The position numbers and the translations under genes are program-made. From the NCBI RefSeq assembly GCF_001292625.1, contig NZ_LAJH01000009.1, positions 868,001-932,000 on the forward strand: a stretch of 64,000 nucleotides of DNA, written 5' to 3'. This DNA is from Shimia sp. SK013 (GTDB taxonomy: Bacteria > Pseudomonadota > Alphaproteobacteria > Rhodobacterales > Rhodobacteraceae). The notes below the pieces were generated by a model. The model was given only the letters and a program-made list of their open reading frames with translations. It ran no database searches and was not told the DNA's origin. Numbering within the stretch: position 1 is the stretch's first letter; each line of letters begins with the position of its first letter. Below, one piece after another: positions 1 to 64,000 of the stretch.

Positions 1-1291
1 TGCGCTGCCCGCGAAACAACTGCCAGCGCAGGTCTTTAATGGCATCACCATAATGTTGCCGGATCGACGGATCTTTGATCAGCTTGATCTTTTCGCGCAG
101 CGTCTTGTCCAGCGCGGCTTTGCGCTCGGGACTGTCAAACACCTTGCCTTCGATCTCGCGCCGCCACAGCAGGCTCACCATCGGTACGGCCTGATCCAGG
201 ACTTTCTGCACCGCACTTGGGCCTTTCGCGCGAATAAGATCATCAGGGTCTTGCCCTTCAGGCATAACCGCAAAGCGCAGCGATTTCCCTGCCTCCAGCA
301 GCGGCAAGGCAAGGTCAACAACCCGCATCGCCGCGCGAATACCCGCCTTGTCGCCATCAAGCGCAATGATCGGCTCATCGGAAATGCGCCACAAAAGCTG
401 CAACTGGTTGTCCGTCACCGCCGTGCCCAGCGGCGCAACCGATGCGCCAAAACCGGCTTCGGCCAAGGCAATCACATCCATGTAGCCTTCTGCCACGACC
501 AACGGCTGGCCCTTGCCCGCCGCTTCGCGCGCGGGTCCGTGGTGATAAAGGTTGCGCCCCTTGTCAAACAATTCGGTTTCCGGCGAGTTCAGGTATTTCG
601 CGTTGTCATTGGGATCCATCGCCCGGCCCCCAAAGGCCACGCAGCGTCCGCGCGCGTCGCGGATCGGAAACATAATGCGATTGCGAAAAACATCATACGG
701 CTTGCCACCCTTGCTGGACGGTTTGCCCAACCCTGCGCCGATGATCAGCTCCGGTTCCACGCCTTTGCCCGTCAGGTGATCCCAAAGGCCTTGCCAGCCG
801 TCCGGCGCAAAACCGATCTCAAACCGGTCCCGCGTCTGTTGCGTCAGCTTGCGTCGATCGAGATAATCCCGCGCCGCGCCGCCTGCCCCGGTGTTCAACA
901 TCAGGCGATAGTGCTGAACCGCAATCTCCATGACCTCGGCCAACTGCGTGCGTTTGTCGGCCTTTTGTTGCGCTTGCGGGTCACGTTCGGGCATCGGCAT
1001 CCCGGCCTCATCCGCCAGAATACGGATCGCTTCCATAAACCCGACGTTCTCGGTTTCCTGCACAAACCCGATCGCATCACCCTTGGCGTGACAGCCAAAG
1101 CAGTAATAAAATCCTTTGCGGTCATCTACATGAAATGACGCGGTTTTTTCGTGGTGAAACGGACACGGCGCCCACATGTCGCCCTTGCCCTGATTGGACT
1201 TGCGCTGATCCCACATCACCTTGCGCCCCACCACCTGTGTCAGGCTGGTGCGGCTGCGCAGTTCGTCAAGAAATCCGGGAGGCAAGCTCAT
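1..1291 (-). CDS. dnaG: DNA primase DnaG, N-terminal part (cut by window edge)
   Basis: This is primase, which makes the RNA primers for DNA replication. About 430 residues are present and the C-terminus lies outside the window. The N-terminus carries the CHC2-type zinc-binding domain: a CPFHHEKTASF segment followed by GFYYCFGCHAKGD, supplying the expected Cys/His ligands. The start is placed at the ATG that gives MSLPPGF, the usual family beginning; in-frame ATGs 9 and 12 bases upstream are alternatives. Its reading frame is open to the window edge. A perfect DnaA-box sequence lies about 70 bases upstream of the start. Confidence 0.95.
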   Translation of the reverse strand, partial: MSLPPGFLDELRSRTSLTQVVGRKVMWDQRKSNQGKGDMWAPCPFHHEKTASFHVDDRKGFYYCFGCHAKGDAIGFVQETENVGFMEAIRILADEAGMPMPERDPQAQQKADKRTQLAEVMEIAVQHYRLMLNTGAGGAARDYLDRRKLTQQTRDRFEIGFAPDGWQGLWDHLTGKGVEPELIIGAGLGKPSSKGGKPYDVFRNRIMFPIRDARGRCVAFGGRAMDPNDNAKYLNSPETELFDKGRNLYHHGPAREAAGKGQPLVVAEGYMDVIALAEAGFGASVAPLGTAVTDNQLQLLWRISDEPIIALDGDKAGIRAAMRVVDLALPLLEAGKSLRFAVMPEGQDPDDLIRAKGPSAVQKVLDQAVPMVSLLWRREIEGKVFDSPERKAALDKTLREKIKLIKDPSIRQHYGDAIKDLRWQLFRGQR

Positions 1292-1359
1292 AGCAGTCAT
1301 CATAAAGTGCCGACGCGGCCAAAGTCCATAGAACCCGGCCGCGCCTCATATCAGAAACT

Positions 1360-1368
1360 TGTGGATAA
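1360..1368 (-). promoter_or_regulatory. DnaA-box-like 9-mer upstream of dnaG
   Basis: TGTGGATAA on the plus strand is the reverse complement of the consensus DnaA box TTATCCACA. It lies in the short gap between dnaG and the next minus-strand gene. The match is seen directly. Binding is inference, since a 9-mer of this kind is expected by chance about once in a window of this size. Confidence 0.35.
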
Positions 1369-1379
1369 CCGCCCCGCGA

Positions 1380-1727
1380 TCAGCCCTTTTGAATGGCCTG
1401 AATGCGGTCCCAGCTTTCAAGGCATTGCGCCTCGGCTGTTTCGCCAAGATCGACCTTTTTCAGGTCGCGCTTTTTCTGGCTGTAAACAAAATCCACCACC
1501 TGTGGCATGGCCTCGGCCAAACCTTCCGGCCAATCCGGATTGGCTCCCATAACGGTCTCGACCGCTTCGTCTTGCTTGACCTTGTCCAGCCGTGCCTGCT
1601 GCACCGCACCCATGACCTCACCTTGTAGCTTGCACGAGTCCTCTTTCTCACCGGCCATCACTGGCCCCGCCAAAGAAACGCCCAGCGCCAAAGCCGCCGC
1701 ACCGCGTAGAAAAACAGAAACAGTCAT
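1380..1727 (-). CDS. Small secreted protein of unknown function
   Basis: This encodes a 115-residue protein beginning with a clear signal peptide (MTVSVFLRGAAALALGVSLA, cleavage likely after AGPVMA), so the mature form should be periplasmic. The mature part is charged and holds two cysteines, near its start (DSCKL) and near its end (EAQCL), that could form a disulfide. I chose the ATG at 1727 because the signal peptide starts there and an AGGTGAAGGA ribosome binding site precedes it; a longer in-frame extension lacks protein character. I do not recognise the family. It follows soxG by 34 bases on the same strand and may be cotranscribed with the sox genes. Confidence 0.75.
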   Translation of the reverse strand: MTVSVFLRGAAALALGVSLAGPVMAGEKEDSCKLQGEVMGAVQQARLDKVKQDEAVETVMGANPDWPEGLAEAMPQVVDFVYSQKKRDLKKVDLGETAEAQCLESWDRIQAIQKG

Positions 1728-1761
1728 GGGTCGTCCTTCACCTATTACACGCGCAAAAATG

Positions 1762-2313
1762 TCAGCCCGCGCCCCGCGCTGCAACCCCTTTCATCGCAGT
1801 CTCGAGTTCGTGAACCAATGTCACCGCCATCGACCGGAACGCCATGATCTGAAACGTGTTGTCGCCAACGCGCGTGATCGACACCATCAGATGCTGCATC
1901 ATCGTGCGCGCGGTATGGCCGCGCCTGAACGTACTTGCCCGCAAATCCACTGGCACCAATCGCGCGAGCACATCCTCGGCGCCGACGCCTTCCAGTCGAA
2001 CCACTGCCCAAGCATCGCTCTGGTCTGTGATCGCCGCAAATGTGCCCAGCGCCATATCGCTGTCCGGACCAATTAACATCGCTTGCCCTTGGCCAAACCA
2101 GACCGCCCGCGCGCCCTCTTTGCCGGTCGCGCGGTTGGCAGCCGGAAACGTCACGCCATGCGCCGCCTTTAACGCATCAGACAAGGCTTTCTCCTGTCCT
2201 TTAAAGGGCGCCAGCGACGTCATCGCGCCCGCATCCACTTCGCTTAGCGTTACACCGCCGGCCTTCACCGGCAACAGTCCCGCACAGGGCGTCTTTGCAC
2301 TCAACTCAGCCAC
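1762..2313 (-). CDS. soxG: Sarcosine oxidase gamma subunit
   Basis: This is the fourth subunit of heterotetrameric sarcosine oxidase, which oxidatively demethylates sarcosine to glycine and passes the one-carbon unit to tetrahydrofolate. The 183-residue protein has the family's features, including a C-terminal segment like HTARTMMQHLMVSI. The start is set at a GTG because an excellent AAGGAGG ribosome binding site lies seven bases upstream, although an in-frame ATG exists 48 bases earlier. It overlaps the end of soxA by eight bases, which suggests coupled translation in a soxB-soxD-soxA-soxG operon. Confidence 0.9.
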   Translation of the reverse strand: MAELSAKTPCAGLLPVKAGGVTLSEVDAGAMTSLAPFKGQEKALSDALKAAHGVTFPAANRATGKEGARAVWFGQGQAMLIGPDSDMALGTFAAITDQSDAWAVVRLEGVGAEDVLARLVPVDLRASTFRRGHTARTMMQHLMVSITRVGDNTFQIMAFRSMAVTLVHELETAMKGVAARGAG

Positions 2314-5236
2314 GTACGCGCCCTCCTTCAGGATCAAAGAACACCGGATCGCAAACTTCACATCGGGTCGTTACGCCGCGCAGATGGTCCACCATCATCA
2401 CCTCATCGCCATGCCGCGCCCGCCCGTTGCGCAAGAAGGCAAACCCAAGAAAACTCTGCATCGTCGGTGAGAACCCGACCGAGGTCGTATAGCCCAGCTC
2501 GTTTTCACGCGTTGGTTCTGCACCGACGTCAAACAGATGCGCGCCAGCTGTGAGTTGCTTGACCGGTCCAACCGGTTTCAACCCCACCAGCTGTTCTCGC
2601 TCATCGCCGTGCAATCCGGGCCGCTCGCTCATGGTCTTGCCGACACAGTCTTTTTTGGCGCTGACCATACGTCCCATGCCCACATCAAACGCCGTCGTCC
2701 GCCCGTGAATTTCCGCGTGGGTGATAAAGCCCTTCTCGATGCGCAACACATTGAGCGCTTCCATCCCGTACGCCCCACCGCCCATAGTCGCGGCCTTGGT
2801 AACCATCTTGCGATATAGGCTTTCACCATACCGCGCAGGCACCGCGATCTCATAGGCATGCTCGCCTGAGAACGAAATCCGAAACAGCCGGCCTTTGATG
2901 CCCTGCACGGTGATCTCGCCACATCCCATGAACGGGAAGCTGTCGTTGTCGATGTCTTCATTTACCAGCGTATTCAACAGCTCACGCGACTTCGGTCCCG
3001 CAACCGCAAACTGTGCCCATTGCTCGGTCGTGGAAATCATCGCCACGTCCAGTTCAGGCCGCAGGCATTGATGCACATATTCAAGATGCCGCATTACCGG
3101 CCCAGCCGCCGCCGTGGTGGTGGTCATCACAAAATGGCTCTCGCCCCACCGTGCTGTGGTGCCGTCATCCATCACGGTGCCATCTTCGCGCAGCATCAAA
3201 CCATATCGCACCCGCCCAACTTTGAGCGTGCTGAACATGTTGCAATAAACAAAATCAAGGAACTCTGCCGCATCAGCCCCCTGAATGTCGATCTTGCCCA
3301 ATGTGGACACGTCACAAATCCCGACAGCTTCGCGCACCATGGTCACTTCGCGATCACAGCTCTGCCGCCACGTGGTTTCGCCAGCCGCCGGATAGTAGCT
3401 CGGCCGATACCACAACCCAGCCTCGATCATGGGCGCACCGGCGTCGACGCTGGCCTTGTGGCTGGTGGTGAACCGCTGCGGCGCAAACCCGTCGCCCTGC
3501 GCACCCGCGCCCAGCGCAGCAATGCTCACCGGCACAAAAGGAGGACGGAACGTTGTGGTGCCCGTCTCGGGAATGCCGCGGCCGGTTGCATCCGCCAACA
3601 CCGCAAGTGCGCCGACGTTGGAGTTCTTGCCCTGATCAGGCGACATGCCCTGCGTGGTGTAGCGCTTCATATGCTCGACCGAGCGAAAGTTTTCTTTCGC
3701 GGCCTGCTTCACATCTTTGACGGTCACGTCGTTCTGAAAATCCAGCCACGCACGCCCCTTGCCGCCGACCGCCCACAAAGGTGTCACATTATACGGCGCG
3801 TCTTCGGCCGCTGGCACCTCAATCGCACCCACAGTCATGCCCAGCGCCTCAAGCGCGGCGCCTGCAGCCGCCGCGCCTTCGCGCAACGCTGCATGGGTTG
3901 AAAAGCTGCCCTGACAGGCTCCCGCAGTGGTCATGCCGGGGATCATGCCGTCTGTCGACACAAAGCTCTGAATGTCCTCGCGCCACACAGGCCGCCCGTT
4001 CATGTGGCACGTCAGATGCACACTCGGGTTCCAACCGCCTGACACGGCCAGACAATCTGTCGCCACCTTCTCCTCGCCGCTCATCGTGCGATAGGTCACG
4101 CTCTCAAGCGCCTTGCGCCCACCGGCGTTACAGACCTCGGCACCTTTGACCATCGGATAATCGCCACTGTCGGGCGCATCGCGTCGGCTGTCGATCACCA
4201 TCGCCACATGCACTCCGGCAGCGATCAGATCGCGTGCGGTTTTGTGACCGCTGTCGTTGTTGGAGAACACCGTCACCGCCTTACCCGGCGCCACGCCATA
4301 GCGGTTTACGTAGGTCCGCACCGCACTCGCCGTCATGATGCCCGGCCGGTCGTTGTTTTCAAAGGCAATCGGGCGCTCAATCGCTCCCGCGCAAAGGACC
4401 GAGCGTTTCGCAACAATGCGCCAAAAGCATTCCTTTGGCCGCCCGCCCGCATTGGCAAGGTGATGGCTCACCCTCTCAATCGCGCCGAATGTGCCCTGAT
4501 CATAGGCCCCTGTGACCGTGGTGCGGGTCATCAGACGTACATTTGGCATCGCCTCCAATTCGTCGACAGCCTGCGCCGCCCAGACCGCGCCACCCATGCC
4601 GCCAACGTCACCCGCATCCCCGTTCAAACGCCCGCCCATAAGGCTGTCTTCGTCGGCCAAGATCACCTCGGCGCCCGCGCGCGCCGCTGTCAAAGCCGCC
4701 ATAAGGCCGGATGGCCCTGCCCCGATCACCAAAAGGTCGCAGAAAGCAAATGCCTTTTCATAACTGTCGGGATTGTGCTGTTTGCTCAGCGCGCCCAAAC
4801 CGGCAGCGCGCCGGATGATGGGCTCATAAAACTTCTCCCAGAACGCCTTGGGCCACATGAACGTCTTGTAGTAAAACCCGGCCCCCAGAAACGGCGCCGC
4901 AAAATCATTCGCCGCCAACAGATCGACATCCAGAGTGGGCCAGCGGTTCTGGCTGCGCGTTTCAAGTCCTGCAAAAATTTCCTGCTGTGTGGCACGGATA
5001 TTCGGGTCCTGCTGCGCGCCACTGCCCACCGTGATCAGCGCATTGGCCTCTTCCGAACCTGCCCCCATCACACCACGCGGTCGATGATACTTAAAAGACC
5101 GCGCGACCAATTTCACATCATTGGCCAAAAGGGCGGACGCGACGGTATCGCCCGCATACCCATGCACCGGCTGTCCATCAAAGGCAAACGTCACCCGCTG
5201 GCTGCGATCCACCAAACCTTTTCCGTCAATCCTCAT
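2306..5236 (-). CDS. soxA: Sarcosine oxidase alpha subunit
   Basis: This is the large subunit (976 aa) of heterotetrameric sarcosine oxidase. Domains in order: an N-terminal 2Fe-2S-ferredoxin-like fold (residues about 10-90, including RSFKYHRPRG); a dinucleotide-binding pyridine-nucleotide oxidoreductase region with GAGPSG near residues 172-177; and a C-terminal aminomethyltransferase (GcvT-like) region that binds tetrahydrofolate. The ATG at 5236 is chosen because it overlaps the soxD stop as ATGA and gives MRIDGKGLVDRSQ, the usual beginning. Length and domain order are normal for the family. Confidence 0.95.
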   Translation of the reverse strand: MRIDGKGLVDRSQRVTFAFDGQPVHGYAGDTVASALLANDVKLVARSFKYHRPRGVMGAGSEEANALITVGSGAQQDPNIRATQQEIFAGLETRSQNRWPTLDVDLLAANDFAAPFLGAGFYYKTFMWPKAFWEKFYEPIIRRAAGLGALSKQHNPDSYEKAFAFCDLLVIGAGPSGLMAALTAARAGAEVILADEDSLMGGRLNGDAGDVGGMGGAVWAAQAVDELEAMPNVRLMTRTTVTGAYDQGTFGAIERVSHHLANAGGRPKECFWRIVAKRSVLCAGAIERPIAFENNDRPGIMTASAVRTYVNRYGVAPGKAVTVFSNNDSGHKTARDLIAAGVHVAMVIDSRRDAPDSGDYPMVKGAEVCNAGGRKALESVTYRTMSGEEKVATDCLAVSGGWNPSVHLTCHMNGRPVWREDIQSFVSTDGMIPGMTTAGACQGSFSTHAALREGAAAAGAALEALGMTVGAIEVPAAEDAPYNVTPLWAVGGKGRAWLDFQNDVTVKDVKQAAKENFRSVEHMKRYTTQGMSPDQGKNSNVGALAVLADATGRGIPETGTTTFRPPFVPVSIAALGAGAQGDGFAPQRFTTSHKASVDAGAPMIEAGLWYRPSYYPAAGETTWRQSCDREVTMVREAVGICDVSTLGKIDIQGADAAEFLDFVYCNMFSTLKVGRVRYGLMLREDGTVMDDGTTARWGESHFVMTTTTAAAGPVMRHLEYVHQCLRPELDVAMISTTEQWAQFAVAGPKSRELLNTLVNEDIDNDSFPFMGCGEITVQGIKGRLFRISFSGEHAYEIAVPARYGESLYRKMVTKAATMGGGAYGMEALNVLRIEKGFITHAEIHGRTTAFDVGMGRMVSAKKDCVGKTMSERPGLHGDEREQLVGLKPVGPVKQLTAGAHLFDVGAEPTRENELGYTTSVGFSPTMQSFLGFAFLRNGRARHGDEVMMVDHLRGVTTRCEVCDPVFFDPEGGRVRG

Positions 5237-5505
5237 GCGCTTGCCTCTTTCACTTTGGAGGCCAATTCGCATCCCAAAACCTCGTGCGTCACTGTGTTAC
5301 GTGTGACAACAATCCACGCGCCACAGCCGCCTTCGTGATACCAAAGGTCCCGCGTAACACCCGCTGGGTTGTCGCGGTTGTGCACATAGTCGTCCCAGAC
5401 AACATCGCTTGCTTCCGGATCAGGGCGCTGCAATGCCACCGCATCCCCGACATAGTAAAATTCGCGCCGGTCGCGCTCTCCGCAATTTGGACAGGTCAAT
5501 CTCAT
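5233..5505 (-). CDS. soxD: Sarcosine oxidase delta subunit
   Basis: This is the small zinc-binding subunit (90 aa) of sarcosine oxidase. The N-terminal MRLTCPNCGERDRREF contributes a Cys-X2-Cys pair, and the later GGCGAW segment a further cysteine, consistent with the zinc site known in this subunit. It lies 11 bases downstream of soxB and shares an ATGA overlap with soxA, the standard order for this operon. Confidence 0.95.
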   Translation of the reverse strand: MRLTCPNCGERDRREFYYVGDAVALQRPDPEASDVVWDDYVHNRDNPAGVTRDLWYHEGGCGAWIVVTRNTVTHEVLGCELASKVKEASA

Positions 5506-5516
5506 TGCGCGTCCCC

Positions 5517-6773
5517 CTAGTGCAAGTTGTGTTGAGAGCCGGTGCCCTCTTCGTCCATGATGCCAACGCCGGTGCGAAAGCGATCAAGACGGAATTTCTC
5601 GGCCACATCGTGGTGCTGATCGGTCGCCATCAAATGCGCCATGCACCAACCAGACGCAGGCACAGCTTTAAAGCCCCCGTAATTCCAGCCACAGTCGATA
5701 AACAGCCCCTCGACGCCGTCCATCTTGTCGATGATCGGGCTGCCGTCCGGCGTCATATCCATGATCCCGCCCCAACTGCGCAGCACTTTGGCTTTGCCAA
5801 TCATCGGCATCAGCGTCATGCCCGCTTCCATGACGTGCTCCTTCATCGGCAGGTTGCCGCGTTGCGCATAAGAGGAATAGAAATCCAGATCCCCGCCGAA
5901 TACCAAACCGCCTTTGTCGGATTGGCTGATATAAAAATGCCCCATGCCAAAGCTGATCACGTGATCAATCACCGGCTTCAACCCTTCGGTCACAAAGGCC
6001 TGCAACACATGGCTCTCGATCGGCAATCGCTGCCCCGCCATGCCTGCCACAAGACCCGACCGCCCCGCTGTGATGATGGCCACTTTCTTGGCCCGAATTG
6101 GCCCGCGTGAGGTCTGCACGCCTTTGACAACGCCACTCTCAATATCAATGCCAGTAACTTCGCAGTTTTGCACCAGATCGACCCCGCGATCGGACGCGCC
6201 GCGCGCATAGCCCCACGCCACTGCATCGTGGCGCGCGGTGCCGCCACGCGGATGGTAAAGCCCGCCATAAATCGGAAACCGCGTCTGGTCGAAATCAAGA
6301 TACGGCAAATGTTTGCGCACACCCTCTCGGTCCAGCAACACCGCATCATCGCCCTGGTTGATCATCATATTACCGCGTCGCGCAAACGCATCGCGTTGCC
6401 CGTCGCTGTGAAACAGATTGATCAACCCGCGCTGTGAATGCATCACGTTATAATTCAGGTCTTCCTCCAGACCTTCCCACAGCTTCAGCGAATGGGAATA
6501 GAATTCGGAATTGCCCTGCAGGAAATAGTTCGCGCGCACAATCGTGGTGTTTCGCCCGACATTGCCGCCACCAAGATAGCCTTTTTCCAGCACCGCGATA
6601 TTGGTCATGCCGTGGTTTTTGGCAAGGTAGTAGGCCGTCGACAACCCATGCCCGCCGCCGCCAATGATCACCATATCGTATTCGGGCTTGGGTTGGGCAT
6701 CGCGCCAATGCGCAGTCCATCCCTTGTTGCCGCTCAACCCCTCCGCCAGAACCTTCAGGCCGGAAAACCGCAT
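5517..6773 (-). CDS. soxB: Sarcosine oxidase beta subunit
   Basis: This is the catalytic flavoprotein subunit (418 aa), where sarcosine is oxidised. A Rossmann FAD motif, DMVIIGGGGHGLSTAYYLA, sits near residues 33-51. The segment RHDAVAW at about 181-187 aligns, from memory of the family, with the lysine-histidine site that carries the covalent FMN in characterised enzymes, with Arg here in place of Lys. It is the first gene of the soxBDAG operon. No folate-pathway genes follow in the window, so the one-carbon unit is presumably handled by genes elsewhere. Confidence 0.95.
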   Translation of the reverse strand: MRFSGLKVLAEGLSGNKGWTAHWRDAQPKPEYDMVIIGGGGHGLSTAYYLAKNHGMTNIAVLEKGYLGGGNVGRNTTIVRANYFLQGNSEFYSHSLKLWEGLEEDLNYNVMHSQRGLINLFHSDGQRDAFARRGNMMINQGDDAVLLDREGVRKHLPYLDFDQTRFPIYGGLYHPRGGTARHDAVAWGYARGASDRGVDLVQNCEVTGIDIESGVVKGVQTSRGPIRAKKVAIITAGRSGLVAGMAGQRLPIESHVLQAFVTEGLKPVIDHVISFGMGHFYISQSDKGGLVFGGDLDFYSSYAQRGNLPMKEHVMEAGMTLMPMIGKAKVLRSWGGIMDMTPDGSPIIDKMDGVEGLFIDCGWNYGGFKAVPASGWCMAHLMATDQHHDVAEKFRLDRFRTGVGIMDEEGTGSQHNLH

Positions 6774-6939
6774 CTGCTATCCTTTGCACCTCGCAGGGCC
6801 CAAGACCCGCTTTTCAAAAGCTAGGACCATACCCCCACGCACTTATGCGGTTTTTCGACAAAGAATGGCCCCTTCGCGACAGACTGCGTCGCAAAGAACA
6901 GATTTGCAATCGCTTGCAGCGGGACAACGAGAAAAGCAC

Positions 6940-7473
6940 CTAAAACGAGAATGTCAGCCCTAGCCCGGCCAAAGGCGCGACCTGATGAACGGCCCCTCCG
7001 GCATTTTTGGACCCGCCAGTATTGAGCGACACGCCTGTATCGACCTCTGCACCGGCAAAGACCGAAATACGGGTCCCCGGTCGCGGATCATAACTCAGAC
7101 CAAGCACCACCGGAATATTGCCATCCCAACTGTATGTGCCAAGAGCATCCCCACTGCCGGTGTAATACGCAGATAAGGTCAGCCCCAAGTCACGGCCCGC
7201 ATCATAACGCACAGTCAGGCGCGAATTCTGATCGCTTGAAACCGGCGCCTCAACGCTCAAATGCATGCGGTCCGAAATCTGCCACCGCGACATACTTTCA
7301 CTGGCCGGTAACGGCAAAAGAGCAAGTGGACGGCTTTTCGGTGACTCAGATGCGCTTTGCACCGGTCCTGCGGCCATGCGCGCAGCCGGCGCGAATGATT
7401 GCGCCGACGTCTGCGAGGTCAACGCGGCAAGTGTGACAATTGCGGCAAGCAATATCAGGGACATTCTGTCCAC
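6940..7473 (-). CDS. Small outer-membrane beta-barrel-like protein
   Basis: This encodes about 177 residues, beginning with a signal peptide (MSLILLAAIVTLAALTSQTSAQ) and ending in an aromatic GLGLTFSF terminus. The mature part alternates short hydrophobic strands (LTVRYDAGRDLGLTLSAYY, VVLGLSYDPRPGTRISVFAG), which together with a terminal Phe is typical of small outer-membrane barrels. A GTG at 7473 is preferred because AAGGAG lies seven bases before it; the ATG at 7464 (MSLILLA) is the alternative. The function is unknown. A degraded stretch of similar character lies just upstream. Confidence 0.6.
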   Translation of the reverse strand: MDRMSLILLAAIVTLAALTSQTSAQSFAPAARMAAGPVQSASESPKSRPLALLPLPASESMSRWQISDRMHLSVEAPVSSDQNSRLTVRYDAGRDLGLTLSAYYTGSGDALGTYSWDGNIPVVLGLSYDPRPGTRISVFAGAEVDTGVSLNTGGSKNAGGAVHQVAPLAGLGLTFSF

Positions 7474-7589
7474 AGAGAATCTCCTTTTGAGCCGGTTCCC
7501 CAACCCATAGCAAGCGCAGCTTAACAAAGGATCAAAACGCCAACGGCGCCCTTCCAAGGACCGCCTTCTCGTGCATGAAAGGAGTTCTA

Positions 7590-7810
7590 AAACGACCGCG
7601 AAAACGCCAGCCCGGCCAGCGAAAACCGGGTTTCTTCCCTCCGCGTCGCCAACCCCGCCCCCAATCGTCGGCCCCAATTGCCGGGCCGGTCCTCCACCGC
7701 CACGGCTCGGCGATTTGCCAATCCAGTAACAATGCAGGGAACATAGCCAAAGTGTCGGCTTCCAAGCCGGCGAAAGCGTTTCTTTGGCGTTCTGCCACTT
7801 TTACGCAGCT
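7590..7810 (-). pseudogene. Degraded relative of the neighbouring beta-barrel gene
   Basis: No intact gene fits this stretch, but on the minus strand pieces of a barrel-like protein appear in different frames. One frame reads FPALLLDWQIAEPWRWRTGP, resembling the SRWQISDRMHLS segment of the intact neighbour. A second frame reads GAGLATRREETRFSLAGLAF and ends with RSF and a stop, in the manner of a barrel C-terminus. I infer a frameshifted, internally deleted copy. The match to the neighbour is by eye and short. Confidence 0.35.
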
Positions 7811-7847
7811 GCCTTGAGGCAAGATCAAACCAGCGCCCGTTTTCAGG

Positions 7848-8441
7848 TTACGAAGTCGCCGCTTTGCGTTCCTCTTTGCTCAAAACGCGTGGCGTCACCA
7901 CCGGTGCGCCTTCGGCGTCAAAAAACGGTCCCTTTTTGGCATCGCCCCGCAACACCGCCGCAAAGTGGCGCGCCAGAACGTTGAACCCCGCCTTGTTGAA
8001 TCCATAATTCTTGATCGGCGGACCGGGCTCGGCACTTTCAGCGGAATTCACCGCAACCACCTTGCCCACGGCCTTCTGAACCGCATCCCCCTGCATCGTG
8101 TTCACAAACAGCCCCACAAACGAAAGCTTTGTGCTGCCAAGGGTGTTAAAAACCGGCGTGTCACAACAGGACGCATACCACCGGATCAGCCCACGAGGCG
8201 ACAAACGCATTGCCGCCAGATGATCCGCCCCTTTGGTAATTTCGACGCCTGACGGGGTGGTCTGAAAAATATCCGTGCCACCGCGTGGCAACAATGTGTC
8301 GCCAACACCCAACGCATGCGCGCCCGCCTGACAATCCTTGCAGTAACACTGCACATGCGAGCCCGTTTTCGGGCTCGCATCTTTCAGAACTGCGCTGAAC
8401 TCACCGCAACGGCAAGCAATCGCAATATCTGTCTTGGCCAT
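7848..8441 (-). CDS. GFA-like zinc protein (DUF6151 type)
   Basis: This 197-residue protein has cysteine pairs CRCGEF near residue 10 and CYCKDCQAG near residue 34, and a later CCDTPVFN, the pattern of the Gfa / CENP-V zinc-binding fold. Length and sequence resemble the DUF6151 branch. The biochemical function is unknown; members of this fold are often annotated as formaldehyde-activating enzymes without proof. It ends four bases downstream of the adjacent glutamate dehydrogenase on the same strand, so the two may be cotranscribed. Confidence 0.7.
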   Translation of the reverse strand: MAKTDIAIACRCGEFSAVLKDASPKTGSHVQCYCKDCQAGAHALGVGDTLLPRGGTDIFQTTPSGVEITKGADHLAAMRLSPRGLIRWYASCCDTPVFNTLGSTKLSFVGLFVNTMQGDAVQKAVGKVVAVNSAESAEPGPPIKNYGFNKAGFNVLARHFAAVLRGDAKKGPFFDAEGAPVVTPRVLSKEERKAATS

Positions 8442-8444
8442 ATC

Positions 8445-9875
8445 TCAAAGCCCTTTCGCCCTGTAGCTCGCAGCAACCTTTTCAATCGACACCAGATAGG
8501 CCGCCGTGCGCAGATCTTCGACATCGGCCCGATCATGCCAGACGTCCCGCATCGATTGATAGGCAATACGCATCGTGTCGTCGAGACCCGAGCGTACAAG
8601 CTCCAACTCATCCGCGCCGCGCAGGTATTTCTGCTTGAAACGGTCAGTCAGACTGTACTGCGGCCCCATAGCTTCGCTGATCTTTTCAAGCTCATCCACG
8701 ACCAACTGGTGACGCGCCTCTTCCTGACGGCGCTGCATCCGGCCAAACCGGATGTGGCTCAGGTTTTTGACCCACTCAAAGTAGGAAACCGTCACCCCGC
8801 CTGCGTTGGCATACATGTCGGGGATGATCACTGTGCCTTTCTTGCGCAGGATCTCATCGGCCCCAGCTGTCACTGGCCCATTGGCCGCCTCAATGATCAA
8901 AGGCGCTTTTATGCGGGCCGCGTTAGACATGTTGATAACGCCCTCAAGCGCGGCCGGAATCAGAATATCGCAGTCTTCCTCCAGACCCGCAGCGCCTTCG
9001 GCATGATGCGTCGCATCCGGATAATCCGCGATGCCACCATGTTTTGCCAACCATTGCTGTACCGCGTCCACATCCAAGCCCGACGGGTTCATCAAGGCCC
9101 CGTCCCGCTCGATGATGCCAACGATAATCGCGCCATCTTCATCGCTCAGGAACTTGGCGGCGTGATATCCCACGTTGCCAAGCCCCTGCACGATGACGCG
9201 CTTGCCATCAAGCCCGCCACTCAGACCGGCTATCTCGTAATCCCGTGGATCACGGAAAAACTCACGCAGCGCATATTGCACCCCGCGCCCTGTGGCTTCG
9301 ACCCGACCCGAAATGCCGCCAGCGTTCAGCGGCTTACCTGTCACACAGGCCCGCGCGTTGATATCCGTGGTGTTCATCCGTGCGTATTGGTCTGCAATCC
9401 ACGCCATCTCGCGCTCGCCCGTGCCCATATCGGGCGCCGGTACGTTTTGCGACGGATGGATAAGATCGCGTTTCGCCAACTCATAGGCAAACCGGCGGGT
9501 CACGCGTTCCAGTTCGTGTTCGTCATATTCACGCGGATCAATGCACAATCCCCCCTTAGAGCCACCAAACGGCGCTTCCACGAGGGCGCATTTATACGTC
9601 ATTAGCGCCGCCAACGCCTCGACTTCGTCCTGATTGACCGAGGTCGCAAACCGAATGCCGCCTTTTACAGGTTCCATATGTTCGGAATGCACAGACCGAT
9701 ATCCGGTGAAGGTTTTGATCTCTCCTCGCAGGCGCACGCCAAAACGCACCGTATAGGTCGCATTGCATACCCGTATCTTCTCCTCAAGTCCGGGCGGCAA
9801 GTCCATCAGCGCCACAGCGCGATTGAACATCAGATCGACACTTTCACGAAAACTCGGCTCTTTGATTGCGCTCAT
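8445..9875 (-). CDS. gdhA: Glu/Leu/Phe/Val dehydrogenase, probably glutamate dehydrogenase
   Basis: This catalyses reversible oxidative deamination of glutamate to 2-oxoglutarate and ammonia in the cytoplasm. The 476-residue protein shows PVKGGIR (Lys71), PFGGSKGG with the catalytic Lys107, APDMGTG with Asp149, and the nucleotide-binding GLGNVG at 231-236. A GGGGAG ribosome binding site precedes the ATG. The length suits the short, hexameric class. Coenzyme preference (NAD or NADP) cannot be settled by eye. Confidence 0.9.
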   Translation of the reverse strand: MSAIKEPSFRESVDLMFNRAVALMDLPPGLEEKIRVCNATYTVRFGVRLRGEIKTFTGYRSVHSEHMEPVKGGIRFATSVNQDEVEALAALMTYKCALVEAPFGGSKGGLCIDPREYDEHELERVTRRFAYELAKRDLIHPSQNVPAPDMGTGEREMAWIADQYARMNTTDINARACVTGKPLNAGGISGRVEATGRGVQYALREFFRDPRDYEIAGLSGGLDGKRVIVQGLGNVGYHAAKFLSDEDGAIIVGIIERDGALMNPSGLDVDAVQQWLAKHGGIADYPDATHHAEGAAGLEEDCDILIPAALEGVINMSNAARIKAPLIIEAANGPVTAGADEILRKKGTVIIPDMYANAGGVTVSYFEWVKNLSHIRFGRMQRRQEEARHQLVVDELEKISEAMGPQYSLTDRFKQKYLRGADELELVRSGLDDTMRIAYQSMRDVWHDRADVEDLRTAAYLVSIEKVAASYRAKGL

Positions 9876-10213
9876 AATTCACTCCCCGCACATTCACAGA
9901 CTGCGACTCACTGCCGCAGTCTGACCTAAAGTCACACTAGGACCATTTTGTACCCAGATACGAGAGCGATCTTAATATTCTGATTCCAAGATGAGAAAAC
10001 CGTCGAAGCATGAACTTTGGAAACAGAAAGGTCCATCAGGGCCGTATTGTCCACAACTGATTGACAATAAAGGGAAAAATCTAAAATTCAGTCATACTTA
10101 ACGCTTTATTGCGCCCCAATTCCGCCGTATTCAACCCCGATAACGGTGGGGACGCATTCTGCCCTTTCATGTGGGCAAAAGTATTAACAAGCGTCGAGGC
10201 GAGGTACGTTAAG
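9876..10213. other. Divergent intergenic region between gdhA and the tad genes
   Basis: This 338-base gap holds the promoters of two divergent units. TTGACA at 10061-10066 with TAAAAT at 10082-10087 is a possible plus-strand promoter, but its 15-base spacer is short. The stretch around 9960-10000 is AT-rich. No small gene or clear hairpin was seen. Confidence 0.4.
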
Positions 10214-11995
10214 ATGAAACAGTTCGAGGCCCCCCGGCCGACGAACGCATCCCCCTCCGTTCTGGTACGAGCCCAGAACATGTCCCGGGCATTTGCCCGC
10301 GACGAAGAAGGTGTGATCGTTGGTTTCGGTATATTTTTATTCCTGCTGATTTTGATGGTTGGCGGCATCGGCGTTGATGTTATGCACTCAGAAATGAAGC
10401 GTACGCGCCTTCAGCACACGCTGGACCGCGCCGTGCTGGCTGCGGCTGACCTGGAACAGACCCGCGACGCAACCGAAGTTGTCGCGGACTATTTCGACAA
10501 ATCCGGCATGTCGGACTACGCGCCTGACGTTACGCCCTCGTCTGACAATCTGACCTACCGCACCGTGGCCGCCACAGCGGCTCAGCCGCATCAAACCCGC
10601 TTCATGAAGTTGGTGGGGGTTGATCAACTGGATGTAAACGCTGCCAGCACCGCCGAAGAGCGGATCGGCAACGTAGAGATCTCCATGGTGCTCGACGTCT
10701 CCGGTTCGATGGGCAACAACAGCAAGATTTCTAACCTGCGCACTGCGGCGAAGGAATTCGTGCAGACAATGGACGACAATACCGAAGACGACACACTGAC
10801 CATCTCGATCGTGCCCTATGCCTCGCAGGTCTCGGTCCCGGACGGCGTGTTTGAACATATGACCGTGCACGGTGAAAACACTGTGTCCAACTGCCTGAAC
10901 TTCGAAGACGACGATTTCGACGAGTCAGGCATGCTGGCCACCACGGCCTATGACCGCACGATGCACTTCACCTATTCCGACAACACCTATGAATACCGTG
11001 ACAACAATACCGTGCTGACCTCCAGCATCGATTGTAAAAACATGTCATCGCGCGATATTGCGATCCTGCAGAATGACACCACAGTTTTGAAAAACTACAT
11101 CGATGGCCTGACTGCCGCCGGTAACACCTCTGTCGAGATTGGCATGAAATGGGGTGCCGCGCTTGTTGATCCGGACTTCCGCACAGTGACCGAAAGCCTT
11201 GTGGATCAAAGCGAGGAAACCGACGACGGCATGGTCAAAAAAGCATTCGGCGACCGCCCCTATAACTATGGCACCAACCAGTCGCTCAAGGTTGTGATTG
11301 TAATGTCGGATGGGGTCAACACCAGACACCACCGTATCACCGACGGCAACCGTGAAGGCGACTCGCCGGTCTGGTACAACGCACAGGAAGAGTTCTACTC
11401 GATCTATCTGGGCCAAGACACCGCAGACGACGATAACGACAACATCACCGAAGAGCCGATCTATTACTGGCCAAGTGAAACCAAGTTTGTCGATCACGCC
11501 TATGGTGAAGGCACGTACGAGCACACCGAAACCACGTATGACTACGAATGTAGTTCCTACCGAAGAAACGGGTCTTGTAAGCGCTACAAAAAGGTCGCCA
11601 CCGGCACGACTACAACTGTTATCGACGAGCCAGGCTCTGCCGAGGTCGTGACGTATCCCGATCTTTGGGCCTACTCGTCTCCTAAATTTGTGGCCGACGA
11701 CATTTTTGCGCCGCTACTGGGTCAAACCGCCGCCCGCGAAGCATGGTGGTATAGCGTGGTCGAGGAATACAGCAGCACCGCAAAAGATGCCCACACAAAG
11801 CAGATTTGCGACGCTGCTAAGGAACGCGGCATTGTGGTGTTCTCAATCGGCTTTGAAGCGCCAGATCACGCACGCGATGTTTTGAAAGATTGCGCCAGCT
11901 CTGATGCGCATTACTTCGACGCCTCCGGTGTGGAGATCAAAGACTCCTTTGCGGCCATCGCCACATCCATCCGCCAACTGAGGTTGACACAATGA
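10214..11995 (+). CDS. TadG-like pilus assembly protein with von Willebrand A domain
   Basis: This 593-residue protein has one membrane helix near the N-terminus (GVIVGFGIFLFLLILMVGGIGVDV, residues about 35-58), preceded by the Tad-type RDEEG motif, so the bulk should be outside the cytoplasm. A vWA domain follows, with an intact metal-ion-dependent adhesion motif (VLDVSGSMGNNS, near residue 160) and a later VVIVMSDGVNTR strand. A Tyr/Thr-rich insertion containing two cysteines sits near residues 435-460. The ATG at 10214 follows a GAGG site. It overlaps the next gene by four bases. Such proteins act in Flp/Tad adhesion pili; the Tad motor genes are not in this window. Confidence 0.85.
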   Translation: MKQFEAPRPTNASPSVLVRAQNMSRAFARDEEGVIVGFGIFLFLLILMVGGIGVDVMHSEMKRTRLQHTLDRAVLAAADLEQTRDATEVVADYFDKSGMSDYAPDVTPSSDNLTYRTVAATAAQPHQTRFMKLVGVDQLDVNAASTAEERIGNVEISMVLDVSGSMGNNSKISNLRTAAKEFVQTMDDNTEDDTLTISIVPYASQVSVPDGVFEHMTVHGENTVSNCLNFEDDDFDESGMLATTAYDRTMHFTYSDNTYEYRDNNTVLTSSIDCKNMSSRDIAILQNDTTVLKNYIDGLTAAGNTSVEIGMKWGAALVDPDFRTVTESLVDQSEETDDGMVKKAFGDRPYNYGTNQSLKVVIVMSDGVNTRHHRITDGNREGDSPVWYNAQEEFYSIYLGQDTADDDNDNITEEPIYYWPSETKFVDHAYGEGTYEHTETTYDYECSSYRRNGSCKRYKKVATGTTTTVIDEPGSAEVVTYPDLWAYSSPKFVADDIFAPLLGQTAAREAWWYSVVEEYSSTAKDAHTKQICDAAKERGIVVFSIGFEAPDHARDVLKDCASSDAHYFDASGVEIKDSFAAIATSIRQLRLTQ

Positions 11996-12528
11996 TCACG
12001 CGTATGACGTCTCTATTCCGCCGGTTCCGAGGGCGCGAAGAAGGTCACGTAACGACCGAATTCGCGATCATGGTGCCCCTGCTTTTGGTCACAATGCTGT
12101 CTGCGGTTGAGCTGGGTGTAATGACATTGCGTTATTCGATGCTGGAACGGGCGTTGGACATCGTGGTGCGCGATATCCGTCTAACGACGGGCTACACACC
12201 CGATCACGACGAGATCGTGACGCGCGTGTGTGACACAGCGACGATCCTGCCGGATTGCGAAAACAATCTAAAGCTTGAGATGGTCACGCTTGACCCGCGC
12301 AGCTGGACCGGCATTCCACAGAACACGGTTTGCACCGACAACTCCGAAGAAACCCAGCCTGTGACCACGTTCACACCCGGTGTTGAAAACGAGCTAATGG
12401 TGCTGCGCGCCTGTGCAAAACTGGAACCGTTGTTCCCGACAACCGGGCTTGGGTCACATTTTGAAACCGATGCTGCGGGCGACTATGCGCTTGTTGTGAT
12501 CAGTGCATTTGTGCAGGAGCCGAAGTGA
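11992..12528 (+). CDS. TadE-like pseudopilin
   Basis: This 178-residue protein has the TadE signature at its N-terminus: EEGHVTTEFAIMVPLLLVTM with the conserved Glu in the helix (residues about 16-35), followed by a periplasmic domain with four cysteines. It overlaps the vWA gene by ATGA and is followed at once by a second TadE/G-like gene, forming a three-gene unit. Proposed role: minor pilin or assembly protein for a Tad-type pilus. No peptidase or secretion ATPase is present nearby. Confidence 0.8.
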   Translation: MITRMTSLFRRFRGREEGHVTTEFAIMVPLLLVTMLSAVELGVMTLRYSMLERALDIVVRDIRLTTGYTPDHDEIVTRVCDTATILPDCENNLKLEMVTLDPRSWTGIPQNTVCTDNSEETQPVTTFTPGVENELMVLRACAKLEPLFPTTGLGSHFETDAAGDYALVVISAFVQEPK

Positions 12529-13091
12529 TGCAGACAATGTTGCGCAAGATCCACTCCGCGACCAAAGCCTTCCGTGACGACACGCGGGGCACGGTTGCAA
12601 TCGAAGCGGTCATCATGATGCCCGTCCTGTTCTGGGCTTTCATGTCGATGGCGATTTTCTTTGATATGTACCGCGCCAAGTCCACGACAGAAAAGGCGGC
12701 GTTTACCGTCTCCGACATTCTCTCGCGTGAGACCTCTGCCATTGACGAAACCTATATGAACAGCGTCAAAGACCTGTACAACGCCATGTCCACTCTGGAC
12801 AACGGTGGCGAACTTCGGGTTTCGGTGCTCGCGTTTAACGAAGACACAAACCAGTACTTTCTGGATTGGTCTTACATGACCGGGCTTCTGAACCATGCCC
12901 TTACCGACGACAACCTGCTTCTTATGGAAGACAAGCTGCCGATTTTGGTTTCTGGTGAGCGTCTGATCCTGGTGGAAACTTTCGGCACCTATGTTCCGGC
13001 AGCCAACATCGGTACCGGCGATGTGCCAATGAACACTTTTGTTTTCACACGCCCCCGCTTTGCACCACAATTGGTCTGGGACGGCGCATAA
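12528..13091 (+). CDS. TadE/TadG-like membrane protein
   Basis: This 187-residue protein has a single N-terminal membrane helix in TadE style (TVAIEAVIMMPVLFWAFMSM, residues about 25-44) and a soluble domain outside. The ATG at 12528 is preferred to a GTG at 12525 because GGAG lies eight bases upstream. The gene is the last of three overlapping genes and is followed by a strong terminator. Confidence 0.8.
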   Translation: MQTMLRKIHSATKAFRDDTRGTVAIEAVIMMPVLFWAFMSMAIFFDMYRAKSTTEKAAFTVSDILSRETSAIDETYMNSVKDLYNAMSTLDNGGELRVSVLAFNEDTNQYFLDWSYMTGLLNHALTDDNLLLMEDKLPILVSGERLILVETFGTYVPAANIGTGDVPMNTFVFTRPRFAPQLVWDGA

Positions 13092-13117
13092 GGCACACAA
13101 CGCCAATACTCACGGCA

Positions 13118-13149
13118 AACGGGGCGCGTCTTTTCGCGCCCCGTTTTTG
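13118..13149 (+). terminator. Intrinsic terminator of the Tad-like operon
   Basis: A nine-base-pair GC stem (CGGGGCGCG at 13121-13129 with CGCGCCCCG at 13136-13144) and a six-base loop are followed by a T run at 13145-13149. The terminator lies about 30 bases after the last tad gene. The flanking AAA/TTT extends the stem. Confidence 0.9.
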
Positions 13150-13151
13150 TT

Positions 13152-13643
13152 TCAGTTGGCCGCGTTTTGCACCAACAAGGCCTCAAGCATCTGCGCCATT
13201 GTCTTGGAATGCGACCCCGGCGTCACACCGCCAATGCCAACCCGACGACCAAAGGCCCACCACAGTCCCGGCTGCCATCTGCGCGTCCGGGGCGTTTTCA
13301 GCTTTAGGGCAAATCCATTGGACGGCTTCATGTCAAACATACCGCGCCGCACCAGTTCGATCTGATCGAGTGCTGCAATCACCTCACCGGTGGACAACTG
13401 CAGTCCCTCGGGCGTCAACTGGATCACATTCTCTGTCGCCCGCCGTGTGGCGTCCGCCAACACCAGCGCGCCAGCCCCGATCACAATCAAAAACAGTTGC
13501 CAGCCAAAGGCCGGCGCTGTTGTGAACGCGAAATAGATCAAAATCGCCCCAAGTGTACCCATCGCACCCACGCCCATCCAGCGCCGCGGCCCGCTTGCCG
13601 CGACAATCGCCAGAACCTCACCGGGTTTTAACTCGTCCGTCAT
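13152..13643 (-). CDS. Membrane protein of unknown function
   Basis: This 163-residue protein has two membrane helices in its first half (GVGAMGTLGAILIYFAF and LFLIVIGAGALVLADA, residues about 24-64), then a soluble part with EGLQLSTGEVIAALDQIELVRRGMF, resembling PH-like domains found after membrane pairs in bacterial proteins. I do not recognise the family with certainty. It faces the Tad operon across a shared terminator region and lies 15 bases from the aldo/keto reductase gene on the same strand. Confidence 0.65.
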   Translation of the reverse strand: MTDELKPGEVLAIVAASGPRRWMGVGAMGTLGAILIYFAFTTAPAFGWQLFLIVIGAGALVLADATRRATENVIQLTPEGLQLSTGEVIAALDQIELVRRGMFDMKPSNGFALKLKTPRTRRWQPGLWWAFGRRVGIGGVTPGSHSKTMAQMLEALLVQNAAN

Positions 13644-13658
13644 ATCATCTGTTCCAAT

Positions 13659-14702
13659 TCAATAAGGCATCGGATGCGCGCGATGCGCATCGTTGATTTC
13701 GCCAAGCACCTCGTCGCTCAGGCGCAGATCACGCCCCGCAAGGATGTGGTCCAGCTGCGCCACCGTCGTGGCCCCGAAAATAGAGCTACAGCCAAACGGG
13801 CGCTGCACGGTAAAGGCCATCGCCATATGCACCGGATCAAGCCCGTGTTTCTGAGCGATCTGCAAATAAGCGTCCACCGCATCAAACACCCGCTCGGACA
13901 CCCGCCCGCCAAGGTTGGCGCTGCCCACGGACTTGCGCGAGCCTTCTGGCACCGCGCCATTCTGGTATTTGCCGGTTAAAAGCCCCGTGGCCAGCGGCGA
14001 AAACGCCAGCAAGGCCACGTCCTCATTCACGCTCAGCTCGGCCAGATCGGTGTCAAACATCCGGCACAACAGCGAATATTCGTTCTGAATGGATGCGACC
14101 CGTGGTCCGCCCACCTCATCCGCGATGCGCAACCACTGGCTCGTGCCCCAAGCGCTTTCGTTGGACAGACCAAAGGCCCGGATGGTGCCTTTCTCGACCT
14201 CACGTTGAAGCGCCTCCAGCACCTCTGCCATATTGGCCAGCGTATCAGCCTTGTTTTGCCCCGACGGGTCGTAGGTCCAGTTTTGGCGGAACATATAGCT
14301 GCCCCGATTGGGCCAATGCAGCTGATAGAGGTCAATCACATCGGTTTGCAGCCGCTTAAGCGATCCGGCAATCACCTCCGGCACGCTGGCCGCCGTGATC
14401 GGCGCACCATCGCGAATATGCTTGAGCCCGGCACCGGAATGTTTGGTCGCCACGATCAGATCCTCGCGGCGGTTTTTTGCGATCCAGCTGCCGATGATCT
14501 CTTCCGAGCGACCTTGGGTTTCGGCGCTGATCGGGTTCACCGGATACATCTCGGCAACGTCCACAAAATTCACTCCCGCAGCGATGCTCATATCGATCTG
14601 GGTGTGGGCATCAGCTTCGCTGGTCTGGGTGCCAAAGGTCATGCTGCCAAGGCAGAATTCCGGCACCATAATGCCGCTTTGCCCGAGGGGAATGGTTTTC
14701 AT
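13659..14702 (-). CDS. Aldo/keto reductase (Tas-like)
   Basis: This 347-residue NAD(P)H-dependent oxidoreductase shows the aldo/keto reductase tetrad in order: Asp and Tyr in FVDVAEMYP, Lys in VATKHSG, His in YQLHWPNR. The long insertion after the His strand resembles E. coli Tas. A C-terminal GCSSIFGATTVAQLDHIL segment fits the phosphate-binding end of the fold. The ATG at 14702 gives MKTIPLG, the usual beginning. The substrate is unknown. Confidence 0.85.
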   Translation of the reverse strand: MKTIPLGQSGIMVPEFCLGSMTFGTQTSEADAHTQIDMSIAAGVNFVDVAEMYPVNPISAETQGRSEEIIGSWIAKNRREDLIVATKHSGAGLKHIRDGAPITAASVPEVIAGSLKRLQTDVIDLYQLHWPNRGSYMFRQNWTYDPSGQNKADTLANMAEVLEALQREVEKGTIRAFGLSNESAWGTSQWLRIADEVGGPRVASIQNEYSLLCRMFDTDLAELSVNEDVALLAFSPLATGLLTGKYQNGAVPEGSRKSVGSANLGGRVSERVFDAVDAYLQIAQKHGLDPVHMAMAFTVQRPFGCSSIFGATTVAQLDHILAGRDLRLSDEVLGEINDAHRAHPMPY

Positions 14703-14765
14703 CGTCGCGCTCCTGTTGTCGCGCGCGACTTTACGCACTGCGGCCTCAGGCGCAAGCCAAAGCCC

Positions 14766-15725
14766 TCACCGAAAGCCCCGCGCATGGAAAATGAATCCGA
14801 TAAAGTTCATCAAAACCTGCGCCGCCAGAATGGCCGTAGACCCCGTCTGATCATAATCTGGTGCCACTTCGACCAAATCAATCCCGACAACATCGTTGCG
14901 CTTGGCCAAAGCCTGCAACATCTCCAGCACGTCGTAATACAGGAACCCTCCGTGACTTGGCGTGCCAGTCCCTGGCGCAATCGACGGGCAAAACGCGTCA
15001 ATGTCGATCGTCACATAGACCCGCGCGCCCTTGGGAATGCGATCACTCACCGCCTCGGGCCCCAACGCCCGCGCCTGTCGCACACTCAGGATTTCACTGC
15101 CCATGTTGCGCGCGTCGGCATAGCCTTCTTTGGCCGTGGAACTCACATTGCGAATGCCCACCTGCGTCAACCCTGTGACATAGTCCTTCTCGGCCGCGCG
15201 CCGCATCGGGTTGCCATGACCAAACCGCACACCGTGGCGCTCGTCGACAAAATCCAGATGCGCGTCGATCTGCAGGATGTGGATATCCCCCTGCCCTTCA
15301 AAGGCATTGATCGCCGGAATGTTGATCGAATGATCGCCGCCAATCGTCACCGGCATCGCCCTCGCCGCCAAAGCCGCACGCACGCCCGCCTCGATATTGG
15401 CGTGGCTCTTGAGGGTGTCGGTGTGCACAATGTCCGCGTCGCCCATATCCACGATCCGCACCGATCCCGGCAAATAGGTCGCGTCATCCTCGTGGTCATA
15501 GGCACCGGCGTGGCCGAAACTAAAGAGCGTGCTGGCCTCCCGCACGCCACGCGGCCCAAACCGCGCCCCGCTGCGCCATTGCGTGCCAAAATCAAACGGT
15601 GCGCCCAACACGGCCACGTCGGCGTCTATCGCGCTCCAATCCTGCACATAGGGCTTTTTTGCAAAGGTCGATATTCCGACAAACGGCAGATCCAACCGCC
15701 CGCCCTCATAGCCATGTGTGCTCAT
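14766..15725 (-). CDS. Ureohydrolase (agmatinase-like)
   Basis: This 319-residue binuclear manganese hydrolase belongs to the arginase/agmatinase superfamily. The metal-binding motifs are present: GGDHS, DAHLDF and DIDAFCPS. The loop after the last motif reads APGTGTPSHGG, whereas most agmatinases I recall carry an acidic or other residue in place of SH. The enzyme cleaves a guanidino compound to urea and an amine, but the substrate cannot be assigned safely. It is transcribed away from the ImuA-like gene. Confidence 0.8.
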   Translation of the reverse strand: MSTHGYEGGRLDLPFVGISTFAKKPYVQDWSAIDADVAVLGAPFDFGTQWRSGARFGPRGVREASTLFSFGHAGAYDHEDDATYLPGSVRIVDMGDADIVHTDTLKSHANIEAGVRAALAARAMPVTIGGDHSINIPAINAFEGQGDIHILQIDAHLDFVDERHGVRFGHGNPMRRAAEKDYVTGLTQVGIRNVSSTAKEGYADARNMGSEILSVRQARALGPEAVSDRIPKGARVYVTIDIDAFCPSIAPGTGTPSHGGFLYYDVLEMLQALAKRNDVVGIDLVEVAPDYDQTGSTAILAAQVLMNFIGFIFHARGFR

Positions 15726-15805
15726 TTTTATCTCCGTGTGTTTCGCTCAAGCGTGGCGGAAAACCCGACTTCGGTAAAGCCATGAAACCAGTCACCGCAC
15801 ATTGA

Positions 15806-15820
15806 GAACAAAAAGAGAAC
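15806..15820. promoter_or_regulatory. LexA (SOS) box
   Basis: GAACAAAAAGAGAAC is an exact GAAC-N7-GAAC repeat, the reverse complement of GTTC-N7-GTTC, the known alphaproteobacterial LexA operator. It ends 15 bases before the chosen start of the ImuA-like gene. The match is seen directly; LexA control is inferred from the match and from the kind of gene downstream. Confidence 0.75.
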
Positions 15821-15835
15821 GTGCTAGCGTATCTC

Positions 15836-16450
15836 ATGTCGACTCATCTCCTCTCTCGCCGCTCCGAACGCCCTCGCCCCGCGCTTGCCCCCGTGCCCGA
15901 GGTGTCGCTGACCCTCACGCGCCTGCACGAGGCCTGCGGCAATGCGCGCCATACCTTCGCGCTTTGGCTGGCGCGTCACACCCAAGGGCCGGTTTTTTGG
16001 ATCGCACCCGATTGGGGCACTGCACCACTCAATCCTGACGGCATGCTGCGCTTTATCCACCCCGGGCGCGTCACCTTTATCGCCCCCCGCCGCCCCGACG
16101 AACTTTTGTGGTGCATGGAGGAAATTCTGCGCGCGGGCATCGTGCCTTTGGTGGTGGCCGATCTGCCCGGCCCGCCCGGTCTGACGCCTGTGCGCCGCCT
16201 GCATCTGGCCGCCGAAACCGGCGCGGCGGAAACCGGGCAAAAACCGCTCGGCCTGATCCTGACCCCCGCCGAAGGTGGCGCGCAAGGCATCGAAAGCCGC
16301 TGGCACATGGCCCCCGCTCACAGCCTTGAGGGCGACGCCTGGCGCCTCACCCGCCTGCGCGCCCGCGACGCAGCACCGGCCAGCTGGCAGGTCACCGGCT
16401 TAACGGATACGCCGCAACTGACGTCAGAAACCCTGCACGAGACCGCGTAG
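15836..16450 (+). CDS. ImuA-like SOS protein
   Basis: This 204-residue protein resembles the short ImuA (RecA-fold) proteins of Rhodobacterales. It has segments such as VSLTLTRLHEACG, GPVFWIAPDW and LLWCMEEILRAGIVPLVVADL, and no Walker A motif is visible. ImuA normally works with ImuB and DnaE2 in damage-induced mutagenesis. The ATG at 15836 (MSTHLLSRR) is preferred; a GTG at 15821 abuts the LexA box. Neither imuB nor dnaE2 is adjacent: the next gene is an MFS transporter. The assignment rests on remembered family features plus the SOS box. Confidence 0.65.
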   Translation: MSTHLLSRRSERPRPALAPVPEVSLTLTRLHEACGNARHTFALWLARHTQGPVFWIAPDWGTAPLNPDGMLRFIHPGRVTFIAPRRPDELLWCMEEILRAGIVPLVVADLPGPPGLTPVRRLHLAAETGAAETGQKPLGLILTPAEGGAQGIESRWHMAPAHSLEGDAWRLTRLRARDAAPASWQVTGLTDTPQLTSETLHETA

Positions 16451-16537
16451 CGGCACCCAATTCCAATCCTCTTCAAAAACGACACCACCCGTCGTTTCCT
16501 CTCTGGAACATGCTGCAAATGCTGTCATGCTGGCCTC

Positions 16538-17830
16538 ATGCGCATGATCATCTCCTTCTCGGCCCTGTTCCTCTCGGTCATTCTGCTGCAACTCAGCTCC
16601 GGTGGTTTGGGTCCGATGGATGCACTGTCCGGTCTGACTCTCGGCTTCTCCACTGCCCAAATTGGTCTTTTAGGCTCGGCCCACTTCCTTGGCTTCTTTG
16701 TTGGCTGCTGGTGGGCCCCCCGCCTTATGGGCTCCGTCGGCCACTCCCGTGCATTCGCCACCTTCACCGCGACAGGTGCCATCGGCATTCTTGGCCACTT
16801 CATCATTGTTGATCCGACCGCTTGGGCCGTGATGCGCATCGCGTCGGGACTGTGCGTCGCGGGCTGTTTCACCGTGGTCGAGGCATGGCTGCAATCCAAA
16901 GTCACCAACGAAACCCGTGGCCGCGCCATGGGCACCTACCGCGTGGTCGATATGGGGGCATCGCTCGCCGCCCAACTGGTGATCAGCGTGCTCGCGCCCG
17001 CTGAATATGTCTCCTACAACATTCTCGCGCTGATCTGCTGCGCCGCGATCTTGCCGATCACCCTGACTACATCGCAGCAACCTAAAACCCCCGATGCGCC
17101 GCGCTTGCGCCCCAAACTCGCATGGGCGCGCTCCCCCCTCGCGGTGGCTGGCGTGATCGTCGCCGCGCTCAGCTCGGCCAGTTTCCGCATGGTAGGCCCG
17201 GTTTATGGCTCCGAAGTCGGGCTGGCCACCAACCAGATCGCCTGGTTTCTGGCCGCTTTTGTGTTTGGCGGTGCAATTGCGCAATATCCGGTCGGCTGGC
17301 TTGCTGACAAATTTGACCGCCGCTGGGTTCTGATCTGGCTTTCGGCCGCCGCGGTGATTTCCTGCGGCACCACAGTGATGATCGGCGGAGGCTCCACCAC
17401 CGCCGTGATGCTCAACGCCAGTTTCTTTGGCTTCACCGCCTTCCCGATCTATTCGGTTGCAGCGGCCCACGCGAACGACTTTGCCACGTCTGAGGAACGC
17501 GTCGAACTTTCAGCCGCGCTCATGTTTTTCTTCGCAGTTGGCGCGATTGGCGCGCCCGTATTCGCCTCCCGCCTGATCGAGCAATTCGGCCCCGGCGCGC
17601 TCTTTATTATGATCTCCGTTGGGCATGTGCTTTTGATCATCTTTGGCCTGTCGCGCATGCTGGCGCGCCCGACCGTCGAAAACCGAACACGCTACGTCTA
17701 TGCACCGCGCACATCCTTCACCATCGGGCGCATCACCCGCCGCCAACGGGAAAAGCCAACGCGCACCCAGGAAAGCAAAAACGACGTGCCACCAGAGGAC
17801 GAAAACGACACCGACGCGAAACCGACGTGA
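16538..17830 (+). CDS. MFS transporter (YcaD-like)
   Basis: This 430-residue inner-membrane protein of the major facilitator superfamily has about twelve hydrophobic segments from residue 4 to about 375 and a charged, probably cytoplasmic tail rich in R, K, D and E. The loop SKVTNETRGRAMGTYR and the later GWLADKFDRRWVL are family signatures. It is probably an exporter of small molecules, substrate unknown. A second in-frame ATG two codons later is possible. It lies 87 bases after the ImuA-like gene, so SOS cotranscription is possible but not shown. Confidence 0.85.
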   Translation: MRMIISFSALFLSVILLQLSSGGLGPMDALSGLTLGFSTAQIGLLGSAHFLGFFVGCWWAPRLMGSVGHSRAFATFTATGAIGILGHFIIVDPTAWAVMRIASGLCVAGCFTVVEAWLQSKVTNETRGRAMGTYRVVDMGASLAAQLVISVLAPAEYVSYNILALICCAAILPITLTTSQQPKTPDAPRLRPKLAWARSPLAVAGVIVAALSSASFRMVGPVYGSEVGLATNQIAWFLAAFVFGGAIAQYPVGWLADKFDRRWVLIWLSAAAVISCGTTVMIGGGSTTAVMLNASFFGFTAFPIYSVAAAHANDFATSEERVELSAALMFFFAVGAIGAPVFASRLIEQFGPGALFIMISVGHVLLIIFGLSRMLARPTVENRTRYVYAPRTSFTIGRITRRQREKPTRTQESKNDVPPEDENDTDAKPT

Positions 17831-17922
17831 TACAGACGCGATACAGAGGGCGATTTCTGCCCCTAGAACCGCTCCGCAGATTGGGCTAGATGAAAGCCAA
17901 CACATAGTTTGGAAACAACATC

Positions 17923-19638
17923 ATGGCGCGTCATCTGATCACCTCGGCCTTGCCGTATATCAACGGCATCAAACACCTCGGCAACCTCGTCGGCAGCCAG
18001 CTTCCGGCAGATCTGTTTGCCCGCTACATGCGCGCACGCGGTCACGAGGTTCTGTTCCTTTGCGCCACAGATGAACACGGCACACCGGCTGAGTTGGCCG
18101 CTGCAAAAGCCGGCAAGGATGTCGCCGACTACTGTGCCGAAATGCACGAGGTTCAGGCGAAAATCGCCGACGGATTTCGCCTGAGTTTTGACCACTACGG
18201 CCGCAGTTCAAGCCCGCAGAACCACGCGTTGACCCAACACTTCGCGGGCCGCCTTGCCGATATGGGTTTGATCCGAGAAGTCACTGAAAAGATGGTCTAT
18301 TCCAACGCCGACGGACGCTTTTTGCCGGATCGTTACATCGAGGGCACCTGCCCCAATTGCGGCTTTGAAAGCGCGCGCGGAGACCAATGCGACAACTGCA
18401 CCAAACAGCTTGATCCGACCGACCTGATCAACCCCTATTCCACCATCTCCGGCTCCACCGATCTGGAAGAGCGTGAGACCAAACACCTGTTCCTTTGCCA
18501 GTCGCAAATGCGGGAAAAACTGCAGGCGTGGATCGACACCAAAACCGACTGGCCTGTGCTGACGACCTCGATCGCCAACAAGTGGCTAAACGACGGAGAC
18601 GGCCTGCAAGACCGTGGAATCACACGGGATTTGGACTGGGGTGTTGCAGTGAAAAAAGGCGGCCAAGACTGGCCCGGCATGGAAGGCAAAGTCTTCTACG
18701 TCTGGTTTGACGCCCCTATCGAATACATTGCCTGCGCCCAGGAATGGGTCGATGCCGGAAAAGGCGACGACTGGGAACGCTGGTGGCGCACCGACAAAGG
18801 TGCGGACGACGTGACCTACACCCAGTTCATGGGCAAGGACAACGTCCCCTTCCACACCCTGTCATTCCCCGCGACCATTTTGGGTTCTGAGGAACCGTGG
18901 AAGGCCGTAGATTACATTAAATCTTTCAACTACTTGAACTACGACGGTGGTCAGTTCTCAACATCGCGTGGGCGTGGTGTCTTCATGGACCAAGCGCTGG
19001 AATTGCTGCCGTCTGATTACTGGCGCTGGTGGCTGCTCAGCCATGCTCCGGAAAGCTCCGACAGCGAGTTCACTTGGGAAAACTTCCAACAGTCCGCGAA
19101 CAAAGACCTGGCCGACGTGCTTGGCAATTTTGTCAGCCGCGTCACCAAGTTCTGCCGCTCCAAATTCGGCGAAGAGGTGCCGACTGGTGGAGAATTTGGT
19201 GAGACAGAACAGGCGCTTATTGCAGACCTTTCAACTCGTATGCGCGCCTATGAACAGCACATGAAGGACATGGAAGTTCGCAAATCTTCGCAAGAACTGC
19301 GTGCGATCTGGGTGGCTGGCAACGAATATTTGCAAAACGCCGCTCCTTGGTCGACCTTCAAAGAAGACCCGGACAAAGCAGCCGCGCAGATCCGTTTGGC
19401 GCTGAACCTGATCCGCTTTTACGCCGTAATCTCCGCGCCCTTCATTCCGGACGCCTCCGCGACCTTGCTCGCTGCGATGAAAACCGAAGACACAAATTGG
19501 CCGGATGACGTCGCCGCATCGTTGGAAACACTTGCACCGGGCCACGCCTTCACGGTGCCGGATGTAACCTTCCGCAAAATCTCGGACGACGAGCGCGAAG
19601 AGTGGCAGGGGAAATTCGCAGGCAAACGCGACAGCTAA
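17923..19638 (+). CDS. metG: Methionyl-tRNA synthetase
   Basis: This 571-residue class I enzyme charges tRNA-Met. It shows an HIGH-type motif (KHLGNLVG, near residues 17-24), a zinc-binding knuckle ([17 protein letters not shown], residues about 143-160) and FSTSRG in place of KMSKS, a variant found in a subset of bacterial MetG. No C-terminal tRNA-binding extension is present. Confidence 0.95.
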
Positions 19639-19674
19639 GCGCCTACTTCAAAACAACAATCACGCGGATTCGGC

Positions 19675-20661
19675 TCACGCCGGGTCCGTTTTTTTACTGA
19701 TCACATGCAGCCCGGCGATGTGCCTCTGATAGAGCCGTTCAAGCGTCCAGAGCGCGGGATCGCGGCACACGTCATCATAGTTTTCGCAATTCTCAACATC
19801 CGGCCCGCCCTTGCGAAACTGGGAAACGACCCCATCCGGCAGGCGCTGCCCAGCCTCCAGAAACCGCGACATTGCCTCCTCATAGGGCCCAATCCGAACC
19901 GAGCGCCCAAAAAGGTCTTCCGCGATCACCGCTTCAAGCCGCTTCTGGCCAAAAATGTTGCGTACGGTCCGTGAAATCTCCCACCGCCTTCGCAAAATCG
20001 AATAGGCCTTACGCCGCACCGCCTGAATGTCTTTTTTCCCGAACTGCACACGCACCTGCGCCTGATCGGCTACATAGGCCTGAAACGCCTCATCACTCAT
20101 CTTTTCACGGCTGACCTGAAACTGCATATGCGTGTTGCCATAGTGTTGTTGCGACAACACCATTTTTGTCGCATGGGCGATCACAGAGCGGCGCAAAATT
20201 GTGACTGGCTTGACTTTGTGCGCCCTAAGGACCCGCGCCAGATGTGCGCGGCCGCCAAATCCACGCGGCGGGCCGCGCCATTTGAAAAACACATGCGCAG
20301 CTTGCTCCTCAGACAAAAGCCTGCCCCGCGCACCATCGGTATCACGCGCAACGTCCGCAAGATAAGGATGATCCCGCCGCGCGAAGACACAGTCAAATAC
20401 CTCGGCCAGTGTCTCACAATAAACCGCATCGCTGGGGGCAAAGTTGACAAACCTATGCCGCTCAAAATCCTCCAGTACCGGCACACAGACCGACGGCAGA
20501 TGGGTTGCATAGTCAACCACCGGCGTTGAACAAACGTTGCCGCTATAAAGCAAAATGGCGTTTGTCATGCGGATTTTTTCCAATGCAGCAGTCAGTTCAG
20601 CAAACGCGACGCTAGTGTGAATGTGTTCAAAGTCAAGGGCCTGGCCGACCGACATGTCCAT
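19675..20661 (-). CDS. Sulfotransferase-like protein, uncertain
   Basis: This encodes about 328 residues. A segment near the N-terminus (NAILLYSGNVCSTPVVDY) sits where sulfotransferases carry their phosphosulfate-binding loop, and VKPVTILRRSVIAHATKMVLS resembles the second binding motif. I therefore suspect a Stf0-like sulfotransferase, but the usual Arg-Ser-Gly-Ser signature is absent. The start is uncertain: ATG at 20661 or 20655, or TTG at 20667, none with a good ribosome binding site. The gene is convergent with metG. Confidence 0.45.
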   Translation of the reverse strand: MDMSVGQALDFEHIHTSVAFAELTAALEKIRMTNAILLYSGNVCSTPVVDYATHLPSVCVPVLEDFERHRFVNFAPSDAVYCETLAEVFDCVFARRDHPYLADVARDTDGARGRLLSEEQAAHVFFKWRGPPRGFGGRAHLARVLRAHKVKPVTILRRSVIAHATKMVLSQQHYGNTHMQFQVSREKMSDEAFQAYVADQAQVRVQFGKKDIQAVRRKAYSILRRRWEISRTVRNIFGQKRLEAVIAEDLFGRSVRIGPYEEAMSRFLEAGQRLPDGVVSQFRKGGPDVENCENYDDVCRDPALWTLERLYQRHIAGLHVISKKTDPA

Positions 20662-20780
20662 CGTCAAGAGTGATCGGAAACCCCAAATTGATCTACCTCA
20701 GTGACAGCACGGCAAGGGCTGACTAAAGTCATCCAAAGCCCCTTGGGCTGGAAATTCGTGAACCAGAAGGATCGCACGCA

Positions 20781-20933
20781 ATGGAAACTATTCTTAACTT
20801 CTTTTGGGCGCTCATCGACGCTTTACCGCCGCTGTTGACCGCGTCGATCTTGATGATCGGTATCAGCGCTTTTGCCGCATTTATCCTGCTAATTGTGGTC
20901 GGCTTGATCACCATGCGCAAAGAAAGTCACTAA
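20781..20933 (+). CDS. 50-residue single-pass membrane protein
   Basis: This short gene has a good AGAAGGA ribosome binding site nine bases before its ATG. The product starts METILNFFWALIDALPP and continues into one long hydrophobic helix (residues about 17-44) ending in MRKESH, a positively charged cytoplasmic end. The function is unknown. An eight-base-pair GC hairpin without a T run follows at 20962-20981. Confidence 0.55.
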   Translation: METILNFFWALIDALPPLLTASILMIGISAFAAFILLIVVGLITMRKESH

Positions 20934-21010
20934 TTCTTGGTGGCATCCGCGGTCAGAGCATGAGGCCGCAATGGCGGCCTCTGGTTAGACTGGTCTGCGC
21001 TTAGTGATCT

Positions 21011-21054
21011 TAAAAAGCTAAGGCGCCAACGCCGAGGTGTTGCGCTTGTTGGCG
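21011..21054 (-). terminator. Probable terminator of the radical SAM operon
   Basis: Read on the minus strand, CGCCAAC (21054-21048) can pair with GTTGGCG (21030-21024) across a 17-base loop. A T-rich tail, TAGCTTTTTA, follows at 21020-21011. It begins 15 bases after the last gene of the operon. The long loop makes it weaker than a textbook terminator. Confidence 0.5.
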
Positions 21055-21068
21055 ACGGGTGATCTCCT

Positions 21069-23045
21069 CTACCCACCCCACCAGTCACGATCGTACATTC
21101 CAAGAGGATTTGAATACATCGAAAACCCGCTTTGATTTTCTGCAGCCGTTTTTGCGAAAGACGTTATGTGTTCCTTGGCGGCAGCATACCAACGGTCTTC
21201 CCAAGCGGGGATTGTCTCTCCGGTCTTGTATTCCGGCATGCTCTTGAACTTCACCTGGAGGCGGTCACCGACCCACTCTGGTTGGTACCAAAAAGATGGT
21301 GTCGACTGAGCGCGTGACAAGCGCGGCGTTAGTCGAGACATTTTGCAGTCGTATCCTGCAAATGTCATCTTCCGAAAGGCTCCGGAGTTGGTCGCATCGT
21401 TCGAAATGGCCAAAACGCCGTTGTGTTTGAGATGCCGGATCATTTGAGTGACACCTCCATGCTGGCCGCTGTCACTGAGCAGAATTTGCTTTGCTTTGGT
21501 CGACGCTGCATTCCCACCGGCGCCCAGAAAGGCAAATCGGGACCCAAATTGTTCCTCAAGAGCAAAAAAAGCCGCTGCAACAGGCCCCATGTGGGTCCCA
21601 AAGAGGATCACCCCGCGTCCCAGAGACAGAGCTTCTTGGAGTGGAGAGTAATCGATCGGATCGACGAGATCCAAAAGCTCCTGACCGCGATCCAAGCCCG
21701 CAAAATGGCCCCAGCGTGCCAGTAAGCTAACGGCTTGTTTTCCCCAGAGAGCCCGTGAACTCCAGTCCGACCACTCGTGTTCCGGGCGCTCCGAAAGCTT
21801 CCAAGGAATGACCAAAGGCTTGGGTGCTTTCTGCAGGTCAGGCCCATTGATCCGAGCGATTGACGCAAGCCCGCTAGCCAAATCCGATGGCAGCGATGCC
21901 ACATGCGTTCGCCGGACCTCGTCTTTCACTGCATCAACTTGTTCGCGACTACCGTCTGTGCGCAGCACCATCAAAAGCCCTCGGGCAACGGCCAAATTTC
22001 CAGTGCGTGCCCAGATGTCATCCAACAAACCAGTCGCTTCTCCAAAGCGTTTGTTGATCGCCAAACATCTGGCAAGAACCAACCCGGCTTTCGCTTCAAT
22101 GTCTGGTTCCAACTCGTCAATGGCAAGAATTTTTCGAGCATTGGAGGCGGCTGACTCTGTGGCCCCGACACGCAGTTGAATCGTCGCAAGCGCCACCAAA
22201 TCAGAGACACTCATGTCTGAAGTCGGAATGCTCTCCAGCAAGTCTCGCGCCTGATCTTTGCGGGACATAAATGAGAGAACTTTCGCGAGTATTAGGCGCG
22301 CCCGAAGGCCACCTTCGTGATCATTCACATAGCGTTCAAATTCTGAGACGAGCCCAATCAAGGCAGCTGGATGATCGTGTCGGCAAACAATCGCGCTAAG
22401 AACGTTCAAGGCGCGCAACATCAAGGTCGAATTTGTTTCGGGCAATGCGACAACCACATGCATTGCTTCTATGGGGCCTTCAAAATTTCCATTGTCGAGG
22501 AAGCGTTGCGCCAAAGTCAGCCAAAGCTTGGCCAGCTTTGCCGGGTTGCCCGCACCGCCTGCCAAGAGCAAAGCGGCTTTGGCGTCCTCAATGTGGTCGG
22601 TATCGATCAGCAGTTTAGCACGACGCAGATACAACGCCGATGGATCTGGCAGATGCGCTTGCTCGATTTCGGCATTGGTTGGCAATACAGAATGAGCCTC
22701 CTCGGCACGGCAGTCTTGAAACATCAGTTCAGCGCGCGTGAGCCGAACGTGAACGGGGGCATCCGGAACATCAAGCAACGAAATTGCCGCGTCACGCTTG
22801 CCCGCAGCTTCGAGCGCCTTGGACAAAAGCAGGCAACGACTCCAACGCTTATCGACTTTGCCGAAAGACAAAAAGCCACTGGCAAGAGCGACGGCTTCCG
22901 TCGCCCGATCCTCGCGGATGAGCTGTAGAACCTCGGTTTTTGTGGCCTTGAAGTCGCTCTGTCGTTGAGAGGCTGGCTTGCCAGATCGCCTGGGCGTCAC
23001 TTCTTTGGTGCTTCTAGCGGCGTTTTCTGAATTATCCGAGATCAT
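21069..23045 (-). CDS. TPR protein with C-terminal LpxL-like acyltransferase domain
   Basis: This 658-residue protein has a charged, low-complexity N-terminus of about 35 residues. A long helical-repeat region (about 40-400) with TPR character follows, for example YLRRAKLLIDTDHIEDAKAA. The C-terminal 230 residues resemble LpxL/HtrB-type acyltransferases: RGVILFGTHMGPVAAAFFAL is where the family has its His-X4-acid catalytic motif, but here the acid is Ala. No signal peptide is seen. It is the last gene of a four-gene operon, 23 bases after the methyltransferase. The real reaction is unknown, and the domain may be a non-catalytic relative. Confidence 0.6.
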   Translation of the reverse strand: MISDNSENAARSTKEVTPRRSGKPASQRQSDFKATKTEVLQLIREDRATEAVALASGFLSFGKVDKRWSRCLLLSKALEAAGKRDAAISLLDVPDAPVHVRLTRAELMFQDCRAEEAHSVLPTNAEIEQAHLPDPSALYLRRAKLLIDTDHIEDAKAALLLAGGAGNPAKLAKLWLTLAQRFLDNGNFEGPIEAMHVVVALPETNSTLMLRALNVLSAIVCRHDHPAALIGLVSEFERYVNDHEGGLRARLILAKVLSFMSRKDQARDLLESIPTSDMSVSDLVALATIQLRVGATESAASNARKILAIDELEPDIEAKAGLVLARCLAINKRFGEATGLLDDIWARTGNLAVARGLLMVLRTDGSREQVDAVKDEVRRTHVASLPSDLASGLASIARINGPDLQKAPKPLVIPWKLSERPEHEWSDWSSRALWGKQAVSLLARWGHFAGLDRGQELLDLVDPIDYSPLQEALSLGRGVILFGTHMGPVAAAFFALEEQFGSRFAFLGAGGNAASTKAKQILLSDSGQHGGVTQMIRHLKHNGVLAISNDATNSGAFRKMTFAGYDCKMSRLTPRLSRAQSTPSFWYQPEWVGDRLQVKFKSMPEYKTGETIPAWEDRWYAAAKEHITSFAKTAAENQSGFSMYSNPLGMYDRDWWGG

Positions 23046-23068
23046 GACAAACCCTCTTCTTCGTCTTA

Positions 23069-23809
23069 TCAGGGTTTAACCAGGCTAAGCAGCAAATAAT
23101 GCTCAAGGAGCTTGATCCAGGTCCGTCCAGCCCGCTCAAAGCCCGACTCACAGAGCAGATCAAGATAGGGAGCGCCCGTATCCTCCGTGATGTCGAGGTT
23201 GGTTTCAATTTCCCAACCGATGTCCCGAATTTGGTCTATGAATTCTTCAAGAGACAGACCGGTGTTTTCTTTTGGAATTCCATAAATGCTGCGGGTGTAA
23301 AGCACGTCGCTAAAGATCAGGCGGCCCCCACTTTTCACAATCCTGAAAGCCTCACGCAGAAAATCCATCCGGGTGTTGAAGTGAAACGCAGCTTCAACGC
23401 AAAAAATCCGCTCCACACTGTCAGAGGGCAAATCCAGCCGTGATGCATCTTTCTGGATAAAGTTGAGGTCGGGATATTGTTCAGATGCGAATGCCACTTG
23501 CTCTGCGGAAAAATTCACGCCGGTTACGCGCGCGTTGGGGTAGGCATCTGCGAACATTTTGCTCGTAACGCCCAAACCGCAGCCTATATCGAGGATCCCG
23601 CCGCTCACATCTTGACGTGCGACGTCGAGGTCAATGTGCGCCGTGACCAAGGCCTCACAGGCCGCATTCAGGTTAGGAATTGAAACGGGTTGAACGTCTT
23701 TCCAATACCCTACGTTAAAGAAGTTGCTGCCCTCGTAGAGCTTGCGCATGGCTTCGTCAAAAATGATGTGATTGTAGTGCTTTGAGTATTTTTCAGAGCT
23801 TTGGCGCAT
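23069..23809 (-). CDS. Class I SAM-dependent methyltransferase
   Basis: This 246-residue cytoplasmic enzyme has motif I GGILDIGCGLGVTSKMF (near residue 70), then VTGVNFS and LDLPSDSVERIFCVEAAFHF, the layout of small-molecule methyltransferases close to the tocopherol and glycine/sarcosine methyltransferase groups. The opening KYSKHYNHIIFDEAMRKLYE segment also matches that style. The substrate is unknown. A GAGG site precedes the ATG. It starts seven bases after the P450 gene on the same strand. Confidence 0.8.
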   Translation of the reverse strand: MRQSSEKYSKHYNHIIFDEAMRKLYEGSNFFNVGYWKDVQPVSIPNLNAACEALVTAHIDLDVARQDVSGGILDIGCGLGVTSKMFADAYPNARVTGVNFSAEQVAFASEQYPDLNFIQKDASRLDLPSDSVERIFCVEAAFHFNTRMDFLREAFRIVKSGGRLIFSDVLYTRSIYGIPKENTGLSLEEFIDQIRDIGWEIETNLDITEDTGAPYLDLLCESGFERAGRTWIKLLEHYLLLSLVKP

Positions 23810-23816
23810 GTGTACC

Positions 23817-25118
23817 TCAGGTTGTTTCTGCCCGCTTGCGGGCGCGCGCGGTCAATGGAACACCATCCCACGCATGAAGAGTAAAAGAGTAAATAGGTTT
23901 AGGGGCATCTTTGCCGGGCGAGAACTCGAAGCGGGTCAGCATCTCCGACAATATGACAACGGATTCCAGTTCTGCGAACTTTGTTCCCAGGCAAACATGA
24001 GCGCCAGCGCTGAAGGGGCGGTATGCGCCAGTGATTATCTCTTCAGACTGCGGGACCAGAAAGCGTGAAGGGCGAAAGATGTCCGGATCCGACCAAAGCT
24101 TCTGGTGCCTGTGCATGGCGTAAAAGTTCACAATAACTGGCGTGCCGCGCGCAACGTCTAGCGCGCCCAATGTCGTGTGTTGGCGGGCTTGGCGCACTGT
24201 CATGACTGCAGGTGGCAGGAGGCGCATGGCCTCGCGCAGGGCAGCCATGGTGTAATCAAGACGCACAAAAGACTTTGGATCGCTCAGGTCCGTGGTTGCG
24301 ATTTCGGACCGTGCTTTTCCGGTGGCTTCCGGCTCCCTCGACAAAAGCCACAATGTCCATGCGACAGCCGACGCACTTGTCTTGTGGCCTGCGCTTAGCA
24401 TCAGACGGATGTTGTCCAGCAGCACATCAGGACTGAGCGTCTCATTGCCTCGTGCAATGAATTCCGAGCGCATGTGCGGGCAATTCTTTGTCAATTCAAG
24501 CGACCGCACAGCCGTGTCTGAAATCAGAGCTGTCACCCGTAGATGGTCGGCGGCCATACGCGCTTGAAAAATCTCGGCAATGTTAGACCGCACGAAATCC
24601 GGCAGCGGAGCTTCGGTTGACTCAGGATCAAACATGACCCGCCAAATGATCTCGAATGTGATCGCTGAAAGCAGTGCGGATATGTTCGTTTCCCCGGCAC
24701 CACCTTCGGCAAGTTCACGTGACAATCGCCTCGTAACGTCTTGGATCATCGGCACATGCTTAAAAGATTGCCGTTGCGCCAGAAGGGCGCCAAATGTCGT
24801 CTTGGCCGCCCAAGCCTGCTTGCCTTCAAGAGCAATCATGCTTTGCGGACCTGATTCACCACCTGCGATCTTGCGATAGAGACCGTGTTTAGCAAACATC
24901 CCGCTGTCATCCGCCAAGATACCCGTTGCCAAATCAGGTTGCATCACGTGCACGACTTTTTTCCCGCGCGCATGAACTTGGACGATGTCGTCTGAAAGGA
25001 TACGCGCGGGCCAATACTGATCTGGTTGCAAAATAGCCTTTAGTGCGGGCGGCGCAGTCGGGATTTCATGTGATGCAAGAAGGAGGCCCGGAACCGGCTT
25101 CATGGACAGGTTGGTCAT
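23817..25118 (-). CDS. Cytochrome P450 with unusual I-helix
   Basis: This 433-residue haem monooxygenase-type protein shows the haem-binding FSAGAHVCLG with Cys376, the K-helix ExxR (ALREAMRL) and an I-helix SAGHKTSASAV. In most P450s the I-helix reads AG-x-(D/E)-T; here the acid is Lys, which suggests altered oxygen activation or a different reaction. There is no N-terminal membrane anchor, so the protein is soluble and needs ferredoxin-type partners, none of which is in the window. The ATG at 25118 overlaps the radical SAM stop as ATGA. Confidence 0.85.
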   Translation of the reverse strand: MTNLSMKPVPGLLLASHEIPTAPPALKAILQPDQYWPARILSDDIVQVHARGKKVVHVMQPDLATGILADDSGMFAKHGLYRKIAGGESGPQSMIALEGKQAWAAKTTFGALLAQRQSFKHVPMIQDVTRRLSRELAEGGAGETNISALLSAITFEIIWRVMFDPESTEAPLPDFVRSNIAEIFQARMAADHLRVTALISDTAVRSLELTKNCPHMRSEFIARGNETLSPDVLLDNIRLMLSAGHKTSASAVAWTLWLLSREPEATGKARSEIATTDLSDPKSFVRLDYTMAALREAMRLLPPAVMTVRQARQHTTLGALDVARGTPVIVNFYAMHRHQKLWSDPDIFRPSRFLVPQSEEIITGAYRPFSAGAHVCLGTKFAELESVVILSEMLTRFEFSPGKDAPKPIYSFTLHAWDGVPLTARARKRAETT

Positions 25119-26257
25119 TCTGCATCTGACCCGAGTGTCTGGTAAATATCGGGCAGCGGATAAATGAAAACCCTGCCCAACATTTCCATCATGTCCAACC
25201 ATTGTTCGAACATCTCTGCGGATTGCAGAAACTGTGCGCTAGGGATGAATTGAGAAGACCACGCACCGCTGTAAAGGCGGCACTCTTTGCAATCCACGTT
25301 GGGCGTACAACACTTCACGTTTTCCGCCTGCAAATTGGTGGAGAAATATTTCAGCGCGCCTTGGATGCGCGAGCCGCAATCGCGCGCAATGTTTGTCTCC
25401 GGATCAATGTCAAACATTGGGCCGAGTTGGGTGATCAAATCACGAAATGCGGGCGTACAAAGTGTCATGTCGGGGAAATCTTCCATCGCCGAGGTCATGA
25501 CGTCCGAAGCGCGGGCAAGCTCATCCGTTGTGAAAGACGGCGCACCTTTTTCCGGCGCAATGCGAAAGAACTTCTCGTCGCTCGATAGACCCTGTGCGAT
25601 TTTTTCCAAATATGTTTGCGTCGGAGAAAACAGATTGAACGTCACGGCTAGGCCGTGATCTTGGCTCGCTTTCATGACGTCCGGAACGGTGTGAAGGTTC
25701 CAAGGAGAGAGCGTAAACAGCATGACCGCACGGTCGTCGCCGGCATAGTTGCGCATTGCTTTGCCCAGCACTGAACCACCACGCAAGTCGGTATCGGTTT
25801 CGTCGTCCCCCCAAACCGATATTCCGATCCGAAAGGCGATGTCCGGATCAATTCGGATCGTCCCGTTGGTGCCAATTTTCCCGTGTTTAAGATGCTTGGT
25901 CGCGGCCAATAGGCGCTGTTGTTCAAGCGCGGGCTCGGCGCCAACGAAGTAGGCCATGCTCACGCCACGGGCTTTTTCGGCCTCAAAAAAATCTTGCCAG
26001 TCAGGCTGTGGTCGCTCAACCGCGACCTTCAAGCGATCCTCATTTTCAAAGTAATAACAGCCTTCGCACCAAAGATTGCACCGCTGGCTCATTTCATAAA
26101 ATGCGGGCCGGCGGAAAATACGAATGACATGTTTCGCCAACTCATAGCGCGGCCGAAAGCTCGGCACCTCGGACAACAACGCATTACAACGTCGCAACAT
26201 TTCACGGGGAATAGAAGTCGAGGGGATATTTTCAGTCTGGTCGTACAAACGCCTCAC
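25115..26257 (-). CDS. Radical SAM enzyme with cysteine-rich C-terminus
   Basis: This 380-residue protein carries the radical SAM motif CNLWCEGC (Cys60, 64, 67). A second group of cysteines near the C-terminus (DCGSR, KCCTPN, DCKECR) looks like a SPASM or twitch-type auxiliary iron-sulfur site. Such enzymes often modify peptides or natural products. The start is a GTG, with AAGAAGGA only three bases upstream; an ATG at 26200 is an alternative. It heads a tight operon with P450, methyltransferase and TPR/LpxL-like genes. The pathway is not recognised. Confidence 0.8.
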   Translation of the reverse strand: MRRLYDQTENIPSTSIPREMLRRCNALLSEVPSFRPRYELAKHVIRIFRRPAFYEMSQRCNLWCEGCYYFENEDRLKVAVERPQPDWQDFFEAEKARGVSMAYFVGAEPALEQQRLLAATKHLKHGKIGTNGTIRIDPDIAFRIGISVWGDDETDTDLRGGSVLGKAMRNYAGDDRAVMLFTLSPWNLHTVPDVMKASQDHGLAVTFNLFSPTQTYLEKIAQGLSSDEKFFRIAPEKGAPSFTTDELARASDVMTSAMEDFPDMTLCTPAFRDLITQLGPMFDIDPETNIARDCGSRIQGALKYFSTNLQAENVKCCTPNVDCKECRLYSGAWSSQFIPSAQFLQSAEMFEQWLDMMEMLGRVFIYPLPDIYQTLGSDAE

Positions 26258-26396
26258 AAGTCCTTCTTGAAAGCTGTGGAATTGGGCGCTGAAACACCAA
26301 ATGCTCGGTCGTTGCGGTTTCCAACATTTCTTCTGAAACTTCGTAGTTGGTTTCTGATGCCAAACAAGCCCTTATGTTGCGCAATTCACTTATCAA
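26232..26396 (-). CDS. Possible small peptide gene ahead of the radical SAM gene (speculative)
   Basis: This is a short open frame of up to 54 codons on the same strand as the radical SAM gene, overlapping its GTG start by 26 bases. It has only TTG starts (26396, 26384, 26363) before an internal ATG at 26327. The TTG at 26363 has an AAGG six bases before it and gives an acidic leader-like beginning, ASETNYEVSEEMLETATTEH, with a tail containing one Cys. The layout would suit a peptide substrate for the radical SAM enzyme. Against it, third-position GC is low (about 44%) and there is no strong start signal. Confidence 0.2.
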   Translation of the reverse strand: MISELRNIRACLASETNYEVSEEMLETATTEHLVFQRPIPQLSRRTCEAFVRPD

Positions 26397-26612
26397 GCAA
26401 GAAATCTCTTCTCGCGGCCGGTTGCGCCGTTTTTTTGGGCCGTCTGTTCGACCTATCTTGCAGACTTTTCTTTCCCGCTAGCTGACGGGCTCGGTTCCAA
26501 AATGCAAAAAAATCACGGCAATCAGGCGCACACTTTGCGGCCCACCCAAAACGGAAATGCATTCAAAGAGGCGCCAGAAGCCTGAGCAATTACGATGCGT
26601 ACCTTGAATTCT
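26397..26612. other. Intergenic region between tRNA-Leu and the radical SAM operon
   Basis: This is the remainder of a 355-base stretch without an established gene. It must hold the operon promoter and any tRNA 3' processing or termination signal. A weak AGGC/GCCT hairpin followed by TCTTT lies near 26565-26585. No direct repeat of the tRNA end, integrase or clear promoter was found by eye. Confidence 0.4.
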
Positions 26613-26699
26613 TGGTACCCGCGGCCGGATTCGAACCGGCACGGCCTGTTCGGCCTAGAGATTTTAAGTCTCCTGTGTCTACCATTCCACCACGCGGGC
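26613..26699 (-). tRNA. tRNA-Leu (anticodon TAA)
   Basis: The 87-base gene, read on the minus strand, starts GCCCGCGTGGTGGAATGG and ends in an encoded CCA. The acceptor stem GCCCGCG pairs with CGCGGGT (one G-U), the T arm GTTCGAATC is present, and the anticodon loop CTTAAAA gives anticodon TAA. The long variable arm (GGCCGAACAGGCC) is typical of class II tRNA-Leu. Confidence 0.95.
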
Positions 26700-26765
26700 T
26701 CCGGCGGGCAAGGCCCACCAACCGCGCGACCATAGCGTTTCGCGCAAAGGAGTAAAGTCTGGAAA

Positions 26766-27314
26766 TCAGAGTTCCTGATCGGGTTCCGGGGTTTGCAGCA
26801 AACTGCGCTCCGGCAGCCAAGGATTGAGCGCCAGCGCCTCGGCTAATGCCTCCTGCGCCTCGTCTTTCCGCCCCAGACCAATCAAAGTCAGCGCGCGACC
26901 AGACATGGCTGCAACATGTTGAGGGGACAACACAATTGCCCTTTCCAGATCAGGAAGCGCCGACTGAAAATCGCTGCGCAAAAAGTTCACAAACGCCCGT
27001 TGATTGTAGCCCTCTGCGTAGTCCGGGCAATACTCAACCAAAGCGTCAAAATCCTCTCGTGCGCCCAGCAAATCCCAGGCTGCCCGCTTGCGCATGCCAC
27101 GGTCCAGGATTTCCTGCGCAGCCGCATCGGGCGCATCCGCGTAAAACTCCCATAACTCATTGGAAATAATCTTGGCGCTGGTTTCATCTTTGGCCTTTTG
27201 AACCCGCAACAAAAGCTCAGCCACCGACCCAGTGTGATCCGGCGCAACGGGACAGCCTTGTGTTTCCGCCCAGACAGGCGGCGCGAGAAAGAGGAACAGA
27301 ACCAAGTGTTTCAT
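26766..27314 (-). CDS. Secreted TPR protein
   Basis: This 182-residue protein has a signal peptide (MKHLVLFLFLAPPVWA), so it is likely periplasmic. Two to three TPR-like helical repeats follow, the clearest being YAEGYNQRAFVNFLRSDFQS and AAMSGRALTLIGLGRKDEAQ (residues about 100-165). TPR proteins act as binding scaffolds; the partner is unknown. It lies upstream of tRNA-Leu on the same strand. Confidence 0.8.
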   Translation of the reverse strand: MKHLVLFLFLAPPVWAETQGCPVAPDHTGSVAELLLRVQKAKDETSAKIISNELWEFYADAPDAAAQEILDRGMRKRAAWDLLGAREDFDALVEYCPDYAEGYNQRAFVNFLRSDFQSALPDLERAIVLSPQHVAAMSGRALTLIGLGRKDEAQEALAEALALNPWLPERSLLQTPEPDQEL

Positions 27315-27350
27315 TCCGATAGGCTGCCACGAACTTGGTAACTGACAAAG

Positions 27351-27824
27351 TCACATCTCTGCGAGCCCGGTTTCCTTCACCGCCTGCATTGCAACGTATG
27401 TCGAGGTGCTCGCGACAAAAGGTAAGGTCGAGATTTTCTCTCCTAAAACAGTGCGATACGCGTTCATCGAAGTGGTGCGCACCTTTAAAAGATAGTCGAA
27501 ATGACTGGCTATCATATGGGCCTGTTCAATCTCGGGCACCTCTCGAACGGCGGCATTAAAAGCCTGAAGCGCTTTTTCGCGTGTTTCTGTCAGCTTGACC
27601 TCAACAAAGGCGACGTGATCCAGCCCCAGCCGGATCGGGTCAAGCAAAGCATGGTAGCCCTTGATGACACCAGACGCCTCCAAACGCCGCAGGCGGGACT
27701 GTGTCGGACTTTTTGACAACCCGATTTCCTGTGCCAGATCGGTTATCGAAATGCGCCCATCCCGCGCCAACACACTCAGAATCGCGCGGTCGAGACGGTC
27801 CAACTCTTTCTGTTCACTTTGCAC
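27351..27824 (-). CDS. putR: Lrp/AsnC-family regulator of proline catabolism
   Basis: This 157-residue protein has an N-terminal winged helix-turn-helix (RISITDLAQEIGLSKSPTQS, residues about 24-43) and a C-terminal RAM ligand-binding domain. It is divergent from putA across a 104-base gap. PutR proteins with this arrangement activate putA in response to proline in alphaproteobacteria, so the role follows from family and position. PutA here lacks its own DNA-binding domain, consistent with a separate regulator. Confidence 0.9.
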   Translation of the reverse strand: MQSEQKELDRLDRAILSVLARDGRISITDLAQEIGLSKSPTQSRLRRLEASGVIKGYHALLDPIRLGLDHVAFVEVKLTETREKALQAFNAAVREVPEIEQAHMIASHFDYLLKVRTTSMNAYRTVLGEKISTLPFVASTSTYVAMQAVKETGLAEM

Positions 27825-27835
27825 TGCACTTCCCC

Positions 27836-27855
27836 GAATTTCTTATCAATAATTC
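27836..27855. promoter_or_regulatory. Possible PutR operator
   Basis: GAATT and AATTC, ten bases apart, form an AT-rich imperfect palindrome just upstream of putR. Lrp-family proteins bind sites of this kind. A possible -10 element for putA (TATACT) is at 27901-27906. The palindrome is visible; the binding is inferred. Confidence 0.4.
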
Positions 27856-27928
27856 TGTCATACCTTGAAACTTCGGAGAAATCGACTGCTCATGTCGCGT
27901 TATACTGCCCAAAAATAGGGAGCACACA

Positions 27929-30900
27929 ATGTCTCAGTCACGTCACTTGATCGACACAACAACGTATACCGACGAGCAGCAGGTTATTGAGACATTGTTG
28001 CAAACCGCCATGCTTTCACCCGCCGATCGACAAGCCATCTCAGAGCGAGGCGCGGACCTTGTGCGCAAAATCCGTGCGACGACCAATCCCGGCATGATGG
28101 AAGTCTTTCTTGCGGAGTACGGCCTCTCCACAGACGAAGGCGTCGCCCTTATGTGCCTCGCAGAGGCGCTGCTGCGCGTGCCGGACGCAGACACCATTGA
28201 CGCCTTGATTGAAGACAAGATTGCCCCTTCCGACTGGGGCCGCCACTTGGGCCAGTCCACATCATCTTTGGTGAACGCCTCTACGTGGGCCCTGATGCTG
28301 ACGGGACGGGTCATGGATGAAGGTGACGGGGGCCTGATTGGCACCTTGCGCGGCGCGGTGAAACGTTTGGGGGAGCCTGTCATTCGTACCGCTGTTGCCC
28401 GCGCGATGAAGGAAATGGGACGCCAGTTTGTACTTGGGGAAAACATCAACTCGGCGATGAAGCGCGCTGAAGACATGGAGAACAAAGGATACAGCTATTC
28501 CTATGACATGCTTGGCGAAGCAGCCAAAACGGACGCCGACGCCATGCAATATCACCTCGCCTATTCGCGTGCGATTTCAGCCATCGCCACCGCCTGCACC
28601 CGCGCCGATATTCGTGACAACCCCGGGATCTCGGTCAAACTCTCTGCTCTACATCCGCGTTATGAAATCGCTCAAAAAGACCGTGTGATGAGCGAACTGG
28701 TGCCGCGCTTGCGGTCTCTTGCATTGTTGGCGAAATCTGCCGGCATGGGTCTCAATATCGACGCAGAAGAGGCCGACCGGCTCTCACTCTCGATCGATGT
28801 GATCGAGGAGGTACTAGCGGAGCCAGCGTTGGCGGGATGGGACGGATTTGGAATTGTTGTACAAGCCTACGGAAAACGCGCTGGCGCGACACTAGACTAC
28901 CTTTACGAACTCGCGACCCGTTTGGACCGTCGCATCATGGTGCGACTGGTGAAAGGCGCCTATTGGGACACGGAAATCAAACGCGCACAGGTCGAAGGGC
29001 TAGAAAGTTTTCCGGTTTTCACCACCAAGCCCACAACAGATGTCTCCTATATCGCAAACGCCCGCAAACTGTTGGCGATGACGGACCGGATCTATCCGCA
29101 ATTTGCCACCCATAACGCGCACACCGTGGCGGCGATATTGCATATGACCGAAGACAACTCGGCGTTCGAGTTCCAACGCCTGCACGGAATGGGCGAGGCC
29201 CTGCATGACATCGTCTTGACGCAAGAATCCACCCGATGCCGCATCTATGCGCCAGTTGGTGCCCACCGCGATCTGTTGGCTTATCTGGTACGACGTCTGT
29301 TGGAAAACGGCGCCAACAGCTCTTTTGTGAACCAAATTGTCGACGAGGACGTGCCGGAGACCACGATTGCCAGGGACCCATTCGAAGCACTGTCAGACGC
29401 GGCCCCAAAATTGGATCGTGGCCCTGACCTCTTTTTACCGGAGCGCCCGAATTCCAAGGGTTTCGACCTGACCGACATTCCAACGCTACACAACCTCGAC
29501 GCAGCACGCGCGCCACATCGCGCCGCGCAACACCGCGCTGCCCCGCTATTGGTCACCCCCGCCAATCCCGACGCTCCAATCGCTGTGGACAACCCGTTTG
29601 ACCGGGCGGACTCACCCGGTTCTGTGGCTCAGGCCAGCCCTGAGGACATCGAAGCCGCCTTGAACGGTGCCACACCGTGGCAGGCCACCGCCAAGAAACG
29701 CGCGGCCGTTCTGAACCGCGCCGCGGATCTCTACGAGGCGAACTATGGCGCGCTGTTCGGTTTGCTCGCGCGCGAGGCAGGGAAAACCCCGATGGATGCC
29801 GTCGCCGAACTGCGTGAAGCCGTTGACTTCTTACGCTACTACGCCGCCCGCAACTCTGGCGCGGCCCCTGTTGGCACGTTCACCTGCATATCGCCCTGGA
29901 ACTTTCCGCTGGCAATTTTCACCGGCCAAATCGCAGCGGCCTTGGCCGCCGGTAATGCTGTTCTGGCGAAACCCGCCGACCAAACGCCCCTGATTGCACA
30001 TCTCGCCATATCGTTGCTGCACGAAGCTGGCGTGCCGCGGGCTGCATTGCAATTGCTGCCCGGAGATGGCGCCACCGTTGGCGCAGCCCTGACCTCAGAC
30101 GCACGGGTCGACGGGGTCGCCTTCACTGGCTCCACAGCCACAGCACACCGCATCCGCCGTGCAATGGCGCAAAACCTTGCCCCTGGCGCGCCGTTGATCG
30201 CGGAAACAGGCGGGCTGAACGCTATGATCGTGGACTCAACCGCCCTGCCCGAACAGGCCGTCACAGCCATCATCGAGAGCGCCTTTCAATCCGCTGGGCA
30301 ACGCTGCTCCGCGCTTCGCTGCCTCTATGTGCAAGAAGACATCGCCGAAACGCTGCTGGATATGTTGTGTGGCGCCATGAAAGAATTGCGCCTTGGTGAT
30401 CCATGGGATCTGTCGACAGACAGCGGTCCGGTGATTGACACCACCGCGCAGCAACGCATTGCGACCCACATAGCGCAGGCCAAGGCTGAGGGCCGCCTGT
30501 TGTACCAATTGCCTATTCCGCAAAACGGAACCTTTGTTGCGCCGACATTAATCACAATCGACAGCATCGCGGATCTGAAAGAAGAGATTTTTGGCCCCGT
30601 TTTACACGTTGCGACTTTCAAGTCTCAGGAACTGGACTTGGTGATCGACGCCATCAACGCGACGGGATACGGCCTCACCTTTGGTCTCCAGACCCGAATT
30701 GACGATAGGGTCCAATACGTCTCCGAGCGGCTCAGCGCGGGCAATATCTATGTGAACCGTAACCAGATCGGCGCCATTGTCGGCAGCCAACCTTTTGGCG
30801 GCGAAGGTCTTTCCGGCACCGGCCCCAAAGCCGGCGGTCCGCATTATTTGACCCGCTTTACCACTCCCGAGGCCGCACCAATCCTCTCCGCGACGGTCTG

Positions 30901-31354
30901 GCCATCCTCTGCCCCGCAAACCGATTTGCAAAACCGCATCACGGCTGCCATCCGATCCAAAGCACACGACAGCACCGTCTTGCCCGGGCCAACCGGTGAG
31001 TCAAACCGTCACACAACAGAAGCCCGTCCGCCTTTGTTGTGCCTTGGCCCCGGCGAAGAGGCAACACAGGCGCAATCCCGTATCGTGGAAGCGCTCGGCG
31101 GCGTCGCCGTCGCCGCGACGGGCGTCACTGACGCCCAAACGTTGACCGCGTTGACCGACATCGGCGGCGTGGTCTTTTGGGGGGATCAATCCACCGCGCG
31201 CCATTACGACATCGCGCTGGCGGCCCGTGATGGTGCGCTGGTCCCACTCATTACCAGCCTGCCGGATGCGACACGTGTGTTGTCTGAACGGCACATCTGC
31301 GTGGACACCACCGCCGCGGGCGGAAACGCGGCACTTCTTGGCGGCGCGGGTTGA
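27929..31354 (+). CDS. putA: Bifunctional proline dehydrogenase / P5C dehydrogenase
   Basis: This 1141-residue enzyme oxidises proline to glutamate in two steps. The N-terminal half is the FAD-dependent proline dehydrogenase barrel, with VRLVKGAYWDTEIK and ANARKLL among its markers. Residues about 550-1000 form the aldehyde dehydrogenase domain, with catalytic Glu759 (AETGG) and Cys793 (GQRCSALR). A short C-terminal extension follows. There is no N-terminal ribbon-helix-helix domain, so this is a regulator-independent PutA paired with PutR. A GGGAG site precedes the ATG. Confidence 0.95.
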   Translation: MSQSRHLIDTTTYTDEQQVIETLLQTAMLSPADRQAISERGADLVRKIRATTNPGMMEVFLAEYGLSTDEGVALMCLAEALLRVPDADTIDALIEDKIAPSDWGRHLGQSTSSLVNASTWALMLTGRVMDEGDGGLIGTLRGAVKRLGEPVIRTAVARAMKEMGRQFVLGENINSAMKRAEDMENKGYSYSYDMLGEAAKTDADAMQYHLAYSRAISAIATACTRADIRDNPGISVKLSALHPRYEIAQKDRVMSELVPRLRSLALLAKSAGMGLNIDAEEADRLSLSIDVIEEVLAEPALAGWDGFGIVVQAYGKRAGATLDYLYELATRLDRRIMVRLVKGAYWDTEIKRAQVEGLESFPVFTTKPTTDVSYIANARKLLAMTDRIYPQFATHNAHTVAAILHMTEDNSAFEFQRLHGMGEALHDIVLTQESTRCRIYAPVGAHRDLLAYLVRRLLENGANSSFVNQIVDEDVPETTIARDPFEALSDAAPKLDRGPDLFLPERPNSKGFDLTDIPTLHNLDAARAPHRAAQHRAAPLLVTPANPDAPIAVDNPFDRADSPGSVAQASPEDIEAALNGATPWQATAKKRAAVLNRAADLYEANYGALFGLLAREAGKTPMDAVAELREAVDFLRYYAARNSGAAPVGTFTCISPWNFPLAIFTGQIAAALAAGNAVLAKPADQTPLIAHLAISLLHEAGVPRAALQLLPGDGATVGAALTSDARVDGVAFTGSTATAHRIRRAMAQNLAPGAPLIAETGGLNAMIVDSTALPEQAVTAIIESAFQSAGQRCSALRCLYVQEDIAETLLDMLCGAMKELRLGDPWDLSTDSGPVIDTTAQQRIATHIAQAKAEGRLLYQLPIPQNGTFVAPTLITIDSIADLKEEIFGPVLHVATFKSQELDLVIDAINATGYGLTFGLQTRIDDRVQYVSERLSAGNIYVNRNQIGAIVGSQPFGGEGLSGTGPKAGGPHYLTRFTTPEAAPILSATVWPSSAPQTDLQNRITAAIRSKAHDSTVLPGPTGESNRHTTEARPPLLCLGPGEEATQAQSRIVEALGGVAVAATGVTDAQTLTALTDIGGVVFWGDQSTARHYDIALAARDGALVPLITSLPDATRVLSERHICVDTTAAGGNAALLGGAG

Positions 31355-31385
31355 CCTCGCGCCTGCCACGTCGCAGCTTAAAGCC

Positions 31386-32132
31386 ATGTTTCCAATTCGC
31401 GATCACAACCCGTCCGGCCGCACACCATTTGTTGTCTACGCTCTCATGGTGCTCAACATCGTTATTTTCCTGTCCTATCAGCCGATTATGGGTGACCCGC
31501 GGCTGTTAAGTGCGTTCTTTAACGACTGGGCCCTGATCCCAAAAGACGTCATGCAGGGCAACGAGTTGCACGGTGTTGTCACTTCGATGTTCCTTCACGG
31601 CGGGTGGCTGCATCTGGCGGGCAACATGTTATTTCTGTGGATCTTCGGCGACAACCTAGAAGACGAAATGGGCCATGTCGGTTTCCTCGGTTTCTACCTT
31701 TTGTCCGGCGTTGGTGCCGCGGTCGCGCAGATCGCGGCCAACCCCGCCAGTCCCATCCCCATGGTGGGAGCGTCCGGTGCCATAGCGGGCGTGATGGGTG
31801 GCTATTTGCTGTTGTTCCCCAAAGCACGGGTGGACATTTTGCTGATCATTATCATCTTTTTCCGCATTTTTACCGTACCGGCTTGGGTCATGCTGGGCCT
31901 GTGGTTTGGCCTGCAATTGCTGAACGGAATTACCTCTGATGCCACCGGTGGCGGGGTCGCGCACTGGGCGCATGCGGGCGGTTTCGTCGTTGGGGCTATT
32001 TTGTGCCTGCCGCTCTGGCTGCGCCGTGGTGCCAGCGGCTTCTGGCAGCGCACAGAAGGCCACCCGCCGCATCCCGAGGCCAAATACCGCCTAAGCCGGT
32101 CCACTGTGCCCACAGTCAGGAGGAAGAGATGA
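31386..32132 (+). CDS. Rhomboid-family intramembrane serine protease
   Basis: This 248-residue inner-membrane protease has about six helices. The catalytic Ser is in GASGAIAG (near residue 130) and the partner His in AHWAHAGGF (near residue 196), within the expected helices. Loop 1 contains the HGGWLHLAGNMLFLW rhomboid signature. The ATG at 31386 gives MFPIRDHNPSGRTPF, a common beginning in this branch; a longer in-frame reading into putA is unlikely. It overlaps the next gene by ATGA. Confidence 0.9.
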   Translation: MFPIRDHNPSGRTPFVVYALMVLNIVIFLSYQPIMGDPRLLSAFFNDWALIPKDVMQGNELHGVVTSMFLHGGWLHLAGNMLFLWIFGDNLEDEMGHVGFLGFYLLSGVGAAVAQIAANPASPIPMVGASGAIAGVMGGYLLLFPKARVDILLIIIIFFRIFTVPAWVMLGLWFGLQLLNGITSDATGGGVAHWAHAGGFVVGAILCLPLWLRRGASGFWQRTEGHPPHPEAKYRLSRSTVPTVRRKR

Positions 32133-32497
32133 GCCACAAATTGACCTGCCATTGCGGCGCCGTTGAATTGCACGTGACGCTGAGCCAAGAATTGGAAACG
32201 GCGCGTCGCTGCGACTGTTCCTTTTGCCGCCGCCGTGGGGCCGCCGCCGTAAGCGCGCCGTTGGATGGCCTAAAGATTGTGAAAGGCGCGGACAATCTGA
32301 CGCTGTATCAGTTCAACACCAACACGGCACAGCACTACTTTTGTAAAACCTGCGGCATCTACACCCACCATAAACGGCGATCAAATCCCAATGAATATGG
32401 CGTCAATTTGGGCGCGCTCGAGGGCGTGAACCCCCGCGACCTCGGGCAAATAGGCTGGGTCGACGGTGTAAACCACCCGTCAGACCGCAGCACTTGA
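32129..32497 (+). CDS. GFA-family zinc protein
   Basis: This 122-residue protein with the Gfa fold carries zinc ligands in CHCG near residue 7, CDCSFCRRRG near residue 28 and CKTCGIYTHH near residue 72. An AGGAGGAAG ribosome binding site precedes the ATG, which overlaps the rhomboid stop as ATGA. The function is undetermined; members are often labelled glutathione-dependent formaldehyde-activating enzymes. It is the second GFA-like gene in this window. Confidence 0.85.
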   Translation: MSHKLTCHCGAVELHVTLSQELETARRCDCSFCRRRGAAAVSAPLDGLKIVKGADNLTLYQFNTNTAQHYFCKTCGIYTHHKRRSNPNEYGVNLGALEGVNPRDLGQIGWVDGVNHPSDRST

Positions 32498-32551
32498 GTT
32501 TGAATTAGAAAGTGCGACTTGCCGAGGCGCCGCGACAGCGCCTCCTTTACA

Positions 32552-33343
32552 TCACCCTTTGCGGATGACCTTCTCAAACTGGCTGAACACCTGCTCGTTG
32601 GCACAAAGGATCTCGCCGTCTTCCAGAATATCTGCACCCGGATTGATCGGTTCCACCAGACCACCGGCCTCTTTCACGATCAGCATGCCTGCGGCCAGAT
32701 CCCAGGAATTCAACCCGCGCTCCCAATAGCCCTCAAAGCGTCCGGCGGCCACATATGCCAAGTCCAGAGCAGCGGAGCCAAAACGGCGCACGCCAGCGGT
32801 CGCAGGCAATACGCGCGCCAGATCCTGAAGCGTTTCCGGCAGACCCGGGCGCGTGCCAAACGGAAGACCGGTCGCAAACACCGACTCAATCATCTTATGA
32901 CGGCCCGACACACGCAGGCGCTGACTGTCGTTCAGCCAGGCACCTTCGCCTTTTTCGGCATAAAACATCTCGTCTTTGGCAGCGTCAAAAACCACGCCAG
33001 CCACGATCTGGCCTTTATGCTCCAGAGCGATCGAAATAGCCCAGTGCGGCATACCGTGAAGAAAATTCGTGGTGCCATCCAGCGGATCAATGATCCAACG
33101 GCGTGTCGGGTCCTTGCCCGGCAGCTCGCCGCCTTCTTCCCCAAGCCAGCCATAGGTTGGCCGCGCGCCCAACAGGTCTTCTTTTAGGATCTCCTCGGCC
33201 GCGATATCGGCGCGGCTGACAAAATCGCCCGCACCTTTCATCGACACCTGCAGGTTTTCCACCTCGCGGAAGTCTTTGACCAGCGAACGGCCCGCTTTGC
33301 GGGCGGCCTTCATCATGATGTTGAGATTTGCGCTGCCCGGCAT
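32552..33343 (-). CDS. suhB: Inositol monophosphatase family protein
   Basis: This 263-residue magnesium-dependent phosphatase has GEEGGE, the hallmark WIIDPLDGTTNF (near residue 80), and a C-terminal SWDLAAGMLIVKEAGG motif. All expected metal-binding acids are visible. The ATG at 33343 (MPGSANLNIMMKAARKAG) matches family starts; the upstream in-frame extension does not look like protein. It hydrolyses inositol phosphate or a related sugar phosphate, and SuhB proteins can also act in rRNA transcription. Confidence 0.9.
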   Translation of the reverse strand: MPGSANLNIMMKAARKAGRSLVKDFREVENLQVSMKGAGDFVSRADIAAEEILKEDLLGARPTYGWLGEEGGELPGKDPTRRWIIDPLDGTTNFLHGMPHWAISIALEHKGQIVAGVVFDAAKDEMFYAEKGEGAWLNDSQRLRVSGRHKMIESVFATGLPFGTRPGLPETLQDLARVLPATAGVRRFGSAALDLAYVAAGRFEGYWERGLNSWDLAAGMLIVKEAGGLVEPINPGADILEDGEILCANEQVFSQFEKVIRKG

Positions 33344-33527
33344 GGCACGGCTCCTTGTGGCTAAGAGCGCGCGTATACGCCCCCATTGCCTTTTTGCCAA
33401 GGCCATTTCGGCACTGGCAATCACCAATCGAAACGCCGCGTCACCAAACCGCGCGATTTCATGCCCACCCTTGCGACACAGCCCGACGGGTCGCAAGATT
33501 TCGACAGATAACAAAACGGAGCAACCC

Positions 33528-34568
33528 ATGTCTGAACAAATGCAGCGGATCGTCTTGGCAAGCCGCCCAGTTGGCGAACCAACCGACGAGAACTTCACCC
33601 TAGAAACTCTGGACATCCCCGAAATTGGCGACGGCGAAGTTTTGGTGCGCAACCATTACATGTCGCTGGACCCATATATGCGCGGCCGGATGGATGATGC
33701 CAAATCCTACGCGGCTCCCGTGCCAATTGGCGGCACCATGGAAGGCGGCACAGTTGGCGAAGTCATCGCGTCCAAGCATCCGGGCTTTGCGCCCGGTGAC
33801 TTTGTGTTTGGAATGCTGGGATGGGCGACGCATGGCGTGGGCAAAGGCGCCGAGATGCGCAAACTCGACCCCAAACTTGCACCAATCACAACCGCGCTTG
33901 GCGTTCTCGGCATGCCCGGATTCACTGGCTGGTTCGGCCTGATGGAATACGGCAAACCCAAAGAAGGTGAAACGCTGGTGGTGGCGGCTGCAACCGGACC
34001 AGTCGGGTCAATGGTTGGTCAGGTAGCCAAAGCGCGCGGGTTGCGCGTTGTCGGCATCGCAGGTGGTCCCGAGAAATGCAAAATGGCCGTTGAGACCTTA
34101 GGGTTTGACGCCTGTATTGACCATTATGCCTTTGAAACCGCCAGCGATTTGCGCAGGGCACTTAAGGCTGAATGTCCAAAGGGCATCGACATCTATTTTG
34201 AGAACGTTGGCGGCAAAATTCTGGATGCGGTTTTGCCCATGATGAACCCGCATGGCCGGATTCCGCTCTGTGGCATGATCGCGTGGTACAATGCTGGCGC
34301 TCTTGGCGCCGAAGCGTCCGCCGAAGCGCTCACAGGACCCCGCATGTGGCGATCCATTCTTGTGAATTTCCTGTCCGTGAACGGCTTCATCATCTCAAAC
34401 CACTTCGACAGCTATCCAGATTTCCTGCGCGATGTCGGGCCAATGTTGGCGCAAGGAAAACTTGCCTTCGTCGAAGACATTGCGGACGGGCTGGAAAACG
34501 CGCCCGAAGCATTCCGTGGTTTGCTTAATGGACGCAACAAAGGCAAACAGCTCGTGAAACTGATCTAG
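33528..34568 (+). CDS. NADP-dependent MDR oxidoreductase (CurA/prostaglandin reductase-like)
   Basis: This 346-residue medium-chain dehydrogenase/reductase is of the zinc-free enoyl/alkenal reductase type. Markers are LDPYMRGRM near the N-terminus, the nucleotide-binding AATGPVGSMVGQVAKARG, and IDIYFENVGG. It probably reduces double bonds of unsaturated aldehydes or ketones with NADPH. A GGAG site lies before the ATG. The start gives MSEQMQRIVLASRPVG, a usual beginning. Confidence 0.88.
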   Translation: MSEQMQRIVLASRPVGEPTDENFTLETLDIPEIGDGEVLVRNHYMSLDPYMRGRMDDAKSYAAPVPIGGTMEGGTVGEVIASKHPGFAPGDFVFGMLGWATHGVGKGAEMRKLDPKLAPITTALGVLGMPGFTGWFGLMEYGKPKEGETLVVAAATGPVGSMVGQVAKARGLRVVGIAGGPEKCKMAVETLGFDACIDHYAFETASDLRRALKAECPKGIDIYFENVGGKILDAVLPMMNPHGRIPLCGMIAWYNAGALGAEASAEALTGPRMWRSILVNFLSVNGFIISNHFDSYPDFLRDVGPMLAQGKLAFVEDIADGLENAPEAFRGLLNGRNKGKQLVKLI

Positions 34569-34585
34569 ATTTACGAGTTGCGACT

Positions 34586-34615
34586 AAAAACGGCACCGCA
34601 TGGCTTGCGGTGCCG
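34586..34615 (-). terminator. Intrinsic terminator of the Hint gene
   Basis: A ten-base-pair stem (34591-34600 with 34606-34615) and five-base loop precede a run of five T on the minus strand (34590-34586). It lies about 75 bases after the Hint gene stop and may also slow plus-strand transcription from the MDR gene. Confidence 0.8.
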
Positions 34616-34689
34616 GTTGGTCCACTGACGCTTCGATTTTGCGAAAACGCGCTTTCAATCGCAAAAAACGCCCACACCCCTTCAAAGAT

Positions 34690-35724
34690 TTAGAGGCTCA
34701 AAAGCGCCCCTTCGCCTGTCCGCAGGCTTGGACGGGCATCACTGCCATAGGCGGCCACACCCTCATCCTTTAGCTCGGGGAAAATGGCAAAGATCTCGTC
34801 CCGCACATTTTGGCCCAACGCGGTGAGGCCGATTTCACCGGGCATAAAGCTTTCGCTGGGAACGCCTGCGCCATAGATAATCTCATGGCTGTCAAACATC
34901 ACGTGTACATAGGTCACGTGCGTGCCTTCGACCTGACGAATTGTGTCGCCGTTGATCATGCCTATGGCTGGAACAAGCACTTCGCGCTCTCCGAAATTCA
35001 TTTCAGCACGCCATCCGGTCACCAGCATGCGATGCTGGGGGGACACGCGCAGGCTCTCATCGTTGCCAATCGACCCCACATCGAATTGCACTGGCGCCAG
35101 TGCCCCGCGCGCGACGACCCGACGCAGCCCAACCCACCGCAAGACTTGATAGCCGTGGTCCATAGTCAGCACGCGATCTCCGGGCTTTAGGTCTTCGACC
35201 TTGCACAGCCCTTTTTGAGTGACAATGTCTGTGCCTGCCGTGAAGCAAGGCACAAAATCCCATTCCTCGCGGTTGGCCGTTGTGCCGCTGTACCGGTTGC
35301 CCAGCAAACTGTCGAAACTGATGGACCGAATTGCCTCGGCTTCAAGCATAGCCTGATCCGCGTTGTTGGAAAATTCGGGCGCGATATAGGTGTTTCCATT
35401 CACGTCCTGCATCACTACAGCCGTAAAAGTCGCCGTGCTGCCATCGATGTAGGTAATGGTTGCGTTGTATACCGACGTCGCATCAAACGTTTGCGCAGGC
35501 CCGCCATCAATGCTGAATTGTTCGCTTGGCGAATTGTCCATGTTGTAGGCCGAACCGGGATCACCAACCGGACTGAGTTCCACAAAATCATTGACCAACG
35601 CGTCACCTTCGCTGCCAAATGTCAGGCCCACAAGGGCATTGGCATTTTCAGCAGTGTTGTTGCCTTCGATGGTGTCGATATCAGCCAGCTGGCCAATGGA
35701 AATAACATTAAAGGTTGTTGGCAT
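34690..35724 (-). CDS. Hint-domain secreted-type protein
   Basis: This encodes about 344 residues. The acidic, Thr/Asn/Asp-rich first half (residues 1-160) has no signal peptide, as in proteins exported by type I systems. The second half is a Hint_2 domain starting at CFTAGTDIVTQKGLCKVEDL with the catalytic-type Cys, followed by LKPGDRVLTMDHG and LRVSPQHRMLVTG. No C-terminal HN pair for protein splicing is visible. Such proteins are common in Rhodobacterales and their function is unclear. The ATG at 35724 gives MPTTFNVISIGQ. Confidence 0.75.
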   Translation of the reverse strand: MPTTFNVISIGQLADIDTIEGNNTAENANALVGLTFGSEGDALVNDFVELSPVGDPGSAYNMDNSPSEQFSIDGGPAQTFDATSVYNATITYIDGSTATFTAVVMQDVNGNTYIAPEFSNNADQAMLEAEAIRSISFDSLLGNRYSGTTANREEWDFVPCFTAGTDIVTQKGLCKVEDLKPGDRVLTMDHGYQVLRWVGLRRVVARGALAPVQFDVGSIGNDESLRVSPQHRMLVTGWRAEMNFGEREVLVPAIGMINGDTIRQVEGTHVTYVHVMFDSHEIIYGAGVPSESFMPGEIGLTALGQNVRDEIFAIFPELKDEGVAAYGSDARPSLRTGEGALLSL

Positions 35725-35880
35725 ATTACCCAAACAAAGGCACGGACATGCAGACCGGTGACAGCCGGTCAAATGTCAGTCCACCCCTTGCCCCCATAGC
35801 TAGAACAGAACAGGCCCCTTTTGCCTTAGAGGCAGAGCCATCGTCAGGGGGAGATTTACCATTTAGGCGTCAAAAAAGAG

Positions 35881-36786
35881 TTAAGCGTTCTGCAGGCGTC
35901 GGGCTTCGGCGCCGGCCAGTCGAATCAAATCCTGCATGTACGGTTTGGCCAAATCATCATCGCGGGTCGCGGCATAAAGCTGTCGGGTAAGCCCCTGTTT
36001 TGTAAGTGGTCTGGTCACGTAATCTGATGAGTATTTCACTTCACGAACAACCCAGTCCGGCAACACCGAAACCCCACGATTTGACGCCACAAGTAACAAG
36101 ATCACAGCTGTCAATTCGGCCTGACGTACCGCCGCCGGTTCCACCTTCGCCGGAGACAAAAGTTGGGAGAAAACGTCCAAACGTGCACGTTCCACAGGAT
36201 ACGTGATCAACGTTTCGCCACGAAAGTCCTCGGCATCAATCCACTTTTTCTGCGCCAAAGGATGCTGAGCTGCGGCCACAAACACCGGGGCATAGTCAAA
36301 CAGGTGCGAAAAAGAGATCCCCGCAAGGTTCTCAGGGTCCGAACTTACGACAAGATCGACCTCTTCCTTTTGCAAAGCAGGCATCGCATCAAAAGCAAGC
36401 CCAGGACGAATATCCACATCAACATCCGGCCAATCCTTGCGGAACTGCTCCAACACCGGGAACAACCACTCAAAGCAAGCATGGCATTCAATTGCGATAT
36501 GCAACCGCCCTGAACGGCCATCCCGTAGTCCGTTAAATTCCGCCTCCAGCTTTTCAACTTCGGGCAAAACCTGATTGGCCAGACGCAACAACCGCAACCC
36601 CGCCGCCGACAATGTCATCGGCTTTGAGCGACGCACAAACAATTCCAGCCCCGCCTGCTCTTCGAGCCCTTTGACCTGATGGGACAAAGCCGACTGCGTG
36701 ATGTTGAGCCGCTCAGCTGCCCGCGCCAACCCGCCACATTCATGAATGGCACGCACTGTGCGTAAATGACGAAACTCAATGTGCAT
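35881..36786 (-). CDS. metR: LysR-family regulator, MetR-like
   Basis: This encodes about 301 residues. The N-terminal helix-turn-helix (GGLARAAERLNITQSALSHQ) is followed by a substrate-binding domain with the MetR-type HIAIECHACFEWLFPVLEQF. It is divergent from metF, the classical MetR target, so control of methionine synthesis genes (with homocysteine as coinducer) is likely. Start choice: ATG at 36786 (MHIEFRHLRTV) by family habit; 36792 and 36831 are in-frame alternatives. Confidence 0.9.
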   Translation of the reverse strand: MHIEFRHLRTVRAIHECGGLARAAERLNITQSALSHQVKGLEEQAGLELFVRRSKPMTLSAAGLRLLRLANQVLPEVEKLEAEFNGLRDGRSGRLHIAIECHACFEWLFPVLEQFRKDWPDVDVDIRPGLAFDAMPALQKEEVDLVVSSDPENLAGISFSHLFDYAPVFVAAAQHPLAQKKWIDAEDFRGETLITYPVERARLDVFSQLLSPAKVEPAAVRQAELTAVILLLVASNRGVSVLPDWVVREVKYSSDYVTRPLTKQGLTRQLYAATRDDDLAKPYMQDLIRLAGAEARRLQNA

Positions 36787-36809
36787 CTTCATATAAAGCT
36801 CATGACTTT

Positions 36810-36858
36810 CTTGAGGATTATGAATTTGCATATCATTGCCACGTATGAGACTTGAGGA
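36810..36858. promoter_or_regulatory. Repeated CTTGAGGA elements between metR and metF
   Basis: The octamer CTTGAGGA occurs twice (36810-36817 and 36851-36858), each time shortly after ATGA. The spacing of 41 bases, about four helical turns, suits a LysR-type activator binding region. The repeat is seen directly; MetR binding is inference. Confidence 0.4.
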
Positions 36859-36884
36859 CAACCGCAAGTTAAGGACCGAAAACC

Positions 36885-37751
36885 ATGACCACGCCTCAAG
36901 TTTCATTTGAATTCTTTCCGCCGCAGTCTCTGGAAGCGTCCTTTCGGCTTTGGGACACCGTGCAGGCACTGGCCCCACTTGATCCACGGTTTGTCTCCGT
37001 CACTTATGGCGCTGGCGGCACGACCCGCGATTTGACCCGCGATGCGGTGGCGACGTTGCACAAATCGTCCGGCCTGAACGTCGCGGCGCATTTGACCTGC
37101 GTGAACGCATCCAAAGCCGAGACGTTACAGATCGCGCGTGATTTTGCCGATGCTGGCGTGAACGAGATTGTCGCTTTGCGGGGTGATCCTCCAAAAGGCA
37201 GCGACGGATTTCAGCCACACCCCGAGGGATTTGCCAACTCCGTTGAATTGATTGAAGCCCTGTCCGGGACTGGCGATTTCACGATCCGCGTCGGCGCTTA
37301 CCCCGAAAAACACCCCGAGGCGACGGACATGCAGGCCGACATCGACTGGCTGAAACGCAAACTTGACGCTGGCGCAGACGAAGCGCTAACCCAGTTCTTC
37401 TTTGAGGCCGAAGGGTTTCTGCGGTTCCGCGATGCCTGTGCCAAAGCGGGCATCACGGCGCCAATCGTCCCCGGCATTTTACCGATCGAAAACTGGAAAG
37501 GCGTACGCAATTTCGCGCGCCGCTGCGGCACCACGGTGCCAACTTGGTTAGAAGACGCGTTTGAAAAAGCAACCCGCGACGACCGTGAGGACTTGCTAGC
37601 AACGGCAGTTTGCACCGAACTTTGCTCGGACCTTCTGGATGAGGGCGTCGACGCGCTGCACTTTTACACACTCAACCGGCCCGAATTGACGCGGGATGTC
37701 TGTCACGCACTTGGTGTTACACCGCAAGTGCGATTGGAAAACGTGGCGTAA
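36885..37751 (+). CDS. metF: Methylenetetrahydrofolate reductase
   Basis: This 288-residue flavoenzyme reduces 5,10-methylene-THF to 5-methyl-THF for methionine synthesis. It shows the opening VSFEFFPP, FVSVTYGAGGTTRD, IVALRGDPP and LTQFFFEAEGFLRF motifs. AAGGA lies upstream of the ATG. It is divergent from metR. Length and motifs are normal. Confidence 0.95.
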   Translation: MTTPQVSFEFFPPQSLEASFRLWDTVQALAPLDPRFVSVTYGAGGTTRDLTRDAVATLHKSSGLNVAAHLTCVNASKAETLQIARDFADAGVNEIVALRGDPPKGSDGFQPHPEGFANSVELIEALSGTGDFTIRVGAYPEKHPEATDMQADIDWLKRKLDAGADEALTQFFFEAEGFLRFRDACAKAGITAPIVPGILPIENWKGVRNFARRCGTTVPTWLEDAFEKATRDDREDLLATAVCTELCSDLLDEGVDALHFYTLNRPELTRDVCHALGVTPQVRLENVA

Positions 37752-37788
37752 CGCGCGCATCTGCGCCTTGCGGGCCCTGAAAAAATCC

Positions 37789-37819
37789 GGCCTCCTGCAA
37801 AAAACGCGGGAGGTCTTTT
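37789..37819 (+). promoter_or_regulatory. Hairpin covering the thioesterase ribosome binding site
   Basis: A ten-base-pair stem (37789-37798 with 37806-37815, two G-U pairs) and a seven-base loop are followed by TTTT. The 3' arm contains GGGAGG, the ribosome binding site of the next gene, whose ATG begins two bases after the end of this element. It could be the metF terminator, a translation-control hairpin, or both. Confidence 0.6.
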
Positions 37820-37820
37820 C

Positions 37821-38318
37821 ATGTCACGACACCACTATGCTCAAGGTCCGCAAGATCTTGCGACTTTGGACAGTGTTTTGTCCAAGTCAGGTCTAGAATT
37901 CATGCGTGACATCATTGACGGCCACATTGCTGGCCCGCCCATTGGGCAAGCTCTTGGGTTCCGGCCCATCGTGGCCGAGGAAGGCACCGTCACCTTCGAA
38001 GGCACACCGGAATTTCGCACCATGAACCCGCTCGGCACCGTTCATGGCGGCTGGTACGGCACGATCCTGGACAGCTGTATGGCCTGTGCGGTGCAAACCA
38101 CTCTGAAGGCCGGGCAAATCTATACCACGCTAGAATACAAGGTGAATATCATTCGCTCCATCCCTGTGGGCACTACAGTGCACGCGGTCGGCACAGTGCA
38201 ACACAGCGGTCGATCGACGGGCGTTGCAATCGGAGAAATCCGCGGGAGCGATGATGGACGCCTTTACGCAACCGGATCCACCACGTGCATTGTGATGGAT
38301 GGCCCCAAACGCGGCTAA
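37821..38318 (+). CDS. PaaI-family hotdog thioesterase
   Basis: This 165-residue protein has the hotdog-fold thioesterase core: FRTMNPLGTVHGGWYGTILD, with the conserved HGG and acidic residue on the central helix, then YTTLEYKVNIIRSIPVGT. It likely hydrolyses an acyl-CoA. The start is supported by GGGAGG seven bases upstream. The N-terminal 30 residues are variable. Confidence 0.85.
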   Translation: MSRHHYAQGPQDLATLDSVLSKSGLEFMRDIIDGHIAGPPIGQALGFRPIVAEEGTVTFEGTPEFRTMNPLGTVHGGWYGTILDSCMACAVQTTLKAGQIYTTLEYKVNIIRSIPVGTTVHAVGTVQHSGRSTGVAIGEIRGSDDGRLYATGSTTCIVMDGPKRG

Positions 38319-38339
38319 CGCGGATTTTTGCCAGACGAT

Positions 38340-38505
38340 GTGCTCCCGCGCGCTAAGCGCTTGGGCCCGGCGCGCCTTTGGCGCGCAAAAGGGGTGGTCA
38401 CTGCCACGGTCACAGCGCTATTCTACCGTGGCTGATGGACACTCAAAAAAGCTGCGTCCATCAACCACGAATTGAGGCCGCGGTCTGATATCTGAGATAT
38501 CCGCA
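38340..38505. other. Intergenic region with four successive inverted repeats
   Basis: Four potential stems lie one after another upstream of the aminopeptidase gene. They are GCGCGCC/GGCGCGC (38370-38386), GCCACGGT/ACCGTGGC (38403-38432), GATGGAC/GTCCATC (38434-38462) and GATATC/GATATC (38487-38501). None is followed by a T run in the plus direction. It may be a structured leader or a repeat element; I do not recognise a known riboswitch. Confidence 0.45.
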
Positions 38506-38532
38506 TCGGACATACCACAGGAGCGACGCCGA

Positions 38533-40341
38533 ATGTTTCAGGACTTTAAAGTCACCGCCAGGCCCGAGCAGGGACCGGCGCGTTTGGCAAAGCTGCGGAC
38601 TGCAATGGCAGATGCCAAGATCGACGGCTTCCTGATCCCGCGCGCGGATGCACATCAAGGCGAATACGTCGCGGCCTGCGACGAGCGTCTGGCCTGGCTC
38701 ACGGGCTTTACCGGCTCTGCTGGCTTTTGTGTGGTTCTGCCCGACGTTGCGGGTGTTTTTGTTGACGGACGGTACCGCACGCAAGTCAAAGAGCAAGTCG
38801 CGGAGTGTTTCATTCCGGTCGACTGGCCCGAGGTTTTGCCAGGGCCTTGGATTGCGCAACACCTCACAAATGGCCACGTCGGGTTTGATGCGCGTCTCTA
38901 CACTGCCGGCCAGATCAGCGCTCTCAAGACGGCTCTTAAAGACACCAATGTTACGCTGGAGCCCTGCAACAATCTGGTAGATCAGATTTGGGAGAACCGC
39001 CCGGACGCGCCCTCCAATCCTGTTGTGGCGCAGCCTTTGGACTTTGCCGGGGAAAGCAGTGCCGACAAACGTGCACGCCTTGGCAATGCGTTGGCCGACG
39101 CAGGACACAGCGCCGCCGTGATCACCCTTCCCGACGAAATCTGCTGGTTATTGAACATTCGCGGATCCGACATTGCACGCAACCCGCTTGCACAGGGCTT
39201 TGCCGCGCTTCACGCCGATGGGAAGGTTGATCTCTGGATGGGACCGGGCAAGGTCCAGCACCTGACCTCCCATTTGGGGCCTGACGTGACGCTTCATGCC
39301 CAAGAGAGCTTTTGGACCACATTGACCACGGCCCTAAGCGACGCCACCGCCCCAGTCCGCCTGGACAAAGACAGCGTGCCCTTTGCGGTGCAAGAAAGTT
39401 TGGCCAACGCCAACATCGCAACCGTATTTGATGTCGCGCCCTGTGCATTGCCAAAGGCACGTAAAAATATCACTGAAATCAAAGGAATGCAGGACGCTCA
39501 CCTCCGAGATGGCGCAGCCGTTGTAAATTTTCTGAGCTGGTTTGACGGACAAGACAAAACGGCATTAACCGAAATCGACCTGGTAACAAAACTCGAAGAA
39601 AGCCGCCGCGCAACCAACGCCCTTCTGGAGATCAGCTTTGACACCATAGCGGGCGCGGGCCCAAACGGGGCGATCATGCACTACCGCGTCACCGAAGACA
39701 GCAATCGTCAACTGCAAAACGGTGATCTCATCGTTTTAGACAGCGGTGGGCAGTATCGCGACGGCACCACCGACATCACACGCACTCTTGCAGTCGGCGA
39801 CATCGCACAAGATGCGCGCGAAGCCTTTACCCGCGTTCTGCAAGGCATGATCGCGGTGTCCGCTTTGCGATGGCCTGCCGGACTCGCCGGATCACACATC
39901 GAGGCCATGGGGCGCGCGCCTTTGTGGCAAGCGGGTCAGGATTTTGATCACGGCCTCGGCCATGGCGTCGGTGCTTATCTTTGTGTGCATGAAGGGCCGC
40001 AACGCCTGTCGCGCGCCGGAGACATCCCGCTCGAACCCGGGATGATCTTGTCCAACGAGCCGGGATACTACCGTCCGGGTGCTTTTGGAATTCGCATTGA
40101 AAACCTCTTGGTGGTCGAGAAAGCCTCGCCTCTCGCCGGGTCAGACGCGCATCGGACAATGCTACAGTTCCAGACTTTGACCTTTGTCCCGATTGACCGG
40201 ACGCTGATTGTGCAACACATGCTCACCAGAGCCGAAGTTGACTGGATCGACAGATATCACGCGACGTGCCGCGACGTTTTGCGCGACAAGGTCACAAAGG
40301 ACACCCTGCAATGGTTGGAGCGTGCCACAGAACCACTGTAA
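38533..40341 (+). CDS. pepP: Aminopeptidase P family protein (Xaa-Pro aminopeptidase)
   Basis: This 602-residue M24B metallopeptidase removes an N-terminal residue preceding proline. Two creatinase-like N-terminal domains are followed by the pita-bread catalytic domain. The metal ligands are visible: Asp in VLDSGGQYRDGTTDITRT, His in HGVGAYLCVHEGP, and Glu in LSNEPGYY and IRIENLLVV. The three-domain length matches cytosolic eukaryotic-like aminopeptidase P. A structured intergenic region precedes it. Confidence 0.92.
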   Translation: MFQDFKVTARPEQGPARLAKLRTAMADAKIDGFLIPRADAHQGEYVAACDERLAWLTGFTGSAGFCVVLPDVAGVFVDGRYRTQVKEQVAECFIPVDWPEVLPGPWIAQHLTNGHVGFDARLYTAGQISALKTALKDTNVTLEPCNNLVDQIWENRPDAPSNPVVAQPLDFAGESSADKRARLGNALADAGHSAAVITLPDEICWLLNIRGSDIARNPLAQGFAALHADGKVDLWMGPGKVQHLTSHLGPDVTLHAQESFWTTLTTALSDATAPVRLDKDSVPFAVQESLANANIATVFDVAPCALPKARKNITEIKGMQDAHLRDGAAVVNFLSWFDGQDKTALTEIDLVTKLEESRRATNALLEISFDTIAGAGPNGAIMHYRVTEDSNRQLQNGDLIVLDSGGQYRDGTTDITRTLAVGDIAQDAREAFTRVLQGMIAVSALRWPAGLAGSHIEAMGRAPLWQAGQDFDHGLGHGVGAYLCVHEGPQRLSRAGDIPLEPGMILSNEPGYYRPGAFGIRIENLLVVEKASPLAGSDAHRTMLQFQTLTFVPIDRTLIVQHMLTRAEVDWIDRYHATCRDVLRDKVTKDTLQWLERATEPL

Positions 40342-40375
40342 CTGCGCCTACAATTACACTTGATTTTCACCAAAC

Positions 40376-40395
40376 TGTTATGTTGTAACGATATA
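40376..40395. promoter_or_regulatory. Zur-box-like operator
   Basis: TGTTATGTTGTAACGATATA holds the palindrome GTTA-N5-TAAC and differs from the alphaproteobacterial Zur consensus that I recall (GATATGTTATAACATATC) at few core positions. It lies 28 bases before the DUF427 gene, downstream of a TTGATT (40360-40365) that may be a -35 element. Zinc control of the operon is an inference, supported by the histidine-rich permease downstream. Confidence 0.55.
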
Positions 40396-40422
40396 GCGGC
40401 GCGACACATCAAAGGAACGACC

Positions 40423-40767
40423 ATGGGAACTCTAATTACCATTCGCAAAGCGCCGGGAAACTGGACAGTCCGCGCCGGTGGCGCCGTTATCGGCGAAAGC
40501 AGCAATGCATTGGAACTCAGTGAGGGCGACTATGACCCAGTGATCTATTTTCCGCGCAGCGACATCGCGATGGCCTTTTTGGATGACAGCGATCACACCT
40601 CGCACTGCCCACACAAGGGAGACGCGACCTATTTTTCGATCGTGACCAAAAGCCAAACCATCCAGAACGCCGGATGGAGCTACGAGACGCCATTCCAGGA
40701 CGTTGAGCGCATCAAGGACCATATTGCTTTTTACACCAACGAGCTGGTCGCCGTGGAGCGTGTCTGA
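40423..40767 (+). CDS. DUF427 family protein
   Basis: This 114-residue cytoplasmic protein has the DUF427 pattern: a VRAGGAVIGESSNALEL strand pair, YFPRSDIAMAFL, HCPHKGDATYFSI and AWSYE-like WSYETPFQDVERIKDHIAFY. The biochemical role is unknown. AAAGGA precedes the ATG. It is the first gene after the Zur-like site and lies 48 bases from the ABC ATPase gene, so one transcript is plausible. Confidence 0.8.
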   Translation: MGTLITIRKAPGNWTVRAGGAVIGESSNALELSEGDYDPVIYFPRSDIAMAFLDDSDHTSHCPHKGDATYFSIVTKSQTIQNAGWSYETPFQDVERIKDHIAFYTNELVAVERV

Positions 40768-40815
40768 AGCAAAATCATCAAGGCCCGCCTCCCTGCGAGG
40801 CAGAAAGAGACTTTA

Positions 40816-41502
40816 ATGACCCTGATTTTGCGCGACCTGCGCTACCAATGGCCAGATGCCGCAGAACCGGTCTTAAATATTCCTGAATTCACCTTGGCTG
40901 CCGGGGAACGGCTTTTGTTGCGCGGCCCCAGCGGGTGCGGAAAATCAACTCTGTTAGCAGCATTGTCTGGCGTGATTGATGTGGCCACCGGTGCAGTAGA
41001 TGTAGCGGGAACAGACGTCGGAGCCCTGCCCCCAAGCCGTCGCGACGCGTTTCGCGTGGACCACATCGGCATTGTTTTTCAAGCCTTCAACCTGATCCCT
41101 TGGCTCAGCGCACGCGACAATATCACGTTGCCTTGCACGTTCTCCGCGCGGCGGCGCGGCCAACTGGTTATGTCTCCCAAAGAAGACGCAGACGCACTCT
41201 TGGCGGCCCTTAACTTGGCCTCTCTGGCCGACACTGTCGCCGGTGCCCTCAGCCATGGCCAGCAACAGCGCGTCGCAGCAGCTCGGGCATTGATCGGTGG
41301 GCCCGACTTGATTGTCGCAGATGAACCCACTTCCGCGCTGGATCCCGATGCCAAAGAAAACTTCATGCACCTTCTGAGTGGTGAGGCCGCCCGTACTGGC
41401 GCGGCATTGCTAGTGGTCAGCCACGATCCGGGGCTTGAGAGCCACTTTGACCGCGTCATCAACATGTCAGACATCAATTTCCCGAAGGGTGCACCATGTT
41501 AA
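40816..41502 (+). CDS. ABC transporter ATP-binding protein (MacB/LolD type)
   Basis: This 228-residue ATPase has Walker A GPSGCGKST (near residue 40), the signature in LSHGQQQRVAAARAL and Walker B LIVADEPTSALD, close to the MacB/LolD group that pairs with FtsX-like permeases. It overlaps the permease gene by seven bases. With the permease and DUF3299 neighbours it resembles the Vibrio zinc-regulated zrg transporter set, as far as I recall that locus. Confidence 0.9.
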   Translation: MTLILRDLRYQWPDAAEPVLNIPEFTLAAGERLLLRGPSGCGKSTLLAALSGVIDVATGAVDVAGTDVGALPPSRRDAFRVDHIGIVFQAFNLIPWLSARDNITLPCTFSARRRGQLVMSPKEDADALLAALNLASLADTVAGALSHGQQQRVAAARALIGGPDLIVADEPTSALDPDAKENFMHLLSGEAARTGAALLVVSHDPGLESHFDRVINMSDINFPKGAPC

Positions 41503-43085
41503 ATCTCGCGCTGCATAGCCTCTGGAACCGCCGCTTTGTTGCCAGCCTGACAATCCTGTCAATTGCGCTGGCTGTCGCACTCATTCTTGGTGTGGAACGT
41601 CTCCGCGACAGCGCACGTGCCTCATTTGCCAACTCGGCCTCCGGCATTGACCTGATTGTTGCGCCACGTGGCAACGACGTACAAATTCTTATGGCTACGG
41701 TATTTGGCGTTGGCTCTACAGGCACCGGCATGACCTGGCAGAGTTTTGAACAGGTCGAGAACTTTCCAGCCGTGGACTGGGCCGTGCCTTTGATGATGGG
41801 GGACAACCACCGCGGATATCCCGTCATGGGTACTACAGGCGCCTATTTTGACCATTTCCGCCACAGCGGAGGGAAAGACTTGGACTTTGCCCAAGGCGGG
41901 GGCTTTGAGGCCGCTGACAGTGCCGTCATCGGGGCAGAGGTCGCCGCCCGTTTCGGCTATAATGTGGGCACAGTCATTGTGAACGCCCACGGCGCGGGTG
42001 ACGTTTCTTTTGACGTACATGACGACGCGCCCTTCACAGTGACCGGAACACTGGCGGCAACCGGCACCGCTGTTGATCGAATGGTGTTTGTCTCTACCGA
42101 AGGGTTTGACGCTCTGCACGCGGCGTATGACACACCCGCAGCGGACCCGCTTGCGGACCCTATGGGGGGTGACGTCCCTGCCTCAGGCGGGGAAAACGAC
42201 GCCGAAAATGACGATCACGCGCACAATGAACATAATGGCCACGATGGTCACAACGACCATGAAGCACCTGAAGATGATCACGCTGAAGACGGTCATGATG
42301 ATCATGATGACGCACACCATGAAGACGAAGAGAGCCACAAGGGACATGCCCATGAGGAAACTTCGCACGCGACGCCTCTGCATTCAGAGCATGAAGATCA
42401 TGACGACGATGGCCACGCAGAGGAACATGAAGCCCACGAGGCGGATCACAATGATCACGCACAGGATGGCCACGACGAAAACGAGCACGAAGCGTATGGT
42501 CATGATGATCATGAGGGCCACGGCCATGAGCCCGACCAGATCAACGCAATCTTTGTTGGCCTCAGCGACCGCAGCGCGATCCTAGGCATTCAGCGCGCGC
42601 TGCAAACCAACCCCACCGAAGCGCTCAGCGCGGTCATGCCCAACGTTGCACTGTTGCAGCTCTGGTCTATTACCGGAACCGCGGAAAATGCCCTGCGTCT
42701 GATGTCGGTCGCTGTGGCTGCGGCCAGCCTGATTGGTATGGTGGTGATGTTGTCCGCCACACTAGACGCGCGCAGACGCGAATTCTCGATCTTGCGTTCT
42801 GTGGGCGCCTCACCTCGCAGCATTTTTGGTCTGATCGTCACCGAAGCGCTTGTGACGGCCGGTGTTGGCATTCTCGTGGGAGTTGCATTGCTCGCAGCGA
42901 CGACAGCATTGACCAACCCGATCTTGTCCGCCGATTATGGCTTCCGCATCAGCCACGCTTTGCCCAACATCACCGAATTGACGCTGTTGCTCGCGGTATT
43001 TTGTGTTGCTGCACTGGCCAGCCTTCTGCCAGCATGGCGGGTATATCGCATCACCCTATCTGACGGGCTGGCGGCCAAACTCTAG
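41496..43085 (+). CDS. FtsX-like ABC permease with histidine-rich periplasmic stretch
   Basis: This 529-residue protein has an N-terminal membrane helix (residues about 12-32), a large extracytoplasmic domain, and three C-terminal helices (about 398-525) with the FtsX core (DARRREFSILRSVGASPRSI). Residues about 232-347 are an Asp/Glu/His-rich stretch with roughly 29 histidines in HD, HDDH and HEDH clusters, a likely metal-binding region. By FtsX topology it lies in the periplasm. It probably moves, or senses, zinc or another divalent metal; direction of transport is unknown. Confidence 0.85.
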   Translation: MLNLALHSLWNRRFVASLTILSIALAVALILGVERLRDSARASFANSASGIDLIVAPRGNDVQILMATVFGVGSTGTGMTWQSFEQVENFPAVDWAVPLMMGDNHRGYPVMGTTGAYFDHFRHSGGKDLDFAQGGGFEAADSAVIGAEVAARFGYNVGTVIVNAHGAGDVSFDVHDDAPFTVTGTLAATGTAVDRMVFVSTEGFDALHAAYDTPAADPLADPMGGDVPASGGENDAENDDHAHNEHNGHDGHNDHEAPEDDHAEDGHDDHDDAHHEDEESHKGHAHEETSHATPLHSEHEDHDDDGHAEEHEAHEADHNDHAQDGHDENEHEAYGHDDHEGHGHEPDQINAIFVGLSDRSAILGIQRALQTNPTEALSAVMPNVALLQLWSITGTAENALRLMSVAVAAASLIGMVVMLSATLDARRREFSILRSVGASPRSIFGLIVTEALVTAGVGILVGVALLAATTALTNPILSADYGFRISHALPNITELTLLLAVFCVAALASLLPAWRVYRITLSDGLAAKL

Positions 43086-43121
43086 GCCGGCAATCCGCGT
43101 TTTTCGAACCAAGGGAATACC

Positions 43122-43769
43122 ATGAAAATCCACGCGCTCGCTGCCGCTCTGTTGTTTTCTGCCACGTTGGCGCAGGCGTCCGATCCTGAGAGCATTGACT
43201 GGGTCGATCTGACGCCACCTTTTACGTCGTATGAAAACCCGTTCGCTGCACTTTCAAGTGCGCAGATGAACCGCCTGGCGCATCTGTTGCAGCTTGAAAC
43301 GCTGGCGGACACCGGCACCGACGCAACCGCGGCCGAAGACGCTGCCAGCCTCCGCGAGGAGCTGATTGCCGACGGCTTGGATGTAGAGTTTCTGTTTGCC
43401 GAACGTCTGCGCATCATGGAACTGCGCACCCGCGAGGCAACCGACCCTAACGCCGAAATCGTGGGGCGAAACATCCGCATCCCCGGCTATCTGCTGCCCT
43501 TGGACATCAAAGATGGCAGAGCAGTCGAGTTCCTGCTGGTGCCAACGGTTGGCGCCTGTATCCACACACCTCCGCCCCCCGCAAACCAGATCGTGCATGT
43601 GTCCTACCCGCAAGGGTTTGAAGCATCAGGGCTCTATGCGCCGATCTGGATTTCAGGCCAAATCAAAAGCGATCCGCAAGAAAAATCGCTGTGGATGGTG
43701 GATGGCAACGCCAGCGTCAACATCACGTACACAATGGACGCCGCAGTGGTCGAACCCTACTCGGAGTAA
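43122..43769 (+). CDS. DUF3299 periplasmic protein
   Basis: This 215-residue protein has a signal peptide (MKIHALAAALLFSATLAQA). Its C-terminal half is DUF3299-like: IPGYLLPLDIKDGRAVEFLL, VPTVGACIHTPPPPANQIV and WISGQIKS. The His and Cys in ACIHTPPP are candidate metal ligands. It lies 36 bases after the permease and completes the probable zinc-linked operon. The function of DUF3299 is not established. Confidence 0.85.
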   Translation: MKIHALAAALLFSATLAQASDPESIDWVDLTPPFTSYENPFAALSSAQMNRLAHLLQLETLADTGTDATAAEDAASLREELIADGLDVEFLFAERLRIMELRTREATDPNAEIVGRNIRIPGYLLPLDIKDGRAVEFLLVPTVGACIHTPPPPANQIVHVSYPQGFEASGLYAPIWISGQIKSDPQEKSLWMVDGNASVNITYTMDAAVVEPYSE

Positions 43770-43800
43770 GCCAGCGGCGTCTCCACACGCTTTGCGCCCG

Positions 43801-45489
43801 TCAAGAATGCTCTTCAGCGGCCTTGGCCGCCAAGGCCTTGTTGAACGCCCGCAGCGCATCAACATGAAACACCGCACCCAAAAGCTCCGGTGGTTCATCC
43901 TCGCGCCCGAGGCTGATCACGGGCACAAAGGCCACCCCTGAGGCCTCAAACATCGGCATCACGCTCTCCAACGTCGCACGGCCATCGACATAGCTGCCCT
44001 CCGACATCATTTCCCAACAGCGCTCTTCGGGTGCGGCCTTTGGGTCATCCTTTGAACGCATCACGCCAGCCACACGGCACATCGACAGAAGATAGGCTTG
44101 TGGACCGGCTGCGATATGTACCCCGCGACGCTCAAGCTGCGACAAAAAGAATGACTGATCCACCAGTCGTGAACTCAGCGCTGTTGAAACCGAAACAGCC
44201 ACCATAACCGCAAGACCAGTTTGCCAGTCTCCGGTCATTTCAAACACGATCAACGTGGTGGAAATCGGCGCACCCAGCACGGCAGCGGCCACAGCCCCCA
44301 GACCGGCCAAAGCATAAAGCGTTGTGGTGCCTGACACATTCGGGAAAATCGCGGTCGCGATCAAGCCAAACGCCAATCCGGTCAACGCCCCCACCATCAG
44401 CGCAGGAGAAAAGACACCGCCCCCCATGCGGCCCGCCATGGTGATCGAGACAGCAATCACTTTGAGCACCGCAAAAACCACCGCCTCATGCAGCACCAAC
44501 TGTCCGGTCAGCGCAGCCGAGGTAGTCTCATACCCGACTCCAATAATGTGCGGGAAAAAGATCGCGATCCCTCCCAGCAAGACACCAGAAATCGCCGGCC
44601 GCAACCAGCGTGGAATTCTCATGTCTTGTTGCAGGTGATTGGCCATGTCCTCGGACCAGAAAATGGTCCACATGAGCGCAACCGCCACCAGCCCACAAAG
44701 CCCGCCCAGCATCAAGAACGCTGGCAGCTCCTGATAGAATTGCAGAGCCGTCGCCGTCGGCAATGAAAACTCGGTCACGTCACCAAATTCCAGCCGGTTG
44801 ATCACCGTGCCCGCCACCGAAGCGATGACAATTGGAGCAAACGCGTGCACGGCAAAATGGCGCAACACAACTTCGAGTGCAAACAATGCCCCTGCAATTG
44901 GCGCGTTGAAAGAGGCAGAAACGGCCGCCGCCACTGCGCAGCCCAGCAGATCGCGCCCCGTGATGCCATTTGCCTTGATCCGGTCGCTGACCCAACTGGC
45001 AACCACGCCAGCCATATGTACGACAGGTCCCTCGCGCCCGGTTGATCCACCAGAGCTGAGTGTGATCAGCGAAGCCAGCGCCGAGGCGATACCCGCTTTG
45101 CGCTCCACCCGTCCCTCATAAAGCGCGGCACCCTGAATGACATCTGCAACCGACCGCACCCGCCCGTCTGGCGTGAAGTGGTGCAAGATCAACCCAACAG
45201 CCAATCCGCCCACAGTCGGGATCACCAGCAACCAAAACCACGGTAACGTGTCGGCAAAACTGTGCAAGTGGCTCAAATCTTCTGTGCCATAAAGTGTTGA
45301 TTGCAAGAACTGAATGGCCTTGCGAAACGCCAGCGCAGCAAAGCCCGCGCCAATCCCGATCCCCAGCGCGATCAGCCAGAATTGAAACTGGCTCGGACCT
45401 TTGTCCACCAGAACACGCCAACCGCCGCGGCAGGTCTCTGCCGCCTCTCGGGCGCTCTCCCTAAGGAAGGATCCAACGGACTTCGCCAT
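43801..45489 (-). CDS. CLC-family chloride channel/transporter with CBS domain
   Basis: This 562-residue membrane protein has the CLC pore motif GGSTGREGPVVH, with the gating Glu, and later GGVFSPALMVGALTG. About 440 residues form the membrane part, and the C-terminal 120 hold one recognisable CBS domain (residues about 490-545). It exchanges or conducts chloride. It is transcribed toward the zinc-type operon, and no partner genes are evident. Confidence 0.9.
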   Translation of the reverse strand: MAKSVGSFLRESAREAAETCRGGWRVLVDKGPSQFQFWLIALGIGIGAGFAALAFRKAIQFLQSTLYGTEDLSHLHSFADTLPWFWLLVIPTVGGLAVGLILHHFTPDGRVRSVADVIQGAALYEGRVERKAGIASALASLITLSSGGSTGREGPVVHMAGVVASWVSDRIKANGITGRDLLGCAVAAAVSASFNAPIAGALFALEVVLRHFAVHAFAPIVIASVAGTVINRLEFGDVTEFSLPTATALQFYQELPAFLMLGGLCGLVAVALMWTIFWSEDMANHLQQDMRIPRWLRPAISGVLLGGIAIFFPHIIGVGYETTSAALTGQLVLHEAVVFAVLKVIAVSITMAGRMGGGVFSPALMVGALTGLAFGLIATAIFPNVSGTTTLYALAGLGAVAAAVLGAPISTTLIVFEMTGDWQTGLAVMVAVSVSTALSSRLVDQSFFLSQLERRGVHIAAGPQAYLLSMCRVAGVMRSKDDPKAAPEERCWEMMSEGSYVDGRATLESVMPMFEASGVAFVPVISLGREDEPPELLGAVFHVDALRAFNKALAAKAAEEHS

Positions 45490-45584
45490 AGTGCCTCGGC
45501 GTTTTTGGAATTCTCTTCTGATGTAATCCGAATTTCGCGCTGGCGCAAAGAGGAAAGCCCTTGTGAGGCCTCACCTTTTTGGCA

Positions 45585-47231
45585 CTACACCAGCAATGCC
45601 TGTGCGGCCGCGCGCGCCTCGTCAGTGATCGTGTCACCGGACAACATGCGTGCAACCTCATCAACGCGGCCCACGGCATCCAGCGGCACCACCTGGCTCA
45701 ATGTGGCGTTGTCTACGACTTGCTTTTGCACCCGCCAATGATGCGCGCCCAAAGCGGCCACTTGCGGAGAATGCGTCACAACAAGAACCTGACCGTCACT
45801 CGCCAGCGCCTTCAGCCTGCGACCGACCGCATCAGCTGTAGCGCCACCAACACCACGGTCAATTTCGTCAAAGATCATTGTCATATCTTGATCTTCCGAA
45901 CTCAGACAAACCTTGAGCGCCAACAGGAACCGGCTTAGCTCGCCTCCCGATGCAATCTTGCCCAACGGCCCGGCAGGTGCGCCGGGGTTTGTGGCAACCA
46001 CAAATTCCACCTGATCGGTTCCATCCGGTCCGGCAACCGTTGCGGTAATGCGGGTTTCAAACACCGCCCGCTCCATCTTCAGCGGGGCAAGCTCGGACAT
46101 CACTGCTTTGTCCAGCGCGCCAGCGGCCCCTTTGCGCGCTTGGCTTAGCTTGCCCGCCGCTGCATCATACCCATTTTGCGCCTGCGCAAGCTCACTCTGC
46201 AACGTCGCAATATTTCCGGCCCCGGCATCCAGCGCAGCAAGGCGTCCTCGTAATTCCTGTGCGAAATTGCCCAATTCGTCCGGTGCCACGTCATGCTTAC
46301 GTGCCAAGGCCCGGATCGCAAACAAACGCTCCTCGACTTGCTCAAGCTCGTGCGGGTTAAAGTCCAATGCGTCCAAAGTGCGTTGAACGCCATCTGCAGC
46401 CTCTCCCAGCTCGTTTAACGCACGCTCAAGCGCGGCAACCGGCGCCGTCAGGTGGTCACCTGTTTCCACAAGCGCGCTTTCCAGCCACCGCAACGCATCA
46501 TTTATCGTGCCTTCTGCGCCGCCCGTGCCCAGCATATCATGCGCTCTCACCACGCTCTCGCGCACCTTTTCCGCGCCCTGCATCATGCGCCGCCGGGTAT
46601 CGAGTTCAGCCTCTTCACCGGGTTCCGGATCCAACTGATCCAGTTCCGCGACGGCGTGCCTCAGGAAGTCTTCCTCGTCCTGCACCGCTTTAAGCTCTGC
46701 TTCGGCGGTCACCAGCGTCTTGCGTGCTGCAGCCACGCTTGACCAAACCTGGCGCACATCCCGACGCAACATATCCGTTTCCGCGTAGCTATCCAGCAAG
46801 GCGCGGTGCCCCTTTGGGTCCAGCAGCCCGCGATCGTCGTGTTGTCCGTGTAGCTCGATCAAAGTCTCAGAAAGCCGCCTCAGAACCTCGCCTGAACACC
46901 GCCGGTCGTTAACCCAAGCGGTCTTGCGCCCATCAGACCGGTTCACACGCCGCAGGATCAATTCATCACCGCCCGGCAACCCTGCATCTTCCAAAATGAC
47001 ATGCGCGGGATGTCCTTCGGGCAGGTCAAATTCCGCGACAACTTCGCCCTGCTCCGCCCCTACCCGCACAAGTTCAGCGCGGCCGCGCCATCCAAGCACA
47101 AACCCCAAACTGTCAAGCAAGATGGATTTGCCTGCGCCGGTCTCTCCGGTCAGCACATTCAAGCCCGGCTGGAACGCAAGCTCCAACCGATCAATGATCA
47201 GCATGTTCCGAATATCAAGTGCGCGCAGCAT
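45585..47231 (-). CDS. recN: DNA repair protein RecN
   Basis: This 548-residue SMC-like ATPase acts in double-strand break repair. It has Walker A GETGAGKSI near residue 33, a long coiled-coil middle (about 150-370), and a C-terminal half with SGGELSRFLLAL and the Walker B-like DEIDRGVGG. It begins 36 bases after bamD and is probably cotranscribed with it. No LexA box was seen just upstream. Confidence 0.95.
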   Translation of the reverse strand: MLRALDIRNMLIIDRLELAFQPGLNVLTGETGAGKSILLDSLGFVLGWRGRAELVRVGAEQGEVVAEFDLPEGHPAHVILEDAGLPGGDELILRRVNRSDGRKTAWVNDRRCSGEVLRRLSETLIELHGQHDDRGLLDPKGHRALLDSYAETDMLRRDVRQVWSSVAAARKTLVTAEAELKAVQDEEDFLRHAVAELDQLDPEPGEEAELDTRRRMMQGAEKVRESVVRAHDMLGTGGAEGTINDALRWLESALVETGDHLTAPVAALERALNELGEAADGVQRTLDALDFNPHELEQVEERLFAIRALARKHDVAPDELGNFAQELRGRLAALDAGAGNIATLQSELAQAQNGYDAAAGKLSQARKGAAGALDKAVMSELAPLKMERAVFETRITATVAGPDGTDQVEFVVATNPGAPAGPLGKIASGGELSRFLLALKVCLSSEDQDMTMIFDEIDRGVGGATADAVGRRLKALASDGQVLVVTHSPQVAALGAHHWRVQKQVVDNATLSQVVPLDAVGRVDEVARMLSGDTITDEARAAAQALLV

Positions 47232-47267
47232 TGTCCGTCACCCGGCAGGGCACAGCCCCGCCGCCCC

Positions 47268-48122
47268 TTACAGCCACTTACCTTGCATCGTTTGGCGATA
47301 GACCCGTTTCAGCCAGCCATCGCTCGCGGCCTCAAGTTCCAAACCACGACCTTTTAGCAGCTTGTAACTGTCCTCATACCATTGCGTGCCTTGGAAGTTG
47401 TGCCCCAAAATCGCCCCCGCTGTTTGCGCTTCGGCGTTCAAACCAAGCGACAGGTAGGCCTCAACCAAACGGTGCAATGCTTCGGCAGTGTGTGTGGTGG
47501 TCTGAAAGTCTTCTACGACCACGCGAAAGCGGGTAATCGCGGCGCCAAAGTGATCACGACGCAGATAGTACCGACCGATCTCCATCTCCTTGGACGCCAA
47601 GTGATCAAACGCCAAATCGAATTTCAGGATCGATGAGCGCGCATATTCGGTATCAGGATAGAGTTCGATCACCTTCCGCAGTTCCTGCAACGCCTGGAAC
47701 GTCAGTCCCTGGTCACGACCAACTTCATCGATCTGGTCGTAATAGCTCAGAGCCAACAAATACTGTGCGTAGGCTGCATCCTCGGACGCCGGATAGAAAT
47801 CGATGTATCGTTGCGCTGCCGCACGGCTTTCAGGATAAAGCTGTTCCTGATGATAGCTGAAAGCCTGCATAATGATCGCGCGCTCGGTCAGCTCGGAATA
47901 GGGATATTGGCGTTCCACTTCGGCAAAATAGAATGCCGCATCTTCACCGCGTCCACGGCCCAGCTCCCATTCGGCACGGCCATAGATTTGCTCAGCTGTA
48001 AACCCATCAAGAGAGAAGTCGCCGCGCTTGACCTTATCGGTCGTCGTGTCACCACAAGACGCCGCCACCAAAACCGCAAGAATAGACCCGACAATGCGAC
48101 TCCGTGTCTTGATGCCTGCCAT
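47268..48122 (-). CDS. bamD: Outer membrane assembly lipoprotein BamD
   Basis: This 284-residue lipoprotein belongs to the BAM complex that inserts outer-membrane proteins. The signal peptide ends in a lipobox (VAASC) near residue 23, followed by TPR repeats such as AEQIYGRAEWELGRGRGEDA and AAQRYIDFYPASEDAAYAQY. The ATG at 48122 has GAGG upstream. The lpxC-bamD-recN order is usual in Rhodobacterales. Confidence 0.93.
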   Translation of the reverse strand: MAGIKTRSRIVGSILAVLVAASCGDTTTDKVKRGDFSLDGFTAEQIYGRAEWELGRGRGEDAAFYFAEVERQYPYSELTERAIIMQAFSYHQEQLYPESRAAAQRYIDFYPASEDAAYAQYLLALSYYDQIDEVGRDQGLTFQALQELRKVIELYPDTEYARSSILKFDLAFDHLASKEMEIGRYYLRRDHFGAAITRFRVVVEDFQTTTHTAEALHRLVEAYLSLGLNAEAQTAGAILGHNFQGTQWYEDSYKLLKGRGLELEAASDGWLKRVYRQTMQGKWL

Positions 48123-48231
48123 AGTGCTCAACCTCTTGATCTTCCTCACGGCAATTCGCCGTCCTTAGACAAGCTGTTAGCACAGAAAATTGCGGTGCAA
48201 AATGGGTTTGGTACTTTTTGAGGGCCTATGC

Positions 48232-49155
48232 TCAGGCTACAGCCGGAATTTCACCGATATGCACACCCGCGCCGGGCAATCGCGCCGCCAGATCGTCCGT
48301 GCAATCCGCAAAACACCAGGCCTCAGGATCGGCAAAAAGTGCGCGCAAAAGCTCGTTGGTGAGCGAATGCCCTGCTCTAATCCCGCGATATCGCCCTAGA
48401 ATCGGCGCACCTGCCAGATAGAGATCTCCCACCGCATCCAACATTTTGTGCCGCACGGGCTCGTCCATGTGGCGCAGGCCGCCGGGGCTCAAAATTTTGT
48501 CGCCGTCAAACACCACAGCATTTTCTTCGGGATTGCCGCCAAGCGCGAGACCGTTGGCCTGCATCGCTTCGACATCCGATTGCCGACAGAAAGTACGGCT
48601 GTCGCTCAGCTCACGCACAAAGCTGCCATTAGCCAGCGTCATGCCTTTGGTCTGTTGACCAATGGCTGCGTCTTCAAAATCGATGTGGAATTCCATCCGC
48701 ATGTCGCGATCCGGCAGCAGCTCCGCCCGCGCATCGCCACGCTCGACAGAGACAGGCTTCAGAATGCGAATGGCGCGCACCGGCGCGTCTTGCTTAACCA
48801 ATCCTGCGCGCAAAAAGCCCCGCACGAAATCCGCTGAACTGCCATCCATGATCGGCACTTCGGCTGCATCGATTTCAATGAGAGCATTGTGAATGCCACA
48901 CCCAGCCAATGCGGCCATCAGGTGTTCAATTGTGCCGACCGATACGCCGGCGTCATTCACAATACGGGTGCACAAGGCGGTTTGCTCAACCACGTCCCAA
49001 CGGGCGGCAACCATCGCATCTTTGCCAATCACATCACTGCGGCGAAACCAAACACCGTAATCCGCAGAGGCCGGCTGCACAGTCATGCGCACGGTCTTGC
49101 CGGAATGTAGTCCGGTTCCAGTAAATGTGACGTTTGATTTTAGCGTGGTTTGCAC
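48232..49155 (-). CDS. lpxC: UDP-3-O-acyl-N-acetylglucosamine deacetylase
   Basis: This 307-residue zinc deacetylase carries out the first committed step of lipid A synthesis. It shows TGTGLHSG, TIEHLMAAL with a zinc His, the active-site PIMDGSSADF, and HKMLDAVGDLYLAG with further zinc ligands. A GTG start at 49155 (MQTTLKSNVTF) with GGGGA five bases upstream fits the family; the longer in-frame reading from 49266 does not. Confidence 0.93.
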   Translation of the reverse strand: MQTTLKSNVTFTGTGLHSGKTVRMTVQPASADYGVWFRRSDVIGKDAMVAARWDVVEQTALCTRIVNDAGVSVGTIEHLMAALAGCGIHNALIEIDAAEVPIMDGSSADFVRGFLRAGLVKQDAPVRAIRILKPVSVERGDARAELLPDRDMRMEFHIDFEDAAIGQQTKGMTLANGSFVRELSDSRTFCRQSDVEAMQANGLALGGNPEENAVVFDGDKILSPGGLRHMDEPVRHKMLDAVGDLYLAGAPILGRYRGIRAGHSLTNELLRALFADPEAWCFADCTDDLAARLPGAGVHIGEIPAVA

Positions 49156-49312
49156 TGTAGTCCCCGAGTAGCGCGGCACACCCCATTGGCCGCAACTGTG
49201 AACTAAGTGGTTAACGTCGTCATCACAATTCAATCTTTGCAACGGTCTGAAACATGCCTGAAACAAATAGGCGAAACGTCGCGCAAACCCGCGTAAACTT
49301 CTGTTTTGAAAT

Positions 49313-49339
49313 AAAAAACCGCCCCCTTTTGGGGGCGGT
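49313..49339 (-). terminator. Intrinsic terminator after ftsZ
   Basis: A nine-base-pair stem (ACCGCCCCC at 49318-49326 with GGGGGCGGT at 49331-49339) and a four-base loop are followed on the minus strand by a T run (49318-49313). It lies just after the ftsZ stop and separates it from lpxC. Confidence 0.9.
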
Positions 49340-49361
49340 CATTTGACGATTTTTTTCTAAA

Positions 49362-51029
49362 TTAGTTTGCTTGACGACGCAGGAAGGCCGGGATTTCAAT
49401 CCGTTCTTGCTCCGGGTCCGCCTGAGCAGCCGGTTCAGCTGCCTGAGTGACAGGCTGTACCGACGGCTGAACGCGCGCCTGTTGCGCCTGACGTGCCGGC
49501 TGACCTTCCGCCTGCTGGCCGCCAGCCATACGGTTAAACAGGTTGTTGATGCCAAAACGTGGCCGGTCTTCGTGCGCCGGCTCGGCGTTTGCTTCCGGAA
49601 CCACAGGGCGAACCGGAGCTGACGGCGCTTTTTCCACGGCAGCCTGCAAACGGGCCATCAATTGCGGTGTTGGTGTACCTGGTGCCGGACGCTGAGGCGC
49701 CACAAACTCGTCGGTCTCCTCAGTTTGAACAACGGCTTGCTCAACCCGAGCAGGTTGATATGCCGGAGCCGGAAGTTCGTCTGCAATTGCAGCAGGCGCG
49801 TCAAACACAGGAGCCGCAGGCGCAGTTGGTGCTGCGTCTTCAAAAATGTGCTCCATCTGGTCCTCGGCCGCGGCCGACTGTGGATCCAGCGTGTCAAAAA
49901 GGCCTGGTTCGCCTGCCGCCGGAGCCGCAGCCACTTCAACATTGACCGGCGACGCAGTCATGGTTGGTGCCTCAAAACCGCTTGCTTCAGGAGCCGCTAC
50001 TTCTGCACCTGGCAACGGTTGCGCCATTGAACGACGCGGCAAAGGCATCGGGCTGGTGCTTTCCAGCGCGTCGATACCGGTGGCCACAACCGACACACGC
50101 ATGCCACCCTCGAGGGCCGCATCCATAGTCGAGCCAACAATGATGTTTGCGTCTTCGTCCACTTCCTGACGGATGCGGTTGGCGGCTTCGTCCAGTTCGA
50201 ACAATGTCAGGTCGTGACCGCCTGTGATGTTGATCAGAACACCCTTCGCGCCACGCAGCGAAATTTCGTCCAGAAGCGGGTTCGCAATGGCTTTCTCGGC
50301 AGCCTGAATGGCGCGATTGTCGCCATCGGCCTCGCCGGTGCCCATCATCGCTTTGCCCATCTCGTCCATCACGGCGCGGACGTCGGCAAAGTCGAGGTTG
50401 ATCAGACCAGGACGCACCATCAGGTCCGTCACACCTTTGACGCCTTGATACAGAACATCGTCTGCCATCGAAAACGCTTCGGTAAAGGTGGTTTTTTCGT
50501 TCGCAAGACGGAACAGGTTCTGGTTCGGAATGATGATCAGCGTGTCGACCATTTTCTGAAGCTGCTCAACACCCTCTTCCGCCTGACGCATACGCTTGGC
50601 GCCTTCGAACTGGAACGGCTTGGTGACAACACCCACGGTCAAGACACCCAATTCACGCGCTGCCTGTGCGATGATTGGCGCAGCACCTGTACCCGTGCCA
50701 CCGCCCATACCAGCGGTGATGAAACACATGTGAGCACCAGCAAGGTGATCCACGATCTCTTCGATACTCTCTTCCGCAGCAGCCGCCCCAACGGTTGCGC
50801 GGGCGCCAGCACCCAGACCTTCGGTAACCTTAACACCAAGCTGTACGCGTTTCTCCGCGTCGCTTTGCTGCAAAGCCTGTGCATCTGTGTTCGCAACAAC
50901 GAACTCAACGCCCTCTAGCTCTTTTTCGATCATGTTGTTGACCGCGTTGCCACCAGCACCGCCAACACCGAATACGGTGATGCGGGGTTTCAGATCACCC
51001 TCATCGGGCATCGTCAGATTCAAAGCCAT
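49362..51029 (-). CDS. ftsZ: Cell division protein FtsZ
   Basis: This 555-residue tubulin-like GTPase forms the division ring. The signature GGGTGTG is at residues 109-115. The globular domain ends near residue 320, and a long Ala/Pro/Gln-rich linker runs to a conserved C-terminal [10 protein letters not shown] peptide that binds FtsA and other partners. The long linker is normal for Rhodobacterales. It is separated from ftsA by 352 bases that include a terminator-like hairpin, so it probably has its own promoter. Confidence 0.97.
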
Positions 51030-51156
51030 AGAACTGTCCGCCTGTTTGTTTGCCCCCGCATTCGCAGGGAATTATTCTGCCGTCTCAAAGGATATTATTA
51101 CCCACGCTTTCAGGAATCGTCATCCCCAAAAGCGCAATTCAACACAAAATATGGCC

Positions 51157-51179
51157 CAAAAAACCGCAAAATTAGCGGT
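51157..51179 (-). terminator. Possible terminator between ftsA and ftsZ
   Basis: On the minus strand ACCGC (51179-51175) pairs with GCGGT (51167-51163), followed by six T. The stem is only five base pairs, so termination may be partial. Confidence 0.45.
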
Positions 51180-51328
51180 ATTTCGCTAGTTTGGATAGAT
51201 TTAGGGGAACACAGGGCCCAACACACAAGACGCAGAAAACCGTCCGCGAAAAAATCATTCGCAGAGGGGGGATACCAGTCACGTTCAAAGACCACTGCTC
51301 GGCCTGCTTGCCCACGCTTTTTGCGCAG

Positions 51329-51337
51329 TTATCCACA
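51329..51337 (+). promoter_or_regulatory. DnaA-box 9-mer between ftsA and ftsZ
   Basis: TTATCCACA is a perfect consensus DnaA box. A looser copy (AATAACCCACAG) follows two bases later. It lies upstream of ftsZ. Regulation by DnaA is inference. Confidence 0.4.
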
Positions 51338-51381
51338 GAATAACCCACAGGCGAGTCCGCGTCACCCCCGAAAATGATCCC

Positions 51382-52716
51382 TCACCAATTGTCCTTAAAC
51401 CATTTCACCGCCCGCTTGAGCGACCGCACAGGATAGCGTTCGACGGGCAGGTCGAAATCCCACCATTCATCCTGCGGATGGGTTGCGAACAGGCACATAC
51501 CTACGGCACTCGCAAACGCCGGCCCAGTTGCGGCTTGCGGCAAACCATGCACCCGCATCGGACGGCCCAAGCGCACTTGCTGTCCGAGAATTTTGGTCGC
51601 CAGTCCATCCAGTCCGGGGATCTGGCTTCCGCCACCAGTCAGGACAATCTGTTGGCTTGGCAGGTGCTCAAACCCCGCGATGTCCAACCGTGCCCGCACT
51701 TCTTCGAGGATTTCTTCCACACGTGGGCGCATGATGCCAATCAACTCTGCCCGGCTTACCGATCGACGGTCGTGCTCCCAGTCTCCTGTATCGCCTTCAA
51801 GGTCGATCATCTCGCGATCATCCATGCCGGTGGCATGCACCCCGCCGTAAAACGTCTTGATACGCTCAGCCGTCGCCGTTGGCACCTGAAGCCCCATCGA
51901 AATGTCGCTGGTGACATGCTCGCCACCCATGCGCACCGTGTCCGCGTAAATCATGTGTTTCTTCATGAAAATCGACAGGCTTGTCGCCCCGCCGCCCATG
52001 TCGATACAGGCCGCGCCAAGTTCCTGCTCGTCTTCGACCAGCCCAGACATGCCCGACACATAGGCCGAACTGGCAATTCCCGCGAGTTCAAGATCACAGC
52101 GCTTCACGCAATAGGCCAGATTGTCGATGGCGGCTTCGTCCACAGTCAACATGTGCATGTCGGCAGTCAACGTCTGCCCCACTTGCCCGCGCGGATCGCC
52201 CAGACCCGAGCGATGATCCAAGGTGAAATTCACCGGCTGCGCGTGCAACACATCGCGACCGGCCCCATAGTCCGGAACATCACAGGCGGCCAACACCCGG
52301 GCCACATCCTGCTCAGACACAACCTCTGCTTCGACTTCAACACTGCCGTCCAGCCCATAAGACCGCGGCTCCGCGCCGGAAAAGCAGGCGATCACATGAT
52401 CAACCCGAATTTTCGCCATCTTCTGCGCCGCCTGAACAGCTGTGCGAATGGCGCGTTCCGTTTCCTGCATCGCGCTGATCTCACCAAAGCGCACGCCGCG
52501 GGACCGCGTGGTCGCCGCGCCAATCACCCGAAATCCGCTTTGACCGGCCATCGATCCAATGCCATCAGCACTCGCTGCTCGATCGGTGCCATCAAACCGT
52601 AAAACCAAACAGGCGATCTTAGAGCTGCCCACATCCAGCACCGCCACCACACCGCGTTGCATCGCCGCTTTGCGCATGTTGCGCATCGCACGCTGCGATT
52701 CATATAGCTCTGTCAT
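51382..52716 (-). CDS. ftsA: Cell division protein FtsA
   Basis: This 444-residue actin-like protein tethers FtsZ to the membrane. It has the nucleotide-binding VVAVLDVGSSKIACLV near the start, GAACIDMGGGATSLS in the middle and QQIVLTGGGSQIPGLDGL toward the end. The C-terminal RAVKWFKDNW is the amphipathic membrane-targeting helix. It begins one base after ftsQ ends. Confidence 0.95.
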   Translation of the reverse strand: MTELYESQRAMRNMRKAAMQRGVVAVLDVGSSKIACLVLRFDGTDRAASADGIGSMAGQSGFRVIGAATTRSRGVRFGEISAMQETERAIRTAVQAAQKMAKIRVDHVIACFSGAEPRSYGLDGSVEVEAEVVSEQDVARVLAACDVPDYGAGRDVLHAQPVNFTLDHRSGLGDPRGQVGQTLTADMHMLTVDEAAIDNLAYCVKRCDLELAGIASSAYVSGMSGLVEDEQELGAACIDMGGGATSLSIFMKKHMIYADTVRMGGEHVTSDISMGLQVPTATAERIKTFYGGVHATGMDDREMIDLEGDTGDWEHDRRSVSRAELIGIMRPRVEEILEEVRARLDIAGFEHLPSQQIVLTGGGSQIPGLDGLATKILGQQVRLGRPMRVHGLPQAATGPAFASAVGMCLFATHPQDEWWDFDLPVERYPVRSLKRAVKWFKDNW

Positions 52717-52717
52717 C

Positions 52718-53587
52718 TCAATTGTTCCCCACAGAGATGCGGCTGATCCGCCACCATTCTTCTATCGCGTTGTGCGTCAGCCGGATCGTCGGCCGCGCAG
52801 CAAGCCGCATATCCACGACCATCAGGTCGCGATCAAACATGTCGTGTGCGCCATTCAATGCAATCACCCGCTCCAACGCCTGTACCGCGCCATTTTCCGG
52901 CAGCTGGATGCGTTGCTGGCGGTCCAGCACGAGATCCCAGCGGCGCTCGCCCACACGGACCAAACCAATCACCCGCTCGCTCAAAGGTTTTGCAGCCGCA
53001 AACAACTTCATCGCCTCGGCGACATGCCCATCACCGCCTTTGCCAGCAATCAACGGTTTTGTCGGATGATCCAACATGGCCACCATCGGGGCGGTCACAT
53101 GGCCATCAATGTCGACAAGGGCCAGCCCATGATGTGTGCGCCACAATGCAATCGGGGTACGCTCCACAACATTGAACTGCAAAATCCCACCCGGACGGAC
53201 CCGCACGGCGACCTTAGCAACCGCAGGCAACTCTTCCGCGCGCTCTTGGATTTGCGGCAACTCCAAATCAAAACTGGAGACAGGGAAATCCAGCGAAAGG
53301 ATTTCGCGGATGTCCTCGGCGGTCCCTTCGGAGGCACCGTCAATCGCCATTGCCTTGACCATGAACTCAGGCCGCGTCGCCAATTCGCGGCGAAACTCGA
53401 CCACTGCCAAGTTCAACTGCTCTCGCCGCCCCTCGTCGGACAACCACCAAAGCGTCGCCCCAGATACCAGCGCAAACGGCAACACCGTCCGCAATGCAAG
53501 CCGGAACAACGGCGTCAGGAACAACCGCTCCATGCGGTATTTCCATCGCGATGGCGCGGGATCTGCACGGCCAGTTACCTGTCGCAT
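52718..53587 (-). CDS. ftsQ: Cell division protein FtsQ
   Basis: This 289-residue bitopic membrane protein of the divisome has a short cytoplasmic part, one membrane helix (LFRLALRTVLPFALVSGATLWW, residues about 25-46), then POTRA and beta domains in the periplasm. The ATG at 53587 follows GGAGG by seven bases and overlaps the end of ddl by 13 bases. Confidence 0.92.
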   Translation of the reverse strand: MRQVTGRADPAPSRWKYRMERLFLTPLFRLALRTVLPFALVSGATLWWLSDEGRREQLNLAVVEFRRELATRPEFMVKAMAIDGASEGTAEDIREILSLDFPVSSFDLELPQIQERAEELPAVAKVAVRVRPGGILQFNVVERTPIALWRTHHGLALVDIDGHVTAPMVAMLDHPTKPLIAGKGGDGHVAEAMKLFAAAKPLSERVIGLVRVGERRWDLVLDRQQRIQLPENGAVQALERVIALNGAHDMFDRDLMVVDMRLAARPTIRLTHNAIEEWWRISRISVGNN

Positions 53588-54489
53588 GACGCATCCTCCA
53601 CGATCCAGCCGCAAAACTCCGGAAAGCTGATGCCGGCGTGTTCAGCCTGCTCAGGCGACAACGACGTCGGCGTCATGCCCGGCTGCGTGTTGGTCTCAAG
53701 AATAATCAGGCCATCCAGCCCACGTGCTTCGTCCCAGCGGAAATCGGTACGCGAGACACCGCGGCACCCAAGCGCCGAGTGCGCCTTAAGTGCGTATTCC
53801 ATGCAGGCGTCATATATGTCTTGCGGAATATTGGCCGGAATTTCATGGCGCGACCCGCCCGCGGCGTATTTTGCGTCATAGTCATACCAGCCGTCCGTGA
53901 TGATATCGGTCACGCCTAGCGCGCGATCCCCCATCACGGTTGTCGTCAACTCCCGCCCCGGCGCGTAGGTTTCGACCATAACCTCATCGGGCATGTCGTC
54001 CGCCAGCTGTGGCGGCGTATTGGCTCCGTCGTTGACAATATATATGCCAACCGAACTGCCTTCGTTGTTGGGCTTAACCACATAAGGCGGCTTCATCACG
54101 TGGCGCGCGGACACATCGGCTTTCGCCGCAATCACGCTTTCGACCACCGGCAGTCCGGCCTGCTTGAACACATCTTTGGAGCGTTGCTTGTCCATCGCCA
54201 CGGCGGATGCCAGCACACCGGAATGAGAATAAGGAATTTTCTGCCATTCTAGCAGACCTTGCACGCAACCGTCTTCACCCCAACGGCCATGCAAGGCATT
54301 AAACACAACATCCGGAGAAACTTCGCCAAGGCGCACTACTAGATCGGGGCCTGCATCGACCTCGACCACTTCATAGCCTGCTTCCCGTAGTGCGGCCGCG
54401 CATTCACGCCCAGTGGACAACGACACTTCGCGTTCAGCCGAAGGTCCGCCCATCAATACCGCAACTTTGGGGCTTGTCCTGCTCGACAT
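53575..54489 (-). CDS. ddl: D-alanine--D-alanine ligase
   Basis: This 304-residue ATP-grasp enzyme makes D-Ala-D-Ala for peptidoglycan. It shows VLMGGPSAEREVSLSTG, FNALHGRWGEDG, YVVKPNNEGSSVGI and ILETNTQPGMT. It overlaps ftsQ. A 125-base gap without a gene separates it from murB. Confidence 0.95.
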   Translation of the reverse strand: MSSRTSPKVAVLMGGPSAEREVSLSTGRECAAALREAGYEVVEVDAGPDLVVRLGEVSPDVVFNALHGRWGEDGCVQGLLEWQKIPYSHSGVLASAVAMDKQRSKDVFKQAGLPVVESVIAAKADVSARHVMKPPYVVKPNNEGSSVGIYIVNDGANTPPQLADDMPDEVMVETYAPGRELTTTVMGDRALGVTDIITDGWYDYDAKYAAGGSRHEIPANIPQDIYDACMEYALKAHSALGCRGVSRTDFRWDEARGLDGLIILETNTQPGMTPTSLSPEQAEHAGISFPEFCGWIVEDASCDR

Positions 54490-54614
54490 AACCCTATGTG
54501 CCTCAATGTCCCGAGCCGATTTTTGTCTGGCTCTTGTTGTTTTGGGGCGTTTTGCCCATTACCTGCGTTCACTGCCCTGCTGTATTTTTGCCTGTCGCCG
54601 GGTCAGTTTGGCTA

Positions 54615-55541
54615 TTACGACGTCGACTTTTCGCCTACGCGCATAATTTCCCACTGTAGCTCTATTCCGCTGTTTTGGAAAACCCTTTTTCGCACCTCTT
54701 CCCCCAGATTTTCCAAATCGGCGGCAGTTGCATCGTTTGCATTTATCATAAAATTGGAATGCATCTCACTCATCTGCGCGCCTCCGACTCTGGCGCCGCG
54801 CATTCCTGCGTCATCAATAACCTTCCACGCCTTCAAGTCGTGTACATCATCGGCCTTACCGGTCGAGCTGAACCCAGCCGGGTTGCGAAATGTACTGCCG
54901 GCGCTGCGCTCTTTTGTCGGCTGGCTCGCATCCCGTTTGGCCAATTGATCCGCCATACGCGCCTCAAGCTCCGCCGCATCGCCCGCTGGTCCCTCAAACA
55001 CCGCCTCAACCAATACCCATCCTTCGGGCAATTCAGTCTGGCGATACTGAAACCTCAAATCCTCAGCCGTCAGCGTGACGACCTCACCTTGTCGCGTCAC
55101 AGCCGTCGCCTCAACAAATACGTCTGCGGTATAGGCGCCGTAACATCCCGCGTTCATCCGGACGGCCCCGCCCACTGCGCCGGGAATGGTGCGCAGGAAC
55201 GTCAAATCCACGCCCGCCGTCGCCGCCTTGCGCGCAACATGCGCATCCAGTGCTGCCGCGCCTGCACGGACGCGGTTGCCCTTTATGTCGATGCCATTAA
55301 ATCCGCGCCCCAGACGGATTACCACGGCCCGCAAACCGCCATCGCGCACGATCAGGTTGCTGCCCACCCCCATCGGAAACACAGCCACATCTTCCGGCAA
55401 GGCCCTCAAGAACGCCGCCAGATCTTCAATGTCCACCGGCTGAAAAAGATAATCCGCCGGCCCGCCCACGCGCAGCCACGTCAAATCCGACAACGCGCGG
55501 TTCTCGGTCAGCTTTCCACGTGTCTGAGGCATGGATGTCAT
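54615..55541 (-). CDS. murB: UDP-N-acetylenolpyruvoylglucosamine reductase
   Basis: This 308-residue FAD enzyme forms UDP-MurNAc. It has [25 protein letters not shown]-type [32 protein letters not shown] and SAGSTFRNP with the active-site Ser. A GAAGGA site precedes the ATG at 55541. It lies 68 bases downstream of a small membrane protein gene on the same strand. Confidence 0.95.
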
Positions 55542-55609
55542 GGCAAAATCCTTCAAATCTGATGTGCAGCGATACCGAAGCGCGTACGCGTGGGCAAGCA
55601 ATCGATTGC

Positions 55610-55918
55610 TTAGGTCGACCGCGTCTTTTGGGCCAGTTTGAACAAGATCCAAGCGCACCCCAAAGACACGGCCACCGCGCCCAGCATCCACCAGCGATAA
55701 CTGCGCAACCGCATCAACTCTACCATCTCGGACTTGCTCACCATGACGCCCAGCGTCAGGTCAAACAACACCAGCAATGCCACAAGGCTTAGCAATATCC
55801 CTTGCGCGCGCTTCAGATGCTCTTGCCTGTCCCGACGTCCGGCCACAAAGCCGTACACCGGAAACAAGAACACACAAAACCAGATCAGCGCACTTAACGC
55901 CAAAGCCAGATCCAGCAT
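55610..55918 (-). CDS. Small membrane protein of unknown function
   Basis: This 102-residue protein has three hydrophobic segments (residues about 4-26, 42-60 and 76-94) separated by charged loops such as [16 protein letters not shown] do not recognise the family. Its start touches the DUF2484 stop (shared base), so it is part of the murC-murB transcription unit. Confidence 0.7.
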
Positions 55919-56163
55919 CAGGTCACCTTTTTCTTAAGCCAGAGCCAAAGATAATAAACCGGCCAACGCATAATCCAGCCGCCCATCACCAACACGATCA
56001 AGGCAATCCACGGCCCGTTCTGCAGATAGACTCCGATCAGAATGGGCACCGCAACTGCAATCATGACGTAAGCGAACCGCCACAAATGATCCTTGCTCGG
56101 AAACATCGCTCGAAAATTGGCCACCACCAACCAGACGAAAGCTAGTCCCAGCGACAGCGTCAT
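55918..56163 (-). CDS. DUF2484 membrane protein (second copy)
   Basis: This 81-residue protein has two to three membrane segments (MTLSLGLAFVWLVVANF and later VAVPILIGVYL, VLVMGGWIM) and a basic C-terminus (LWLKKKVT). It resembles the neighbouring copy in length and layout, which suggests a tandem duplication. It overlaps that copy by ATGA. In Rhodobacterales such pairs sit between murC and murB. The function is unknown. Confidence 0.75.
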   Translation of the reverse strand: MTLSLGLAFVWLVVANFRAMFPSKDHLWRFAYVMIAVAVPILIGVYLQNGPWIALIVLVMGGWIMRWPVYYLWLWLKKKVT

Positions 56164-56417
56164 TTCGGAATCTCTTCGGTTGGCAAACCCAAGGCCTTGC
56201 GACCAAAAAACATCAAAGGTCGGCGGAACATCGACACAAAGCCGAACAAAGTCGCGCCCCCGATCCACATGCCGTGCTCATACCAGATCACGCCAATCAA
56301 CACTGGCCCTGCCAAAAGCAGAGCAACGCCGGGCACATACTGCCGTCGCATTGGCAACATCGCCACACCTGTGGCGGCCAGCACCCAGAAACATGCAAAA
56401 ACCAGCGATAAGCTCAT
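56160..56417 (-). CDS. DUF2484 membrane protein (first copy)
   Basis: This 85-residue protein has an opening MSLSLVFACFWVLAATGVAM, a second hydrophobic segment VALLLAGPVLIGVIWYEHG and a C-terminal FRRPLMFFGRKALG, a DUF2484 pattern. It overlaps the amino-acid permease stop by ATGA and the next DUF2484 gene by ATGA, so the genes are tightly coupled. Confidence 0.78.
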   Translation of the reverse strand: MSLSLVFACFWVLAATGVAMLPMRRQYVPGVALLLAGPVLIGVIWYEHGMWIGGATLFGFVSMFRRPLMFFGRKALGLPTEEIPK

Positions 56418-57619
56418 CCCAATACCCCCAAATACAACCCCAACGCTCCCAAAGCGAGCAACATCCCCGACACAGGCACCGCCATATGTACACGGAAAGG
56501 CGCCTCTGGGCTGCGTAGCTTCAGCACAATCAATGCCGCGTTCATCACCACAAATGCCGATAACAAAATCAGCGACGTGATCTGCGCAAGCGCGGATACA
56601 TTTGCGCTCATCGCGGCCACTATAACAAGCCCGCCAATCACCAAGGTCGCAACGTACGGTGTGCCACGTCGCGGGTGCACTTGATGAAACATCGCCAGAA
56701 ACTTGGTCCGTCGCCCGAGGCCAAACAACACGCGGCTGGCCATCACAATTTGCGCAAGTACGCCGTTGAGCGCGGCAAAAACCGCAATCGCTGCCAAAAT
56801 CCTTCCGCTGCTCGCACCGTCTTGCGATTGCAAAACCAACACCAAAGGCCGCTCACTTTCGGCCAGATCTCCAATCGGCACGACTCGTACGGTTACCCAG
56901 GTCACCAAGGCATACACGACCGTCGTGATACCCAGAGAAAGGATGATCGCCCAAGGCACATTGCGCTCAGGGCGTTGGGTTTCCTCCGCCATGTTCACAA
57001 TGTCTTCAAATCCGATGAAGGCAAAAAACGCCAGAACTGCCGCGGCGCCAATCGCGCCCCACGGCAAATCCACAAAAGACGTGCTCTCGGCCATGGCCCA
57101 ATCCGCCGTCACCGGCGCCTGACTTCCAGCCCAGACAACCAAACCAAGGCCCGCCAATTCGATCACAGTGAAAACCGCCGCCAGCGCCAGGCTTTCCATC
57201 ACGCCATAAAGTGCAACCCCGACCAAAAGGACCGCCAAACCGACAATCGCCACGACCTGCGGCAATGATACAAGCGTCAAAAGATACCCCGCCCCGCCGC
57301 GCAACACCGCCGCCGCAGACACCACCCCGGTTGCGACGATCGCCAACCCAACAAGGACCGCCAATACCTGCGAGCCAAAGGCTTTCTCGACAAAAGCGGC
57401 CTCTCCTGCAGCTTCGGGAATTCGCGCCGACAACTCGCCGTAGCTCAGCGCCGTTGGGGCTGCCACCAATCCGGCCAGCAAAAAGGCCAGCGGCGCGTAA
57501 ATCCCCGCCTCTCCCGCGACAGCGCCGACAAGCACGTAAATGCCCGCGCCCACCATGACTCCGACGCCATAAGCGGTCAGCAGGCCCAAACCCACGCTTC
57601 GTTTAAGATGTTCTGACAC
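56414..57619 (-). CDS. APC-family amino acid permease
   Basis: This 401-residue inner-membrane protein has about eleven to twelve helices and starts with the APC signature GVGVMVGAGIYVLVGAVAG. FIGFEDIVNMAEETQRPERNV is the conserved loop of the cationic/neutral amino-acid permease branch. The substrate is unknown. Its place between murC and the DUF2484 pair inside the cell-wall cluster is unusual, and it is coupled to DUF2484 by an ATGA overlap. Confidence 0.88.
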   Translation of the reverse strand: MSEHLKRSVGLGLLTAYGVGVMVGAGIYVLVGAVAGEAGIYAPLAFLLAGLVAAPTALSYGELSARIPEAAGEAAFVEKAFGSQVLAVLVGLAIVATGVVSAAAVLRGGAGYLLTLVSLPQVVAIVGLAVLLVGVALYGVMESLALAAVFTVIELAGLGLVVWAGSQAPVTADWAMAESTSFVDLPWGAIGAAAVLAFFAFIGFEDIVNMAEETQRPERNVPWAIILSLGITTVVYALVTWVTVRVVPIGDLAESERPLVLVLQSQDGASSGRILAAIAVFAALNGVLAQIVMASRVLFGLGRRTKFLAMFHQVHPRRGTPYVATLVIGGLVIVAAMSANVSALAQITSLILLSAFVVMNAALIVLKLRSPEAPFRVHMAVPVSGMLLALGALGLYLGVLG

Positions 57620-57692
57620 GTCTGCCCTCTGGTCTTTTCCCTAACAGAGTCCAGACGGGGGGAAATATCCAGTGTTTTTTGAAACGCAGCTC

Positions 57693-59099
57693 TCAGGCAA
57701 GCCGCTCAGGCAACGTATTGGCCCAGCCACTTATTGAACCGGCGCCAAGGCAGACGACTATGTCGCCCGGCTTTGCGACGTCTTTCACCATCGCAGCAAG
57801 CTCTTCTTCGCTGCTGATCGCAACGGTGTGCCGATGACCATGCGACACCAGACCCGCAATCAAATCATCCCGGCCCGCGCCTTCAATCGGCGCCTCACCA
57901 GCGGCAAAGACATCTGTTATTCCAACCACGTCGGCCTCATTGAAGCAGGTGCAGAAATCCTCAAACAACGACTGTAACCGCGAAAATCTGTGTGGTTGAT
58001 GCACCGCAATCACGCGTCCGCCGCCATCCCCCAGTGACTGACGTGCCGCTTTCAGAACGGCGGTGATTTCCACCGGATGATGCCCATAATCGTCAATTAC
58101 AGTCACGCCACCCAGCACCTCACCAACTCTGGTGAACCGGCGGTTCACGCCACCAAAAGCGGCCAGCGCCTCACGGATTTCATCCAACTTCATACCCAAA
58201 TGGCGGGCAATCGCCACAGCAGAAAGCGCGTTGGACACGTTGTGATCACCCGGCATTGGCAGGCTGCACCCTTCGATGACCTTGCCCTCGTTCTGCAACT
58301 GAATGTCAAAATGCGCAATACCTGCCTTGTACGTCAGGTTCATCGCCCGCACATCGGCCTGCGCGTTGAAGCCGAATGTGACCACGCGCCTGTCGGTGAT
58401 TTTGCCAACCAGTGTCTGCACGTCAGGATCATCGGTACAGCACACCGCCAGCCCGTAAAACGGGATGTTGGACACAAAATCATAAAAGCCCTGATGCAAG
58501 GCTTCTTCGGTGCCCCAATGCTCCATGTGTTCCGGGTCAATATTGGTCACAATAGCAATTGTCGCGGGCAAGCGATTGAACGTTCCATCGCTCTCGTCCG
58601 CTTCAACAACCATCCATTCGCCATCGCCAACACGCGCGTTGGACCCATAAGCATGGATGATGCCGCCGTTTATCACGGTGGGGTCAAAATTACCGTGATC
58701 CAGCAAGGCCGCGACCATCGTGGTCGTGGTTGTTTTGCCATGGGTACCCGCCACGGCGATGTTGGATTTTAACCGCATCAACTCTGCCAGCATCTCAGCC
58801 CGACGCACCACCGGGAGGCCCCGCGCACGCGCCTCGTCAAGCTCCGGATTGCCCGGTTTGATCGCTGATGAAATCACCACAACTTCTGCGTTCTCAAGAT
58901 TTTCGCTGCGCTGACCTTCAAATACGGTCGCGCCCAATCTTACGAGACGCTCCGTAATTTTGGTCGTCTTCAAATCCGACCCCTGCACCTGATAGCCGTG
59001 GTTGATAAGCACTTCAGCAATGCCGCTCATGCCGATACCGCCAATCCCCACAAAATGGATGGACCCAACGTCTCCGGGAAGTTTTGTTGCCGCACTCAT
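57693..59099 (-). CDS. murC: UDP-N-acetylmuramate--L-alanine ligase
   Basis: This 468-residue Mur ligase adds L-Ala to UDP-MurNAc. It shows [18 protein letters not shown] near the start, the ATP-binding [13 protein letters not shown], and [15 protein letters not shown]. The ATG at 59099 (MSAATKLPG) is four bases after the murG stop. Confidence 0.95.
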
Positions 59100-59103
59100 A
59101 GTC

Positions 59104-60198
59104 TTATTCCTTGTTCGCAAGCGCTTCGACCTGCGCTGCCAGCGTCTCAGCCGCATCCGGCATGCCCGCACTCAAAGCCGCCCTCGCCATCTGGCTTGCC
59201 CCCTCGGGGTTGCCCAAAATAAGCGCCATTTGTTCGGTCATGCTCTCGGCTGTCAAAAGGCTCTCGGGGATGACTATCGCCCCACCTGCCTCTGAAAGCC
59301 CCTTGGCATTGGCTGTCTGGTGATCACCTGCAGCCGCCGCAAAAGGGATCAGGATCGAAGGGCGCCCAATCACGCTGATATCCGCGACACTTGACGCGCC
59401 GGACCGCGACACCACAAGCTGCGCTTCGCTCATCCGGGCTGGCACATCGGTGAAAAATGGCTGCACATCGGCGGAAATTCCATGCTCAACATAAAAGGCC
59501 GTCACACGATCAAAATCTTCATCCCGCGCTTGATGACTTATCCGCAAGTTTTGCAAAATCGGGTCAGGCAATCCCGCTATCGCCGTTGGAACCACGTCGC
59601 TCAATATGCGCGCACCTTGGCTGCCGCCAATCACAAGCACCGACATCGGATAATCGCCGGGGGTGATATAGCCCGCCCCTGCCCGGTCCATCACGGTTTT
59701 GCGCACCGGATTGCCCACATGCAGCCCTTGAACGCCGTCTGGCAATGTCGTCGGCCATGTGCCGCATGCCACCACGCTTACGCGTTTGGCGAAGATTTTG
59801 TTGACCCGTCCCAAAATGCCATTCTGCTCGTGGATCATGCGCGGCAGCTTCATCAGCCAAGCCGCGCCCATGGCCGGAATCGCCGGATACCCGCCAAAAC
59901 CAACAACCACATCAGGGCGATCTTTGCGCATCTTGCGCATTGCTCCCAAGACGCCACCCAAAATGCGAAATGGCACCGCCAGCTTGGCAAGTACACCACC
60001 CCGCGCAAAGGTCGCGCTGCTCATTTCTTCGATCTCGACCGTATGGGGAAATCCACCAGTATAGCGGGCGCCACGCACATCCGTTGACAGTTTGACCCGC
60101 CACCCTTTGCGCAACATGACTTCCGCCAACGCTTGCGCCGGAAACATGTGCCCGCCTGTACCACCTGCTGCAATCACCAGAAGGGGCTGTTTACTCAT
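59104..60198 (-). CDS. murG: UDP-N-acetylglucosamine transferase MurG
   Basis: This 364-residue membrane-associated glycosyltransferase makes lipid II. It shows the glycine-rich [19 protein letters not shown] near the start, [20 protein letters not shown] and [14 protein letters not shown]. It overlaps ftsW by four bases (ATGA). Confidence 0.95.
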
Positions 60199-61361
60199 CT
60201 CACGCGTCCCCGCAAAATATCACCGATCTCGCCCTGAGGCCGGCTGCGGGTAAACGCCAAAATCATGCCAACTGCAATCCCCCCTGCGATCAGGGAAGAG
60301 CCGCCATAGCTCACAAACGGCAAAGTCATGCCTTTGGACGGCAAAAGTCGCACAGCAACGCCCATGTTCACCATCGCCTGTACACCAAAAATGCTCACCA
60401 ATCCGGTGCCAGCCAAGCGGATGAACGGATCACGCTCGCGCATCAGCCGGAAATAGGAGCGCAAAACAATCGTCGCATAAAGCGCAATGATCACCATCAC
60501 GAGGATCAAGCCATATTCCTCAGCCGCCACCGAAATGATGAAATCCGTGTGTGCATCCGGCAGGGACCTTTTCACCGTGCCTTCGCCGACACCGACGCCA
60601 AACAACCCGCCTTCGCGGATCGCATTGGTGGCATGGCCAATCTGGGTTGTCGGATCAAGCGAGCGATCCAGAAAACCGTCAATCCGCCGCGCAAAGTGCT
60701 CAGACCCATTGTAAGCCAGTTGCGCCGTAGGAATGAGCGCCAACAGAATGCCGCCAATCAGAACCATCGGCGCGCCTGACACAAAATACATCACGCTCCA
60801 GCCAAACAGGATCAGGCACGCCTGACCGAAATCCGGCTGCAGTGCCAAAACCACAACAATTGAGACCATCAACAAAAAGGACCACATGCGCCCGGGCGGG
60901 CCATTGATTTCTTCGTTGGCCGCCATCAACCAGGCACAAACCACAACAAAGCCGGGCTTCAGGAATTCCGAGGGCTGGATCGAAGCAAACCCCAGCGAAT
61001 ACCAACGCGTCGCGCCTTTGCCAAAATCAGTGCCAAACACCGGAAGCAACAGCAGCGCCACCATCGTCACCCCAAAGCCAAGCACAGCCAAACGGCGCAC
61101 CAACTTGGGTGACATCATCGACGTCAACATCATCGCGATCATCGCCGCGCCGCCAAAGATCGCTTGCTTCTTCACATAATGAAAAGGTTCAAACCCGTTT
61201 TTTTCCGCCAAGGGAGGGCTCGCCGCCATGCCCAGCATAATGCCGATCACGAACAGCAAAAGAATGGACGTCATTGTCCATTTGTCCAGCGTTTGCCACC
61301 ACTTAGGCAACACAGGCTCACGCTCGCGCGCCGGAAGCGCGCCATACACCATTTCTGTCAT
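60195..61361 (-). CDS. ftsW: Peptidoglycan glycosyltransferase FtsW
   Basis: This 388-residue SEDS-family membrane enzyme polymerises septal peptidoglycan. It has about ten helices, with [31 protein letters not shown] and the C-terminal [18 protein letters not shown]. The ATG at 61361 gives MTEMVYG; a much longer in-frame reading into the baiN region is rejected. Confidence 0.93.
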
Positions 61362-61533
61362 CGGATAACCGCCGATCTCTGCCTCTGATTGCCCACACGC
61401 CAATGCGCCGGGCTGCCCGTTTGCCGGGTCTGCGGGCACTTTAACACTCAAAACCCTGCATGGAAAGTAAAGAGAACCAAACAAAGACACCCTTTCGCTT
61501 GACGCCTTGGGCGGCATCGGGCACCCCGCAATC

Positions 61534-62715
61534 ATGACTTGGGACACAATCATCCTTGGGGCCGGTGCAGCAGGCATGATGTGCGCCACGCAATGCGGTG
61601 GCCGCACACTGGTGATCGATCACGCCAAAGCGGCTGGCGAGAAGATCCGCATCTCCGGTGGCGGGCGATGCAACTTCACCAATATGTACGGCGGTCCTGA
61701 AAACTTCCTGAGCGGCAATCCGCATTTCTGCAAATCCGCGCTCAGCCGCTACACCCAGTGGGATTTCATCGAACTGGTGGCGGCCCATGGCATTGCCTAT
61801 CACGAGAAAACCCTTGGTCAGCTGTTTTGCGACACGTCGGCCAAGGAAATCATCGCTATGCTGCGTGACGAGATGGCCAAAGCTGGCGCCGAGCTATGGC
61901 TAGAAACCTCGATCATCAACGTCGGCCACGACGGAACAGCCTACAGCGTGACCGTCGAGGCCTCGGGCAAACGCCAAATCCTGACGTGCACCAATCTCGT
62001 GCTTGCCACGGGCGGCAAGTCTATCCCCAAAATGGGCGCAACCGGTCTTGCCTACGACATCGCCCGCAAGTTTGGCCTCAACGTGACCGACACCCGCGCG
62101 GGCCTTGTTCCATTCACGTTTTCCGATGGCCGTTTCAAAGACATTTCAGGCGTAGCGCACCCGGTGCGCGCCACTGCAAATGGCACACAATTTGACGAGG
62201 CGATGCTATTCACCCACCGCGGCCTCTCCGGCCCCGCGATGCTGCAAATCAGCTCCTACTGGCAAGAGGGCGACCCGATCAGAGTCAACCTCTTCCCAAA
62301 CAGCGATCCATTTGATGAACTGCGCACTCGTCGCCAAGACTATGGCCGCCGCAATCTGACAACCGAACTTGCCACGTTGTTGCCCACCCGATTGGTTGAT
62401 CATTTAAGTAAGCACATGGATCTTTCCGGCAACCTTGCTGATCAGTCCGACACACGGCTGCGCGCTCTGTGTGATGACCTCAAAAGCTGGGAAATGATCC
62501 CTTCTGGCACCGAAGGCTACCGCACCGCCGAAGTCACCCTTGGCGGCATCGACACCGACTGTCTTTCGTCAAAAACCATGGAAGCAAAAACCCAAAGCGG
62601 CCTCTTCGTGATCGGAGAGGCCGTCGACGTCACTGGCTGGCTCGGTGGCTTCAATTTTCAATGGGCCTGGAGCTCAGGCTGGGCCGCAGGCCAAGCCATC
62701 TCCGAACGCTCCTGA
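61534..62715 (+). CDS. BaiN/RdsA-family FAD-dependent oxidoreductase
   Basis: This 393-residue flavoprotein of the HI0933/YhiN group has IILGAGAAGMMCAT near the start, RISGGGRCNFTN, LVLATGGKSIPKMGATG and the C-terminal FVIGEAVDVTGWLGGFNFQ. Family enzymes have been linked to bile-acid reduction and to other reductions, but the native substrate is unknown. It lies on the strand opposite the surrounding mur genes and converges on the HPF-like gene with a five-base gap. Confidence 0.9.
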   Translation: MTWDTIILGAGAAGMMCATQCGGRTLVIDHAKAAGEKIRISGGGRCNFTNMYGGPENFLSGNPHFCKSALSRYTQWDFIELVAAHGIAYHEKTLGQLFCDTSAKEIIAMLRDEMAKAGAELWLETSIINVGHDGTAYSVTVEASGKRQILTCTNLVLATGGKSIPKMGATGLAYDIARKFGLNVTDTRAGLVPFTFSDGRFKDISGVAHPVRATANGTQFDEAMLFTHRGLSGPAMLQISSYWQEGDPIRVNLFPNSDPFDELRTRRQDYGRRNLTTELATLLPTRLVDHLSKHMDLSGNLADQSDTRLRALCDDLKSWEMIPSGTEGYRTAEVTLGGIDTDCLSSKTMEAKTQSGLFVIGEAVDVTGWLGGFNFQWAWSSGWAAGQAISERS

Positions 62716-62720
62716 CGCCT

Positions 62721-63038
62721 TCAACGGTGCGCAGACGCCTTCTCAAACACGCTAGACAAACGGGTCCGCAACTTCTTGGCAGAACCCTTCAAAGCCGCTT
62801 GAATATCCGCCGCCCCATGATGGGCTGACATTGGATCCATACCGCGCGGGCGCGCTTCTATTGTGCACAGAATATGATCCGGCCCGTGCTTCTCAGCGTT
62901 CTGATCCTTCAAATGCACTTCGATACGGGTCAAACGCTCGTCCATATGTCCCAAGTCGTTCAGAACGGCCGCTTTAGCCACCTCAATCACCCGTTCATCA
63001 CCATGAATGAAATTGTCGGTGTTCACCTGGATTTGCAT
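62721..63038 (-). CDS. HPF/RaiA-family ribosome-associated protein
   Basis: This 105-residue protein matches the hibernation-factor fold: MQIQVNTDNFIHGDERVIEV, RIEVHLKDQNAEKHGPDHIL and a C-terminal helix DIQAALKGSAKKLRTRL. It probably binds the 30S subunit. The usual basic motifs are weaker than in E. coli HPF. The ATG at 63038 is chosen by family start and a nearby AAAGGA. Confidence 0.75.
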   Translation of the reverse strand: MQIQVNTDNFIHGDERVIEVAKAAVLNDLGHMDERLTRIEVHLKDQNAEKHGPDHILCTIEARPRGMDPMSAHHGAADIQAALKGSAKKLRTRLSSVFEKASAHR

Positions 63039-63159
63039 CGTTGGATCCTTTCCTTGTTGCCTTAAAAAGGTAGGCATTGGATCCATGCAAAACAAGAATT
63101 AGACCGATGAAATCAAACTAAAATTCACCCGAAACAATCTCAAAGCGGCCAGTTATTGC

Positions 63160-64000
63160 CTACGTGGTCGCGGCGGTCACCAGTGTCGCAAAATCATCGC
63201 CGCGCTTCTCGAAACTGTCGTACTGATCAAAGCTTGCGGCGGCCGGTGCAAGCAAGACGACATCGCCTTCCTGCGCGTCCTCAATTGCCCGCGCGACCGC
63301 CTTTTGCATCGTGCCACAAACCTCGGCGTCAACGCCCTTAAGCTGCATCGCGAACCCCGCGGCCTCCCGCCCAATCACATAGGCTTTGACCACCTCGCCC
63401 GCACTTTCTGCCAGATTGCCCAGACCGCCTTCTTTCTCCAAGCCGCCGCAAATCCAGCGGATGCGCTTGAATGCCGACAACGCCATCTTTGCCGCATCCA
63501 CATTGGTCGCCTTGCTGTCGTTCACAAAAGTCACGCCATTGGCTTCGGCAATGATCTGGCTGCGATGTGGCAAGCCGCCAAAGCTCGCGAATGCCGCCTC
63601 AATAACCTTGGGCGCCAACCCAAGCGCGCGACACACTGCATAGGCCGCACTGGCGTTCTGATGATTATGTGCTCCGGGCAGGCCTTTGATCGGCCGCAAA
63701 TCGATCGATCCGGCTTGCCGTCCTTTGCGGTATTCGCTCAAGAACCCTTTGCGGGCAAAAACGTTCCACCCAGCGTCAGTTAGCTTGCGCTCAACAGAGA
63801 CGCGGATCACCCGATCATCTGCCGCGCCTTCACTCAGCTGCCCCGCCAGATAAAGCCCTTCATCCTCGTCCACGCCCACCACGGCGCGGTCCGGCCCGCC
63901 TTCGGCAAACAGACGCCGCTTGGCCGCAAAATAGCCGCCCATGCCCGCGTGACGGTCCAAATGATCCGGCCCCAAATTGGTGAAAACACAAATGTCGGGC
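63160..64000 (-). CDS. murD: UDP-N-acetylmuramoylalanine--D-glutamate ligase, C-terminal part
   Basis: This partial gene continues past the window edge; about 279 residues are present. The visible part reads through [12 protein letters not shown] (Mur ligase central domain), [33 protein letters not shown] and [15 protein letters not shown], all MurD motifs. It belongs to the cell-wall cluster, separated here from ftsW by the BaiN-like and HPF-like genes. Confidence 0.95.

Follow-up and report, generated by a model that had tools for sequence, protein, structure and literature searches.

VexE is the UDP-GlcNAc C-6 beta-hydroxyacyl-ACP acyltransferase of the Vi capsule, where it serves the lipid anchor, and PMC9597891 names LpxL and LpxM as its LPLAT kin. 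Among radical SAM enzymes, SkfB and other SPASM/twitch proteins combine a CxxxCxxC motif with a cluster of cysteines near the C-terminus, and a cytochrome P450, ApyO, belongs to aminopyruvatide RiPP clusters. In this work we describe an operon of the marine bacterium Shimia sp. SK013 in which a VexE type of enzyme is tied to a P450 and to a radical SAM protein outside the curated families; in keyword searches of open-access PMC papers, judged by result listings and abstract openings, no paper naming a combination of VexE-type, radical SAM and P450 proteins was found.

The DNA analyzed, referred to as the window, is a stretch of 64,000 nucleotides (assembly GCF_001292625.1, contig NZ_LAJH01000009.1, positions 868,001-932,000 of the forward strand). 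In window coordinates, the features considered are the following:

19639-26612: insert holding the operon, 6,974 bp between metG and tRNA-Leu
21069-23045, minus strand: TPR-LPLAT gene, 658 aa, with a predicted N-terminal TPR superhelix and a C-terminal VexE-like acyltransferase region
23069-23809, minus strand: class I SAM-dependent methyltransferase (MT) gene, 246 aa
23817-25118, minus strand: cytochrome P450 gene, 433 aa
25115-26257, minus strand: radical SAM (rSAM) gene, 380 aa, GTG start
26254-26367, minus strand: 37-aa ORF with its stop codon overlapping the start codon of rSAM (GTGA), a candidate precursor peptide
26613-26699, minus strand: tRNA-Leu (taa), which borders the insert

The genes follow the order rSAM, P450, MT, TPR-LPLAT; all of them are co-directional and tightly packed, and their frames are intact and carry the core motifs. 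The rSAM/P450 junction is an ATGA with a 4-base overlap, and gaps of 7 and 23 bases separate P450 from MT and MT from TPR-LPLAT, coordinates that agree with the minus-strand arrangement described in the sequence-only reading. That reading also placed a terminator-like hairpin at the end of the operon. A 7-bp stem (CGCCAAC/GTTGGCG) with a long loop and a T5 close behind does lie right past the last gene; nevertheless, the hairpin scan did not return this stem and shuffled versions of the stretch fold about as well (z 0.22), so this claim was not sustained. The G+C content of the insert is 53.7% versus 57.4% for the window, and a search of the window for a duplicate of the tRNA 3' end gave none. 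In three of the seven congeners inspected the metG/tRNA-Leu junction is nearly empty, with about 0.05-0.3 kb from metG to tRNA-Leu (L063, L067 and L068). An rSAM relative at E 1e-10 is present in 4 of the 25 genomes of the genus, and among these genomes rSAM, P450 and TPR-LPLAT occur together only in that of the host and in G1030.

The largest protein, which had been taken for LpxL-like, can be described more sharply as a VexE-like TPR-LPLAT. Its N-terminal part matches TPR_19 (PF14559, 3e-06) and residues 287-637 match the VexE model NF011721 (1.2e-17), with 63.4 bits that stay far below the equivalog cut-off of 1200 bits. Residues H485 and D550 are invariant in the eight aligned TPR-LPLATs, a set to which VexE itself does not belong, and their spacing together with the Caballeronia protein suggests that they may be the catalytic pair. 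Judged by its sequence, the protein has the TPR domain and the LPLAT region with His and Asp that characterize a VexE-like TPR-LPLAT. VexE is likewise built of a TPR half and an LPLAT half, and its His and Asp are 66 residues apart (H466/D532, PMC9597891), against 65 in the Shimia protein, and it also lacks the acidic residue of the H(X)4D/E motif. The motif of LpxL and LpxM is replaced here by HMGPVA, that is HX4A, and unlike these enzymes the protein is a large TPR fusion; provided that the likeness to VexE holds, it would be placed with them in the LPLAT group. In contrast with VexE, its partners are rSAM, P450 and MT and not capsule export genes.

The LPLAT region is 19-41% identical to those of the other TPR-LPLATs. 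Five TPR-LPLATs from rSAM loci were scanned with NF011721, giving 1e-17 for the window, 4e-18 for L007, 1e-19 for L009, 5e-25 for L060 and 4e-10 for L076; L008, whose LPLAT region is 98% identical to that of L007, was omitted. In the four proteins from outside the window the model covers the C-terminal half alone. Matches below the cut-off were also obtained in 9 of 14 control genomes, probably through the TPR half of the model. A Caballeronia TPR-LPLAT (L071) encoded inside a capsule ABC-export locus reaches 674.5 bits to the VexE model, itself short of the cut-off, and one adjoining glycosyltransferases (L072) reaches 352.8 bits. The predicted structure of the Shimia protein has a mean pLDDT of 66.8; its TPR part, which forms a superhelix, lies mostly at 70-90. 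Foldseek gave 1825 matches, and of the 50 that were listed none bears the name of an LPLAT-type acyltransferase; these 50 track the TPR part, and the LPLAT half is therefore without structural support. TPR-LPLATs are also found without rSAM, in one case beside an AMP-binding ligase (L123), in another fused to one (L126), and in a third together with an AMP-binding ligase, a P450 and a carbamoyltransferase (L124), which suggests other acceptors.

The rSAM protein carries CxxxCxxC at C60/C64/C67 as well as GAEP, and five further cysteines near the C-terminus (C294, C316, C317, C323 and C326) that, from their sequence, likely bind an auxiliary Fe-S cluster. All eight cysteines are invariant in alignment A1 (6 rows); in A4 (7 rows) C60, C64 and C67 are invariant and one protein (L062) has Gly at C317. 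At E 0.1 the protein matched neither PF04055 nor any other Pfam family, and PF04055 was matched by one of seven aligned relatives (E 0.008). Its NCBIfam matches are weak (best ScmE, 0.0016; viperin, 0.003), and none of these curated models reaches its cut-off. The closest solved chain is SkfB, with E 6e-08 when profile A1 is used and 4e-04 with A4. The protein shares with SkfB and other SPASM/twitch enzymes the CxxxCxxC motif and the presence of clustered C-terminal cysteines, which may follow the SPASM pattern; in contrast with them, its partners are a P450 and acyltransferases, and no precursor peptide was found. The predicted structure (pLDDT 45, from four similar input rows) was too poor for use. 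In a tree from which L011 was left out because its frame is interrupted, a single branch (84/89; recovered in 83% of bootstrap trees) sets the nine rSAMs of P450-linked loci apart from the rest.

The P450 matches PF00067 (7e-52, 177 bits against a cut-off of 22.8) and its motifs are intact (heme FSAGAHVCLG, EAMR and AGHKTS). Its best NCBIfam match is ApyO (9e-28); however, this model gives 97 bits against a cut-off of 525 and covers the stretch 223-400 only, and no RiPP context was found here. Relatives of the P450 occur in 128 plasmid records, of which 12 were listed, and in the one neighborhood inspected no rSAM is annotated. The MT matches PF08241 (5e-20). The motifs, together with the P450, MT, TPR and VexE profile matches, bear out the gene types assigned from sequence alone (rSAM, P450, methyltransferase and TPR/acyltransferase-like).

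The same gene order is kept in Nioella nitratireducens and N. ostreopsis, and in the gammaproteobacterium Marinobacterium sedimentorum all four are present in a changed order, next to a capsule gene of the KpsC type; partial versions of the set exist in further genomes. The sequence-only reading was to be refuted if homologues of the genes did not occur together elsewhere, which they do, and since the set recurs in other species it goes beyond chance. Matches to rSAM were found in 62 genomes of the class, with neighborhoods taken from G333, G454 (two places), G658, G210 and the host, and in 15 plasmid records, with four neighborhoods inspected (H1-H4); a weak match (L013, from G250) was compared by BLAST only. 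Nine loci have an rSAM with 46% identity or more by tblastn; in all nine, a P450 is adjacent or at most two genes away, and eight of them include an acyltransferase, a TPR-LPLAT in six and an MBOAT in two. Identity between the window and Nioella is 68% for rSAM, 79% for MT, 52% for P450 and 30% for TPR-LPLAT, and with Marinobacterium rSAM alone remains high, at 63%, while MT drops to 36%; the better conservation of rSAM and MT in Nioella hints at a constant core with a variable acyl or oxidation part. Neighbors of a carbohydrate type are a sulfotransferase (PF13469) in the Nioella locus L007, a KpsC-like gene (PF05159, 8e-96) and a glycosyltransferase in the Marinobacterium locus L009, and carbamoyltransferases in L061 and L037. 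More remote rSAM relatives sit with NRPS/ACP or PaaA-like diiron genes.

These data support the view that the operon encodes tailoring enzymes whose product is a modified peptide, lipid or small molecule; among these products a lipid or glycolipid fits best and a peptide worst, and, as had been stated, no matching known pathway was found. The reading that we tentatively favor is that of a horizontally moved cassette for an acylated, oxidized and methylated small lipid or glycolipid. In this scheme acyl-ACP is the probable donor of an acyl chain to TPR-LPLAT, whose putative His485/Asp550 pair would pass the chain on to a hydroxyl group on a small acceptor; by analogy with VexE, this acceptor is most likely a sugar or a sugar nucleotide. 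By cleaving SAM, rSAM would bring about a radical change on a core common to the members of the family, which P450 may hydroxylate and MT may methylate. The substrate and the product are guesses, because the genes adjoining the window operon include no recognizable glycosyltransferase, carrier protein, ligase or exporter. With more reserve we propose a wider class of mobile (glyco)lipid pathways, previously unrecognized, in marine bacteria. In these, the rSAM/P450 pair would rebuild a small core that interchangeable acyltransferases (VexE-like TPR-LPLAT or MBOAT/SGNH), carbamoyltransferases, sulfotransferases and methyltransferases would decorate, yielding surface or secreted lipids of unprecedented structure. 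Should the product prove to be a new glycolipid, the operon would link capsule-anchor chemistry to radical tailoring. Tools built on NRPS, PKS or RiPP signatures would probably miss this class, for which the rSAM/P450 pair with exchangeable acyl, carbamoyl, methyl and sulfo genes offers a simple genome-mining handle.

Given the resemblance of TPR-LPLAT to VexE, the cassette might instead act on the capsule of the cell itself, making or altering its lipid end in the way that VexE does for the Vi antigen; the radical, oxidative and methyl changes would then modify the anchor of a polysaccharide that is exported. This is consistent with the KpsC-like gene beside the Marinobacterium set and with the presence of PF05159 genes in seven of eight genomes with rSAM/P450 loci versus 2 of 14 control genomes. 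One of the seven is the host genome, with a KpsS/KpsC-like pair about 29 kb from the operon, a distance that may mean nothing because the pair is flanked by genes that by eye look like nusB, ribD and nrdR. However, the terminus of KpsC/KpsS capsules is Kdo-lyso-PG, which is not of the VexE type, G742 has no PF05159 match, and beside the window operon no export genes were recognized, nor was a polysaccharide synthesis or ABC export locus among the ORFs at 17000-30500 (by eye, six of them checked against Pfam); we consider this reading rather doubtful. In a reading that is a little less probable still, TPR-LPLAT works as a stand-alone condensing acyltransferase, and the natural product is free, N- or O-acylated, and has an amino acid or some other small acid as its scaffold. 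The ligases that accompany L123, L124 and L126 speak for this reading, as do a Methylomagnum plasmid on which a remote rSAM lies beside an ACP, a TauD-like oxygenase and an NRPS, and the sole plasmid relative of MT, which precedes NRPS/PKS genes. Against it, visual inspection of the ORF lists for the window, Nioella and Marinobacterium loci revealed no ligase, NRPS or carrier protein, and a simple search for carrier-protein motifs gave one implausible frame only.

Maturation of a ribosomal peptide by rSAM, P450 and MT is improbable, even though the nearest characterized rSAMs include SkfB and further SPASM-type peptide maturases, ApyO is a RiPP enzyme, and the 37-aa ORF overlaps the rSAM start. 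This ORF gave no tblastn match beyond the window's own DNA (E 1e-3 in L002-L009; 1e-4 in 19 other stretches), and when the 24 short frames of the insert that lie outside its genes (20-110 aa) were compared with 45 in five related loci none had a convincing relative, the best pair having E 0.006 and 38% identity over 26 residues; the locus was in consequence rejected as a RiPP cluster with a conserved precursor gene in this size range, although a precursor that is very short or encoded far away might still exist. Marinobacterium, moreover, leaves 12 bases between its TPR-LPLAT and rSAM genes. As for four unrelated genes gathered by chance at a tRNA hotspot, the insertion at a variable tRNA-Leu site and the rarity in the genus would suit such an origin. 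It is nonetheless very hard to credit in view of the common order in Nioella, the same set in a gammaproteobacterium, and the 4-base overlap of rSAM and P450 that is found in the window, L007, L008 and L076.

The four genes of the operon form a coherent mobile tailoring cassette, a conclusion that is well supported, and the likeliest reading is that its predicted product is a lipid or glycolipid.

26257-21069, minus strand: four-gene operon encoding a radical SAM protein (rSAM), a P450, a methyltransferase and a TPR protein, from the reading frames.

An unrecognised tailoring set for a modified peptide, lipid or small molecule had been proposed from the sequence alone; this interpretation holds in sharpened form, as a mobile cassette with an apparently VexE-like acyltransferase that recurs in Nioella and Marinobacterium. 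The claimed packing of the genes is also present, with an ATGA overlap of 4 shared bases followed by gaps of 7 and 23 bases; the terminator-like hairpin described 3' of the last gene folds no better than shuffled sequence. The rSAM (380 aa, GTG start codon) carries CxxxCxxC and GAEP motifs and five C-terminal cysteines that are conserved in alignments of its relatives; it has no match in Pfam, and its NCBIfam matches are weak, every one far under cut-off. The P450 (433 aa) matches PF00067 at 7e-52 and shows the heme, ExxR and I-helix motifs, and the methyltransferase (246 aa) matches PF08241 at 5e-20. The rSAM and the TPR protein (658 aa) are each present as a single copy in the genome.

The window has 6,974 bp between metG (to 19638) and tRNA-Leu (from 26613). 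This junction was compared in seven loci of the same genus, three of them without metG in the stretch: the two genes lie about 0.05-0.3 kb apart in G210, G1024 and G1036, and 2.6 kb apart in G1035, where a gene for a protein with RTX-like repeats (about 680 aa), recognised by eye, stands between them (1613-3658 of the fetched locus). The junction is thus a variable insertion site. No other operon-length stretch of the window is as low in G+C as the operon region (53.5-53.8% vs a mean of 57.3, sd 1.6); a search of the window found no duplicated tRNA end. The insert is shared with a 330-aa protein (19675-20667, TTG start), sulfotransferase-like by eye, for which neither Pfam nor NCBIfam gives a match at E 0.1.

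The C-terminal half of the TPR protein points to acyl transfer. The VexE model matches residues 287-637 (E 1.2e-17). VexE is a TPR-LPLAT protein that transfers a beta-hydroxyacyl group from ACP to C-6 of UDP-GlcNAc; its catalytic pair is H466/D532, and it lacks the acidic residue of the usual H(X)4D/E motif (PMC9597891). Similarly, the window protein has an HX4A motif and the pair H485/D550 at nearly the spacing of VexE, an assignment based on this spacing and on a Caballeronia protein. Both residues are invariant in 8/8 aligned TPR-LPLATs, a set without VexE. It includes the Caballeronia protein, which is encoded within a locus for capsule ABC export and scores 674.5 bits to VexE, and one from Mesorhizobium that adjoins glycosyltransferases (352.8 bits). 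Judged on these sequence features the window protein is VexE-like, though no VexE equivalog (63 bits vs a cut-off of 1200). The VexE model also gives sub-cut-off matches in 9 of 14 well-known control genomes, probably to TPRs; in the four other cassette TPR-LPLATs scanned, the match is confined to the C-terminal half. In the AlphaFold model the TPR superhelix is good and the C-terminal half middling, and among the 50 Foldseek matches listed all follow the TPR half.

A scan with short peptide patterns, which detects close relatives only, went through 84,980 species at one genome apiece. Of the 38 stretches it returned, three code for a relative; they come from Nioella nitratireducens, N. ostreopsis and Marinobacterium sedimentorum. 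Gene order in the two Nioella loci is that of the window, with identities of 68% (rSAM), 79% (methyltransferase), 52% (P450) and 30% (TPR-LPLAT); upstream of both lie a sulfotransferase (PF13469 5e-10 in L007) and a gene without Pfam match. The Marinobacterium order is TPR-LPLAT, rSAM, methyltransferase, P450 (24% for the LPLAT, 63, 36 and 28% identical). Genes nearby match PF05159 (8e-96; KpsC-like), PF13692 (6e-06; a glycosyltransferase) and, under cut-off, PF00685 (9e-04; sulfotransferase-like). Counting the own genome, rSAM relatives occur in 4/25 sampled genomes of the genus (E 1e-10), 5/295 of the family (E 0.001), 62/385 of the class (E 0.001; mostly weak and generic-rSAM-looking) and 4/398 of the phylum (E 1e-20). 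The distribution of the cassette is patchy and rare.

A P450 is present in all 9 loci whose rSAM reaches 46% identity or more in tblastn (in the rSAM alignment, which has no row for L076, four of the lower ones come to 44-47%). Because the two Nioella loci are near-copies, 8 of these loci are independent. The P450 directly adjoins the rSAM in 7, and lies one gene off in Marinobacterium and two genes off in L062. Six of the nine have a TPR-LPLAT and two an MBOAT, and a methyltransferase, of one of two types, is found in 6. In the tree the 9 rSAMs fall together on one side of a branch (support 84/89). Partial sets include that of the congener G1030, with an rSAM (47%), a P450 and a TPR-LPLAT convergent to both. 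G742 has two loci, one with a methyltransferase of the other type, rSAM, two P450s and TPR-LPLAT, the other with methyltransferase, rSAM, P450, carbamoyltransferase and a 90-residue LPLAT-like match (E 9e-05) near the contig end. The order in G943 is P450, MBOAT, SGNH-like gene, rSAM; in G333 a carbamoyltransferase, an MBOAT and an SGNH-like gene lie opposite the rSAM and P450.

In four loci with rSAMs of 35-39% identity (L010, L011, L012, L077) the partner is a TPR protein with an alpha/beta hydrolase-like C-terminal half (Hydrolase_4 3e-05, under cut-off, in L077; by eye in the others). No relatives of the window P450 were found in these loci, L012 being a 4-kb contig and L010 reaching a contig end. 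The rSAM frame of L011 (G190) is interrupted. At 23-26% identity, a PaaA-like diiron protein stands alongside the rSAM in 6/6 loci inspected (L015, L016, L038, L039, L040, L073), some of which also have MaoC, thioesterase or thiolase-like genes. A Methylomagnum plasmid locus (L014, 7377-16169) encodes an ACP, a TauD-like oxygenase, an rSAM (32% identical) and an NRPS. From the P450, PaaA-like diiron and TauD-like neighbours, an O2-using oxygenase adjoining the rSAM is therefore a recurring theme, missing in the TPR-hydrolase group.

KpsS- and KpsC-like genes are present in the own genome about 29 kb from the operon (C9:855795-860375), among housekeeping-looking genes. PF05159 occurs in 7/8 genomes with rSAM/P450 loci vs 2/14 control genomes; as a capsule link this co-occurrence is weak. 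An LPLAT profile matches in 38/394 genomes of the family (E 1e-6), and most matches, in frames of about 290-400 aa, are probably LpxL-type enzymes. Eight longer frames were fetched (L120-L127), of which six (L120-L124 and L126) were resolved; taken together their neighbourhoods fit small-molecule or glycan acylation and show that the TPR-LPLAT by itself does not determine the acceptor. No adjacent rSAM, P450 or glycan gene was recognised in L120 and L121. L122 has an RgpF gene and sulfotransferase-like genes (by BLAST to the Marinobacterium locus; two were scanned, with no Pfam match), L123 a TPR-LPLAT with a ligase, and L126 (G153) a 999-aa frame (6901-9900) in which an AMP-binding ligase is fused to a VexE-like LPLAT domain. 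In L124 (G187, 2960-11015) a TPR-LPLAT, an AMP-binding ligase, a P450 whose C-terminal half has no assigned family, and a NodU-type carbamoyltransferase stand in a row; this is a related cassette without the rSAM.
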